Assembly (NCBI RefSeq): GCF_028583425.1
Contig: NC_072795.1
Span: 74,166,001-74,230,000, forward strand
Direction: 5' to 3'
Source of the DNA: Eublepharis macularius
Taxonomy: Eukaryota > Chordata > Lepidosauria > Squamata > Eublepharidae
Length of the DNA stretch: 64,000 nt
The notes under the pieces were generated by a model that was not told the origin of the DNA, ran no database searches, and worked only from the letters and a program-made list of their open reading frames with translations. This document shows, in pieces, positions 1-64,000 of this stretch. Position numbers and translations under genes: made by a program. Position 1 is the first letter of the stretch. Each line of letters begins with the position of its first letter.

Positions 1-640
1 CAGAAAGTATGTAGTATACATAGTGGTGCAGTCTACAGTTTCTGTTCTGTTACCTAAGCACCTGTCTGAAACATTTTGTTGCAGTATAGCCCTTATTACC
101 TGAATAAAAGAGACCTCCTGAATAAGTCAGTTTCACATAGTTTGTGGGAAAACAGGAGGGTAGAAGCCTTCCTGATCTCATCAGGCAGCCCCTTCTAAAA
201 GGTGGGGGCCACAACAGAGAATGCACGTGTATGAGAAGTTGTTGATTTTGCCCATTTGCAGGACAGTATCTGCAGAAAGCCCTGTTCAGATGAGAGAAGC
301 TGTTATAACAGCATAGGGAGAGAAGCAGTCTTGCAGATATGATTGACCAAAGACATGAAGGGCTTTGTATGTGATAGTTAATACCTTGAATTGAGCCCAG
401 TAACTGATGGGCAGCCAATAGAGTAACTGCAGAAAGGTAGTAATATGCATCCTCTGCCTAGCTCCTGATAATAATTGTGGTATTCTGCCCCATCCTGTGG
501 AGCCCCCACTCTCCTGGATTTCTTCAAATGATGCAAAACCGAATTATTCAAAAAGGCTTTTAACTCAGATAGGAGGGAAGTATTGTAGGGAGGGGGTCTC
601 AGATGCTTCACTAATGAGTTAGGGACCATAGACTTCACCA
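1..640 (-). repeat. Dispersed LINE-like repeat fragment, reverse orientation
   Basis: The reverse complement of about 1-290 resembles 6915-7090: both carry the CACGTGCA, ATTCTCTGTTGT, CACCTT and CTGCCT landmarks, followed by an ACAGGTAATAAG segment. They are therefore two copies of one dispersed family in opposite orientations. No intact reading frame is visible. The style is that of an old non-LTR retrotransposon 3' region, but I cannot fix the clade. Confidence 0.45.
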
Positions 641-1005
641 CTATGTTGCCTTGCATATGATCTGTTGCTTTGAATATGTACTTCTATATAAGGGCCACCA
701 CAGAGAAAGCCCGCGTGTTAATTTTGCCCATGTACTCCTATATACTACCTGTGCTTCACGTTATCTAATGTCAGTCCTTGAATTGATTATAATCTGTTTC
801 AGCAATTCTTTAGCTCTGTACTGGATCCTTGCTAATGCTATGTCTTTGTAAAATCCTATGACACTGTTTATGGAAATGTCTTTGACACTGTTTGGAAATG
901 TCCTTGATACTGATTGTACTAATCTCACACTATGTAACCTACCTTGAGTCTCAGTGAGAAAGGTGGACTATAAATAACATAAATAAACTAAATTAAATAA
1001 ATAAT
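641..1005 (+). repeat. Dispersed repeat with a shared 3' tail
   Basis: This copy ends in a tail (CTTGAGTCTCAGTGAGAAAG, then GGTGGACTATAAAT and an A/T-rich run) that also ends the repeats near 7370 and 32795. A tail shared by otherwise diverged copies is typical of 3' ends of non-LTR retrotransposons or of SINEs that borrow them. The family is not identified. Confidence 0.45.
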
Positions 1006-1334
1006 TTATCTTATTTGGGGACAGGATACTCAGTTTCTGGCATGGGATTAGCACTTGTGAGAGTACAGAGGAAAGTGTGTGGTTGTTCATACTCCAAAGG
1101 CCCCCAGGCAGAGCCAGCAATTCCAGTTTTGTAAGCAGTGTGCTGGAGTTTACTGGAAAGAGGAGGTGAGTAACAGGAATAATGTAATATTCTTGATTTG
1201 ATCAGATGGCACACCTCTCTGTTAGGTTATATAGTGCTTCAAAGGGAAGATTTTCATTTGTTAGGCTGTGCACTTGACAGTAGGTGCTTTACAATTATAT
1301 TATTAATCAAGTCTTTAAAGACTCACACTGATCC

Positions 1335-1480
1335 CCCTCAAAGTGGGAAAAATTATAAGACCAGTGAATAGGGTTTGGAAATTCCTGGAGATTTGGGGGT
1401 GAAGCTTGGGGACAGCAGGGTTTGGAGAGGGGAAGAACCTTGCGGGGGGAGTATAATGCTGTTGACTGCAAAAATCCACA
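1335..1480 (-). repeat. Dispersed repeat fragment (GGAGATTTGGGGGTG type)
   Basis: It contains a CCTGGAGATTTGGGGGTGAA segment followed by GGTTTGGAGAGGGGA and an AGTATAATGC end. I recognise this style from many squamate intergenic regions. The orientation is arbitrary and the family name unknown. The GAGGTTGGCAACCCTACC segment near 2824-2841 may belong to the same broad group. Confidence 0.3.
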
Positions 1481-1614
1481 TCGGTCAGGGTTAGGATTTT
1501 AGAACACATATCCAGAATTAGAAATCGAGTATTAGAAGCATCCCTGGTACAACATTTGATCACAGAGCAGCATACAGAGGATGCCCTTAAATTCACCACA
1601 TTGTTTGTTGCAAC

Positions 1615-1942
1615 CAGGGCTTTTTTTCAGCTGGAACGCGTTGGAATGGAGTTCCGGCACCTCTTGAAAATGGTCACATGGCCAGTGGTCCCGCCCCCTG
1701 ATCTCCAGACAGAGGGGAGTTTAGATTGCCCTCCATGCCAGTGGCTCTGAGGGCAATCTAAACTCCCCTCTGTCTGGAGATCAGGGGGTGGGGGCCACCG
1801 GCCATGTGACTATTTTCGCTGAGGGAGATTTAAACTTTAAAAAACTCCCCCCTTGTTCCAGCTGACCCAAACTGACGTCATTGTGCGGTCCTGAGTTCCA
1901 CCACTGAGTTCCACCACCTCTTTTCCCAGAAAAAAAGCCCTG
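1615..1942. mobile_element. hAT-type MITE with internal hairpin
   Basis: The ends are terminal inverted repeats CAGGGCTTTTTTTC and its complement. The flanks are GTTGCAAC (1607-1614) and GTTGCAGC (1943-1950), an 8-bp target duplication with one mismatch, as hAT transposases make. The interior contains a near-perfect palindrome: the arm from about 1698 to 1733 (CTGATCTCCAGACAG onward) is repeated inverted at about 1748-1786 around a short loop. The element is non-coding and about 330 bp long, so it would need a transposase from elsewhere. Confidence 0.8.
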
Positions 1943-1950
1943 GTTGCAGC

Positions 1951-2800
1951 CAGTGCGAAAAGTGATAGAGCTCATAAGATCCTTTTGCAGAAGGAAGCTT
2001 TTTGGATTAATTATTTGGGTACCTTAGAACCGTATGGACTGAATAATGAATTCAATGTTTTTTGTAAATTAACATGATGTGCATGTACCTTTAATTCTTT
2101 GCCTGTAATAAGATATACAGATATGCCAGTGACTAAGCTTTTTGCGCACGGCCAGAACACGGGTTGCGCCGCATACTGCCACATGGGAAGTTTCATGTGT
2201 GCCAGTGGGTGAGTGTTCTTCATTATATAATGAAAGAGAGTCTTGATTTTTGTTTAAAATGTTTATTACATTTGATTTGTAATCCCTGATGAAGTTGTAC
2301 CTATGAAACAAGAAATTTATTAGCCGACTTCTTGTCGAGAACGTGACATCTCTTGTTCCTGTGATTCCAGCCCCACCTGCAATGAGAAAAGAAATATAGT
2401 CAAGATATGATTTTTTTTTTATACGTATACGAGTATTTACCTGCTGGAGGTTTTGTGGGACTTCATCTTCCTTGTTGTTCCATCTCCACTTGCAGAGAGA
2501 AAATAGAGTTATTTACATGGACATAACTATTTTTGATACATATATGGATACTCACCTTCTTGAAGATTTATTGCTTACTTCACCCTTAAGAATCTACAGA
2601 GGAAATAATAGAAACTGATTACTATTTATGGACTCTATTGGCCATCTTAGAAATTTTGGGATTGTGGATCTTTTCTATGTGTCTTAGATATTTATTAACA
2701 ATAATACTTTTTGGATGCAGATATATTACTAGTAGCACTTTGCACTTTATCACTAATTAAATTCTACACACTACTTATATTCTCCCCCGTTTGTGGAATA
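1951..2800 (+). repeat. AT-rich stretch with possible Penelope-like remnant
   Basis: No gene is visible. A CTGATGA at 2286-2292 followed twelve bases later by GAAA at 2305-2308 resembles a decayed hammerhead core, of the type carried by Penelope-like retroelement ends. The intervening stem II pairs poorly. The rest is A/T-rich single-copy-looking DNA or an old repeat. Confidence 0.25.
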
Positions 2801-3655
2801 CCATTCCTTGTGCAGGCCCACCTCGAGGTTGGCAACCCTACCAGAGAGAGAACGCAAGTATTAAAGTGCCAGTGTGTATAACTCTTTGAGAGTCCCCGTG
2901 CCCCTTTGTCTGTCCCCTTTACCAAGAGTCTTCTCTTGACTATTCAATAAGAATACCACCTCTGAAGAGCAAAGGAAAGTTCTTGCTAGGTTATCTGCAA
3001 CAATGACAATTCTCTCCCTTAAGGAGTTACTAAAATGGGAGTAGAAGAGGCTCCTTCGAAAGAGTTGCAATCTGGGCTCACTTTAGTCGAGTGTGGCCAG
3101 AATTAACCTTTGATGTGTTTAAATATTTAGAGACTTCAGGGTGGCCTAAATTTCATATAAATAAATAGTGTTCACACAACCAAGCAGTAAGCAATAAAAG
3201 GGACTAAGGTTATCGACTGTGGCAAGCTTCAAGTTGCCCAGTTCAATGAGAAATGGAGTTTGGGCGCTTTGTCATAGCTTCTCCCTCCACTGTAACATCA
3301 GGACTGAACAAGTCACAACAGCTGAAGTTCTCTCTTGTAAACTTCTGTTAAAGGTTCTGTCAAAAGAAGAAACTCTAAAAGAAAAGCACGGGGAAGGGGA
3401 GCCTTAACCAGAAACGGAAGGGGAAATTTCTACCCAAGTTGAGGTATTTTTTCTTACATAACCTTTCCTGTTAGAAGAATTCACTCCTCCCCTTTTTTCT
3501 TCTCAGTTTAGAAACATGCTAACAGTGAAACATTTGCCCACATTAGAAGGGCAACTAGCACAAATTAGTCATATCAAAGGGGGAAACAACTGTTATATAC
3601 CCCAAGCCGTTCTGTCTGTCTGTCAGTCTGTCCATAAATATCCCAAACTTGCCAG
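2801..3655. other. Intergenic, nothing recognised
   Basis: There are no convincing coding frames, RNA genes or repeat boundaries. Short open frames here lack codon bias and recognisable motifs. Confidence 0.4.
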
Positions 3656-3660
3656 AAATT

Positions 3661-3795
3661 TTAAAGGTAAAGGTGCAAGCACCGAATCATTACTGACCCA
3701 GAGGGGGATATCACATCACAATGTTTTCTTGGCAGACTTTTTGTTACGGGGTGATTTGCCTTTGTCTTCCCCAGCCATCTACACCAATCAATTAA
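3661..3795 (-). repeat. SINE fragment
   Basis: The run AAAGGTGCAAGCACCGAATC, then ACTGACCCAGAGGGGGATAT, and then a TTGTTACGGGGTGATTTGCC segment ending in a CCCCAGCCATCTACAC block is a SINE body that I recognise from lizard genomes. There the tRNA-like head lies further downstream on the reverse strand. Only the body survives here. A poly-G tract (3852-3868) follows it. Confidence 0.5.
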
Positions 3796-3902
3796 AAGCC
3801 ACAACATTTTTAAAGAACTGGATTGTTTTAATTTTTGTATGAACATGTTGGGCGGGGGGGGGGGGGGTAGCCAAGAGAGAAAGGACTGGATAGTGATCTC
3901 AG

Positions 3903-4135
3903 AACCAATGTGGTCGAGTGCTTAGAGTATCAGACCAAGATCTGCGATTCCCAAGTTTGAATCCTCACTCTACTATGGAAACTGGGTGACCTTGGGCCAG
4001 TCTCTCTTTCTCTCACATTAACCTACCTCACAAGATTGTTGTGAAGATAAAAGGAGGAGGAAAGAACTACATTTTAAGCTGCTGTAGGTCCCCATTGGGG
4101 AGAATAGTTGGTTATAAACATCTAAATAAAAGCTC
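3903..4135 (+). repeat. tRNA-derived SINE (Sauria/Squam-like)
   Basis: The head looks like a tRNA gene with pol III boxes: an A-box-like TGGTCGAGTGCTTAGAGTAT and a B-box-like GTTTGAATCCTC near 3955. The body continues with ACCTTGGGCCAGTCTCT, then ACCTACCTCACAAGATTGTT and GTGAAGATAAAAGGAGGA, and the tail is A-rich (ATCTAAATAAA). This order is standard for squamate tRNA-SINEs mobilised by LINEs. Confidence 0.75.
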
Positions 4136-5094
4136 AGTTTTTAAATCAGAGATGAGAATATTTACCCCAAACATCCTTTTTTTTGCCACAAGACCATTTT
4201 TGGATTCTTCCTGTTAACAGTGCTGGTGGGAGGCAACAATAGGGTGAAACTTTGGCCTGCATGCTCTGCTTATAGGCCTTGGGGGGGGGGGGCAATTGGG
4301 CTGTACATGCCATTAATGAGCATGGATTAATGTTACTTCGCATTGACGTCATAATGTCTCAGATTTGGTTCTTGGCCATTTCACTAAATGTTGGACAGAA
4401 AACAGGGCTGAAAGACCTCTTCTTAAAATGCTTGAAGCTGTGGTTACTACTAGACTGGATGCTCTGGTTCTATATAAGAAGTTACTTCTATTATTACCCT
4501 ACATTTTTCTATATCCAAATAACTTGATGCAATCCTATGTATACTTATCTAGGATTAATACACATTTAACTCAGTGGGATTTACTTCCAAGTAATCATGC
4601 ACAGCAATTGGCTGCAATGTCACTAATAAGAGGTAGCAGAGATTAGATTAATGGTGACCGTATTTGCATTGTAGAAAAAGAAATACAAAGAAGAAATGAT
4701 CTCTATGGGAGGATCAACTGGTCAGTGGAGGCAAGCTGTATGGAAGGAAGGAAGGAAGGAAAATTATAACTACTTCCATGGGCCCCTCTTCTATGTTCCC
4801 TTGACCTTTATAAAACAACTAGCAGATACAAGTTGAAGAAATTAATTTCACTTGGCACTGTTCTCCTAGGGAGGGGATAAGTTGTTTTTGTACCTCTTGT
4901 ATGTATGAGTCTTGAGGCTATTGGTATATAGTAAGGAAAGATTCATAGCAAGCTAATGACAATGTTCCTAGCTCTAGTTCCAAGAATATCATGACAAGCT
5001 GGAAGATACAGTTGCCAGCTGCCAGGAGAAAAAGTGCTCTGTCCCTTTCATAGGAGCTTAATGGGATTTTATTTATCAATTTATGTTAATTTAA
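4136..5094. other. Intergenic, only a short GGAA run
   Basis: The region contains a poly-G tract near 4280-4292 and a (GGAA)n microsatellite at 4742-4761. I see no gene or bounded repeat. Confidence 0.4.
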
Positions 5095-5400
5095 GGTAAC
5101 CAGTCTTTGGCTGGCAACCCCTGAGAGCTTTGGGAGGTGAAGCAGGGCATTGCATGGCATCATGTGATGCTACAAGATCACTTCCAATCATGGAAGCCGG
5201 AACTGACATATGTATTACTGTGACTCTCTACAGCCTCCCATTCTATGTCTTAACTATAGAGATTTGGGATGGCTAGAACATCATAGCAATGTGTGATGTC
5301 ATTTCTGGTCATGTGACCAGAAGTAATGTTGTGGTATTGACCTGTGGGAGCGGGGTTGGATATCCACCTCCTCAATATCTCACCCTCTGGGGTTATCTAA
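5095..5400. repeat. Dispersed repeat fragment
   Basis: The segment starts with AGGTAACCAGTCTTTGGC and GGCAACCCC and contains GATGTCATTTCTGGTCATGT and similar phrases. Related wording (AGGGTTGCCAGTCCAAGTAA, then GGAAATGATGTGAGG) occurs at 26187-26330, so both look like diverged copies of one non-coding repeat family that I cannot name. Confidence 0.3.
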
Positions 5401-6914
5401 GCTCTCACAGATAGGGTATTTTCTTTCCCTGCCTCTCCCCCATTGGCTCTCAACTTCCCTTCTAAAGCATTTTCAGTCTGCTTTTGGCTGGTTTTGAGGG
5501 AGGCATCCCTCTTTTGCTTGATTTGCAAAGACATTTTTTTCTGTACGCCTGGGAATCTCTGAGACCTCTAGCTCATTTGCCGAATGTTTGGTTTTGCTGC
5601 TACTTTTTATACTCACGCAGAGGCTACCCATTTCACTATTTTATATAATGTGATAATTAGGAGAAAGAAACACTTAAAAGAATCATCATGACAATAACAT
5701 TTTGGACAGCTCATCAGCTGGGGGAGGAAAAGGCTGGTGTCCAAAGAACAAGGTTTTGTCTCTTGCCATGCTTCAGGCATTTTGCACGATATTATTCTTG
5801 CATTCACATATAATCTTCCTGCACTGGTAGACTGTGGAAATGGGAAGAGTGGTGGCTTTTAAAGGAGGTGGTCTGTTAAGGTAGATTTTGCTCAATATAC
5901 ATAGACTCAGATGGACTTCACATGCCCTACATAAAGCACTTTTGAGTCTCTCCCACTTCTGGTGCACCAGTGTGAAAGACCCAAACCGCAGATGCTTTAT
6001 AAAGCACAGGAAGGAAACTCTTCTGCATCAATTGATTTAGAAACCCAGTACATTTAAAACTGCTTTTCACACAACAAATAGATGCCACTCTCTCATTTGG
6101 AACTGCCTTTCTGTTTTTCTCAGAAGAATATCAATAGAATTTATTTATAGTGATGCAGGAATGTCAATTTCCAGTTATGTTTCAACTGTCCTGCATGACT
6201 TTAGAAATATTCTATCTGATCCCCACCCACCATTTCTCCCATCGAATTGCAGATACTTGGGCAGAGGGGAGTTTGGAAGTGGGTAGACAATCCCTTCTTC
6301 CTGCACTGAAATGTTTTGCTTTGTTTACCAGGCAATTGTTTTGTACTGCTAGGTGGGCAAGGCAGCAAATCATAGTTTGCACTGGAGCCTAGTTAGAGTA
6401 TTATGTGACGGATTACTGAGAACTGGCTTCTTCCGGCAAGTTGAAGTGTGTGTGATGGTGGGGGTGGGGGGTGATGGTATTTAAACTGAGGAAAGCATCA
6501 CTGGAGAACGGTGGTAATTGCATTCCATGGAGGGAGAAAAGATTCCACTTGACATATGATGTGGGCTTAAGCCTCCCCTACTGCTCCTACAGCTCCTTCA
6601 GTTGGCCATGAAGACTAGCAGAGAACAGTTCAAGGATCAGCAGCAGTAGCCTGCACGGCTTACAGTCAGTAACCTCTGGAGAGTTTGCACCTGAAATGAC
6701 CATTTTAAACAAAGCACATTTCTCAAGTTTGGTTTGAAATGATTTGTATACAAGATGTACATAAGGAACGAGTCGCAAGAAACTGTGGATCATTGTTTAC
6801 TCAGTGAGCCACTCTCTGCTTTTTTATTTTGTTTCATTTAAGCCCTGTGTTGGATCCATATGGATTTGTTATCACCCAGAGAATCTGATATAATTTCTGC
6901 AGAAAAAAGTGCCC
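5401..6914. other. Intergenic, nothing recognised
   Basis: I found no exon-like frames with conserved motifs, no RNA genes and no clear repeat ends. Confidence 0.4.
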
Positions 6915-7372
6915 ACATGGGCAAAAAACAGCTGCTCATATACACGTGCACATTCTCTGTTGTAGTCCTCACCTTATGGAATGGCCTGCCTTAGGCCGTC
7001 AGGGAATCTCCTACTCTCCTGGCTTTCCACAAACTGAATTCTTCAGTGGAGCCTTCTTACACAGGTAATAAGACTGTGATGTAAGGAAATGATTCAGAGA
7101 TCAGCTGGAAAGAGATTAACTGTGTACTGTCTGTTGCCGTTAAGTAAGCTCCTACTGGATAAATTCCACGTCTGGTAACATGTGTCAGCTTGTTTGGGGT
7201 TTTTTTAAAAGCACTGTTTCCATTCTGTATCTGACTTCTGCTTTTTTTCTGCAATCCTTAATGTATTGTATTGGTTATTGAATATTTCAACCACTGACTG
7301 TATTGACTTATACTGTGTAACCCACCTTCAGTCTCAGCAAGGAAGATGGACCATAAATTAGGGAGATGTACT
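6915..7372 (+). repeat. Dispersed LINE-like repeat, second copy
   Basis: The left part is homologous to the reverse complement of about 1-290. The right end carries the tail CCACCTTCAGTCTCAGCAAG, then GAAGATGGACCATAAAT, a diverged version of the tails at about 1000 and 32795. This looks like an old 3' end of a non-LTR element. It is non-coding. Confidence 0.45.
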
Positions 7373-7533
7373 GATAGACAGACAGCTAGACAGAGTTGCA
7401 TCCCTCTGGAACTGAGACCCAAAATGGCTGCTTGTAGGGCTCATCTGTATTGAGTCTGGCTCCCATTACATTTATGCAAGGTGTTAGACATAGGATGCCG
7501 CCCTTTCCCCCAAAGAGGCTCACACTCAGCTCG

Positions 7534-7573
7534 CGCTCTCTCTCTCTCTCTCTCTCTGTCTGTGTGTGTGTGT
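7534..7573. repeat. (CT)n(GT)n microsatellite
   Basis: A CT run passes directly into a GT run just upstream of the DUSP5 CpG-rich region. Confidence 0.9.
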
Positions 7574-8025
7574 AATTGAGCAGACCCTTCGAGCCCTAAT
7601 AATCACTTTGCAGCCTGCAGAGGGAAGCTTAATAAGGAGAAGGGCCCGCTCATCAAAATGTAAAGCCTGAGTAACCCCTGCTCTCCCTTAATGGGCGCCC
7701 CTCTTGCCGCCTCTTTTTCCCTCCCCCTCCGCCTCCAGCGCCGCTTCTATTTCTGCCGCTGCCGCCATCATCATGAGACTTCCTCTTCTTCATTACTAAG
7801 TGGACGGAAACAAGTGATGGCTGAGTGAGTGTAAGGAGGACTTTCTGATGACTGGAGAATTTTTGAGGCCTTCTTCAACTTCCTCTGCTCCAAGAAGTCT
7901 GACTAACGCCTTACCGAGCATCGCCTCTGCTCTTGCCTTTCCCCGCTTCCTGGGGGTGGGAATCGCCTCGACCCGAACGGGCGTGGCCCAGAAGAATGGG
8001 GCGGCTCTCCTAGGAAGCATCTCTG

Positions 8026-8047
8026 TGACGTCAGTCGCCTTATATGG
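8026..8047 (+). promoter_or_regulatory. Adjacent CRE and CArG (SRE) sites
   Basis: A perfect CRE palindrome TGACGTCA (8026-8033) is followed four bases later by a perfect CArG box CCTTATATGG (8038-8047). They lie about 310-330 bp upstream of the DUSP5 start codon. CREB binds the first motif and SRF the second. DUSP5 is known as an ERK-induced immediate-early gene under SRF control, so these are strong candidates for its feedback induction. Confidence 0.8.
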
Positions 8048-8218
8048 ACACGGCTGCGCGGCCCCGGCGTTTCATTCAGATAAATTGCCTCTTCTTGTAA
8101 ACGGAATCCCCCGATTGAATCCGGGGAGGGAAATGCGAAAGCTCGGAGCGGCGCTGGGCGAGCGCAGCCGGGAGGGGGCCTTCGGGAAAAGGGCGGGCAG
8201 CCCCTCCGGCTCCCTCTC

Positions 8219-8229
8219 GCAATAAAAGC
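8219..8229 (+). promoter_or_regulatory. TATA-like core promoter element
   Basis: GCAATAAAAGC lies about 140 bp upstream of the ATG in otherwise GC-rich sequence. An AATAAAAG-type TATA variant here would place transcription initiation near 8250 and give a 5' UTR of about 110 bases. The start site itself is inferred. Confidence 0.5.
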
Positions 8230-8360
8230 GCTCCCCCCCTCTCGCCCCAGCCAGCTCGCTCAACTTGTAACGCAGCCTCGGAGCGCGACCCTCGCCCAGG
8301 CCACTCCTGAGGAGCCGCCGAGGGTGGGCTAGGGGGGAGGCTGGCAGAGACAAAGCAAAG

Positions 8361-8775
8361 ATGAAGGTAACCTCGCTCGATTCCCGTCAGCTCAAGGCGC
8401 TGCTGCGGAAGGAGCCGGCCCGCTGCCTGGCGCTGGATTGCAGACCCTACCTCTCCTACTCGGCCTCCTGCCTCCGCGGATCGCTTAACGTGAACCTCAA
8501 CTCCGTCGTGATCCGCCGGGCGCGCGGGCGCCCCGTTCCTCTGCACTTCGTGGTGCCCGACGAAACGGCCAGAGGGCGGCTGCTGCCGCCGCCGGCTCGC
8601 CCGGAGGAAAGGGAAGGCGACGGGGCGCCCTCCCTGCGGCTGTCGGCGGTGATCGTCCTCGACCAAAGCACGCGGCATTGGCGGAAGCTCAAGAAGGAGA
8701 GCACGGCGCAAATCGTGCTGAACACGCTGCTGGCCAGCCTGCCAGAGGCGGGGGTCCGGGTCTGCTTCCTGAAAG
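8361..8775 (+). CDS. DUSP5: DUSP5 coding exon 1
   Basis: It encodes residues 1-138 plus one base of the next codon: the rhodanese-like domain from MKVTSLDSRQLKALL to VCFLK, including the RRAR ERK-docking motif. The donor is GAAAG/GTGAGG. A GC-rich stretch around residues 70-95 (LPPPARPEEREGDG) is longer than in human and explains most of the extra N-terminal length. Confidence 0.95.
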
Positions 8776-11700
8776 GTGAGGGGCGCAGGGGTGGCGAGCC
8801 GGGACAGGGGCGATGGGGGGCTCGGAGCGGGTTGGGGCGCCTGGAAGCGGCGCGGTAGCGGCAGTTCGCAGACGGCTGCAAAGTTCCCCCGGGGAAAATC
8901 CGAGCAGAACCGGCGCTGGGAATCTGGCCGACGGCGAGCATTCGGACAGAGGGGGAGTGGAGGGCAAAGGGGCACGGTAGCCTCTACGGGCGCCCTACCG
9001 ACCGAGCCCGCTTTCTAGCGGGGCTCCCTTGCAAGGTCACCCCTTGCCTCTGTATGTACCCGGCGGCCCTCCGCGGAGGTTCAAACCCCGTCCCGGTGAC
9101 AGAATCACTTGGGTAGGCGGACCGGGCAGGAAAGCCTCTACAGATGTGGACTGGTCGACAGGTCTTGGCAGACGAGTGGATTCGCCTGGTGGGGCGAAAA
9201 TGCGGGGGTAGCGCAGAAGCCGGCGGGGAGCGCGTAGCTGCGGCTGTAAAAACGGAATAAATGCATTGGTTGTAGGACGCCCCAAGCAAGCAAATACTCT
9301 TTCATCAGATTCCGAGGCGGGAGTGGTGGTAGTCTGGCCGCTATAGGACATTTTCTCCACCTGGAAGAATCGTGGCTTAATTCCGAGTTCTCACGTTAAC
9401 AATTTATACCCGTTGTAAGCTGCTAGTGAAGGCAAAGAAGTCAAATGGCTGATGAGGTTCATCGTTACTATTAATTATTAACCTGGAACTGAGCGTTTCT
9501 CTTGTCAGAACGTCGCAGTTGCTTAAAGCAATGATGGTCTACATTGTTGGGTTTATGAATTGAACCTTGCCAGCATAAACGAATATTTCAAAATGCTGAC
9601 AATTTGGTCTTCCCGTTTGGGTTTCTTTTATTCTCAAGTATTGTTCTAAAATCTATATATCAATACATCAGACCACCCGGATAAGTACAAGGAATTTAGC
9701 AAGGGGATAACTCAGCAGTGCCCACCAAAGGGCAGTTTGTCTATATATTAAGAAATGAAAAATGCACCTCAATATGTCAGCCTGCATACATTCTGAGATT
9801 GCTGAACACATAACAAGTGACCAGTTGCTTTTTGAGTTTGAAAAAAGCACAGTATCTTTTATTAGAGCTAATTTAAGTCACTAAGTTGATCTTAATAAAA
9901 GATCATATCCTCCTGTTTTTTCCTCCCTAATGGGTGCTGGCACCTTTTTGTCTCCTTGTATGTACTTTGAAAAGTCTGGCTCTTCCATTATTCCACCATG
10001 TGGAGAGCACATAATTTCTGCTTTTTGCATGCTTCTCCATTTGTTAAATGCTTTATAGCACTGATCAATGTGAAGTGTTGGAGTCTGAAGACGTGACCTG
10101 TGGCTACATAGTTATTGGGGGGGGGGGGGGAGGATCAGTAAAACCTGAAGTTCTTTAAGCAGCCAGTCATGTCAGAATTCTTTCATTCTTCATTCCAGTT
10201 GTAACTCACAGAGGAAATGCCCCCCATGCAAAATCAGCCTCTTATCCTGGATTACGATCTGACCCCAGGTCATATTGGTCAAAACTCTTTTCCTATGGTT
10301 CCCTCTGAATGCCATCTGCCATTCTAGATACAGTTTCTTCTAGGCTATCCTGGGAAGAAGACAACAGTCTTACCAGGTTTTTAAAGTGCTTTCGAAGAAC
10401 CTAGTAAGAATGCCAAGCAATGCACAGTTGTAGTAAAGACATTGATTGTGCTCTAGTCTGAATGTGCCCTGTGTCAAATAGATCTAGATTAAATGTTAAG
10501 TGTTGTGTTATTGCCCTGGGCTGTATTTATTTTCAAGAAGCAAGATATATTGGTAAATGTGTTTAACAGTCTCAAGGAGTGCCATTCTTGAGACATAGCT
10601 ATGTTTTTAGTTTGGGCTGACTGGTTCTCACTATAAAATAACAAGAGTCCTGGGGGTTTTGTACAGCATGACGTGTAAGAGAGGATTCACTGCTGAATGG
10701 AATGAAGCAGCTATTTGGGGTTGGGCAGTTGCAGTGAGATAAAGGCATGAGTCAGAACTCTTGTCACCTACCACAGGCGCAGTCCAGCTCTTCAGGGAAT
10801 TGCTTTTTCTGTTCAGTGACATAAACTCTTGTGAGGCTACCCTTCTGTCACATCTTCGTTGAGTGTCACTGTTGTTTACTTACACATGGGCAGAAGCTGC
10901 TGCTTTATCCTGATTTTTACAAGAAAAGCCTATAGGTTTATCCCCATATGTGGGAATGAGATATGGAAGCCACATTTAAAGGAGGCATGTTTAGGTTTTT
11001 TAGCACGTTTAGTAATGGGATATTTCTGAAAAACCCATCCTTGCCCAAGGGGGCCTCTACAATATTGAACTATGTCATTGTAAAATATATAATATTTTGG
11101 GAACAGGAGGTGACATTATATCTCAATAAATGTGTAATGAGAGAGACAGACAGACATGCTTGCTTGTTCTGCAGCTACCTTGCTATCTACCTAGAACGTT
11201 CAGCATTAATTATGAGAATGAAGCATCTTTCTCTAACAAGATGAATAATGCAGTCTTAACAGCAAAGGAGTTCAGAGGGAAAGCAAACTGGCAGACTTGG
11301 TGAAAAGGTGACTCATTTTGAGAACTGCCTGCAGATCTCCTCGATCTCAAAGGCTTCTGGTTACTGTTCACCTGCGTGGCACAAACACCATCCATTCAAG
11401 AGAAATCTGAGTGGAATACAGAGACTGGTTTTCTCTTGGATCGACTTCCTTGTTTGTTTATCTGTGAAAACATGGGCATATAAGTGGTTAAATAAGAATG
11501 GTTAAATGATACAGAAAACCTCTGTTGACAAACTGCCAGGAGATAAACAAAGGGATTTGGAATGCAATGCAAGAGTGTTTCACAGTGAGTGAGAAACCTA
11601 AGTGTTCATAATAAACGTTTTCTGGCCATTTAGCTGACCAAACCATTTTGAAATATGCTCTGGCGCATTGAGTAACTTGGTCCTCCCTCGCCTTGCCTTG

Positions 11701-14700
11701 TGTCAGTGACTGCTGCAGGACAGAATGATTGTATGGCCTCACTGCCCTTTACAATATTGTGCTTTTGTGATCTCCTGATCTATTTTTTCATTATAGTTCT
11801 TGGTGATGGGTAAGCTGGAATATTTAAAAATGTGGGAACCTAAAAGTTTGGTTGTGGATAAATAGAATGCCGTTTATAGAATACTGATATTGAAACCTAT
11901 TGATACCTACAATTAGCTTTTATTGACTTTATATTATCTCATAAACCCTCATTGTTAATATCATTGTAAGAACATATTGACGTGGACAGGGTAATTTACA
12001 GAATCAGATTGCATTCATGGTTAGAAGCAACAGTGTATAGATCTGGTTTCCCAGATAAATTTCCTTCTCCCACAGAAAAATAGGAGAACTTAAACATGTG
12101 CAATATAGCTTGTGTATGAAAGCACGTTTGCACAAGGTGCATATGTTGTGGTCTAGTCAACAGCAAGATCTGAGCTGTAACTTAAAAATGGATACATTCA
12201 TTTTCATTAATTGTTCACTGAACTTGGCAAGTAATCTATTTAATGGTGCAAAACTGCTCATCTGGGGGTGTTTATATGTCTCAACCAATTATAGGGTTTC
12301 ATTACATTTTATGGCCCTTAATGGATCCATTTCATTTGCCAGAATGCAAGGGAATGGAAGCTATTAATCAAGGAATAACAAAACAATTCCTCTGAATTTT
12401 TATTTTCTTCAATGAACATGAAACTGCTTAGAAATGCCCAGAAAACAGATGGAGGAAACTTCTGGCTTTGGTCTTTATCCTTTTAAACAGATCCAACAGA
12501 TTTCTATTCATGCAGGGTAGATATCTAAGACATGTTAACCCCACATCATATTTAGTGATCTAGCACAAGTAATCCCCTGCCCTGCACAAACTGCCTCAAT
12601 ACCTATTTTCTTTTCTACCTCTTTTCTCCCCTAGGAGGCTATGATACCTTTTATTCTCTGTACCCGGAGTTCTGCGAGGATGTAAAGCCTGCATCCCCAG
12701 AGAGAAATGAAATGGAGAGAAGCATCAATAACCATTGTGAGAAGCAGTGCCTCCACCACAAACCAGCATATGATCAGGTGTGTGTAGGGAAGATATGACT
12801 AATCCTGCCCACGCTTGGCTCCTTGGGGGGCTCTTCCTGTCATCATCCTGTTCATAACTGAATTGTTTGCACTTTTATTCATGTCTGGCATTGTGACAAA
12901 AAAAAATCTGAATGCATGCTTGGGGTGTTATGTACTTTAGTCTGTTCATTTACTTCTGCTTGCAGAAGTAAATGAACAGAGGAAGGAGGAAATCTAAAGC
13001 ACTGTAGGAACAAAGGCCATTACTGGCATTCCCCACCCCCCCTTCCTTGGTCATGTGTACACTTCCAAGGGACTAAAGCAAGGGAGCACTTTTTTTTATA
13101 AAGCCCAGTCTAGCTGCCTCCCTAACCTAAGTGAATCAGCATTTCGGCTCTGGTCTAGAGGATGCTTTCATAATGCATGCCAGTGTATCCTAATATAGTT
13201 TAGATTTTAGTTACAGAGGTTTACCAAACCATACCGTGTGCCTTCCTGCACCAATTCTGGAAGCTTTCTAGGCACTGCGAGGTGCTTCTTTTTTGCTTTC
13301 CTCCCACTATGCATATCTGTTTCTGGGGCTTATACACCTCCCTTTCTGAATGTCTCATTTTCTTTGCAAGAGTAAAGAGACTTGATTTTAAAATATATAG
13401 GAATGTAAAATGGCCTGGATGTATTTTTATTAGAGAAAGTGCCAAGAAATACAAAAGTGGTATTTTTGTTTTTTCTCTACAAACTACCGTGGAGTACTTT
13501 GGTTCCCAAAGACAGAGTCTCCCCCAGCCTTCCCCATCCTCCCACAGGATGAGAGAACACAGCTCTAGTAAGGCACTGGGGGTGGCTGTGCTTCTGATGT
13601 GGTGGGGCTGTGGGCTTTCATGTTGCTGCTGTTTTAGGATATGAAGCCAGCTTTTAGTTGGAGAAGACTGTGCAAATAGATGCTGTCTTGTCACCTTGCA
13701 ATTTAGATGGGCATGCAAAAGGTGCTGCCCTACATCCATATCATTCTTTTGAATGGAAATTAAATATGCACAGCCTTGTGTCATTAAGGCACCTCTTTGT
13801 ACTCTGAAGCTTCTGACAAAACTATTTTGCATAAAGACCTCAAGCCAGGTCTCAAAATGACAAGAAGTTTATTTGTTAGCATGATGCTTTTACATTGCAC
13901 TCCCTTTATATGTCTTGTTTCATTGCCTCTTGTTAAAGGAGGGTAAACGTAAAGGTACCTTGGAGAGTACACTTGAGGGGGGAGGTGTGAATGGGGCAGA
14001 TATGATTCCATCCCATAGAATATAACAGAACTGGCTTGTACCCTGCTGGTCTGTTCAGAAAAAGATTAAAGTCTTCCTTCAATAATAATAATGACATAAT
14101 AACATTCAATTTATATACTGCCCTTCAAGACAACTTAACACCCACTCAGAGTGTTTACAAAGTATGCTATTATTATCACCACAACAATCACCCTGTGAGG
14201 TGGATGGGGCTGAGAGGGCTCCAGAGAGCTGCGACTGACCCAAGGTCTCCCAGCTGGCTTCAAGCGGAGGAGTGGGGAATCAAACCCAGTTCTCCAGATT
14301 AGAGTCCCACACTCTTAACCACTACACCAAACTGGCTCTTACTACACCAAACTGGCTGTCAGCGGGCATGGGTCTTCTCTTTGAGAAAAGCTTTGAACTT
14401 TACTGCAGGTGTGTGTGTGTGGGGGGGGGTTGTAGAGAGAAGCCAGTGTTGTATTGCCATAATTTGCAGCAATGCAGCACTTCTGCTTGGCTGTGGTGGT
14501 TGCTCTCAGCTCTGAATTGGAGCACTTCTCAACCACAATCTGCATATTCATGGGGAAATCAAAGTTCCTGTAAGAGCTAGTACACCTGAGTAAGCAGGAT
14601 CAAAGTAGGAGGCAATACTTTTGTTACGCAAAATCAGGAGTAGCAGCTGTAACCCCTTATGGCAGAAACTGCATAGGCAATGAAAAGTGTCAAGGAACTC

Positions 14701-17700
14701 TGTGATTATATTTGATTCCTTACCTTCCAGGGGGGCCCAGTGGAAATCTTGCCTTTCCTGTACCTTGGCAGTGCCTACCATGCTTCCAAGTGTGAGTTCC
14801 TAGCTAATCTGAACATCACTGCGCTCCTAAATGTTTCCAGGAAGAGTTCAGAGCCCTTTACAGATCAATACTGCTATAAATGGATTCCAGTGGAGGATAA
14901 CCACACAGCAGACATCAGCTCTCACTTCCAGGAAGCTATAGACTTTATTGGTAAGTTCTCTATATATTGCAAGCAGAAGAACATCCACCTGATGGGGGTC
15001 TAAAATGTCCCTTTTGTAATAATTAACTCAAAATTAGTCAGATTGATATAAATAGGATGACTTGAGTCTACATAGCTTGAAGATTAACGTGTCCTTTGGC
15101 ATTTTACAGTTGGTTTTCAAATGGTGAGGAAACATGCATGTGTCCTTTCATTCCATGTAGGTCCCACTAGGGGCATTGGTCGTATGAGATCACTGTAACA
15201 TGACAATATTCCTATCCTGAAGTCACTTGTTTAAATATCATATGTAGCTTGGCCGAAGGATGTGCACCGCCCCCCCCCCCCAAATAAATCTGGTTGATCC
15301 AGATCTGGGTTTTCAGGGATACCAAAAAAATTCAGTATCTCTGACATCTGAGTCAGATTCTATAATCCAGTTAGACTAAAGAATCCTGGATTTATCTGTC
15401 CATTATTCCCTATGGAGAAAAATACCTAGTGAGCATTTTTCACACAAATTCCACCAAATTTGCAGAGAGTCTACTCCTGACTATCCACTAAAGAGCCACC
15501 AAGTTTCAGGAAGATTGGACCACGGGGTCCACTTCTGTGGGCCCCTGAACAAGATGCCCCTAGCCACTCCATTGTTTCCAAGGAAGAAAACATTTCCAAG
15601 GATTTCCAGGCAAAGAGAAACTGGCTAGTGGTGGCTTGAAAGGCTCTTTTGGAACTCAAGCAGGGGTGGAAGGGCAGGATGGGGAATCCATGCTGCCTGT
15701 TGTCTCCTATCCGTCACCGGCCTCACGCTGCCCTCCTGTCATGGCATGAAGCCCTTAAAGCTTGCACAGAGGAACAATCTTCCCATGACAGAACTTCCAT
15801 TAACATATCTATTCAGTTGGCACATAAAATGGAGACAGATTACACAAGAGAGGTGCTGAGTCATTCCATCACCTTTCCTTTCCTTAGTCTAGAAGTTCAC
15901 AAATGTCAAAAACCCAAGGACCCCCATTCTGAATTTCAAAAATTGTGACTCTCCGAAACCTCTTGCTTTCTGGCCAGTGCATATCACATCACAGGCAGTC
16001 CCTTTTCAAAGCATGTGCAGCAAACCACATGTGTCCTGTGGAAGCTTCTGACTTCTCAGGTCCTCAAAACAATATAGCAAGACCCTTATCAGCTACGCTT
16101 GAAAGCAAGTTTAAGAAAAATGACTTTATTGTCTGTATATGGCCCCCAAGGTCAGATCTCAAAAGGAAGCTGATTCTATCAGGCTGCAGCTCAAAAGGCC
16201 CTGACCCAAAATCTAATCAACTCCAACCCTTGACTGGCAACAGCTTTGTAGCAGAGGCAGCAAGACATTGCCTTATTGGGTAATAACTTCTAGCTGCAGG
16301 TCAGCTGAACAGGGATGAAAAGGGCCTGGAAAAACTTGCTTGGCTGCTCACAGAGTAGAAAAAGACCAACATCACACACACAACCTGAACTTCTGGTATT
16401 CAGCTGAAAATGGCCACTGGGCTCTATTGTCTATAAATGCAGAGTGATGGCTATATCTGTATACTGAAATCCTTTCCATTGGAACATGGAGTGAAAACCA
16501 GTCTGGTTTTGTAACTGGATGTAACTGCATGAGGATAGAACTTTGTATCTCGATTCTGCTCAGCCAATGAGAGTTCCTAGGGCTGAGCTGTTGGTTCCCT
16601 GCAACTGATCAGCATGTTTTCTAGCTAGGGCTCTGAAGTAAAATCTAGAAGTTAGGTGACTGATGACATGCATTATGAACCCATCAATGGAAGAGGGGGA
16701 AACTGCTTCTGCCCTTGAGGTGGAGAGTCCCTGCCCTGTTTCCTTCATAGATACTGTAAAATAATGTGTTCCTTTCCCACATGTTCCTTTTTAAATACCC
16801 CCTTCCTTTCCTTTACATAGAAATAGTTCAGGTACATGAATGGGAACTGCCACTGCTACATCTAGCAAAGCAGAGATGTGGTCGCCTGAGAAAGGAAAAC
16901 TCAATTTTCTCTGTCCCTACACCCTCATTATAACCCTCAATGCTTATTATAACCCTCAGTTAATAACCTAGCATTGACTGAAAGGCGCTACCTCAGGAAG
17001 ACCTAGTACAAAATAATTTGTAAAAGCTTAAGATATTTGTGATATTAACACCTCTGAAATGGAAAGGGCAGGGCTGCTATCCAGGAATGTTTGATGTATG
17101 TTGAGAGGGCAAGTTTATTGAAAGAAATTATCTACCTGCTTGCTGTAGAAAGTTTAGTTCAGACATTCCAGAGAATGCTTATTGTAAGAGGATTCCAACT
17201 CATTCCAAGCTTACCTTAGCTGTAAGACATTAAGACTCCGTGGTTCAAATCATTTCTGTCATGAATCTGCTTAGGTATACAAGCTTTTGTTTCTTAGTCA
17301 AACTTCAAATGTGGGGGGTAATACTATTGAAGAGGAAGGGGGGGCACACCAAGGTAAAATGAAGAAAAAACAGCAATTGGTGCAAAGGGAAGAATCTTTA
17401 ATAATAGTATAACCCCTACACATTTTGCATATACCTTTGTCAGGGGGATTTTCCAAATTCCTATTAGTATCTTTCCCGTATGTGCACTACAACAGAGCCA
17501 CATAGTGCCCGTTCACAGGAAAGAGCACATACGGGAAAGATACTAATAGGAATCTGGGGTAATACTATTGACCTACATGTCAAGGTTGTCGTGAGAATGC
17601 ATGCAAAGCACTCAAATTATTGTTTTAAAATATATTTACGAAATGTTGCCTGCTTCTTTCATTGATGCTCTGCCTTTGTTCCCAAGGAGCTCAAGGTTCA

Positions 17701-19488
17701 GTTCTTAGTATTCCCTGGGCTCTGACCAGGTTCAGACTTGATAGTTGTCTCACATGCATTTAGACCATGCCCTGGGACCTACAATTCTACTAGTGCAGTT
17801 GTACAATGCTAATTATTATTTTTACTTCAAGATCTTTGTAGGTTAAAAAAAACTTTAGAAGACCAAGATGGTTCAAGGAGCCTTTTTTCAATTTTTTTTT
17901 TTGTTAATTGGTTTGCATGACTGTTAGTGTTTCCAAGCTGAGCAAAATGCAGCATGGCCTGTACATCTAAACAATCACATTTCACAGTAAGAAGAAACTT
18001 GGGAATTTATTTCTCAATCTTGCCAAAGCAGGACAACTTCTATTTTTAATCCACACATTTTACCTAAGGAGCTTATTTTCAGCATTTTCTTTTTAATCTT
18101 ATAACAATAATTGAATTGTGTGAGTAACCTTGGGCCTCCCATTGCGTAAAATGATAGTTCTGCCTAAGCCATTTATAGCCTGATTTAAGTCCAAGTGCCA
18201 CTTATCAAAGGTTATAATTAGAGATTTTTCGACTAGTTTATTGTGCACTTTGTGGCGGAAACCCCAGGAAACGGGGACTCGACATCCCTGCTTAACATGC
18301 ATGCTGAGTGGCTCCCAAAAGAGCCCACAGGGTGGGGACAAAGGCAGTACCGTTCAGGCATTCAGCCAAGGGGGAAATGAGTACATCTCCTCTTCAGACT
18401 GGAGGGGATATGCAGCAAACCCACATCTTTTGCCACAATTCTGTGCTGATTTTGAAAAGAACCTAACTGTTCTAGTTCTTTTGTGGTATTGTGATGGTGT
18501 AGTAGTTCTCTTATTACACATCTGCTGCTATTCATCTAAATGTGGGGGAATAAAACCTCTTACCTTTATCCAAACCAGTTAGTCTACTATATAACCCTAA
18601 AGATTTGATCTTTGAATAAATGTGAGAAGTGCTGTGCCACACTTGGTGGATGTCATGAAGTTTTATTTTCTCACATTCTGAAATTAGTTCATGAAACTTC
18701 TTTGGTCAGCCCTATACACCTCACAAAATGGGTTTTGAAATAAGATTTGAGGAATTTATTTGCTCACTTCTTGTGGCTTGCCTACTGGATGCTCTGCCAA
18801 CTTGCACATGTTGCCATGATATTTTAAAGCTTGGCTCCACACTTGTGAAGGCCAGAACCGAGAAAAAAAAAGTTGGTAAAAAAGTTTGTAAATCACTGCT
18901 TTCAAGAAGTACCTTGTATATTACTCATTCTTGTTCTAGAATTCTCAAGAGGCAAATAACTTCAGTTCTACTTGAAATACTCACCATGACATTCACTAGT
19001 ATTAAAAACTGATCTCTTGAATCTCCCCCCCACCTTTTTTTTTTTTTTTAGACTGCACCAGACGGGCAGGGGGCAAAATCTTGGTGCACTGTGAAGCTGG
19101 AATTTCTCGCTCTCCCACGATCTGCATGGCTTATCTCATGAAAATGAGAAAGTTCCGTCTGGAGGAGGCTTTTGATTACATCAAACAACGTAGGAGTCTG
19201 ATCTCACCAAACTTTGGTTTCATGGGCCAGCTGTTACAGTATGAGTCAGAAATACTGTCTTCAACACCCAGCCCTCCTGTCACCTCTTGCAAAAGGGATG
19301 CTGTGTCTTTCTTCACAGAAGAACTTTCCTTGAGCAAAAGCTTTGAAGGCTCCTGTTACACTTTTCCTACCTCAGTTTTGAATTCTGTACCCATTCACTC
19401 ACCTGTTCATCAGCTGAAACTTAATCCTATTGCGGCAACTTCATCCTGCTGGACCCTTCTGGGAGCAAGGGATAATACAGTCCAGTAA
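8361..19488 (+). CDS. DUSP5: Dual specificity phosphatase 5 (four exons)
   Basis: The CDS joins 8361-8775, 12635-12777, 14731-14950 and 19052-19488 (1215 nt, 404 residues). All three introns have GT-AG ends and the phases fit. The product is a nuclear MAP-kinase phosphatase that dephosphorylates the activation-loop Thr and Tyr of ERK1/2 and can hold ERK in the nucleus. The N-terminal rhodanese-like ERK-binding domain (about 5-150) carries the basic kinase-interaction motif RRAR at 52-55. The catalytic domain begins at about 187, with general acid Asp242 and the signature HCEAGISR (272-279; nucleophile Cys273). The Asp-Cys spacing of 31 matches human DUSP5 (384 aa). The protein is longer than human because of extra residues in exon 1 and a C-terminal extension (WTLLGARDNTVQ) past the ATSSC end. 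Start ATG at 8361 has AAAG before it. No frame defects are visible. Confidence 0.96.
8776..12634. other. DUSP5 intron 1, no gene inside
   Basis: The 3.86-kb intron runs from GTGAGG to CCCCTAG. The first 500 bases still belong to the CpG-rich region. A poly-G run lies near 10119-10131. I see no exon-like frame, RNA gene or clear transposon. Confidence 0.6.
12635..12777 (+). CDS. DUSP5: DUSP5 coding exon 2
   Basis: The acceptor is CTCCCCTAG/GAGG. The exon completes Gly139 and encodes the end of the non-catalytic domain (GGYDTFYSLYPEFCEDVKP) and the linker to AYDQ. The donor is ATCAG/GTGTGT in phase 0. Confidence 0.95.
12941..12980. repeat. Perfect palindrome in DUSP5 intron 2
   Basis: Two 19-bp arms (12941-12959 and 12962-12980; arm TCTGTTCATTTACTTCTGC) are exact reverse complements separated by TT. 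There are no flanking features of a transposon. The structure could form a cruciform in DNA or a hairpin in the pre-mRNA. Confidence 0.9.
14085..14356 (-). repeat. tRNA-derived SINE in DUSP5 intron 2
   Basis: Read on the minus strand it starts with AGCCAGTTTGGTGTAGTGGT (A box) and has the B box GGTTTGATTCC (14275-14287 region). The body follows (ACCTTGGGTCAGTCGCAGCT, then CACAGGGTGATTGTTG) and the tail is rich in ATTATT. This is the standard lay-out of a squamate Sauria-type SINE. The first 18 bases of its head (ACTACACCAAACTGGCT, plus strand) are duplicated in tandem at 14340-14356. Confidence 0.8.
14731..14950 (+). CDS. DUSP5: DUSP5 coding exon 3
   Basis: The acceptor is ACCTTCCAG/GGGG and the donor ATTG/GTAAGT. 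It encodes residues 187-259 plus one base: the start of the dual-specificity phosphatase domain (ILPFLYLGSAYHASK) and the general-acid loop WIPVEDNHTADI with Asp242. Confidence 0.95.
15255..15660 (+). mobile_element. Diverged hAT-type copy in DUSP5 intron 3
   Basis: The start GAAGGATGTGCA resembles the TAGGGATGTGCA terminal repeat of the large element at 42864. The body (ATTATTCCCTATGGAGAAAA, ACACAAATTCCACCAAATTT, then TCCACTAAAGAGCC) aligns by eye with 28745-28900, so these are two old copies of one non-autonomous family. The right terminus is not identifiable. Confidence 0.5.
17331..17557 (-). mobile_element. Small retro-insertion in DUSP5 intron 3, possibly Penelope-like
   Basis: A 16-bp direct repeat GGGGTAATACTATTGA flanks the segment, indicating insertion with target duplication. 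Inside, 17457-17485 (ATTCCTATTAGTATCTTTCC onward) is repeated inverted at 17525-17553, a snap-back structure. On the minus strand around 17425-17450 a CTGACAA, short arm, AAAA series looks like a hammerhead core in which CpGs have decayed to CpA. The family assignment is inference. Confidence 0.5.
19052..19488 (+). CDS. DUSP5: DUSP5 coding exon 4
   Basis: A long T tract and TTTTTAG/ACTGC form the acceptor. The exon encodes residues 260-404: the catalytic loop VHCEAGISRSPTICMAYL with Cys273 and Arg279, the YIKQRRSLISPNFGFMGQL helix region and the divergent C-terminal tail, ending at TAA 19486-19488. The last residues (WTLLGARDNTVQ) extend past the usual ATSSC-like end of mammalian DUSP5. Confidence 0.95.
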
Positions 19489-21630
19489 ACACAGCAGAGA
19501 TAAGACATTTTATCAACATGCAGTGCTGAAAATCTCATGGATTTCTCCCAGATACGATGGTTTTGATTTGAAGGGCCATCGCTTCCAGGAAGGAAAAGTA
19601 TGGCTTTATATTGAGATGAAATCAAGGTCTGAATACACTTAAACTTGGAACAGTTATGCAGTTTCAAGGCCTTACATCATGCTGAGCCTAGCTGCTTACG
19701 CTCAAATTGACTTAGGGTTTGAACTAGAAAATATTCTTCCTTTTTTCAAAAGTAGATTCCATTCCTTTCTCCATAGGAGAAATGTGTCTATAGACACCAG
19801 TTGGTCAGGCTTTCAAAAGAGTGTATGTTTTTAAAATGTGTGCATCTTTAAGGGTGTTTTTAAATACCTGCTGGGATCTGTGTGCATCCACTACTGTACT
19901 TCCAGACCATGCTGGAGCAGAGCAAGCTACACACAAAATCAGGCTTGTCCAATTGCTTCTCAGTTCCTGCCACTTCTTCTTAATTACAGCTTCATTTTAA
20001 AGTGTAAGCAATAAGCAGCTATGTCAGGAAAGCAGAGCTGTAATGAAAAGCACAATTTATGAAAGAAGCAAACCTTAACATTTAGTGGTGGCAGAAACTT
20101 TAATGTTTGCTTTTTCCTGTTTTTATGTCCTATGTTGCAGGCTACAAGAGGATCAGAAAATGTAGGAAGCAAACTTTCCTCTTCACACACCCATGTGTTT
20201 GCCAGTGTTTATTACCATACAACTGGGGTCTAATCAGAGGTGTATTTTCCCCAGAAGCCCTGGAGGAGGGGGGAGTGTCATGTTCTAGGCTAAGTAATGA
20301 GATTAGGTAGATTTGAGCAGAGCAACTTCTAGATCCCCCAAGGCTGCTTGAAACCTGATAAGGGAGCTGCCCTCTGTATCATCCAAATTAATCCAGCTAG
20401 GAATTCCAAAGGTTCCTTATTTTAAAGAAATGTCGTTCTAGGATACCTTGATCCTATCAAAGTGCAATGAGTGGGCTGTTCAAATCCTCTTTATTGTATT
20501 AGTGGCCTGGTCTAAATGATGTGCTTATCAAATTTCTGATTGCTGATGCAATGCCTGGTGTTAGTACTTGAGCACTGATTCTCGCCAACAATAATAAGCC
20601 TTGCATGGTATAAAGGATTTTAAAAAAATATATCTTTCCATTGTGATGTGTTTCCCCCTCCTTATCTCTCTTGGGGCTCTGCAAGTTCCATATTCCATGG
20701 GCCATTGGTAACTTTCCATGGAAAGCTGTAGAAGCCATCATTTACACCAGGCTCCAATTTTGCTCCGTCACTGGATTTGGCAATATGCTATACTCATCTT
20801 TTCAGCCTTGCCCCTAAATGGCCTCAGTACAGCTGTTTGGGTGAGGAGTGTGATGCTGCATACAGTTCAAGTGGTAGCTGACCAAGGACAGCCAAATATA
20901 GGCATGGGTGAGCTATTGCTTAATTGGTCTTTTACAGTTAGTGCTGGGAAATGGTCAAATGGAGGTCAACAATCCCAAAGTGCATATTCTTCCTCTGCCA
21001 TCTCTTGAGTTCAATGACCAAAGCACAGCTCATAACTCAGGTGTAGTTCACTCACACATCAGTCACTGGGTCATGTGCAGAAAAAAGTAGAGGGGAATGC
21101 CCATAGCCACAGCCTGTTCAAGACTCAGACCTCTAGTCTATTCTTTGAGCAGAGCTGCTTTGGCCTTCAAATAACATACTCTCATTTAGAATACATGTAA
21201 ATTAAATAATCAGTTTCTCCCAGCTATTGAACAGAAATTAGTTATGAGTATAAATGATTGTTTTAGAACTCTCAAATCAAACTCTTGCAATTTGAATCAC
21301 TAGTTGTTAAATAGATGGGGGGAGGGGAGCTTTGCAGATTGCCCAAGTGAAGTGTTATCAACTTGTACACTGTGTGTTCTTGGTATATGTTGTGTGCGGC
21401 TTGCTATTCCATGTTTAGGTCTGTTCCATATCACATTTCCTGGGATGGAATAATTTCATTTATCTAATAGGTTCCTTTTTGCGGGGGCTCTATGTGTCTA
21501 GCTTGTGTGTCTGAAAGCAGTTCAGTTTGTGTGCTGTCTGTCATATTTTTAATATGAGGAATGGCAATAATTGCCTGAAACTTGTGAATGTGAACAAACT
21601 TTTTAAAATAAAGTTTAAAAATAAACAACT
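19489..21630 (+). other. DUSP5: DUSP5 3' UTR
   Basis: Non-coding sequence follows the stop codon and ends at two poly(A) signals. It is A/T-rich with scattered ATTTA elements, which fits a short-lived immediate-early mRNA. Length (about 2.1 kb) is inferred from the distance to the first good AATAAA. Confidence 0.6.
21607..21625 (+). terminator. Tandem polyadenylation signals of DUSP5
   Basis: AATAAA occurs at 21607-21612 and again at 21620-21625, followed by a T/GT-rich stretch (ACTCTTTTTTGTTCT). These are the best candidates for DUSP5 3' end formation. Confidence 0.65.
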
Positions 21631-23003
21631 CTTTTTTGTTCTAATTATTACTTGCATTAAATCATATGATATGTGAAATCATTATAACCACAATCAAAGA
21701 TACACAGTTCTTAAAAGCTGGTTCTACATTCATTGTTTAGTATGAAATTGCCACAGTTCCTTCACTCTGTTTTTGGAAGAATATCCAGATAACAAATGTG
21801 TTGCTTTCCAGTGTTAGCATTCTTGTTTTCCTTCTTTTTTTCACCCAGACCTGATTTGTGTGGAGGTTTTAGCCTAATATTGTAATACCAGGCTTTTCTA
21901 TGTGGATAGGGGGGAAAGCTTTTGACACTGTGGCAGCTGAGTATGCATGAGGAGGGAAGGAGGGAGAGTTCTGAGAATACAGTCCAAACCCCACACTCTA
22001 GCCTCTCTTTTTATTTGTGTAACTGGCCCCCCTCTAGCCACCCACAATCAGTAAAAGGGAGGTACAAGCTTTATTTAACTGCTTGGTAGCATGTATACTT
22101 TGTTTACTAAACAAAGTTTAGGAAACTTTGTGAGCCTAATAGAATAATGTAGTACTTAACTGTGAGGTAAGTATACCTCTTTGACACAGCTATTTTGACT
22201 TGACAGACAAGATGCAGGTAGAACTGAACAAACATACACTTTGAGGCCTCACTGGGCAGAAAGGCAGGGTTATGAAGGAAAATGAATAAAAATATTCTCA
22301 GGCAACTTTACAATTATAAACAAGGAAGTATGAAGGTCCTTTCAAAAAGCCTTGAGGATTGTAGTTCTTTAAAGAGACTAATGCTCTGTAGCACAATGGC
22401 AGTAGCTTCAAAAACTATTACTGCCGGCTTTCTAAGTTGAGAGATGCTATCGTAATTGAAATTGTAACCAGCCATATTGGCTCATATTTATATAGCTGGT
22501 ATCAGCACAGTTGTACTGGCCACTACTTTTCAGCACAGTGTCTTCTGGTGAACAAAATTCTTGCTGGCCTAAAAAAATGATAAATGGTCCCATCCTGTCT
22601 TTTTTCATGTGAATCCAGGGTTTCTTTGGAAGCTTGTCAGTGCAGTAAAGGGTTAGTGAAAGACATCTTTTCCTCACTGCTCTTCCCTGCAATGAGTATG
22701 GGCGTGTTTAAGTCTGTGTTCTAGGTGCATGCACTTGCAGTTCACGGAAGTGTCAGTGAGGCCTAGGCCGCAGCACCCTATATAAATGGATTGAGTATGT
22801 ACCCTAGAATACTCTTCCTGAGTCCTCAGCAATGAACGGGTTCTTCACTGGACAAACTAATAAGAGTTCTATAAAGAAAGTTTAAAAACACTGACCCAGA
22901 ACAAGTGCAGCTAACAAAATGACATCATTTCTGGAAGTGACATCATCACACTGGCTGGGAGCATGCATATAGCCCATTTGCCATTTGGCAGAAGAGCAAA
23001 CCA
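21631..23003. other. Intergenic, nothing recognised
   Basis: Downstream of DUSP5. No coding motifs, RNA genes or bounded repeats are seen. Confidence 0.4.
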
Positions 23004-23014
23004 CCAGGAGTTTG

Positions 23015-23312
23015 TATTGTCGAAGGCTTTCACGGCCGGAGAACGATGGTTGTGGGTTTTCCGGGCTGTATTGCCGTGGTCTTGGCATTGTAGTTCCTGA
23101 CGTTTCGCCAGCAGCTGTGGCTGGCATCTTCAGAGGTGTAGCACCAAAAGATAGAGATCTCTCAGTGACACTCTGTCTTTTGATGCTACACCTAAAGATC
23201 TCCATCTTTTGGTGCTACACCCCTGAAGATGCCAGCCACAACTGCTGGCGAAACGTCAGGAACTACAATGCCAAGACCACGGCAATACAGCCCGGAAAAC
23301 CCACAACAACCA
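23015..23312. mobile_element. Snap-back Penelope-like element copy 1 with hammerhead-like cores
   Basis: It is flanked by CCAGGAGTTTG (23004-23014 and 23313-23323), an 11-bp target duplication. It starts TATTGTCGAAGGCTTTCACG and ends ACAACAACCA. The right half is the reverse complement of most of the left half. Each half encodes, outward on opposite strands, CTGAAGA (23223-23229 on plus), a GC-rich stem II and GAAACGTC. That is the conserved core of a hammerhead ribozyme, as found in the terminal repeats of Penelope-like retroelements. A second, near-identical copy interrupts the L1 at 39451. Non-coding. Confidence 0.75.
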
Positions 23313-23323
23313 CCAGGAGTTTG

Positions 23324-23860
23324 CCTGCCACTGGTGGGCACCTGGCAAGCCTAGTCACATTTCATCCAAACAAATAAAATACATCATTTTGGTAGCCTTT
23401 GCAGCAACTGTATAAAGTAGGATACTATTATCTCAGCATTGCAACTGTGGGTTTGAGGCTGAGAGATCGTAACTTGCTTGCCTAAGTCTGCAGAGTTATT
23501 TTATGGCTGAGCAGAGGCTAAACTGTAAACTTCTTGGCTTAGACTCTTCTTTCATGGACTGATTCTAACTGGGCAGAGAGATGATGCCTACTCATTCTTT
23601 CTGCTGCGGGGAAATGCAGGAAGCCATTTACCACAGCACACAAATGGGGAAGTAAGGCTTTGGGCGGGGGAGGTGTTACCACCAGCCTCGCACAGTTCAG
23701 TTCTCTGACATTTGTGCTCTATCACACTGCCAGCTTGCTTTGAGACATGAGTAAATTCTCTAAATAGGGAATCTGAATATAGCTCATGAGGCACATTGAG
23801 TCATCCAAGTAAATCCGGGGTCTCATTGCAGCATCCCATTTGGTTGTAAGTCTGTTATAA
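23324..23860. other. Intergenic, nothing recognised
   Basis: No gene or clear repeat boundary between the snap-back element and the BovB fragment. Confidence 0.4.
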
Positions 23861-23869
23861 ATGATGGAG

Positions 23870-24945
23870 CCATGTTGCTCTGCCTCTTTCAACTAGAAAA
23901 AAAAATCTATGCATGGGGTATTTCAGGATGATGAGATAAATTCTACTTTCCATTACTGGCACAACTTGTACTCTAGACAAGAGGCTACTGTCAGAACAGA
24001 ATATGGGGAAACAGAATGGTTTCCAATTGGCAAGGGTGTCTGACAAGGATGCATATTATCTCCCTACCTGTTCAACCTCTATGCAGAGTATATCATAAGA
24101 AAAGCTGGATTAGATCTAGAAGAAGGTGGAGTGAAAATTGGTGGGAGGAACATTAACAATTTGAGATATGCAGATGACACCACAATACTAGCAGAAAATA
24201 GTGAAGACTTGAAACGACTACTGATGAAGGTTAAAGGAGAAAGTGCCAAAGCAGGATTACAACTGAACATCAAGAAGACAAAAGTAATGATTACCGAGGA
24301 ACTACACAACTTTAAAGCTGACAATGAGGAAATTGAAGCTGTTCAAGATTTTCTATTCCTTGGCTCAATCATCAACCAACAGGGAGACTGCAATGAAGAA
24401 ATCAGAAGAAGATTGAGACTTGGAAGAGCAGCTGTGAGGGAGCTAGATAAGATCCTTAAAGATAAAGATGTCTCTCTAGGAATCAAGATCAAGATAATCC
24501 AAACTATGGTATTCCCCACTGCCATGTATGGATGTGAAAGTTGGACGGTAAGGAAATCTGACAGGAAAAAAATTGATTCATTTGAAATGTGGCGCTGGAG
24601 GAGAGTTTTGCAGATACCATGGACAGCCAAAAAGACAAATAAGTGGGTACTAGATCAAATCAAGCTGGAATTCTCCTTAGAAGCAAAAATGACAAGACTA
24701 AAGCTATCGTACTTTGGTCACATCATGAGAAGAAAAAGATTCTCTTGGAAAGTCAATAATGCTAGGAAAAGTGGAAGGCAGCAGGAAAAGAGGAAGACCT
24801 AAAACGAGGTGGCTTGACTCAATAAAAGAAGCCACATCCTCCAGTTTGCAGGATCTGAGTAGGTCTGTTAGAGATAGAATGTTTTGGAGGTCTTTCATTC
24901 ATAGGTTCGCAATAGGTTGGAAACAACTTGACAGCACATAACACA
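23870..24945 (+). pseudogene. BovB (RTE) LINE, 3' part of reverse transcriptase ORF
   Basis: This is the 5'-truncated end of a BovB retrotransposon. An upstream out-of-frame piece (QGCILSPYLFNLYAEYII) leads into 24131-24802, which encodes the reverse transcriptase active-site segment INNLRYADDTTILAENSED. It continues through the family-specific LGRAAVRELDKILKD, MVFPTAMYGCESWTVRKSD and WRWRRVLQIPW. A frame change near 24760-24800 leads to the C-terminal KRGRPKTRWLDSIKEA part (to 24941). A CA-repeat tail (about 24940-24950) ends it, as usual for BovB. A stop (TGA at about 24040) and at least two frame changes make it dead. BovB is abundant in squamates and known for horizontal transfer. Confidence 0.9.
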
Positions 24946-24959
24946 CACACATTACTGGC

Positions 24960-25670
24960 AATGATGCATTTTTGTCCTTTGTCTGCCGCCTGATATATGC
25001 ACAAACTATACACACACTAGCAAAGACTACAATTAATGGGCTCCAGGACCACAGTCTGAACATTCACAGTCTCAGTGGGTTATTTTCTCCACTTCATCAT
25101 CAGGAGAGTTTGCAATATTTAAAAATAAATAAATATTGAATCCATTTTTTTCATTGAATTTGCCAAAATTGTAATATCAGGAAAATGTACTCTCGCCCCT
25201 TTTTTCCTGTTTTGAAGTCAAAGAGCCATTTTTATTAAGAAAAATGAGAAGCAATTTGCACGTACTGAGGATAATTTACAGCCCTTTTACTTTATTCTGG
25301 CCCAGTGAGTGATCTGTTATTCACCCCCTGATGTAGTTAATGGTTTGATTAGTTATCTTCTGTCATTAAATGAGCTGCAGAGTTGTCCGGCACAGGAGCT
25401 TTGGTTTTGCAGTGTAGATAAACAGTAACCTCACGATAAAATGGCATGGAAAGATTGTTGCATGTGTTATGTTGGCCTGCAGAGACCAGTAATGTCATTC
25501 ATTGGCTTGAGCTAATGCAGACTACTACAAATGTCTGGGTATATAAAGCAAAACAGAATTGCTACAACAAAGCCAGAGAGCTTTCTGAGGGTGGTATTGG
25601 GTCAATGAGCATTACTGGTACATCACAACAGTGTGGAGTATGCTAGGAGTAAGGTCTTAGTGCCAATCCC
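24960..25670. other. Intergenic, nothing recognised
   Basis: A/T-rich DNA without genes or clear repeat ends. Confidence 0.4.
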
Positions 25671-25672
25671 AT

Positions 25673-26150
25673 TATTCAGAGTATCAATCAATCAGTCAAT
25701 CAATATATTTAATATGGTCAAAGACCAAACAAGTAATGACGTACAATCTAATTATTACAGTCAAAGTAAACCATATTGTTTAAAAATCTATCTAGTAAGC
25801 ACTGAATTTCCAGAATCCAAATTCTTAAATATATAAAATATTTAAATATTTCCCCCTATAAAATACTTCCGGATCCGTATGGCCTGCCCAGCAAATTTTG
25901 CCACTGGTTTCTTGGTGGTTTCTTGATCCCTATCAGCTAAAAGCTTATCTAGATAAAATCTATCATTTCTTCCCAGGAATTGATTGCAAATTGGAGTTAT
26001 ATAGGCAGCTCTAATATTTTGGTAACATTTACACTCAAAAAGAACATGTTCCCTCATTTCTATCTTCCCGGCCCCACATACGCACACTCTTTCCTCGTAT
26101 GATTGCTTTGTATATTTACCCTCTATGACAGCTGATGCCATTATTCATGG
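25673..26150 (-). pseudogene. Non-LTR retrotransposon C-terminal fragment
   Basis: On the minus strand, 26141-25842 is open for 99 codons and encodes a Cys/His knuckle typical of LINE C-termini (ERVCVCGAGKIEMREHVLFE, then CKCYQN) followed by a basic end (VAKFAGQAIRIRK). After the stop a short A/T-rich 3' UTR ends in an ATTGATTGACTGATTGATTG microsatellite tail near 25680. The clade (R4/Dong-like, L2-like or Ingi-like) cannot be settled by eye. Strongly 5' truncated. Confidence 0.65.
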
Positions 26151-26186
26151 TAGGGATCACTGTGTTGTGTCCTTGGTAAGCACTTG

Positions 26187-26345
26187 AAGGTAGGGTTGCC
26201 AGTCCAAGTAACTGGTAAAAGAGTTGGGGGCAGAAACATTGCAGGTTGGGCGACATCACTGATGTTGCCAACATCACCATATCACTTTTGGGGAAAACCT
26301 GGAAATGATGTGAGGTAACTCTAGGAGTTGCCAGAAACTCTGTCG
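26187..26345. repeat. Dispersed repeat fragment
   Basis: It starts AGGTAGGGTTGCCAGTCCAA and contains GGGGAAAACCTGGAAATGAT. It resembles the segment at 5095-5400 and is a common type of squamate non-coding repeat. Family unknown. Confidence 0.35.
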
Positions 26346-27800
26346 TAAATTTAACAGTGCTCTGAAAATCTTGTATATTGCCCCATGAATAATCTCTAAA
26401 TGATGTCAGAGATGTGCAGAACATCTGACTTTCTATAGGACATTCCATACATTGCTGTCAGTGTACATACTCCGCTTGCAGACTATATACAATAGTCCAT
26501 ATGTATACTAATGTAATACTAATGTAATTCAATATGATTTGGAGGGTCCTCATATTGACTAGATAATGTAAGCCATCTCATTGTAATATTTCCAATGGGG
26601 CTTATTTTTCACAACATCTGAATGAGCATAATGGACATTTTTTACATATCCAATCAACTCACTGACCCTCAAAGTATGTATGATAGAAATCTGCATTCAG
26701 ATTAAAACAATAAATTTACTGATTGAGGGCTGACTTTTCTATCCTGTATAAAATGTTCTGAACTTCAGATACAAAGAGCAAAAAGTAACATTACCAAAAC
26801 TGTCTTACTACAATATGTATTGCACGTTGCCAGCAACTCTAGAGTTAAGTAAGCAATGCCAGACCCCAGGTGGGCAGTAAAAAATGTCTGTGCTACTGAG
26901 CACTAAAGAGTTGTCAGGATTCCACTGAGTAATCCAGCTGTGAGGAGCAGCTGCTTTTCTGGCCTTCAGCAGGATGCATGCAGAGGGATAGGCTTTGGCA
27001 AATTGATCAGGGGGCCACTCCCAGGGAAGTGGAAAGACAAAAAGTGTACTGTTCTGTCAGCTACAGCAGGCAATAAGCGGGCCCATGACAGTTCTGATTA
27101 CTCCAGTGAGCTGGGAAGAATACTTGCTTTATTTTTGTTCCTTGGGTTTCACCTGGGATGACTTGAAGAAAGAGAGGCTCACCTGTAAAGATGTTTGAAG
27201 GAACAAGAACATGATGAAGTTTTTGATGAAAAGAGGGTTCATTTAGATTCTGTAAAAAGAGACAAAAGGGAGATGTCTGGTGACCTTTTTGTCATAGGGT
27301 GCCAATGCCAAATTGTCCACTGCAAACATTTCCATTTCATTTTTCTTTGTCTCACTCCTTTCTCTGTTTCCTGTGACTTCTCCTACCTGCACCCAAAGAA
27401 GGATCCCTTCTAATAGAAATTCCTGCCTCACGCTTGGAATGTTGGAGGCAAAGGGGGGGGTGTTAAAAGAGAAGACATGAAAAAGCAGAGAAAGCAAGAG
27501 CATTTTTTTCTAGAGTCTCTTTTATGTGAAGTCATCCTTCATCAATCATATCTTCTGCCCTCCCCTTTCCACTCCTTCCCCTCTAATGTTTTTTCCCTGG
27601 GTCATCATGTTCCACTCAATATTAAAATGCTAAGGAAAACACTTGTAGTCTGAATGCAATGAAACAATTCCATTACTCTTTGATTCCATTACTCTTTCTG
27701 GGGCAAAATTTATAGGGGCAATAGTTAAACATCAGAGACATGATATCAAGTAAGGTTCTTCCCATTTTTCTGCTTAAGGCAATAAGCATATGAGCAGTAC
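26346..27800. other. Intergenic, nothing recognised
   Basis: No gene or bounded repeat was seen. Confidence 0.4.
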
Positions 27801-27983
<183 letters not shown>

Positions 27984-28394
27984 TCTTAATGAATGTACAA
28001 GTGAAGGATGCTTGCATGTGATTGACCTTATTTTTCAGAGAGGCTTCTAACAATTGTCCTTGGACGTATGGCAAATGCACATTTGCAAGGCTTTTCTTTT
28101 TCTTTTAAAAAAACTAAACTTGCAGAACCCTCTGTGGGTGAGGTTTGGGATCCATAAAATATGGCTGTAAATTAGCATTGGTAATGAGACAAGAAGCCTT
28201 TGTCTTGATTCAGTCCAGGTGGATGCATTGTCTTGAGCTTCATTATCAGTTGCAATTCAGCAGTCAATGCTAATTTCTCCACACCCACTACCCCTCTGCA
28301 CACCCCACCCTATTCAATCACACCTGCCTTTGTCATTCACTGGCTATTATCATTTGGCTTCTGAAATCACCCCACTCTCCAAGATATAAGGACA

Positions 28395-28560
28395 GATGGA
28401 TTCACATTCTAGCTGTATCTGAAGAAATGAGGTGTGGCTCATGAAAGCTCATATCCTACCACTAATTTTGTTAATCTTATAGGTGCTACTGAACTCTTGC
28501 TCTTTTCCACTGCTACCGACAGACTAACACAACTACCCATCTAGCACTATACAAGTAAGC
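28395..28560 (+). repeat. Repeat fragment with hammerhead-like core
   Basis: CTGAAGA (28419-28425), a clean stem II (ATGAG 28427-28431 with CTCAT 28438-28442 around GTGTGG) and GAAA (28443-28446) reproduce the hammerhead catalytic core. The following text (CTAATTTTGTTAATCTTATA, GGTGCTACTGAACTCTTGCT, ACAGACTAACACAACTACC) matches a repeat very common in turtles, crocodilians and squamates. The link to Penelope-like elements is inference from the ribozyme core. Confidence 0.6.
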
Positions 28561-28593
28561 CTCATATGTTACCCCAACAGCTGTACTTTTGGT

Positions 28594-28990
28594 TAGGGAT
28601 GTGCATCCGAAAAAAAGTTATTTTTCAGATCTGGGTATCAGGAAAGCCATAAACATTGGCATTCCAGATATTCGGGTCCTCCCATACTGGTTTTATATTC
28701 AGATTTGGGTTGGGGGGAGGATACTGAAATTATTTGGCTCCATTATCCCTATGGAAGAATATTTCTAGGGGGCTGAAGGAGCTGTTTTTCATGCAAATGA
28801 CACCAAAATTGCAGGGGAGCTGCCCATCCACTGAAGAAACAACATGTTCCAAGTAGATAGGGTCATGAGGTCAAAGTCTATGGGCATCTGAATAAGGTGC
28901 CTCCAGCCATTCTCCATTATTTCAGTGCTTTCTCTACGAGAAAGAAGCCTTAGCCAAACAAACAAGAATAACCACGCTAGCCAAAAGCCT
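28594..28990 (+). mobile_element. hAT-type copy, TAGGGATGTGCA end
   Basis: The left end TAGGGATGTGCA is identical to the terminal repeat of the 42864 element. The body aligns by eye with 15395-15545 (CATTATCCCTATGGAAGAAT, ACACCAAAATTGCAGGGGAG). I could not find the right terminal repeat, so the copy is truncated or diverged. Confidence 0.55.
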
Positions 28991-29054
28991 CCCAATGCAA
29001 ACAGAACCAACAAAACCCAACAGAACAAACATCAAACCAGAAAATTCCAGAAGA

Positions 29055-29610
29055 ACCTATGCCAGAGTCCCCATAGAACCAACTGAAGCCAGGGATAAAG
29101 TTACAAGCCCAACAGAATCAGGGTCACTCACAGAAGCCAGGCAGAAACCAGGGCCAATATGGTAACATGTGTAGAGTATGTTGCAGTAATGTGATCTAAA
29201 TGTTACCAAGCCATGCATCATAGTGGCAAGATCTTGCTCTGCCAAGGGCCACAGCTGGCTCATGAGCCAAAACTGGTGAAAGGCACCCCTGGACACCACT
29301 GACACCTGTTTATACAACTGGAGGCTCAGGTCTAGCAGCACCCCAAGCTATGAACCTGCTCCTTTAGAGGGAACGCAGCCCCATCCACAACAGAGTGAGA
29401 CCTTCCCACCACCAGTATCACCTCCATTTTGTTAGGATTAAGTTTCAGTTTGTTAACTCTTATCCACCTAAAACTGCCTCCAGGTACTTGGTTGGCATTT
29501 CTGGGATCTGCTGGAAGCAGGAAATAAAGTTGAGTATCATCTGCATATTGGTAGCAACTTACCCCAGATCTTCAGCCCAGTTTACAGCAATTGCATCTGG
29601 CATTTCACTG
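29055..29610 (-). repeat. Old LINE-like dispersed repeat
   Basis: Phrases such as GTTGAGTATCATCTGCATAT and TTTGTTAGGATTAAGTTTCA are characteristic of a widespread reptile non-coding repeat. There is no intact frame. Family not identified. Confidence 0.35.
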
Positions 29611-29639
29611 TGCCATTAATTTTAAGAGAATATTTTTTG

Positions 29640-31800
29640 TATTTTAAAATAACGTCCTACTTTTACGTGGTCAAGAGGCAATGTTCTATCCAAACGAAAC
29701 AGCTATGTACACACTTTTAGGAGGACTGGTCCTGCTTTAACTGGAAACCTCATAAAATCTGGCAGACAGACAGGGAACAGACTTACTACACACACACACA
29801 CACACATTGTTTGTATGTGGCTTCAGGGACACCAAGACAATGAGTCAGATCCTTCCCAAAAGCACAAGACTCACTTAAAATATCTTGAGATAATGCTATG
29901 AAGAAAATAGATCTCTTTATCTGATTACTGATGTACCAGACCTTGCCACATATTTTAACATGCTAAATTATTCTGCAGTGACAAAGATAAGGAATTTACT
30001 TTGAGATTTTCCTTTAGTATAGCTGGAGCTACTTATATAACCTCACGGTATGTAACAGAGCTGATCATAAAATGTATTTATTTAGAGATGTAGGTGACCC
30101 CCCACCCCCACCCCCGCATTCACTTGATTTAAGGTTGCAGTAGATTGGAAATATTATGTGGTTCCGATGACATGAAATTGTATAAAGGTGAATTAAGAGA
30201 GACCATCAGGAAATCAGAATAGCTGATGTTCAGAAAAAAATCAGTATCTTCTTTGTAACCTATTGAAATATTAAGCAGTAGGTACAAAAGAAGAAACAAC
30301 AGGAAAGCTGGGATAACATTTGCTTTGCTGAATCATGTTAAACTATCTAGGGTCAGTTAAGGCTTTTATGCATTTTGTAGAAAATGCAACTGAGTTAGAA
30401 GATAGGCAAAGATGTTATCACAGTTGTATTGACAGGGAGAAGTAATTTCCTGCAAGGGATCAAGGGAGTGATCAAAAAGATATAGATGAAATGTCTAATG
30501 GTCAGATTGAACTAACATCTTATAATTTGTAGCAAATTATGTTTACATGATAAGAGTGGAAGTCTCTTTTCCGCTGACCTTTCAGAAGCAGGAACATGAG
30601 TTAAAGGACGCTGATTAATGTTGGCAATAGAGCCGGGCAAAGAACAGGCTAAATCCATCCTGGCCTTCCACTGATAAAATCACTGAAAACACTTCCTGCA
30701 ACTGTATGGCATCCATATAAAGCCTTATCACCCTTATTATATTTCCTGGGAACTCTTATGTACCTAAAATATGGGAAACTTAGCAATCACAAGTTTCTTT
30801 AATTTTCAGATCTGTAGAAACCACCAATACCCTTATTTTGGAGGCTGTCTCTGGTTTCTAGAACATTTCATTCCAGAACATTTTTGTGTCCTTATTGCAT
30901 ATTTAATGCATTTATTGCATTATCTACAATCAGGCCTCTTTACCAGCGAGTTCTGTTCCTCATCCAGTCCCAGGTAGCTCTAGGGCTAAAGGAAGTTCAA
31001 GGCTTTTGCCAGGATGAACTCATGGCTTCAGAACTGAAAGAACTCCAGGAACAAAGAGATTTCCTTTTACCTTTTTTTGGCTCTTCTCCCTCCCTCCCAA
31101 CCAAATGGTTTATTGTTCCAAACACAGCAGCAAGGTCAGTAGTAAGCAGACACGTTGCTTCCACAACCAAATGGTTTATTGTTGAACACAGCAACTTTCC
31201 CTCCTCTGCAATTCCTCATAGGTTAACCATATTTAGAGATTGGATGTCATTTTTCTGTTAGAGGGAATACATTGGTAGTCCATGAGGAATTGGGGTGGGT
31301 GGATGATCAGTCTCTTTTATTCAGATCTGTCTTTCTGGGATTCTATAAACTCTTTATAGAACAGCAGGCCAATTCCCTTATCTTATATATGATGATCCAA
31401 GTGTTCCTGATCTGTGGATATTTAAATCTGGAGGTTGGAGCCATGAACAGACAAGACAGATTTTCCTACACAACTGAAAAATGCCCCAGGTTTGCAGAAA
31501 ACTGGAAAAAAACATTGGGAAGGGTAAATTAAAAAACCAAAGGATAAAAGATGTGCCAGTTGTCCTCAGTGGCTGTTGTTATGCAACCATAACAGTTTAG
31601 CTAGTATACCATCTTTGGTTTCTGTCAGTAAAAGGCAAAAGAGGGGGCAGAGCCCTTTCCAGAACTGTTTTGGCTTTTGAGGGAGGACTCATTGGGACCA
31701 GGCCCAGCAGAAAACACCAGATGACTTGATACCACATTACTTTAATGATTAATCAAGGCCTTGCTGCTTGCTACTGTTCAACAGCAAACCTCCCCCCACC
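29640..31800. other. Intergenic with minor repeats
   Basis: Contains a CA microsatellite (about 29785-29806) and a partial duplication of CAACCAAATGGTTTATTGTT around 31100 and 31169. No gene was recognised. Confidence 0.4.
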
Positions 31801-31808
31801 CCCAAAAA

Positions 31809-31935
31809 GCCAGCGTAGTGCAGTGGTTATAGTTTCAGAGTAGGATCTGGGAGACCCAGGTACAAATCACCACTCTCCCTGTGCCCATGCTCAGTCCTCA
31901 TAAAGGTAATTTATGGAAGGTTACTGGTTTTCCTT
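31809..31935 (+). repeat. tRNA-derived SINE head fragment
   Basis: AGCCAGCGTAGTGCAGTGGT starts a tRNA-like head, followed by GTAGGATCTGGGAGACCCAG and a B-box-like GGTACAAATCACC. This is the 5' part of a squamate SINE. The rest is lost. Confidence 0.65.
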
Positions 31936-32040
31936 TTAAAGATTTATTTAAAGATTAAAGATTTCCTTTTAAAGAGAGGTTAAAGGTTCCTTTTAAAGAA
32001 AGGTTATAGAAGGTTACTTGTTTTCCTTTTAAAGATTCAT
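31919..32040. repeat. Short tandem duplication block
   Basis: Units containing TTTTCCTTTTAAAGA and GAAGGTTACT recur about four times with small changes. Looks like local slippage. Confidence 0.6.
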
Positions 32041-32479
32041 ATTTTTCTGAATACTTAAACTTCCTAAGAATGCAGAAATCCCTACCTTGTCTATGGGAGA
32101 TCCTGTTTTGTTGCCCTATTGCTAGGCACTCAATCATCAACTTTGCTAAGGAAGTAACCAACTATAGGGGTCATAGAAAGAGGATTAAATTATGGAACTT
32201 TCTTCTCCTTTCTGTAATCTTCCCTTCCAAGATATTATAAGCTCTTTTGGGCTACAGGAAGCTAATTTCCCCATCTCTCTGTTTTCTACCTTTTCTTAAC
32301 CTATCTAAACATTTCAAGGGCTATGAGTCCTCATCCAGTCATTTTGAGTGATTTTTCTTTTCCTTCCTTCCTTCCTTCCTTCCTTTTTTTGGGGGTATAA
32401 TTTTTGTTTGTTTGCAGACTTAGGGAGTCCATGCCAAAATTCTGACCTTGTCAGTGAGTGGGCATCTTTCATTTCCTCT

Positions 32480-32800
32480 GTGGTAGGCACTCAGCTATAA
32501 AGTTTGATGCTAGAAAGAACACGCTGAGGGGGAGGACTCTTATGGCTAAAGCTGTTCTGTTCATTAGTTATGCTTTTGTTTTCAGAAAGTTTTCAGCTCT
32601 GTGCTCAGCTTTCAGTTTGTTTTCAAATTTTCTGTTACTGCAACTTATTGTCTCTGTTCACTGAATGTCCTAATTGTTGAACCATATTGTATTTTGCTCA
32701 GGTCCTAGCTGTTGACTGTATATTGTATTTCACTTGCACTGTGTAATGTGCCTTGGGTGTCAGTGAGAAAGGTGGACTGTAAGTAAGTAAGTAAGATTTT
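32480..32800 (+). repeat. Dispersed repeat with the shared 3' tail
   Basis: The end GTGCCTTGGGTGTCAGTGAG, AAAGGTGGACTGTAAG and the following AAGT units form the third copy in this window of the tail seen near 1000 and 7370. Confidence 0.45.
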
Positions 32801-35800
32801 TAGAGGAAGAATAAACAGTTGGAAATCTACACGCATGCACACACCTACAGCTCTTCCCCTCCAGGATTCTATAACCTTGAGAAGATCAATTTTTTCACCA
32901 CTTCTCCCTCCACCCTTTAATTAACATTCAAATGTTCTCAGCATTTTGTGTCTCCTAGAGCACATCCGGTCCTCCACAGGCCTCTGAGGAATGGTTTTTT
33001 TTCCTTTTTGTAATTGCAATTCTACCTACCAGAGGAGTCCTATGGTATGTAGAAATCACTGCTTTCTCTGTGGGTGGCCTCAGTTTGCTAGTTTCAAATG
33101 GTCACATACATCTACTTTCCTATTAAATACATTAATAGAGAGAGGGTCTGTGAGGAACTGAGGGAAGGATGAACAACTGTGAAATCCCCCATCCCAAAAT
33201 CTTCACCTCCAGGATTCTGTAAGCATGCCAATGTCCCTTTGCCTTTGTGGAGAAATGGGTTCTACAGGCCCATCTATTCAACCAGAGGACTGTGAAAATG
33301 ACCCAACTGCCCCAGATCACAGGCAATGATTCTATTCCACAGGCTTGTTCTACCCTCCCCATAGAAAGAAGATCCTTTTCACCACTTGCCATCAGCAAGA
33401 TCAGATAAAGGTCTACAGTTTTTAGTTTTTGTGCCAATCAAAAATCTCTCCTCAAGAGCTTTAGCTGAGATAATACAATGAGCACCAACTTTATATAAAA
33501 AAAAGTTGTGTGAATAAAGCCATTGATAACAGAAATAATAAAAAACACAATGAGCAAAGTCTAATGTCTACTGAGCAAAGGATAAATTTAAGAGTGGATT
33601 GATGAAATCCTCTTCCCTTAGACTGAAAACTCCTGTGATGTTAATTAAGAGAGAGATGCAGTCCTAGTTACCCAACTTGTTTCCATCTTTGGGTGCTGTT
33701 TCTGCCTGCCCAGGTCACTTCATGAAGCTAGATACTTCATCTTATCAAGCTGATTTATCCTATCAATATGAAACTTGGCATGGAGCTACCTGGTGAGGGG
33801 TATAATATGACCCCTTTTTTGGTGGGGGGGGGTGTAAATTGGCTGCATTGTAACCGTTTGAAAATTGCCCTTTGGCTGAAGAGCTTCAGTGAAGCAAATG
33901 CCAATTGACAGAGTGAACTGGTTCACTTTGCACGGGAAGTCACTTAGTCCCAGCCATCGTAATCAGAGTTACATCCTGCTAAGCACCTTCTAAAAGTATT
34001 GAGTTCAATTGAATCCACATCCACACACAATACTGATTTCAATATATACAAGCTCTGCCGTTTCAAGAGTCAGGTTGCAGTTACTAGTCAGCAGAGACAG
34101 AAGCTTCCTATGTTTACAGCTTCTTCTGAAAGCCAGACACTCTTTTATATGAATTAATGACAATGAGCTGGCATGTGGGAGAAAGTAAGGGAGGGGGGAA
34201 TCAATCTCAGCAGCCTACATGTAAAACGTGTGGTACGGAACTTGTAGTCATGCATATGGAAATGCTTCTCTTTTCCCTCCTCCAGATTTTCTCACCTAAA
34301 AGCTTGTCAAACACTTCTCAGTGGCACCATATTTTTAATGATTCACTCCCAAGATGTAGGAGGAGTTATTACAGTCTGTTGTTACTGTGCATCTCTGAGC
34401 AGGCAGAAATGGGGTGAGGATTGAGGACTGGGAAGTACTGATACCATGACTTTTGCTTTCAAGTGCCCACTGGGGATGGATTTGCAGTTCACCATCAGCA
34501 AAGTAGAAAGACTCTTACAGCACGTAGAAATGGGCCTCAGCTTCCTAAGGAATATTTCTTGGCCTTCTTCCAGTCCTACCACCACCTCCAGACTTATACA
34601 ATGTCTGATGATGATTCTTTCCCCACACATGGTTTTATCATAAATAACTATCATATCATTTGTGGTGTCCTGCAGAGCAGGCACATGCAGTTGTGGTGGT
34701 TTTAAAGAACTCCCAAATTTCCTAAAGCCCCTTCATTGTTTCAAGACCTTTTCCAAACAGGTACTTAATCCGTCATCATCTGTCATCCTCTCTCCTTGGT
34801 AGATTATAACTCCATCTAGTTTGGGGGCTTTTGATGAAGAAGGAGGCAAAATGAAGAGACAGAGGGAAAGTACAGATCTGCATTGTCAGACATGAGTATT
34901 TTCCACCTGTGGGCAGACTTGTGTGGTTTCCCTGTTGCTTCTGTGGCTGCCAATACAATGCAGCAGTTACAGGCTTCCACATGGACAGTTTCCCCAGTCC
35001 CTTACCAATGGCCATCTTCACTTCCCTCCACACACTGGAGCTTTTTATTTTTTTAATGCAGTTAAAACAATCCATTTATGAAGTCAACTGCATTCCCAGC
35101 TTTTGTTTTTGTTTTTAAAAGTCTCTAGCGCAGATATTGCCTTTCTACTTATATCTCCCCAACCAAAGGAGCTAGAGACTTATTTTTTTTAAATGAAAGA
35201 TGGGAAGTCAGAGAACCTGATACACAGAGTGTTATAATGATTTTCAATTGCCAATTTTTAAAGAACTGCATACAAAGGAGGGGCTTGCCCAAGACACAGA
35301 AACAACAACAGGAAAACTTCCCAGGAACCAAACCAATCACTGGCAATGCATATATCTCAATTCATCCATATCATTAAAGTGCTAAAGTGCTCAAAGTGAA
35401 CAATGGCAGTAACTGCCCAGATTTCATACATACGATCTATAAATACCATAAATATATCAATAAATATTGTCACAATATAAATATATGCAGCAAGAAACAA
35501 TATAATATTTCTCCATCAAAATACAGTACAGAAGTCTTCTAGACCAACTGTTAAGTATGAAACAATATGATAATTAAACCACCACTTGGAACCTCAATAA
35601 ATATAGGGTCCAGAGAATGTAGGTAAGTAAGAATTCATTATGCTTTAGGTGTAAAGCATTGTCTTCTTCTTGTTATTGCAGGAGAAGCCTTCAAAATAAA
35701 TTTTCAAAAGGAATTGCCTTGCATTCAAAGTTCAGTGCCTATAGAAGCCTTCAGTGAATGCCTGTCCACAATGAGAATGTTTGCATTGCTTCATCTCAGC
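32801..35800. other. Intergenic, nothing recognised
   Basis: Mostly A/T-rich DNA with a poly-G run near 33825-33832. I found no motif-bearing frame, RNA gene or transposon boundary. Confidence 0.4.
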
Positions 35801-35819
35801 ACAGGACAGTAACAGTGAA

Positions 35820-36138
35820 TACAACAAGATCAGATGTGAGACTAGCCCACAACTTTATTGATGACAGCCATAGGAGCATTGGGACAGCAGTAAGGGCAAT
35901 GGATCCACTACGTCAAACAGCCCCCGCTACTTGATGGCATGCATTCCCCAGCCCACCTGTTGGGCATTGAGGGATGGCAGGAGGTTTAGCACTCATCCAG
36001 GCTTGATCCTGGCAGTTCCTGCCAGATAAGGTGAAGCCTGCGAAGATGAGCATAGGAGTGCACCTTTCAGCTTCCCCCAGATCCCTTAAGGGGACCTCAA
36101 TACTACACTTGATCTTAGCCAAATAGCTGGAAAACAAT
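35820..36138 (-). repeat. U2 snRNA-headed retrosequence
   Basis: On the minus strand, 36138-36100 corresponds to the 5' end of U2 snRNA: 24 bases (36123-36100, including TTGGCTAAGATCAAGTG) are exact, and the preceding 15 align to U2 nucleotides 1-15 with mostly C/T changes. Similarity stops after AGTAT. An unrelated body of about 270 bases follows (TGAGGTCCCC onward) with an AATAAA near its end. Heads that begin exactly at nucleotide 1 of an snRNA are known from snRNA-headed SINEs and LINE-made chimeric retrogenes. Which applies here is unknown. Confidence 0.65.
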
Positions 36139-36360
36139 CAAATAAGAAAAGGACATATATTGAGTGATTTAACAGAACTTGAGAAAACGTTAATTCTGGT
36201 AACCATACAATCTTTTCTATTATATTTTGGCTTTGATTAATACTATAATCAAAAGGAAAAACTTTGTTAAAGAAAAGGTTTAGGATACACTATAAATGCC
36301 AATATGTGGAAATTTATATTTTTTTAAAAGGTCAACATTTTTGCTGAATTTGGGCATAAG

Positions 36361-36379
36361 AGAGAGAGAACATTGTTAA
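36361..36379. repeat. Left target-site duplication of the L1
   Basis: AGAGAGAGAACATTGTTAA is identical to 62697-62715. It marks the outer boundaries of the whole nested insertion. Confidence 0.9.
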
Positions 36380-37067
36380 CTTCCAGTTGGGGGTAATGGC
36401 AAGACCGTCGTGATCCGGAACTCTGGACCATCCGAAGTGCTGTTTTTGGCTGGTGGGGTGTATCGATCACCCACAGCCCCCTGATTTCAGTTAGAAATCA
36501 GGCTGGAACGCTTGAAGCCCCAAGAGTGAAGGATCTCGGCGGGTGGGAGGCTCTGAATTAAGGGCTTTCCTCCCAAGCCTTGAGATTCTCCTCGGAGAAG
36601 GGCAGCTAAAATCTCTGCAGCAGCTTCTGGAAGTCATTAAATTGGCATAGGCTCACCCAAGCCTCAGGAACAGAATTTGACAGAATTGGATGTTTGAAGC
36701 AGTGAGTACAACCCAAGAAGTTTGTGTTAAGTAAAGATTACTATCTCCCCCAACAGACTGTTTTACTGAACAAAGACCGATCTTATAAAAAAATTAAGAA
36801 CTGAGATCCTAAGCGAAAAAAGCATACTAAAGAACTGAGTTGTTTAATTTGAAGTTTGAGAGTGAGAAAGAGTTAAAAAGAGCAAAGAAAGAATATTGTT
36901 TTGCATACTTGCGGTTGGGGAGATAGTGACGCGGAGGGAGGATCGTGGGAATCGGAAGAAGCAACGCGAGGCAAGAAGTGATTACAGCAGAGTATAATAG
37001 ACGGAAAGGAGACAGAGTGGCGAGGGAGAGGTCAGGAAGAGCCGGAAGGAAAACAACATTGGAAGAG

Positions 37068-37235
37068 GAAGTGAAGTGCCCACCACTGAAAGTAAGGGAA
37101 GAGGAAGAGGAAGTAAAGTGCCCACCATTGAAAGTAAGGGAAGATCATAGTATTGTCATCATTACCATAGAGAAAGATCGCCCAACATTTTATACCATAG
37201 AAAAACATCGCCTGACATTTTAAGGGTAAGGGAAG
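37068..37235. repeat. Tandem duplications in the L1 5' UTR
   Basis: AAGTGCCCACCACTGAAAGT occurs twice about 40 bases apart with one change. A second pair (ACCATAGAGAAAGATCGCC and ACCATAGAAAAACATCGCC) follows immediately. Duplicated units just upstream of ORF1 are common in L1 5' UTRs, where promoters turn over quickly. Confidence 0.8.
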
Positions 37236-37360
37236 CCCTAACCGCCTTTTTAAGTGAGGGCAGATGGCCGAAATTTTGATATAAACGAATTGAGACTTGA
37301 TTTAAAAGGAAGACGGAGTTAAGAAAGAGAGCAGATTCGTGGGGGCCCAAAGCAAGCCTG

Positions 37361-38164
37361 ATGGCTTCAAAAAAAGAAAAGGACTGGCAACTTGCTATGG
37401 AGAATTTGGACAAAAAATAGGGAAATAAAGAGATTCGGGAGATGGTACAGCAACTGCAGCAAAATTTAATGATGGAAATTAAAGAAGTTATTAAGACGGA
37501 AATAACAGAGGTTAAAAAAGAGATGGTGGCAATAAAAACAGATTTACAGAATACCCAACAAAAAGTGCAAGAAATACAACAGATGGTGCAGGATGGAGAA
37601 AAAAAACCAGAGGCTATAAAGACAGAGACTATGGGCATGGGTGAAAGAATTGTGATGATGGAATGTAAAGCAATGGATAGGCAAATTCGTATGAGGGGTG
37701 TTCCGGAGAAAATGGGCGGATCTGCTCTGAAACAAGTAGCTGAAATACTGGCAGAATTTTTAGAACAAACAGAGGAGGAAATGATGATGCACTTGGATAT
37801 CGTGTACAGAGTCAACTCAAAGTATGCAGAACAAAAGAATTTACCAAGAGATATTATTGTCCAATTGACCACGAGGAGAATGAAGGAGGAAATTATTAGA
37901 AGGCATTTTGAGACTCCACTGGAAATAGTTGGGACAAGGGTTCGAATTATGAAAGAAGTACCACGAAAAGTGCTCCAAGATCGGAAAAAATATAGAGATT
38001 TGATACAAAAGCTGAAGGCAGCTGAAATTAGATATAGATGGGAGTTGCCGGAAGGAGTGACTTTTGAATTCCAATCAGGGAGACAAGTGATTAAGTCAAA
38101 ATATGCAATGGATGTCTTTCTGATGGAGAATGGAAAAGACTTTCCTAGCTCAAGTAGATTATAA
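37361..38164 (+). pseudogene. L1 ORF1 (RNA-binding chaperone) with early stop
   Basis: ORF1p coats L1 RNA and forms the ribonucleoprotein needed for retrotransposition. The natural ATG at 37361 (MASKKEKDWQLAMENLDKK) is followed in frame by TAG at 37418-37420. The remaining 248 codons (37421-38161) are open and could restart at ATG 37442. The visible order is usual for L1: an N-terminal coiled coil rich in Gln, Glu and Lys (QMVQDGEKK region), an RRM-like middle with LDIVYRVNSKYAEQKN, and a basic C-terminal domain (RRHFETPLEIVGTRVRIMKE). It ends two bases before the ORF2 ATG. Confidence 0.88.
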
Positions 38165-38166
38165 TT

Positions 38167-39450
38167 ATGGAGTACAAATTAATTTCATGGAATGTTAATG
38201 GACTCAATTCACCCTCTAAACGAAAAGCTGTGTTACATTGGCTATCTAAACAAAGAAGTAATATGATTTGCTTACAAGAGACTCATATTAGAGATCAAGA
38301 TGTTAAATATCTATTTAATAAGAAGTTAGGAAAACAATTTGTTTCGGCAACAAAACAAAAGAAGCGGGGAATTGTTATATATATTAAGGAAGAATTGCAG
38401 CCCAAATTAATAGTTTCTGATAAAAATGGAAGATACCTGGCTGTGGAATTTTTATGTAATGCCAAAAAAACGTTGATACTTGGAGTATATGCACCGAATG
38501 GTTCTAAGGATTTATTTTTTAAAGACTTAAGAGAGCAAATGGAACAATGGACTTATGATCATATAATTGTAGCTGGAGATATGAATGGAGTTGTGGATTT
38601 ACAGTTGGATAAAAGCTCATTACCAAGTAAAGTAAGGGCAGGGAAATTACCAAAGTCATTTTTTGAAATTCAGGAACAAGAAAATTTAGAGGATATTTGG
38701 AGAAAATACAACCCTAAATCGAAGCAATATACTTTCTTCTCAACTAGTCATCAATCCTTTTCTAGAATAGATATGATCTGGGTGTCTAAAGAACTGGTAG
38801 TATTTACTAAAGAGATTGATATTTTACCGAAAATTAGCTCAGATCATAATCCTGTGATGTGGAGATTTGGAATGAGAAACAAGAAACGGAGATGGAGAAT
38901 TAATGAGGCTCTTTTGGGAGACCCAGAATGTGTGGAGGTGCTTAAAAAAGAAACAAAGTTTTTAATTCAATGTAATGTTGATAAAGGAGTGTCAACACAT
39001 AAGGTCTGGGATACACATAAAGCAGTAATTAGAGGTGTGTTGATGGACTTAAATGGTAGAGACAAAAAGAAAAAAGAAATGAAGTTAAAAGAGATTCAGG
39101 AAAATATTATTCAAGTAGAACAGCAATTGAAAAAGAGGCCAGGTAAAAAGAAATTGTTGTATGAAATAAAGTTATTGCAAGAACAAATTAGGGTTATGGA
39201 AAATAAAGAAGTGGAGTGGGAACTGAAGAAAATGAAGCAAAAATCATTTGAAGGAGCTAATAAACCAGGGAGATATTTGGCGTGGCAACTGAAGAAAAAG
39301 AGAGAAAAAAGAACAATAAGTAAAATTATGGAAGAGGGGAAGGAATTATATGATCAAGGACTGATTGAGAGAGCATTCTATAAATATTATGCAAGACTAT
39401 ATCAGAAAAAAACAGTGGACTATGAAAAGATAAGAGACTATTTTGACATG
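38167..39450 (+). pseudogene. L1 ORF2 part 1: endonuclease and linker
   Basis: The ATG at 38167 starts the apurinic-type endonuclease that nicks the target. Visible motifs are ISWNVNGLNSPSKRK (residues about 7-20), CLQETHIRDQD, VAGDMNGVVD, SRIDMIWVSKE and the C-terminal SSDHNPV. A basic, coiled linker (LKKRPGKKKLLYEIK) follows and leads toward the RT domain. The frame is intact until the snap-back element inserts after YFDM; the frame track then runs on into that insertion as an artefact. Confidence 0.93.
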
Positions 39451-39725
39451 TATTGTCGAAGGCTTTCACGGCCGGAGAACGATGGTTGTTGGGGGTTTTC
39501 CGGGCTGTATTGCCGTGGTCTTGGCATTGTAGTTCCTGACGTTTCGCCAGCAGCTGTGGCTGGCATCTTCAGAGGTGTAGCACCAAAAGACAGAGATCTC
39601 TCAGTGAGAGATCTCTGTCTTTTGGTGCTACACCTCTGAAGATGCCAGCCACAGCTGCTGGCGAAACGTCAGGAACTACAATGCCAAGACCACGGCAATA
39701 CAGCCCGGAAAACCCCCAACAACCA
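39451..39725. mobile_element. Snap-back Penelope-like element copy 2 inside L1 ORF2
   Basis: It is flanked by TATTTTGACATG (39439-39450 and 39726-39737), a 12-bp target duplication. The ends TATTGTCGAAGGCTTTCACG and ACAACAACCA are the same as in copy 1 at 23015. The two halves are inverted repeats meeting near 39606. On the plus strand CTGAAGA (39636-39642), stem II (GCCAGC with GCTGGC) and GAAACGTC (39663-39670) form a hammerhead core. CCT just before CTGAAGA pairs with AGG just after the expected cleavage position (39670), giving the start of stem I. The mirror core lies in the left half on the minus strand. Confidence 0.82.
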
Positions 39726-39737
39726 TATTTTGACATG

Positions 39738-41352
39738 ATTGATTTACCTAAGGTGCCAGAGAAGCTGAAAGGGAAGCTTGGTGCTGAAATAACAACAATG
39801 GAAGTGGTGCAAGCAATACAAGCTACTACAGTTGGTAAAGCTCCGGGACCGGATGGAATTACAGCAAAATTTTATAAAGTGATGGTAAAGGATTTAAAAC
39901 AACTGATGCAAAAAGTGATGAATGAGATATTGGAGGGGGCAGAGATTCCAGATACATGGAATGAGGCTAATATTACATTGATACCAAAGGAGACATTAGA
40001 TTTAAGTAATGTTAAGAACTATAGACCAATATCTCTAACTAATAATGACTACAAAATATTTGCTAAGATATTAGCGGAAAGCCTTGTGTGGTTAGTGGAA
40101 TTTATAGAAGAAGATCAAGCTGGTTTCTTACCGGAAAGACAAATAAAAAATAACTTACGAGTATTGCTGAATGCCATTGAGTATTGCTGAATGCCATTGC
40201 TGAATGCCAACCCAGGGAAGCAGGTTGGGGTTTTTTTTCGTGGATGAGGAGAAAGCTTTTGACAATTTGAACTGGGAGTTTATGTTTGCAACAATGGAGA
40301 AGATGCAGTTGGGAGAGAAATTTATACAAGCAATAAAAGCAATATATAAAAATAAATCTGCAAATATAATTGTTAATTCAGATGTAACAAAAAAGTTGGA
40401 AATAAGAAAAGGAACAAGACAAGGGTGTCCGCTTTCCCCACTTCTGTTTGTAATGGTATTGGAGATTTTACTTAGGCAAATAAGAGAAGACCATTCAATA
40501 AGAGGACTGAGGGCAAAAGGATTTTCATATAAAGTCAGAGCTTTTGCCGATGATGTAATGGTGATAGTGGAGGATCCAACAGAGTGCATGCCTAAACTGA
40601 TGAAGAAAATGAAAGACTTTGGAGATTTAGCTGGATTTGTTATAAATAAGGTGAAGTCCAAAATATTGTGTAAAAATATGACTAAACAACAGCAAAAGGA
40701 GTTGATGGACAAGGTAGAATGTGAAGTAGTGAACAAAGTTAAATATTTAGGAGTGGAAGTGACAGCGAAAAGTATCGATTTATATAAGAATAATTATGAC
40801 AAGCTATGGCAACAAATAGATAAAGACATGATTAAATGGAACAAAATGAATTAGTCATGGTTAGGTTGTATTGCAGTAATTAAGATGAATGTTCTTCCAA
40901 GAATGATGTTTCTACTACAGACAATACCTATTGTTAAAGATAGTAAACAATTTGAAAAGTGGCAGAGAACGATTTTAAACTTTGTTTGGGCTGGAAAGAA
41001 ACCCAGAGTTAAAATGAAAATACTGTATGATGCAAAAGAAAGAGGAGGTTTACAATTACCAAACTTTAAATTATATCATGAAGTGGTATGTTTGGACTGG
41101 ATAAAGGAATGGTTGACATTGAAGCATTTGAAGCTGTTAGCATTGGAAGGATATAATAAACTATTTGGATGGCATGCATATCTATGGTATGACAAAGTAA
41201 AAGCAGACTCTGTTTTTACATCATTATGTAAGAAGAAGCTTGTTTGCTGTATGGACCAAATATAAGAAATATATGGAAGAGACTATACCAATGTGGATTA
41301 TCCCTGCGGAAGTAGTAAATCCAAGAACAGAATATGCAGGGGAAGAGTGGCT
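39738..41352 (+). pseudogene. L1 ORF2 part 2: reverse transcriptase, decayed
   Basis: It resumes exactly after the duplication (IDLPKVPEKLKGKLG). RT motifs are in order: TVGKAPGPDGITAKFYK, EANITLIPKE, NYRPISLTNNDYKIFAKIL, EDQAGFLPERQIKNN, TRQGCPLSPLLFVMVLE and the active site FADDVMVIV (about 40543-40569). Damage: a tandem slippage of a TATTGCTGAATGCCAT unit at 40164-40207 breaks the frame, an in-frame TAG lies at 40852-40854, and a frame change follows near 41235-41265. The copia provirus interrupts it after codons for GEEW. Confidence 0.92.
41348..41352. repeat. Target-site duplication of the copia provirus (left)
   Basis: TGGCT is repeated at 61259-61263. Five bases is the usual duplication for Ty1/copia integrase. 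Joining the L1 text across it keeps the ORF2 frame. Confidence 0.93.
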
Positions 41353-41742
41353 TGTTGTAATCTAAATGTCAAAAGCCAGTGTGCAGAGGCTCTAGATCAA
41401 AATGATCTGTGTGACAGTTAAACACATCAGGTGACTGAGAGTCAGATGGTCAAGTTCCAAAGTCAGGAGACTGTGAGGGAATGACTCAGCTAAATTCACT
41501 CATGCATGTGATTGGTTGTCTATATGTATAAATTGCTACTGTGTACATTATGGTTTGGCTTCTTTTGAGTCCAGGTGTAGGCGAAGCACTTTGTCTCTCT
41601 GGACTATAACCTGTATATTTATTGCTCTTTATCCGCCTGTAAATAAATTGTATTATACACCTTTACCGGACAAGCAAGGTGTGGACTCTTTCTGGGTTCT
41701 CCTAAAGCTGGTGCAGTCATGCTAACTCCGCGCCAATCAACA
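41353..41742 (+). repeat. Copia 5' LTR
   Basis: TGTTGTAATC...CCAATCAACA, 390 bp, with 5'-TG and CA-3' ends. A TATAAAT at 41527-41533 and an AATAAA at 41642-41647 suggest U3/R boundaries near 41555. Confidence 0.95.
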
Positions 41743-41757
41743 GGGTTATGGGCCCAG
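41743..41757 (+). promoter_or_regulatory. Primer binding site, initiator tRNA-Met anticodon arm
   Basis: GGGTTATGGGCCCAG directly abuts the 5' LTR. It is complementary over 15 bases to CUGGGCCCAUAACCC, the anticodon arm of vertebrate initiator tRNA-Met. Priming by an internal tRNA half molecule is known from Drosophila copia and relatives. Confidence 0.9.
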
Positions 41758-41939
41758 ATAGACTGCGCCAAACTGAGGAGGCTCTACTGAAGTGTGTCGA
41801 GACGCAGCAGAGTCAGTGGTGGATGTTGGCACCCAACGGCCGCAGTCCTTCGGAGGAGGATTTATTGGCTGTGTAAAGTGCCAGTGACCAGGAGGAGGAG
41901 GAGGCAAATGAGCTCCCTCAGGCCGTTGCAGCAGCAGGT

Positions 41940-42863
41940 ATGGCTCAGAGCACGGTTGTGTTGGTGGAGAAGCTAACCTCCGCAAATTACTCCACTTGGT
42001 CATTATGTGTGGAGCATTTTCTAAAAAGAGAGGGGCTGTGTAAATGTGTCAGCAATCCCCCTGCGGACCCCACTGATGCTGAAAAGAGTGCAGATGAGCG
42101 TGCTTTAGTTCATATCATGCTGGCTGTGGGGGGTGACCAATTGCTTCACATCAGGGACTCAGCTACGAGTTCAAAGGCCTGGGAAGATTTAAAGCTGGTC
42201 CATGCCAGAACATCTGCAGGGTCATTAATCATGCTGACACGTCGCCTCTACAGACTTGCTCTCAAGCTGGGGGAGAGCATGCAGAAACATATAAACAGTT
42301 TGACTGAATGTTTCCAGCAACTGTCTGCTCGTGGGAAACCCACGGAAGACTCAGATAAGGCATACATTCTGTTATCAAGTGTGCCTGATGTATATTTTCC
42401 TCTTATTGCAAGCCTTGAGAGCCTTGAACCGGATAAACTCACTTACTCATATGTTGGGTCCCGTCTTCTTGAGGAAGAAGCTCGTGTTTCAACATACGGG
42501 AGCTGGCATTCAAGGACGGAGCAGCGATCGGACGGAGGGGCCCATCGAGGGGTTTCTGCCACTGACGGCGGAGGAGTTACCAGCAAACAGCGAGAGATAA
42601 CCCAGCTGACAGCAGCAACCATAAGGAAATGTTACATTTGCGGCTCCACTTCTCACCTTCGTCGCTTTTGCCCGGACAGAAGAAAACAACAGAAGCAGAA
42701 GCAAGGACACGTGCAGGAGCCTCGAATTCAGGATGAACATGCAAGGCTGGTCACCGCTTCTACTGCAGACACACGCTTCCAATGGATTTTAGATAGCGGC
42801 GCCTCGGAATGTTTTGCCTGGTCAGAGGAGGTGCTGTGTAATTTACAACAGAGCAATCTGCAG
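41940..42863 (+). CDS. Copia Gag and protease start
   Basis: The ATG at 41940 begins a copia Gag (UBN2-like capsid: NYSTWSLCVEHFLKREGLC, then LTRRLYRLALKLGESMQKHI). A CCHC zinc knuckle CYICGSTSHLRRFC lies at residues 231-244 and the aspartic protease motif ILDSGASE at about 283-290, with catalytic Asp285. Gag packages the element RNA and the protease matures the polyprotein. The frame is cut by the hAT insertion at 42864; the apparent stop codon (42864-42866) is the first three bases of the hAT terminus. It continues at 45286. Confidence 0.93.
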
Positions 42864-42879
42864 TAGGGATGTGCATTTC

Positions 42880-43016
42880 GGCTTTCTGAAAGCCGAAAGA
42901 AAGCCGAAACAAAAGTGTTTCGGCTTCTTTCGGGTTAGCCGAAACGTTTCGGGCTAAGCCGAAACGTTTCGGCTAGCCGAAAGAAAAAAAGCCGAAACGT
43001 TTCGGCTTTAGGCTTT
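42880..43016. repeat. Left subterminal GCCGAAA array
   Basis: GCCGAAA and its complement TTTCGGC recur about a dozen times, many in self-complementary order (GCCGAAACGTTTCGGC). The right end (45125-45255) carries a matching array. Dense short subterminal repeats are the usual transposase binding sites of hAT elements. Confidence 0.75.
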
Positions 43017-43349
43017 TTCAATGGGAAAATGCCTCCGGCGTCTTCCCGGACGTCTGGGGGAGGCATCTTCCCACCGAATCAGCCCAAAATTGGTGGGGAC
43101 CTTCCTCTAACCCCTCTCTACAAACCCCCCCAAGTTTAAGTCCGATTGGACTTTGGGGGGCCATGTTATGGCCCCCCAAAGCAGGTCCCCCTATCCTCCC
43201 ATAAGAAAGCGAAGGAGCAGCATATTGTTAGCATGCTGCTGCTCATCTTCTTCATTATTTCCTATGGGGAAAAATGAAGAAGCAGGCTTCCTTTGCCAGG
43301 GGTGGCATTTTGCATGCAAAATGCCCCCTCACCCTCAAAAGCACAATTC

Positions 43350-44060
43350 CTGTCAAAAACACTTTATTTCTTGAACAGCTTTAGGTTACACAGCAGGGGG
43401 GGAACACCAAAGGGCATGGAAGCAGTATCTTACACAAAAATAACACAACTCACTTCACATTAAAGAATCACTCCAAAAAATTGCTGTCAAAAGCACTTTA
43501 TTTCTGTAACTGCTTTAGGTTACACAGTAGGAAGGCACAACAGAGCAGGAAAGCAGTGTACTACACAAAAATAACACAACTCACTTCACATCAGAGAATC
43601 ACACAAACACAATTGCTGTCAAAAACGGTGAAGTGGGTTGTATTATTTTTTGTAGTACATTGCTATCATGCCCTGTTGTGCCCTCCTACTGTGTAACCTA
43701 ATGCTGTTCAAGAAATAAAGTGTTTTTGCCAGGAATTGTGTTTTTGTGATTCTCTGATGTTAAATGAGTAGTGTTATTTTTGAGTAAGATAGTGCTGCCA
43801 TGCCCTTTGGTGTTCCCCCCTGCTGTGTAACCTAAAGCTGTTCAAGAAATAAAGTGTTTTTGCCAGGAATTGTGCTTTTGTGATTCTCTGATGTTAAGTG
43901 AGTTGTGTTACTTTTGTGTAAGATAGTGCTGCCATGCCCTTTGGTGTTCCCCCCTGCTGTGTAACCTAAAGCTGTTCAAGAAATAAAGTGTTTTTGACAG
44001 GAATCGTGCTTTGTGATTCTCTGATGTTAAGTGAGTTGTGTTATTTTTCTGTGTGGGGGA
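43350..44060. repeat. 134-bp tandem repeats with poly(A) signals on both strands
   Basis: A unit containing GTTCAAGAAATAAAGTG, then TGATTCTCTGATGTTAA and GCTGTGTAACCTAAAG occurs three times forward, with AATAAA at 43714, 43848 and 43982 (exactly 134 apart). It occurs twice inverted on the left, with TTTATT at 43363 and 43497 (again 134 apart). Each AATAAA is followed by a GTGTTTTT-type downstream element. Confidence 0.85.
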
Positions 44061-45285
44061 CTGCTGGTGTAATGTGTCATAATGCTTTGCCTACTTGTAC
44101 TTTGGAAAGGAGAAAATAATTTTTTAAAAACTTTATTTTTTGTTCTTGTTTTATTCTTTGTTGTGCAGTTGGTTCCCATCATAGGGAACAATGGGGCTGG
44201 CTGGCCAGCCATCTCTGTAGGTGGTGGGGGAATTTGAGGGAGGGTGTCTGTGGTTCAGGTGCTCTTTCACAGGGACCAGCTGGCACTCAGAAGTGTGCCC
44301 ACCATTGTGGTACCCCTGGGCTGTGCAGAATTGCCCAGGGAAAGAGAGTTTAGAAGTTCCCAGCATAGGGAACAAAGGGAGAGAGCTGGCCTTTGCCAGC
44401 CTGTTCCTGGGGTTATGGGTGTGGGGCAGGTGGGGGTGGATTTGGGTCTGTGAGGGGCTAATGTGGGGATTTGGGTCTGTGTGTGGCAGCTGGGGGGGAA
44501 TTGGGTTTGTGTGGGGCTGTAAGGGGTGGACTTTGGGGGCTGAGAGCACCTACTTGGGGAGGCCATGAAATGGCCCCCTCAAGTGGGAGCAATCTGAGCC
44601 TTGTTGGGGGTGGGAGGAAGGGTGGGAGAAGGGCCCCAGAGGGCTGGGGGGCATTTTGCATGCAAAATGCCACCCCTGGCAAGACAAGCCTCCCCCAGCT
44701 GTCAGTGGTAGAGAAAAGAGCATCTACTTGGGGAGGCCATGAAATGGCCCCCCAAGTGGGAGCAGGCTGAGCCTTGGTGGGGGTGGGAGGAGGGGTGGGA
44801 GAAGGGCTCCTGAGGGTAAGGGGGCATTTTGCATGCAAAATGCCACCCCTGGCAAAGGAAGCCTGCTTCTTCATTTTTCCCCATAGGAAATAATGAAGAA
44901 GATGAGCAGCAGCATGCTAACAATATGCTGCTCCTTCACTTTCTTATGGGAGGATAGGGGGACCTGTTTTGGGGGGCCATAACATGGCCCCCCAAAGTCC
45001 AATCGGTCTTAAACTTGGGGGGTTTGTAGAGAGGGGTTAGAGGAAGGTCCCCACCAATTTTGGGCTGATTCGGTGGGAAAATGCCTCCCCCAGACGTCCG
45101 GGAAGACGCCGGAGGCATTTTCCCATTGAAAAAGCCGAAAGCCGAAAGCCGAAAGTAAGCCCAAAGCCGAAAGCCGAAACGGCTGGCCGTTTCGGCTTTC
45201 GGCTTATATGAAAGAGAATCCTCTTTCGGCTTTCTGCTTTCGGCTTTAGCCGAAAATTTTTGGCTTGCACACCCCTAATCTGCAG

Positions 45286-45593
45286 TCCGTTTTGTTGGCA
45301 GACGGGAGAGAATCTTCAGTGAGTGCTATGGGAACTTTGTGGTTTACAGCTCTGGAGGAGGACTTTGCGCCTGTGTATTGAGTTCCCTCTTTGGACCATA
45401 ATCTGTTATCTGTAAGTAAGTTGGCCCAGAAGGGATTTGAGGTCCAGTTTATAGGGGACAAATGTCTAATAAGCAAAGCTGGCAAGGTTCTAGCAAATGG
45501 GGAGCTGAAAAACAATGTATATATTGTGGAAAATCGACAGGCAAAGGCCGACACGGTTACTAACAAATGTAGCCATGACAATTGTGTGCATTT
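45286..45593 (+). pseudogene. Copia polyprotein, protease to integrase linker
   Basis: It continues the frame after the hAT (SVLLADGRESSVSAMG) and contains the pre-integrase signature SLDHNLLSVSKLAQKGFEVQ (starting near 45388). An in-frame TGA at 45379-45381 is the only nonsense codon I see in the copia frame. The segment is cut after codons for NCVH by the retrovirus LTR and resumes at 58228. Confidence 0.85.
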
Positions 45594-46973
45594 TGTTGCC
45601 AAGTAGGCCCCCTCCCCTGCTTTGAAGCCTGCCATGAACTGTGCTAAAGTTTCCTGCGTTGCTGTTTCACTGCTACACCAAAGACTGCTTTGCACGTGTG
45701 TGTTCTGATACACGTGTCAGTTTCCTGCCTGCGTGTCAAGTACCTTGCTGCTATAGACTGTGTAGTTTACTGACTCCATGTTTGGTTAACTGCACAAAGG
45801 ACTCTCTTTCTGGGCAGCCCTGCCCTGACCTGTATCTGGAATTCCCAGTGTGTGTTTGGACTGTGTTCCCCGTGCCTGCTTTGCCATCTGCCACGGACCG
45901 TGCCTGTTCCCTGCTTTGGACTGTGTTTTAAAGTGTTGTTCCCGCTGCCTCCATGGAAGCCTGCCTCATATGGGCCCAAGCCGCTGCTAGCAGCCGGGCG
46001 CCTGCCGGGGAAGCCTCCAACGAGCCTGGCTAGGCGCTCCCTGGTCAGTTCCCGCCTGGAGCCTCCCGCGGGTCGGTCGCCGAGCTTGCCCTCGCTACCG
46101 GGCAGCCTGCTATCCAGCCCCAGCTATGCCCAGCCGGCATCCATGTTCTCAGGCACCCAGAAGACCCAGAGGAAGAGACTGCTTTGAGAAGCCATTTCGG
46201 CGAAGCGGGCACACCACGTCCGCAGCGAGAGCCCCTCGCCCCGCTCTGCATATCTTAGGAGCCGCCCCGGAGAAGAGCTAAGTGCTGACCATCCCAAGCA
46301 CTTAGAGAATGCATCTCAAAGAAACCTCCGCATTCCAGAAGCTGATGACATCAGGACAAGCCCTGTCCGCTGGAACATCCATTCAGCCCACTTGGATTTC
46401 CCCCTCCCTCTTTTGTCCCCTCTTCCTGAGGTGTCACTTATCGCAATCAGATTACCAAAGTGGCCCATCCAAGCCATTCAGTAGCCCATTAGACCCTTTG
46501 TTTTAATCTGTGAGAACCACCAAGTACAGCACCAGCCCCAGGGTACGTTTTGGGGTATTTAAGCTGGTCTCTCAGACCACTCGGTGCCTCGGCCATTCCT
46601 ATCCAGACTTCCTTGCTGTCCGTCTGTGGTCCCAGTGCTGGCATTGGGCCACCCTCGCTGCTGTGTCTCTGCTTCGCTCCAGGATAAGTGAGTATTTCCC
46701 CTATCATCGTTGGGAACCAGCTAATGCGAACGTCTCTGTATTTCCTACTCTGTATTTCTTAGACCTTGTGTGTTCCTTGTATGATTGTGCAAGCTAGGCT
46801 TACGCTACACTCAATACACGTGTTTGTACCTTACTCCTTGTCTGCCTCTTTTTCACTAGAGTGTCTGGGATCGGGACCTCCGTAAACATAGGTTATGATC
46901 CTCGCTTAATATTAATAGTTACAGACTGCTACAGCTAATTCCCCATTATAATAAAAGAGCAGTTCTGGTAACA
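45594..46973 (+). repeat. Retroviral 5' LTR
   Basis: It starts TGTTGCC and ends GGTAACA (imperfect inverted ends), 1380 bp. A TATTTAA at 46556-46562 is a plausible TATA box. The only AATAAA (46950-46955) is just 18 bases before the end, so R would reach almost to the LTR end and U5 would be very short. Confidence 0.93.
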
Positions 46974-46979
46974 GTTTAC

Positions 46980-47003
46980 TGGTGGAGAATGCGGGCATAA
47001 CCC
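46980..47003 (+). promoter_or_regulatory. Probable retroviral primer binding site
   Basis: TGGTGGAGAATGCGGGCATA begins six bases after the LTR. TGG is complementary to the CCA end that all tRNAs carry. I could not match the following bases to a specific tRNA. Confidence 0.5.
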
Positions 47004-48412
47004 AGTTCGTGTGAATCCACGTGAGTCGACACGCGTGTCTTCAGCGAACTGACTTAGAGGAAAATTTTCCAGACCTCTGTGTAAAAAGCGCAATTTAGCT
47101 CAGGGAATTAAAAGTGTGAGTGTGTGTGGCTCTAGCGAGCATTTCTATCTTGTGGGTTGGCTTTTCCCCCATTTCCTCCTTCAGCCAGCTTTGGACTACT
47201 TGCCTTTTGTGGTGCACCGCGAGGCCCTCCAGCCGTTATAACCGGTGTACTGTGGGTGAGGACCTCTGAACTGGTGAAGTTCCTGGCCACCTTCCGGGCC
47301 GCCTAAACGCGTCTATGTGGGTGGGATCCCAGAAGTAGGCTCTCTCTATATATATATACATCCTGAGGCAGCACATATAAAACTCTTTTCCGCCCTCCCC
47401 CGTCTCTCCTAAGTCCGTCCAAACCCCGTTCCTGCCAGCACTTAGGCTTCAATCCCCACTCCGGAGGAAACGTGAAGGGATCGTTAGTCCGTTCGTTCAG
47501 TTTAGCTTTGGGAATCTGAAGCCAGGTTCCTGAAGCACCGCGGCAGCCGGCCGCACCGTGCTTAAGAGTTTTAAGGTAGACTCTTGGGCACCTTTCCGCT
47601 TGCGAGTTTTAAGTCAGACTCGTGGGCGCACCTCGCTTGGGAGTCAGTGGGACTCTTGGGCGCACCCTGCTTGGGAGTTGTTTGAACTCTTGAGCGCTTT
47701 TTCCGCTTGGGAGTACCGTAGTTTTACTCCTGGGCACTTTTGCTTGGGGACTTGCAGAGGCAGTCCTTGAGCACATTTAGTCTTTTGGTCTTGGCTTGGA
47801 GACAGTTTAACCGTTTGTCTCTGAGCACGAGGCCTGGGGACACTTTTGAGTACAGTTCTTGGGCAGAGAGCTTGGGAGCATTTGCAGTTTCTGAGCAGAG
47901 GCTTGGGAGCATTTCTGGTTGCCTGAGCAGAGGCTTGGGAGACCCCTTTAGTAGCAGTTCCTGAGCAGAGGCTTGGGGACACCTTTTGGTTTCCGAGTAT
48001 AGGCTTGGGAGACCCCTGAGCTTTAGCTTCTGAGCAGAGGCTTGGAAGCGCTGAGCGTCTTTTGGTTCTTGGGCTTAGAGAGCTTGAGAGCACCCTCTGA
48101 GCCAGTAAGCTTTTCCTGGTCCCGTGGCTTGTAGGCAAGCTTGAAACGGGAATAGGAATTTTCCTTCTCCCCCGGTGGAGGAGAACCGAGTGTAGAACCC
48201 TTAAAAATACCCTTGTGAACCTAAAAGTAGAACCTTAAAACCCCCTGGTAAAAACCCTTGAGGACCTGAGGGAAGGATAAACCTCCCAAAAGGAACATAG
48301 ATAGGAAGAAGTTGTTAAAACCCTTGAGCAGCTTTAATCGCCCCACCCCTGGTGTCGCTGATCCACTCTTTAACCTCCCCCGAGATCAGCCTTAAACTAA
48401 AAAGAAAAAAAA
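47004..48412 (+). other. Long retroviral leader with degenerate tandem repeats
   Basis: There are 1.4 kb between the PBS and gag. From about 47560 to 48110 a motif GCTTGGGAG, alternating with CTTGGGCGCA or CTGAGCAGAG, recurs ten or more times at 30-45-base spacing. There is no conserved coding frame. Candidate functions are packaging, dimerisation or internal ribosome entry; all are inference. Confidence 0.7.
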
Positions 48413-50191
48413 ATGTACCGGGCAGCCCCCACCGTGCCCCGCCTGGAGAAGTGGCTAGTTAAGAAGGGAGATTGCCCCTGGGAAGCCGGTTCCTTCAAGG
48501 GACCCGACCCACTCCAGATAGTTAGAAGCGCCTTCCAGGACTTTTGTGACAAGGAGAAACCTAGGTCTAGCAAAAAGGACAGATATGGAGCCTGGGCACT
48601 TTTCACCGCCCTGCAGGACAGCGTGTCCCTAATTAGCAAGTTGCAAACAGCACAGGAGGAGTTAGAGGAGAGGTCAAAACGAGAGCAGGACGCCTTGCGC
48701 CTAGAAATCCAGACTCTCAGGACCAAGCTAACCGACCAGGAGAGAGAACATGAGGAGAAAGCAGTTGAGTGGCGCGCCAAACGCGTCAATTTCATATTAG
48801 AGAAGCAAGGACTAACTACCGCCCTCCAGGACGCTCAGCACAAGGCTGAAGCGGCCACCGCTCGTGCCGATATGGCTGAGCACGCATTAACGGAGGGACA
48901 AGAAGAGATTACTAAGCTCACCCATGCCGCCCGGTTCATGGCGGACCACAACCAGTCTAAAACCGCAGCCGCGGACCATTCAGCTTGTAAGAGGGAGCTA
49001 GAGGCCCTAAAGCGACACTTGGGGATGCAACAGGCCGTAATTTCCGCCGTGCACCCCTCAGCCCTCTTGGCCCTCCCAGAAGATAGTAAGGATAGCTGGG
49101 CATCTCAGTCGCCCCAGCCCGAGGAAGCCCCACAGCCCCTCCATCCAATAGCTACTAAGGAAATTGTATCCATGGACGAGGATGGCAGGAAAACAGACCG
49201 GGTCGTTAAGGAAACCCGCAATTGGAGGCCCGATGAGCTCCAAGCCATAGCGGACCGCATGGGACCCCTGAACCGGGACTCGGCTATACAATGGTTTGCA
49301 CACGTGACCATGTCCCAGCCCTCCGCCAGTGGCTCCGATGTAGCTCAGCTGGCTCGCCATTGTGCCAGCCCCGAAATAGTCACCTCTCTTAATGCATACA
49401 TTTCTAACCGGAGACTAGCCACTCGCAGTCAGTATGGTGCCATGAAAGAGTTGTGCGCATTTCTGTGGCCCACCAAGAGTTTAAAAGCCCTGTATATTGC
49501 AGAGTCTCAAAAACCCGGAGAGGATCCAGAGGCATATTTAGCCAGGAAACAGCTCCTAGCCGAACTAGCAGACGAGGTAGACTTAGACTTGAGCGACATG
49601 CCTGACTTCGATGACTTAGAGTTTAGGAGAGCAGTCATAGATGGGCTCAACAGCACCACTCGCCTAGCCCTAGCAGGAGTAGAGCCCGGGAGCATTACAT
49701 GGGGAGAGCTGGAATCCCACATCAGGAGCATTGCTGGCCTGTTGCGAGAGACCGGAGCCATCCGTCATGTGAAGTCCCCGGCCTCCCATAGGAAAGAGAG
49801 TGAGCCCATCAACACAGTCATGTATGCCAACCATGGTCCCCACTCCCAATATCGGCCCCAAGGGCATAGCTCGTACTCGGAGCCTAGAGGTGGCATCTTG
49901 CGTGGGAGAAGTGGTAGCTTCACTCGGGGCCGCAGCCAGAGGGACTCCCGTCCAGGAGTAACCTTTGTGCCCACCCCCAGTCGCTACCCTTCCTCCCCAC
50001 AGGGACCCTCTGAGCCCTGGAGACCTGCGCTGCCCTCGGCACCCCCGCCCCCTCGGGCACCTCACCCCTACAATCACCAGGTCTACCCTCCCCCAAGTCA
50101 GGCTGACTCCTGGAGACCGCAGCCAAAGGACCACGAGGAGCCCTCTGACCTAGGAGAGCCGCCACCAGCTGGGAACCCCTTTTTCCAATAG
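48413..50191 (+). CDS. Retroviral Gag, 592 codons, coiled coil plus GR-rich tail
   Basis: ATG 48413 to TAG 50189-50191, uninterrupted. Gag builds the virus core. Residues about 70-210 form a long charged coiled coil (LISKLQTAQEELEERSKREQ). Residues about 260-470 look like a capsid domain with a major-homology-like segment ESQKPGEDPEAYLARKQLL near 364-382. Residues about 492-515 hold a GR-rich box (RGRSGSFTRGRSQRD), then a Pro-rich tail ending PAGNPFFQ. There is no CCHC zinc knuckle. Coiled-coil N-terminus plus GR box recalls foamy virus Gag, whereas the stop before the next frame recalls gammaretroviruses. Called Gag from position and capsid features; not a match to a specific virus. Confidence 0.75.
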   Translation: MYRAAPTVPRLEKWLVKKGDCPWEAGSFKGPDPLQIVRSAFQDFCDKEKPRSSKKDRYGAWALFTALQDSVSLISKLQTAQEELEERSKREQDALRLEIQTLRTKLTDQEREHEEKAVEWRAKRVNFILEKQGLTTALQDAQHKAEAATARADMAEHALTEGQEEITKLTHAARFMADHNQSKTAAADHSACKRELEALKRHLGMQQAVISAVHPSALLALPEDSKDSWASQSPQPEEAPQPLHPIATKEIVSMDEDGRKTDRVVKETRNWRPDELQAIADRMGPLNRDSAIQWFAHVTMSQPSASGSDVAQLARHCASPEIVTSLNAYISNRRLATRSQYGAMKELCAFLWPTKSLKALYIAESQKPGEDPEAYLARKQLLAELADEVDLDLSDMPDFDDLEFRRAVIDGLNSTTRLALAGVEPGSITWGELESHIRSIAGLLRETGAIRHVKSPASHRKESEPINTVMYANHGPHSQYRPQGHSSYSEPRGGILRGRSGSFTRGRSQRDSRPGVTFVPTPSRYPSSPQGPSEPWRPALPSAPPPPRAPHPYNHQVYPPPSQADSWRPQPKDHEEPSDLGEPPPAGNPFFQ

Positions 50192-51289
50192 GGATGCCCG
50201 GGGGTCACACGTGCTTCTCCCCACTTAACTGCCCGTGGGAGAAAACCAAAGGTTGAGGCTAGCCTTCGACCTCCGGGAACTAAAAATAGCTTGGAACTTA
50301 AAAGAGAGAAGGAAAGATTCCAAAGGGTGATTCGCACCCAGAACCCAGCACCAACTTTGCCAGACACCTCTGAAAGAAATCTGGCAGAGCTGCAAAATAA
50401 AATTCAGGAACTCATAAGTGTAAACAGGGAACAGAATTTAAAAATAAATGATCTTAATAAAGAGAATGAGGAATTAAAAGAAAAATTAAATGCTTGCACA
50501 ATAGAGAAAGAGCAGCTCCACAGTAAATTCCTTAGCATGCAGACTTGGCTGGAGAACCAGAATAATGAAACCGCCACTTTAAAAACCCTGATGCAAAATC
50601 TCCTGGAATCCCAGAGACTCACTGAGGCCAGATTAAAGACTTTAGAGGAACAATCAGTGATTGAATCAGCACCCCGCCCCGCCAAAGGCAGTGAAACAGG
50701 TAGCCAGTCACCTTTGCCTCCAATTTCTGCCTCAGCCCCCACGCCCAAGAAGCCAGAATTCACTTTAGCCTCTGAGCATGTGCAGAGTTTAAAAGTCATT
50801 CCCCAAGAAATTGTCTTGGCTCCCATAGACTGCCCCCAGCCAAGCTATACACAGCCCACCGTGACTGTGCCCTCTTGCAATGACCCTGAAAACCAAACAG
50901 ACAAAAGTAAAAATGCAGTTCCTTTAAAAGATTTAAAATGCTTTGAGAATCCAGTGCTTGCAACTACACACCAAATAGCTTTCTCTCAGCCTTCCCTGAC
51001 TAACACCCCTGAAGAAAACCTTATGTTGTGCCTGTGTGGTTTAGTAGTGCTTGAGCTAATTCAGAGACATTTGTGTATCTGTTTCCACGTTTTAAAAGGC
51101 TCAAGCCCAAAACTTAATGAAAAGGTAGAGCCTCCAGCAGTAAGTGCAGTCAGGAATGTAATAATGCAAGTGAGCAAACTCCAGAAAGACTCCCAGTTGC
51201 TAGCAGCATCTAAAACAGACTATTCCCACTCAGCGTTGCACCCCCACCCCTCATTGAAATGGAAAAAACTGGCCAGACCAGGATTCTGA
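50192..51289 (+). CDS. In-frame coiled-coil ORF in the pol position, after gag UAG
   Basis: The gag frame stays open directly after the UAG for 365 codons, ending at TGA 51287-51289. It has no ATG of its own near the start (the first is at about 50539), so readthrough of CAA-UAG-GGA or splicing would be needed to make it. After a basic lead (GCPGVTRASPHLTARGRKPK) comes a strong coiled coil (LQNKIQELISVNREQNLKIN, then KENEELKEKLNACTIEKEQL), a Ser/Pro/Thr-rich middle and a Leu/Cys hydrophobic patch (NLMLCLCGLVVLELIQRHLC). Nothing resembles protease, RT or integrase. Function unknown; a Gag-like assembly partner or captured host segment are possibilities. Confidence 0.65.
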   Translation, partial: GCPGVTRASPHLTARGRKPKVEASLRPPGTKNSLELKREKERFQRVIRTQNPAPTLPDTSERNLAELQNKIQELISVNREQNLKINDLNKENEELKEKLNACTIEKEQLHSKFLSMQTWLENQNNETATLKTLMQNLLESQRLTEARLKTLEEQSVIESAPRPAKGSETGSQSPLPPISASAPTPKKPEFTLASEHVQSLKVIPQEIVLAPIDCPQPSYTQPTVTVPSCNDPENQTDKSKNAVPLKDLKCFENPVLATTHQIAFSQPSLTNTPEENLMLCLCGLVVLELIQRHLCICFHVLKGSSPKLNEKVEPPAVSAVRNVIMQVSKLQKDSQLLAASKTDYSHSALHPHPSLKWKKLARPGF

Positions 51290-53103
51290 CCTCCTCCCAG
51301 TTCTTCCTTTTGTCCTCTCCCAGGCTGAAGTAAGCCTAAATAAATGTAATCACTGGTTCCCTGTCCGAATTTGGAAGGGATTGGAACCAGGAGTGGAAAA
51401 GCCACCTTAAGGAGACTTGAGTTCAAGTCCCCGCAGCCCCCGTCCCTTTTTGTTGTGCAGTCTTAACTTTATGTGTGTGTGAACCTGAAGCCCAATTCCC
51501 TTTTGAAATTAGATGTAAAAAGCCAACTTGGCTTCATATAATCATTTAGTGTTTTTGTTATTTCTTTTCAGTTCTATTCTTTAACTTCATTAGGCGGGCC
51601 CCACAGTTGGGACCCTGAGTATAGGGGGAACACGGCAACCAAGGCCAAATAGGACCACCACCGAAAGTGATTCTTAATTGGATTTTAAGCCGCATGTTCG
51701 GAAAAAAAATTTTGCACAGGCAAAAGAGAGTTGCCTTGTGGTAAGTTTTGGAGAGGCTTTAGCCCAAAGGTGATTTCCAATACCGTAGATCCACCAAATA
51801 AGGTGATCCCGGTATTCGAAAATATATCACCCGCCGTGCTGGTGAAGATCCCGCATCTACGTAGATTCGGGGTCTCACCTGCCAGACCCACGCTTTCGCA
51901 TGATGGTCGGCTTTGGCTTTGAGGGCCGTGCCTCCCCTGGAAAAGGTCCCCCAGATAACCCAATACCCCTCTTTTACTAATGTTCATATTCGTCATGGTG
52001 AGTTGCTATACGGCGCCACCAGTTAGTACGCTTTAGTGCAAATGTAAAAGACCCGCCAGTATTTTGTAAATATGTGCCCTCTGGAATGTGTTATTGAGGT
52101 GCGTTCGCCACGCACAAGGGGCAGCGTGCCTCATTTACATAGCCAGGATCCCCTGCGCCAAGATGACCCCCGAATAACCCAGACCCAGTGGCGCCGGCAG
52201 ATCTCGGCCGCCTCTGCCGCTTTTCGATAAACGCTGCCGAGCGCCTTCGGCCCCATTTCGGCCCTTTCCGCAAGCAGCCGCCCGCCCCACGTAATCTTTT
52301 CCCTTGCCCGTACCGTACAAGGGAAAAGAAGGGGGGGAGACATATTGAAGATATAATGAAGCCCTGCCAGGCACCCCAAGTAAGGGCACCCGAAAGTACC
52401 CTACACCCGTATGCCTCTTGCTCCGTGTATTTTTCTTTTTGCTCAGTGCATTTTTCTTTTGCTCAGTGTATTTTTCTTTTTGCCCGGTGTACCTTTTTTT
52501 TGAAACCAGAAGATGGGGCCTCCCGAGGGAGTCCCTCCAAAAATTGCTAGTCCTGCAAACATATGACGAAAGCCCATTTTTAGGAAATTAAAGCGAGGGC
52601 CCCCGTCTGCAGCAATCCTTATAGTTGCTGGATACCGCTCTCTAGTTTTTCTTCCTTTTAAAACGGCAAGGCCAGGCCGAGCCGGACCGACAGCTCTCAG
52701 CCCGCAAAATGAAAATAGCCCGCCGCCGAGCAAGGGGCACCTGAAGGCCACATAGCCCAGGCACCCAGGGACCCCTGGGGCGAGTTTGCATAATCCCGCC
52801 TAACGCACAGCCGACCCTCGCTCGACGTAAAAACGTTTCCCCTCTGAAATATACATGCTTTAGGAAGAAGCCCCCGCACAGGAGTCCCCCAGAGCAACAA
52901 GCTGGAAGGCTCGCTTAGTGCTCTGGGACTTCTCATTCGAGCCCCACCTAATAGACAGTGCTGGCAGAAAAACGCCCTCTCTTTTCTTTTTCCCTGCTCC
53001 ACTTTATTTTATTTTCGCTGCAACAAACTCAGGGAACCTGTACTTATATCCGCAGGTCTCCCCAGGATATTTTCACTACAGAAAGGAAAAGGAAGGCCAG
53101 GAG
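51290..53103 (+). other. Non-coding retroviral stretch between ORFX and env
   Basis: There are 1.8 kb with stops in all frames and no RT or integrase remnants that I can see. At 52420-52495 a unit of about 24 bases (GTGTATTTTTCTTTTTGCTC) recurs three times. A possible env splice acceptor (TTTTCACTACAG) lies just upstream of the env ATG. Confidence 0.6.
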
Positions 53104-55490
53104 ATGAGGCACCTGGCTACTCTGTGTTTGCTCGTGCTGGCAGGCACCCTAATAGAGGGACGCCCGTCCAAATTAATGCCCTACCCCCACTGGAGATGCA
53201 TTAATACCCTAGCAAGGAGTGAAATGATGGTCTGCAAAGTTGTACAGCAGAGCAATATGACCACCCCCACGGATCGCACAAACTTCCGCAGCTGTGAAGA
53301 GCAGTGGATCCGACCCCCCGAGCTTGTTATTTTATGTGTAGGAGTAAAAACTATGTCCCAAGAGCTAGTATGCTACTCGTCTACTGACACAGTGTCACCT
53401 CTTGCTCCAATTCCATGTATGTTTCTTCCCCGTATCAGGCCAGCCCCCACCGCAGTCCCAGTGGTAGACAAATATACCACCCCTACCAATTTCGAAACCT
53501 CGCCATTTGTTACTGAGGCTTTCGGACCATACTGTGAAGTTATTTTAGTGTCGGCCGCAGTATGGAAGGCAGGAGACCCCTTTAGAATGACCATCCTACT
53601 AGGCACCACTACCACTGAGTCTGCATCAGTCACTATCACGCCCCCTTCAGGCACGGCTCTCTCCTTTGCTATAGAACGCTGGGAGAACCTGACCTGGATT
53701 GTAAAAGAGGAAGATCTAGCCAAACATGGCCCACCCGATTGGATTCTGGTTCAACAGACGCCCGAATGCCAAACCAAGCCCCTTGTAGAGAAATTTCACC
53801 GGCTTGGGCTGCTCTTTGTAAATTTGACTCACGAACCAGGCAATTATTCCCTGCTGATCCGGACCCAGGAGACCCACACCATCCAAATTGACCCTTTGAT
53901 TGCTAGCAATGAACAATTAAGCCAAGGCGGCACACATATAGTGGGCTCCCATGTTTTGAAAACTGACATTCGAGAGAGAGTTCTAGTCCGCCCGCAAATG
54001 TCTTTAAAAGAGATCCGCATAGACTTAGCTGAACTAAATATAACCCAGAGGCTGCCGCAGTGCGCTCCCTATCTGGAGGCCGGTAGCAAGGGTTGGAATG
54101 CATGGCTACAACTGTGGATCGATCCCTCTCCTTCTCTCTCGCATGCCAGACGAAGCATTGCCGACTGGACTGCTCCTGCAGCCGGAGGCTTAGCAATCAT
54201 GGATTCGGTCAATATTGAGACTCTCGCTAATAAGTTTGCCCATGTCACGACTAGCATCTCCGACTTAGGTAAACCAGTGGTGCAGTCCCTAAATTCCATT
54301 TCAAATGGGCAACACGAGATCAGCTCCATTTTAGTTAACTGGGAGAGTCAAATTGAAAGAGATTTTTCTCTGCTGCTCAAAGGAACACAGTCTTTGGAAC
54401 GCAACATGTCAATAGCCATGGCATGTATGCAAGCCCAACAATTAAATCAGGCTGTGGCCTGGGACTAATTCGGCAAGCCACGGATGGGCACTTGCCCCTG
54501 GAAATTAAAAGATTGATTATACCCAAATTGTCACCCATAGAACTGGAGCTTGAATCCTGGTGGTCTCTCGTAAATTCCTCATTCTCACCAACCACCCAGG
54601 AGCTTAAATTATTTTTATTAACGGCCAGTGCGCACGAGTCATTCCATGTGTATCCAGTCGTGCCTCTGGGACTCCAAGTCAGCGACACCGAGGTCCTCTA
54701 CGCCCGCCACCCCGACCATTGGGCCCGCTTCACCCCGACCGGATGGCAGCTCGTCAGCCTCCAAGGGTGCCAGCATCGAGACCAGACCGGCTTCATTTGC
54801 CAGGACCAAGCCTTTGCACCTCATCACCCCTGTGTAGCCCCGCAAGTCGACGCCCTCAACGAATGCCCTTTCGAGGTCGTCCAGGAGAACAGCTCCGCTG
54901 TGGTCTACCTTGGGAAAGGATGTGCCTGCGTGCGAACGGCCTGCGACTTTGTGATCCTGAACTCGTTCCAGCTTAAGCCCGTGATCCCGGGAGTCAACCG
55001 CTGCTTCTGCAACCTGTCTTCGGTGGCAGCCTGCGACTTCACCTACACGGTACCGGTCTGGACCCAAGAAGAGATCCTGGTGGCGACCTCCATCTATCGT
55101 TATGTGAAGCCTGTCGCCCTTGGCATCGGTCTGGAATTAATCCACGAGCTCCTGGCCCACCCGCAGCTCCACCGCACCCTCCAAAGCATCCAGAGGGACG
55201 GGGACACCACTGCTTTGGTTGTGTCCCACAACGGAAAGGAGATTTTGGATCTGGTCCAGCGGATTAAGACCACCGGCGAGCACTCGTGGTGGGAGACCCT
55301 CTTTGGTTGGAGCCCCACTGCCACTGGAATTTACAATTTGGCTCTGCACCCGATCGTTGTGATTTTGGCTTTTCAAGTTCTACTATGTGCCTCACTGCTT
55401 TATTTGGGCTGTTGGAGCCGCCGACAGCTCCAGCAACTCCAGCTGTCCTACCGTTTGGATCATTACAACCCCGACCTCCTCTTGCCCTAA
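53104..55490 (+). pseudogene. Retroviral Env with one frame break
   Basis: ATG 53104 starts a signal peptide (MRHLATLCLLVLAG). A surface-like region with several N-glycosylation sites (NMT, NLT, NYS, NIT) follows. A dibasic RR near codon 350 (SHARRSIADW) precedes a possible fusion-peptide region. This frame ends at TAA 54466-54468. The remaining Env is in another frame (54423-55490), with Cys-rich segments (CACVRTACDF, CFCNLSSVAACDF), a GWSPTATG motif near the membrane, one hydrophobic segment (PIVVILAFQVLLCASLLYL) and a short tail. The two frames overlap by 46 bases and each is clean elsewhere, so a single small indel near 54423-54468 is the likely cause. Env mediates entry; this copy would not make a full one as read. 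Confidence 0.82.
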
Positions 55491-56843
55491 AGGTTATTCT
55501 TGGCGCCCTCCTTTAACCCTTGTTTGTTTTATTGCTTGTGCCGGTATGGACTATGATTATGTTTATTATTATGTGTATGAATCCTGCACCGGCCCCATGG
55601 ACGCTCTGCTGCCGGACACCGCTCCGAGGCCCTCTTGTGGACTAGGGGGGGACATGTTTCTCTGCCTCCCAGCCCACGGCCCGTCTCCAAACGACCGCCA
55701 GCAGCGCCACCTCCATGAGGACTAGAACTGTGTGCCTGGAGCCCTTCTCGCCGCCTGCCGACCCTGCTCTGCGGATTGACGCAGACAGCAAGGGGGGTGG
55801 AAGTGTGTTTTGGAGCACATGGACTAAGTTTGCTTGTTCTTGTATATATGTAACCCAGTCCAGCAGCTGTACTGCAGACTGAGCCGTCTGTGATCTTTGT
55901 TGCTCTATTGTTTTATGAATTTCTTCTCATTGCTTTCATGAATTTTAACTCCCATGAATTTAGCCCCGAACTAGTCCCTCTCTCTATCTATTGCAAGTGC
56001 GCCCATGAACTTTATCCCTATGAATTTGATTTTAACCTTGAATTGCCTTCTTAACCCGACTCCCTCCGCCGAGGCAGTTCTAGTCTATGAATTTGATTTT
56101 AATCCAGCCATATTGATTTGGTCTTTTAATTGCAGAGTTTATTTTTCTGCCCCCATGAGCCCTTCCGCCGCCTACCCCTCATGAATTGTTTCCACGCACT
56201 TGCTTTTATTCTTGCTGCTTTTGACTTCATGAACTATTGCTTTTAATCACATATATGTATTTATGATTTTAGCCATGTATGAATTACTCTACCCTTGATG
56301 AATTATGCCATGCTTGCACATTTCACTTTACCCTGTATGAATTGCTTTTAATTGTCCCTGCTTTTAATTCTATGTATCTACTTATGATTTTAACTATCCA
56401 TGAATTGATCCATGTATATTAATTGCTCCTGGTTTTTAGTGCTTTTAACCCATCATGAATTCCGTATGAATTACCCTCATCCATGAATTAATCAATGTAC
56501 ACAATTATGAATTATTGCTATTTATATGCATGAATTGGTCATTGCTGCCTATTACTATGAATTACTATTGCTATGAATTATTACTATTTATTCTGACGGT
56601 TGCACTTAGCACACCCCCTGGTGTGAACCCAGAGACCTGCAGCCCATTGGCTGATCGAAATTGCACTTATTCGGTTAGGTGGTTCTCCAAACTAAATTTT
56701 TTTGAGTGACGCCTCCTCCCCCTTCCCTTCCCACTCCTTCTGCGCTCGAAGCTCGACCACCGGACATTGCCGACCACCTCGCCTTTGAAGACAAGTTCGG
56801 AGACCCACGTGCCTGACGTCACATGGTCTCCGAGGGGGGGAAT
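55491..56843 (+). other. Retroviral 3' region with ATGAATT array
   Basis: There is no convincing gene after env. Between about 55914 and 56580 the heptamer ATGAATT occurs 17 times by my count, plus variants (ATGAACT). The segment ends in a GC-rich piece and the polypurine tract. Confidence 0.75.
56832..56842 (+). promoter_or_regulatory. Polypurine tract
   Basis: GAGGGGGGGAA lies one base before the 3' LTR TGTTGCC, where plus-strand DNA synthesis would be primed. Its position confirms the LTR start. Confidence 0.85.
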
Positions 56844-58223
56844 TGTTGCCAAGTAGGCCCCCTCCCCTGCTTTGAAGCCTGCCATGAACTGTGCTAAAGT
56901 TTCCTGCGTTGCTGTTTCACTGCTACACCAAAGACTGCTTTGCACGTGTGTGTTCTGATACACGTGTCAGTTTCCTGCCTGCGTGTCAAGTACCTTGCTG
57001 CTATAGACTGTGTAGTTTACTGACTCCATGTTTGGTTAACTGCACAAAGGACTCTCTTTCTGGGCAGCCCTGCCCTGACCTGTATCTGGAATTCCCAGTG
57101 TGTGTTTGGACTGTGTTCCCCGTGCCTGCTTTGCCATCTGCCACGGACCGTGCCTGTTCCTTGCCTTGTACTGTGTTTTAAAGTGTTGTTCCCGCTGCCT
57201 CCATGGAAGCCTGCCTCATATGGGCCCAAGCCGCTGCTAGCAGCCGGGCGCCTGCCGGGGAAGCCTCCAACGAGCCTGGCTAGGCGCTCCCTGGTCAGTT
57301 CCCGCCTGGAGCCTCCCGCGGGTCGGTCGCCGAGCTTGCCCTCGCTACCGGGCAGCCTGCTATCCAGCCCCAGCTATGCCCAGCCGGCATCCATGTTCTC
57401 AGGCACCCAGAAGACCCAGAGGAAGAGACTGCTTTGAGAAGCCATTTCGGCGAAGCGGGCACACCACGTCCGCAGCGAGAGCCCCTCGCCCCGCTCTGCA
57501 TATCTTAGGAGCCGCCCCGGAGAAGAGCTAAGTGCTGACCATCCCAAGCACTTAGAGAATGCATCTCAAAGAAACCTCCGCATTCCAGAAGCTGATGACA
57601 TCAGGACAAGCCCTGTCCGCTGGAACATCCATTCAGCCCACTTGGATTTCCCCCTCCCTCTTTTGTCCCCTCTTCCTGAGGTGTCACTTATCGCAATCAG
57701 ATTACCAAAGTGGCCCATCCAAGCCATTCAGTAGCCCATTAGACCCTTTGTTTTAATCTGTGAGAACCACCAAGTACAGCACCAGCCCCAGGGTACGTTT
57801 TGGGGTATTTAAGCTGGTCTCTCAGACCACTCGGTGCCTCGGCCATTCCTATCCAGACTTCCTTGCTGTCCGTCTGTGGTCCCAGTGCTGGCATTGGGCC
57901 ACCCTCGCTGCTGTGTCTCTGCTTCGCTCCAGGATAAGTGAGTATTTCCCCTATCATCGTTGGGAACCAGCTAATGCGAACGTCTCTGTATTTCCTACTC
58001 TGTATTTCTTAGACCTTGTGTGTTCCTTGTATGATTGTGCAAGCTAGGCTTACGCTACACTCAATACACGTGTTTGTACCTTACTCCTTGTCTGCCTCTT
58101 TTTCACTAGAGTGTCTGGGATCGGGACCTCCGTAAACATAGGTTATGATCCTCGCTTAATATTAATAGTTACAGACTGCTACAGCTAATTCCCCATTATA
58201 ATAAAAGAGCAGTTCTGGTAACA
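56844..58223 (+). repeat. Retroviral 3' LTR
   Basis: 1380 bp, identical in length to the 5' LTR. By eye it differs only at the positions matching 45911 (C/T), 45915 (T/C) and 45919 (G/T). Confidence 0.93.
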
Positions 58224-58227
58224 GTTT

Positions 58228-60937
58228 ATTGCACCGGCGCTTAGGGCATGCTAGCTTTGGGGTTATACGCAAATCTCTAACACTCCTGAAGGGAGAAAAG
58301 GTGTCAAGCTGCTCAGAGTTCCTAGCCTGCACTGTTTGTAAAGCAGTCAAAACAAAGGCATTCCCTGTAGCTAAGAAAAGTGGTCGGGTGTCTACAAAAC
58401 CATTCGAGTTGATCCACATGGATCTGATTGGTCTGTTCCCCAAAAGCCATTCTCAAAATTGTTATGCCCTGGTCCTAACAGACGATTTTAGCCGGTACTC
58501 ATGGATTTATGTTATGAAACACAAGTCTCAAACTTTTGATTTGTTTAAGGTTTGGGCAAAAAAGGTACAAAAACAGTTGGTGCTGGAGATTAAGGCCATC
58601 CAGTCTGACCAAGGGGGAGAGTTCATGTCTGTAAATTTCTCTCGCTGGTGTGATCTAAATGGTGTCTTGCACAGGGTAGCGACTACAAGTGTGCCGCAAG
58701 AGAATGGTCTGGCAGAAAGGCATGGTGCCATTATACAAGAAAAAATGGCTGCTATGTTAACTGATGCCGGTTTGCCAAAAACTTACTGGGCTGAGGCAAT
58801 TATCTGTGCCTGTTATGTGGTAAATCGTCTGTGGTCCCGTGCTGTGAATGAAATACCTTTTAGGTTACTTTTCAAAAGGGATCCTAATCTAAGTTTACTA
58901 AGGCTGTTTGGCATGAATTCTTGGGTGCACATCCCTTTAAGGCAGTGCAGAAAAGGGGGCCCAAAAGCCTCTAAGTTGATATTCGTTGGATACCAGAGTG
59001 GCATGAAGGCCTACAGGTTTGCCAATGAAAACAAAAAGATATCATATAGCCGATCAGCCAGTGTATGTGAACATGGGAATTGGAGAAGGCTTCACGGGTA
59101 TGAGAGTGAAAGCCAGATTGCATTGCCAGTTACCGAAGAAGTGCCTGAAATAAGTCCAGAGGGAAACGTGAGTGTGAAGCAGGAGATTAGTTTTCCAGCC
59201 AGGCAGGTAACACAGGACACACAGAGGTCTAGTCCTCCAATACACGTGTCCAGTCGGTCAAATAAGGGTGTCCCACCTCAAAGGTTTGGTTTTGAAGCTG
59301 CAGCAAACTGTGGACTAGTTAAAGAGCCAGCTAGCTATTCAGAACTTCTCACTTATGAGGGGGAAGAGAAAAAGGCTTGGCTCGAGGCCATGAAACCCGA
59401 GTATCAGTCTCTAACTGACCATGAAGTTTTTACAGTTGTACCTAAGCCAAAAGACGCCAATATAATTGGCTGTAGGTGGCTGTATAAGATAAAACAACTT
59501 CCCTCAGGAGATATGCAGAGGAAAGCGCGTTTGGTAGCCCGTGGTTTTTCTCAGGTACAATTCCAAGATTATGACCAGGTATTTTCTCCCACCGTTAGGC
59601 CTGAAACAGTAAAGTTAGCCTTATGCAAGGCAGGGGTGCAACACAAAAACATAGATCATTTTGACGTCTGTACGGCTTACCTCCATGCTCCTTTACAGGA
59701 ATGTTTATACATGGAGCAAATACCAGGATTTGAGGTGTCAAATAAACATATGGTGCTCAAATTAAACCGGGCTTTGTATGGGTTACGTCAATCAGCACGA
59801 GCTTGGTTTCAATACCTATCACAATCACGAAAAACAGCAGGCTTTGAGCAAGGCAAAGGTGATGCCTGCATTTTTACAAAAATGGTAGGAGGTTCAGAAG
59901 TCCAACTCCTTATTTTTGTAGATGATATATTGTATATATACGAGACAGACGAACAATTATGCTGGTTTAAACAAATAGCAAAGGATATTTGCAAGGTGAA
60001 ACATTTGGGTCCTATCTCTAACTATTTGGGAGTGCAAGTGTCAAAAACCCAGGACAGATTTTACCAACTGAATCAGAGGGATAAAATTGTAAAGTTGCTC
60101 ACAGAGTATAAATTAACTGGAGTACATGGTGTGTCTACTCCTATGACGACAGGGTATATCAAAGAGCCAGATGACATTCCCTTGGAAGATGTACAGAGAT
60201 ATCAGTCGTTGGTGGGCAGTCTTTTGTATCTCTCATGTTGGGGCCGTCCAGATATAACACAAGCAGTAAACATGCTATGTAAAAGGTGTGCTAAGCCTTT
60301 CTGTAGGGATTGGATAGCAGCAAGACGCGTATTAAGATATCTTAAGGCTACTCTTAATTTCTCTTTGGTTCTGAAAGTTACTGAACCTATGCAAGTCACT
60401 ATGTTTTGTGATGCTAGCTGGGCAGACCGCCCTGACGGAAAATCAACCACAGGACTAGTTATTTTTGTTGGAGGTGCTCTCATTGCACATAAGACATCAA
60501 AGCAATCTTTGTTAGCTCCTTCATCTTGTGAAGCTGAGTTCGCAGCCATAAGCCAAGGTATTTTAGAGCTGGAAGTAATACAACAGCTCATGTCTGACAT
60601 GAAAATGCATTGTGCTGTACCTGTTGATGTTTATGGGGATAATACAGCAGCACAGCATTTAGCCCAAGATGGTGGGGCTAAATCACGAAGTAAACACATC
60701 CTAATCAGGTATTTAAATGTAAAATGTGCTGTAGAACAAGGTTTCATAAAATTGTTAAGATGTACATCTGGTGACAATATAGCAGACATGTTTACTAAAA
60801 GTCTGTATACTGTACAATTCGAACGATTACGTGATGCTTTAAACTGCTCTCATACTGGCTTGGAGGAGTGTTGTAATCTAAATGTCAAAAGCCAGTGTGC
60901 AGAGGCTCTAGATCAAAATGATCTGTGTGACAGTTAA
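58228..60937 (+). CDS. Copia Pol: integrase, reverse transcriptase, RNase H
   Basis: The frame resumes after the retrovirus at LHRRLGHASFG and is open for about 900 codons. Integrase zinc domain: His2, His7, Cys34, Cys37. Its catalytic triad is Asp65 (HMDLIG), Asp127 (SDQGGEF) and Glu163, spaced DD35E. The GAG-pre-integrase text lies upstream at 45388. Reverse transcriptase starts near KAWLEAMKPEYQSL and contains GCRWLYKIKQ, LYGLRQSARAW and the active site FVDD (563-566). RNase H has FCDASWADRPDG (Asp728) and SKHILIRYLN near the end. The last 23 codons (from 60869) are read from the 3' LTR. No stop is visible within it. Confidence 0.95.
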
Positions 60938-61258
60938 ACACATCAGGTGACTGAGAGTCAGATGGTCAAGTTCCAAAGTCAGGAGACCGTGAGGGAATGA
61001 CTCAGCTAAATTCACTCATGCATCTGATTGGTTGTCTATATGTATAAATTGCTACTGTGTACATTATGGTTTGGCTTCTTTCGAGTCCAGGTGTAGGCGA
61101 AGCACTTTGTCTCTCTGGACTATAACCTGTATATTTATTGCTCTTTATCCGCCTGTAAATAAATTGTATTATACACCTTTACCGGACAAGCAAGGTGTGG
61201 ACTCTTTCTGGGTTCTCCTAAAGCTGGTGTAGTCACGCTAACTCCGTGCCAATCAACA
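60869..61258 (+). repeat. Copia 3' LTR
   Basis: 390 bp, TGTTGTAATC to AATCAACA, preceded by the weak purine stretch TGGAGGAG. The same TATA-like and AATAAA elements are present as in the 5' LTR. Confidence 0.95.
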
Positions 61259-61263
61259 TGGCT

Positions 61264-62131
61264 GACATACAAAGAAATTCTTGAGACAAAACAGAACAAT
61301 TATTTGCTTAAAGACAATGATGAATTGCCATTCCAATATGGATGGTTTCAATATATGCAGATAAAAGATTTGTATGAGAAGGACAAAAGGAAAAATGGTT
61401 TTTGGCCACAAAATTCTGAGACTGAGAACTGCTTGCTTCAGGGGGGGAAGAAAATGATTTCTAAAATATACAAGATATTATTGAAATGGTTTACAGAGGA
61501 GGAAGTTGTTAAAGTTCAGATGGTTAAATGGGTAATAAACTGTAATAGGGAAATTTCAATGGAAGCTTGGGAAAAGTTATGGAAAAATACAGTTAAAATT
61601 TCAGCATCTACCACGGTGCGAGAAAATGTTTATAAAATGATGTATAGATGGTATTTAACACCGAAGAAGTTGGCCAATGGTAATAGTCAGATGTCTGATA
61701 AATGTTGGAAATGTAAACAACATGAAGGTTCATTTTATCATATGTGGTGGTCTTGTGACAAGGCAAAACAGTTCTGGGGGGATATAGTAAAGGTTATGTC
61801 AGATATTTTACAAAGGAATGTAATTAAAACCCTGGAATTGTTGTTATTATGTATGAACCTAGAAGACTTCAATAAAATGGATAGAGTTATGGTATTTTAT
61901 ATGATTACGGCGGCCAGAATGTGTTATGCACAGTTGGGGAAGACTCAGGAGATACCATCTATGGAAGACTGGATCTTGAAAGTTCTGAATATGGCAGAAA
62001 TAGACAAACTAATGAGGAAATTGAAAGAGCAAGAAGTATTGGAATATACATTAAATTGGGAAAAATTCAAGAAATATGTGGAGAAAAAGTGGGACATGAA
62101 GGGGAAATTGTGGTCTTTGGATAGTTGTTAA
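61264..62131 (+). pseudogene. L1 ORF2 part 3: C-terminal Cys-rich domain
   Basis: Directly after the second TGGCT the L1 frame continues (TYKEILETKQNNYLLK). It contains the conserved WKNTVKISASTTVRENVYKM and WYLTPKKLANGN segments and the Cys-His knuckle KCWKCKQHEGSFYHMWWSC, followed by KQFWGDI, and ends at TAA 62129-62131. This domain assists RNA binding in retrotransposition. The part is open throughout. Confidence 0.93.
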
Positions 62132-62696
62132 GGGGGAGATAGAACTTTACTTAAGGTTATTATATTTTATTGGATTAGTATAGAGTTATAGTATTATAGT
62201 ATTATAAAGTTAAGAGTAAGACTGTATTCATATGGGAAGAAATAAGGTTGAATAATAAGGTTGAATAGGTAATAGGGAGTATATATAATATTTTAGTGAT
62301 GTATTAGAAGTAATAGATTTATAATATAGATAATAGGTATTTAAGATAATAGGTATATATATATATTGTAGTTAGTATAGTATATATTAGTTAGTTAGTA
62401 TATGTACCTATTATATACTTATATATTTTTTACACTCTTAATTTAGATAAGTATTATATTAACATAGTTAATACAACTAAATAGACTAGATTCGTATGTA
62501 TTATATAGATATATATTATACATATTATTATAGATGTTAAGAGTTTATAGTATATATTCTTTAGGCTAAGTTGGGTATGGAAAACTGTTGGGAGTCATTA
62601 GATAAGGGAGGGGGGAAGGATGGTAAAAATGCAATGGGGTGGAAAATGATAATGATTATTATGTTTATGTTTGTTAACCCATCCAATATTTTTTTA
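62132..62696 (+). other. L1 3' UTR, A/T-rich
   Basis: Simple-sequence-like stretches of TATAGTATTA and TATATAT type fill most of the 3' UTR. The element stops at a T-rich end just before the 19-bp duplication at 62697-62715. Confidence 0.8.
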
Positions 62697-62715
62697 AGAG
62701 AGAGAACATTGTTAA
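62697..62715. repeat. Right target-site duplication of the L1
   Basis: AGAGAGAGAACATTGTTAA, identical to 36361-36379. Confidence 0.9.
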
Positions 62716-62864
62716 GATGTTGAAACAATGGCATTTGTCATCAAAAAAGGATGGCTATAATATATAACTGTTCTAACCACTTTACCTTTCAATCTCTACA
62801 TTTGCTTCAATGTTGTTGCTCTAAATTGTGGCTATGCTGATGTAATATTATCAGTGTTGTTTAG

Positions 62865-63050
62865 CACATATATGAAGCTGCTTTAGACCCTGTATTGTCT
62901 ACTCTGAGTGGTAAAGGTTCTCCAGGGTCTCAGGCGGACACTCTCCTACTATACTTCCATCTAAGATCCTTTTTAGCAATAGATGTCAAGGATTGAACCT
63001 AGGACCTCCTGTGTGCCAAGCATGTGCTCTTCTACTGAAACAGTTTCAGG
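62865..63050 (-). repeat. tRNA-related SINE, reverse orientation
   Basis: The plus strand reads GTATTGTCTACTCTGAGTGG, then GGTTCTCCAGGGTCTCAGGC and a GGATTGAACCTAGGACCTCC segment followed by ATGTGCTCTTCTACTGA. The last two are the complement of a tRNA-like head with a B box. This is a common squamate SINE type. Confidence 0.7.
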
Positions 63051-64000
63051 CTGGGGAGATCGGGGTTCACTAAGTGACTTTCCAAGTCTAACTTAGGATA
63101 TATTGTTTAGGGGTCTGCCCTGGGCCAATCTCAAACCATATTGTGCACTAGGAATTTTCTATTGAAACTTAATTCCCTGACATGTAGAGGCCCTGTTCAC
63201 ATTTGGACCATGGTGTTTTGAGAGTGAGGGCTTAGCCTCCTCTTCACACACCTTTTCCCTAACCTGAAACAGCTCTAGAGAACAGCTGTTTGCCCCACTG
63301 GGACATTTATATGGAGCCCATCAGAACACATAAGTTTCTCCAGCAGAGCAAATAGTAGCTCCCTGGGGTAATTTTGGGGAGAATGTTTAAGCTTCCCCTC
63401 TTTGTGTGCCATGTTCTCAATCCAAATTGGGTCCAGGCATACTGAGGAATTAAGTTTCAACATGGAACTCCCAGTGCACATCTGGTTGATACATAAACTA
63501 TGTATCATGTAATTAGGCCCTCCGCCTAGTCTATCACAGAGGGTGGTTATAAGGATGAAATGGGATAACCCACACTGAGCTCTGGATGTCTGATCTGATA
63601 CATAAAATATGCATAGGTCTGCATTCAGCAGACACCTATATATGTATATTTGTTTAAGACATTTATGCCTCACATTTTTATGTTCATGAGAATGCTTATA
63701 AAATGGAACTGAAGAACAGCAGTGCTCTATTTACTTTGCTGCTTTTCCTTTCCTTTTAGTTTCTTTTCCTTACGTTCTGCCAGGCATATGGTTGAGGCCG
63801 GTCTTGTATTCATTTTGGTGAACCTCCCTACCGGTGTCTTGTTAGGGGGGCTGTATAGTTATCTTGGCCCCTCACAGGAGTTGTAGTGTGGACAGTAACA
63901 ACTGTTCCCTCCCCCGACACCCTGCTGTGCACAGTTGGGAGGGGTGGGCTGTATTAGTTGCTGTCTTGGAAACTGTGTTCTATGATAATTATGATGTTGT
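63051..64000. other. Intergenic, nothing recognised
   Basis: No motif-bearing frame, RNA gene or clear repeat boundary up to the end of the window. Confidence 0.4.

What the first reader, a model, noticed from the sequence alone, without database searches (positions are those of the whole stretch)
45594..58223. A very young provirus that lacks pol and carries a coiled-coil frame in its place
Seen: two full LTRs with three differences, intact gag frame, env with one break, PBS-like site and polypurine tract, and no protease, RT, RNase H or integrase motif in 9.9 kb of internal sequence. Inference: the lineage copies itself with enzymes from another retrovirus while supplying its own Gag and possibly Env. 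Non-autonomous retroelements usually keep few genes. One that keeps Gag and Env and loses only pol, with a new frame in the gap, is unusual and may be undescribed.
Basis: partly seen in the sequence, partly recalled or inferred. Interest (0 to 1): 0.9.

Follow-up and report, generated by a model that had tools for sequence, protein, structure and literature searches.

The report
Young retrovirus copy missing its polymerase
A recently inserted retrovirus copy in what looks like a reptile genome has kept its shell gene (gag) and most of its coat gene (env) but carries unrelated DNA where its copying-enzyme gene should be, so it was probably copied by another virus's enzymes; partial parallels are already known.

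Summary
A provirus at 45594-58223 has two 1,380-bp LTRs with three differences, all within 9 bp. It has an 18/18 tRNA-Ala-type primer site, a polypurine tract, an intact Gag frame, and an Env frame with one break. It sits in a copia element; joining the flanks with a 4-bp duplication (3 of 4 bases match) gives back a copia-like reading frame. No protease, RT, RNase H or integrase profile matches any sense-strand piece scanned. After Gag's amber stop comes a 365-codon frame, partly coiled coil, in Gag's own frame, largely inside a compositionally foreign stretch (about 50278-51828).

Gag resembles avian Ovex1: similar major homology region, N-terminal coil, no zinc knuckle.

Best reading: a helper-dependent endogenous retrovirus whose pol was replaced before this integration by unrelated sequence, and which was copied in trans. 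Similar swaps (koala recKoRV, bovine D-type ERVK) and pol-less Gag+Env elements (grouse TERV, plant Athila) are known. New here are the apparent family, the nearly complete Env and the in-frame replacement. Whether this is a multi-copy lineage stays open: the own-genome search did not complete on any of 15 tries.

The parts
45594..46973 (+). 5' LTR, 1,380 bp, TG...CA, no TATAWA or TATATA box, single AATAAA at 46950
46980..46997 (+). primer binding site, 18/18 to a tRNA-Ala 3' end, 6 nt beyond the LTR's CA
   Evidence: tRNA ends recalled; random maximum 14/18 in 40 trials
46998..48412 (+). long leader before gag with imperfect tandem repeats (47821-48049)
48413..50191 (+). intact Gag frame (592 aa): no G2, N-terminal heptad region, MHR at 49508, PSAP at 50033, no Cys-His knuckle, amber stop 50189-50191
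   Evidence: no Pfam family
50192..51289 (+). 365-codon frame in Gag's frame directly after the amber stop, heptad region at residues 84-125, no relative found
50278..51828 (.). AT-rich segment (GC 0.433; 0.572 before, 0.524 after): likely foreign replacement, ends approximate
   Evidence: gains 15.3 and 18.3; maxima of 60 plain shuffles 7.3 and 7.4; plain shuffles ignore local composition drift
51735..51960 (+). strongly folding RNA stretch (z -4.0, 0 of 200 shuffles fold as well), function unknown
51290..53103 (.). region before Env; no pol remnant found, no 3-base periodicity over 51290-52863
53104..55490 (+). Env: signal-peptide-like start at 53104, dibasic site ending 54153 (no full RX[RK]R), heptad region after it, frame break within 54357-54468, membrane anchor near the C-terminus, short tail; 9 N-glycosylation motifs in the two frames as scanned (six in the frame from 52864, three in 54468-55487), no CX6CC, no CXXC
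   Evidence: no Pfam family
56832..56842 (+). polypurine tract one base before the 3' LTR
56844..58223 (+). 3' LTR
45590..45593 (.). left copy of the 4-bp target duplication (ATTT; right copy GTTT at 58224-58227)
   Evidence: joining host flanks with k=4 leaves about 70 open, copia-like codons before the junction; k=3, 5, 6 leave about 28 or fewer

Best explanation
A recently integrated, helper-dependent endogenous retrovirus, probably of the Ovex1 / snakehead-retrovirus (epsilon-like) type. In its ancestor, recombination replaced nearly all of pro-pol by unrelated sequence holding a 365-codon frame joined in phase behind the Gag amber codon; Gag and Env were kept. Its RNA carries its own PBS, PPT and LTRs and was reverse transcribed and integrated by a Pol supplied in trans, probably packaged in particles that contained another retrovirus's Gag-Pol. 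Shown: retroviral ends, clean 4-bp integration into a copia gene, no recognisable pol, intact Gag, broken Env, compositionally foreign centre. Inferred: trans-mobilisation, the ancestry, and that the loss predates this integration. Not shown: that Gag, the new frame or Env is made, or that other copies exist.
For: Near-identical LTRs with the differences in one patch. Empty-site join that continues the copia frame with a 4-bp duplication. PBS 18/18. No pol profile in any sense piece scanned, with working controls for RT and integrase. Composition break points on both sides of most of the coiled-coil frame and a significantly open frame, while 51290-52863 shows no 3-base periodicity (p=0.78); so the gap holds foreign or non-coding DNA, which neither a simple recent deletion nor an intact pol would leave. 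Gag MHR fits QX3EX4(hydrophobic)X2R (consensus from PMC8278194) and scores 52 against Ovex1's printed MHR, 10 of 20 identical, maximum of 3,000 shuffles 40. N-terminal coil, no zinc knuckle, amber stop with an in-phase continuation, and an Env without CX6CC fit the description of Ovex1. Centre-swapped ERVs thought to be mobilised in trans are reported.
Against: No second copy could be sought, so a single dead-on-arrival recombinant is not excluded. The MHR regular expression alone turns up in 215 of 5,000 shuffled Gags; the Ovex1 link rests mainly on one 20-residue motif. Against it: Ovex1's Env is described without a signal peptide and with RX(R/K)R-type sites, whereas here there is a signal-like start and only a dibasic ARR; Ovex1's ORF3 is itself an uncertain Env. 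A 4-bp duplication is listed for class I, no zinc finger for classes III and IV, so the class is mixed. No homolog of Gag, the frame or Env was found, in databases that probably hold few vertebrate sequences. Thirds of the new frame tested apart have weak periodicity (p 0.09, 0.03, 0.17). The capsid model is useless (pLDDT 40.5). The Env break shows that this copy does not make full-length Env. The target duplication has one mismatch in four.
Confidence: 0.6

Rival explanations
1. One-off defective copy: a normal, pol-bearing retrovirus lost pol and picked up other RNA by template switching in the very cycle that made this provirus; there is no pol-less lineage.
For: The LTRs are nearly identical, so one cycle suffices; no second copy is known; retroviral capture of host mRNA usually deletes viral coding sequence (PMC4299795 section 15).
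Against: A single recent switch should leave intact, recognisable pol flanks unless it removed pol almost exactly; about 1.3 kb before Env (51828-53103) has no pol match and most of it (to 52863) lies in a stretch without 3-base periodicity, which suggests an older, multi-step history.
Confidence: 0.25
2. Host gene capture: the 365-codon frame is a transduced cellular coding sequence (gag-X-env, as in defective transforming retroviruses), kept for its own effect. This can be true together with the best explanation.
For: Foreign composition; open frame in phase behind Gag; weak best Pfam hits to coiled-coil cell proteins (TPR-like E 0.0046, below cut-off); reptile ERVs have captured KIT ligand and nectin3.
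Against: No PDB chain matches at E<=0.1; coiled-coil hits are non-specific; the last third of the frame looks less like protein (by eye); coding periodicity is weaker than in Gag and the 3' Env frame.
Confidence: 0.3
3. The centre is an old pol of the same virus decayed beyond recognition in a long-lived non-autonomous lineage.
For: 51290-52863 has no coding periodicity and no profile match; neutral decay is expected if pol comes in trans; pieces under 35 aa were not scanned.
Against: The first 365 codons are open, in frame, and match no pol domain; composition differs from both sides. Decay does not create a long open frame.
Confidence: 0.1
4. Loss after integration or assembly error: a full provirus was altered in place or collapsed in the assembly.
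For: Not excluded by any read data, none being available; the three clustered LTR differences could be a conversion or phasing patch.
Against: Would need deletion of pol and insertion of about 1.5 kb in phase with Gag while the LTRs stayed identical elsewhere; flanks and both LTRs are orderly.
Confidence: 0.07

Closest known systems
Ovex1 (chicken, zebra finch) and its relatives SpeV and CrocERV37-39; snakehead retrovirus SnRV
   Same: Ovex1 Gag: coil, not myristoylated, an MHR of the same pattern, no zinc finger; amber Gag stop followed by a long frame in the same phase; large ORF3 lacking CX6CC with a short tail (PMC2717909; relatives from PMC4299795)
   Different: Ovex1 has pro-pol after the amber codon; no U3/U5 repeats or PBS were found in it; its ORF3 lacks a signal peptide and has RX(R/K)R-type sites. 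Here an unrelated frame follows the stop, with intact LTRs, a tRNA-Ala PBS, a signal-like Env start and only a dibasic site. SnRV has a zinc finger.
TERV, tetraonine endogenous retrovirus of ruffed grouse
   Same: Vertebrate ERV with LTRs, Gag-like protein and Env part but devoid of Pol (as described in PMC2717909; original not read)
   Different: Assigned to alpharetroviruses on LTR and Gag, Env truncated to a TM piece; here Env is nearly whole
recKoRV (koala) and bovine ERVK[2-1-LTR] D-type
   Same: Centre swapped for unrelated, older retroelement sequence, LTRs and outer gag and env parts kept, thought to be mobilised by a competent relative (PMC5696478; PMC10924933)
   Different: Those keep only parts of gag and env without intact ORFs; here Gag is whole and the replacement has a long frame in phase with Gag
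Non-autonomous Athila families (Arabidopsis)
   Same: Gag and Env ORFs kept without pol, inferred to spread in trans, ORFs under purifying selection (PMC2410132)
   Different: Plant elements (Ty3 type by recall); no replacement frame mentioned in the passages read; here selection could not be tested
Defective transforming retroviruses (gag-onc-env; recalled)
   Same: Non-viral frame replaces pol, helper needed
   Different: Those usually fuse gag to the captured gene without a stop (recalled); here the Gag stop is kept and the origin of the frame is unknown

Membership tests
Retroviral provirus | Paired LTRs TG...CA with PBS and PPT | tested here: met
Retroviral provirus | Short target-site duplication | tested here: met
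   4 bp, 3 of 4 identical; of k=3-6 only k=4 continues a copia-like frame (judged by eye)
Retroviral provirus | gag with capsid MHR, and env | tested here: met
   motif and topology only, no Pfam match
Retroviral provirus | pro-pol gene | tested here: not met
   controls 25, 86 (RT and integrase only). This copy is a pol-less derivative.
Ovex1/SnRV-like lineage | RT phylogeny | not testable with these tools
   no RT in the element
Ovex1/SnRV-like lineage | Gag: coil, MHR close to Ovex1, no zinc finger | tested here: met
   MHR score 52 against maximum 40 of 3,000 shuffles; heptad pattern as strong in 0 of 300 shuffles; no C..C....H....C
[quoted passage not shown]
   amber codon and in-phase open frame present, but the frame is not Pol; no unusually stable downstream RNA fold, z +1.37 (pseudoknots not modelled)
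Ovex1/SnRV-like lineage | Env as in Ovex1 (no signal peptide, RX(R/K)R-type site, no CX6CC) | tested here: inconclusive
   no CX6CC as in Ovex1, but a signal-like start and no RX(R/K)R
Centre-swapped, trans-mobilised ERV (recKoRV / D-type) | Foreign centre between kept gag and env parts | tested here: met
   composition breaks; no pol; origin of the centre not identified
Centre-swapped, trans-mobilised ERV (recKoRV / D-type) | Several copies with the same junctions and a competent relative in the genome | not tested
   The genome search unanswered in all 15 calls
Athila-type pol-less gag+env family | Intact gag and env under purifying selection across copies | not tested
   one copy only; its env is broken

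The most novel reading that the evidence does not exclude
A vertebrate satellite retrovirus: a multi-copy lineage that makes its own Gag and Env particles, has traded Pol for a new coiled-coil domain made as a Gag extension by amber read-through, and uses the polymerase and integrase of another retrovirus that it co-packages with.
Probability: 0.13. Interest if true: 0.85.

Novelty: new variant of a known kind. Interest (0 to 1): 0.52.

Why it matters
A large survey of recent germline invasions (2,004 vertebrate genomes, PMC10435555, passages) kept elements with identical LTRs and an RT match, so an element without pol is invisible to it (this one also by its three LTR differences). A young pol-less provirus with whole Gag and nearly whole Env suggests that helper-dependent retroviruses may be under-counted in vertebrates. 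If copies exist, one can ask which retrovirus lends its enzymes and whether structural genes are kept by selection, as reported for Athila.

Tried and rejected
Tried without result: Pfam on Gag, the new frame and Env frames; homolog searches for Gag, the new frame and the 3' Env frame (none at E<=1e-3; for Gag only the 7,997 candidates sharing most words were scored); loci in viral contigs for Gag, both Env frames and the new frame and in genome contigs for Gag: none. These collections probably hold few vertebrate sequences, so the misses say little. PDB sequence searches for Gag, the Env frames and the new frame: nothing credible. Structure of the capsid region from a single sequence: pLDDT 40.5, not used and no fold search made. 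24 leader and 3' pieces and two LTR frames: one hit, ArAE_2_N at E 0.24, taken as chance.

Considered and rejected: a second, nested LTR ending near 51352 with a tRNA-Glu primer site at 51354. Its 13/18 match is reached or passed in 30 of 100 random sequences of that length. A stable RNA fold behind the Gag stop as a read-through signal: z +1.37. Similarity of the new frame to Gag or to the nearby L1-like ORF1: none. IN_DBD_C at E 0.033: none of the 29 sense pieces gave it, so it lies in one of 45 antisense pieces and is taken as chance. PR and RNase H motifs printed in PMC2717909: best scores in the gap 20 and 22, below the maxima of 30 shuffles, 27 and 28. The same motif test also failed on the copia flank, so it is weak.

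Dropped from counts: pieces under 35 aa and under 45 aa, and frames of 350 aa or more, which were scanned separately.
Full report
What is there. The provirus runs from 45594 to 58223. The two LTRs are 1,380 bp, begin TGTTGCC and end GGTAACA. They differ at 45911, 45915 and 45919 only; three random differences fall that close together with probability about 1e-4, so they are best read as one event (inference: a small conversion from another copy, a multi-base mutation or an assembly patch). A primer site starts at 46980, 6 nt beyond the LTR's CA, and matches a recalled tRNA-Ala 3' end at 18 of 18 positions. The best score in 40 random sequences of the same length was 14. A G-rich purine tract ends one base before the 3' LTR. 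The only AATAAA in the LTR is at 46950, and no TATAWA or TATATA box was found.

Integration. The provirus lies in a Ty1/copia element: copia gag at 41877-42866 and pol from 58205, with RVT_2 at 7.9e-55, rve and a gag_pre-integrs match (4.5e-05, just under its cut-off). When the host flanks are joined with one copy of a k-base duplication removed, k=4 leaves about 70 open codons before the junction, copia-like by eye (...CVHLLHRRLGH...); k=3, 5 and 6 leave about 28 or fewer. Even with k=4 there are stops further upstream in the left flank. The two 4-base copies match at 3 of 4 positions (ATTT, GTTT). A 4-bp duplication is the value listed for class I ERVs, 5 or 6 bp for the others (table in PMC4299795). 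This was therefore an ordinary retroviral integration, into a copia gene.

Gag. The frame 48401-50191 is intact (ATG 48413, 592 aa). It has no glycine at position 2, a strong heptad pattern in its N-terminal part (0 of 300 shuffles), no Cys-His knuckle, and a PSAP motif at 50033 (PSAP appears in 181 of 5,000 shuffled sequences, so it is weak by itself). QKPGEDPEAYLAR at residue 366 fits the MHR pattern given in PMC8278194 (passages), which 215 of 5,000 shuffles also contain. Aligned without gaps to the MHR printed for Ovex1, it has 10 of 20 identities and a score of 52. The maximum of 3,000 shuffles is 40, and the best of the other five frames of the window scores 36. Ovex1's Gag is described with the same set: coil, MHR, no zinc finger, not myristoylated, amber stop, next frame in phase (PMC2717909). 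Pfam shows nothing. Absence of a zinc finger is listed for classes III and IV and a 4-bp duplication for class I, so the class is mixed.

Env. A signal-peptide-like start at 53104 is followed by a 350-residue part ending in a dibasic site at 54153, a heptad-rich stretch (p=0.003), a frame break within 54357-54468, and a strongly hydrophobic anchor near the C-terminus with a short tail. There is no RX(R/K)R, CX6CC or CXXC. Ovex1's third ORF is likewise large, anchored near its end and without CX6CC, but it is described without a signal peptide and with RX(R/K)R-type sites, and its authors call its identity as Env uncertain. As it stands this copy cannot make full-length Env. With no Pfam match and no PDB match, Env is identified by position and topology only.

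Missing pol. Six-frame pieces of 50150-53103 (51 of 51 scanned, 35 aa or more) show no protease, RT, RNase H or integrase family at E<=1. Pieces of 45 aa or more from the rest of the interior (74) gave one integrase-related hit, IN_DBD_C at E 0.033. Scanning all 29 sense pieces singly did not give it again, so it is in one of the 45 antisense pieces and at chance level. The same method on nearby elements, some in several pieces, found RVT_1 in 3 of 22 pieces plus copia and L1-type domains, and RVT_2 and rve in the copia pol. No protease or RNase H hit came from those elements (at best Pol_BBD at E 0.018), so the controls bear on RT and integrase. A pol decayed to pieces too short or too changed to see is a minor rival.

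What stands in its place. Directly behind the amber codon the same frame stays open for 365 codons. None of 3,000 order-3 Markov sequences built from that segment is free of stops (minimum 6, mean 21), and the other two frames hold 33 and 30 stops. Codon-position bias is significant over the whole frame but weaker (p=1.5e-3) than in Gag (5.8e-8) or the 3' Env frame (5.2e-11); its thirds taken apart give p 0.09, 0.03 and 0.17. A coiled coil at residues 84-125 has modest support (p=0.023, region chosen by eye). Base composition changes at about 50278 (0.572 to 0.497; gain 15.3, maximum of 60 plain shuffles 7.3) and 51828 (0.433 to 0.524; gain 18.3, maximum 7.4) (plain shuffles ignore local drift). 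So the frame lies mostly in a foreign-looking stretch of about 1.5 kb that begins some 87 bp after the Gag stop. Its source is unknown: no relative in protein, viral or PDB searches, no similarity to Gag or to a nearby L1-like ORF1. A host coding sequence or a piece of another retroelement are both possible. From 51290 to 52863 there is no 3-base periodicity (p=0.78), but 51735-51960 folds far better than its shuffles (z -4.0, 0 of 200).

How it most likely works. Shown: signals for reverse transcription and integration are present, the copy integrated cleanly and recently, and no pol was found. It follows that Pol came from elsewhere, unless pol was lost in that very cycle. Inferred: the RNA was packaged with another retrovirus's Gag-Pol, perhaps in mixed particles, as assumed for the bovine C/D pair and cited there for ETn/MusD and recKoRV/KoRV (PMC10924933 section 20). 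The absence of any pol flank and the stretch without coding signal before Env argue for a history of more than one step, hence for a lineage over a single accident. Read-through of the Gag stop into the new frame is possible by analogy with Ovex1, SnRV and gammaretroviruses, but no stable downstream fold was found (pseudoknots not modelled).

What is known. Pol-less elements with Gag and Env: Athila families, with selection on the ORFs (PMC2410132, passages and Discussion read), and TERV (as described in PMC2717909, sections 10, 11, 14 and passages read; PMC10820513, passages, says that TERV was fully sequenced). Centre swaps: recKoRV (PMC5696478, passages) and bovine D-type (PMC10924933, passages and section 20). 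Gene capture by reptile ERVs: KIT ligand and nectin3 (PMC4299795, passages and section 15). The searches listed no vertebrate lineage that by title or start of abstract has whole Gag, nearly whole Env and an in-phase replacement frame. These are seven term searches of an open-access library, several with capped lists (20 of 51, 20 of 186, 20 of 705, 12 of 52), and do not show that none exists. Passages of two more papers (PMC10536682; PMC12992720) held nothing on the point.

Host. The window holds a DUSP5-like catalytic exon (best PDB match 2g6z, E 1.1e-51). The retroelement neighbours (copia, L1-like, a BovB-type RTE by recall) suggest a squamate; this is a recalled impression, not a test.

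Limits. One copy, no relatives, and no access to the rest of the genome: the genome search did not answer any of 15 identical requests. Lineage status, selection and helper identity are open.

Noticed in passing
51735-51960: Strongly folding, many-armed RNA stretch (z -4.0; 0 of 200 shuffles) between the new frame and env, straddling the right composition break; might be an export or packaging element or a foreign hairpin. The one Rfam match at E<=1 in 51290-52863 (NsiR4, 16.9 bits, cut-off 40) is chance.
   Followed up: partly
45911-45919 and 57161-57169: All three LTR differences sit in one 9-bp patch, so the LTR pair is otherwise identical; it may be a conversion from another copy, which would mean that related LTRs exist.
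   Followed up: partly
46974-46979 and 58224-58228: The first five bases after both LTRs are GTTTA although one is viral and the other host; the PBS lies 6 nt beyond CA, which is wide by recall. The single mismatch in the target duplication could be a viral base left at the junction.
   Followed up: no
46950-46973: The only AATAAA of the LTR is about 20 nt before its end, leaving almost no room for U5 if it is the working signal.
   Followed up: no
47821-48049: Imperfect tandem repeats in the 1.4-kb leader upstream of gag.
   Followed up: no
51323, 51460, 51571, 51741, 51998: Good-looking splice acceptors (first three) and donors (last two) by simple consensus scores cluster after the new frame; they could serve env splicing or be remains of a captured gene.
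   Followed up: no
43345-44855: Tandem repeats with periods 131, 134, 30 and 173 lie between the copia gag and the left flank of the provirus; whether they were inserted into the copia element was not tested.
   Followed up: no
8271-19488: Catalytic exon of a DUSP5-like gene at 19021-19488, about 26 kb upstream of the provirus; a first exon at 8271 is assigned by recall only (no Pfam match).
   Followed up: partly
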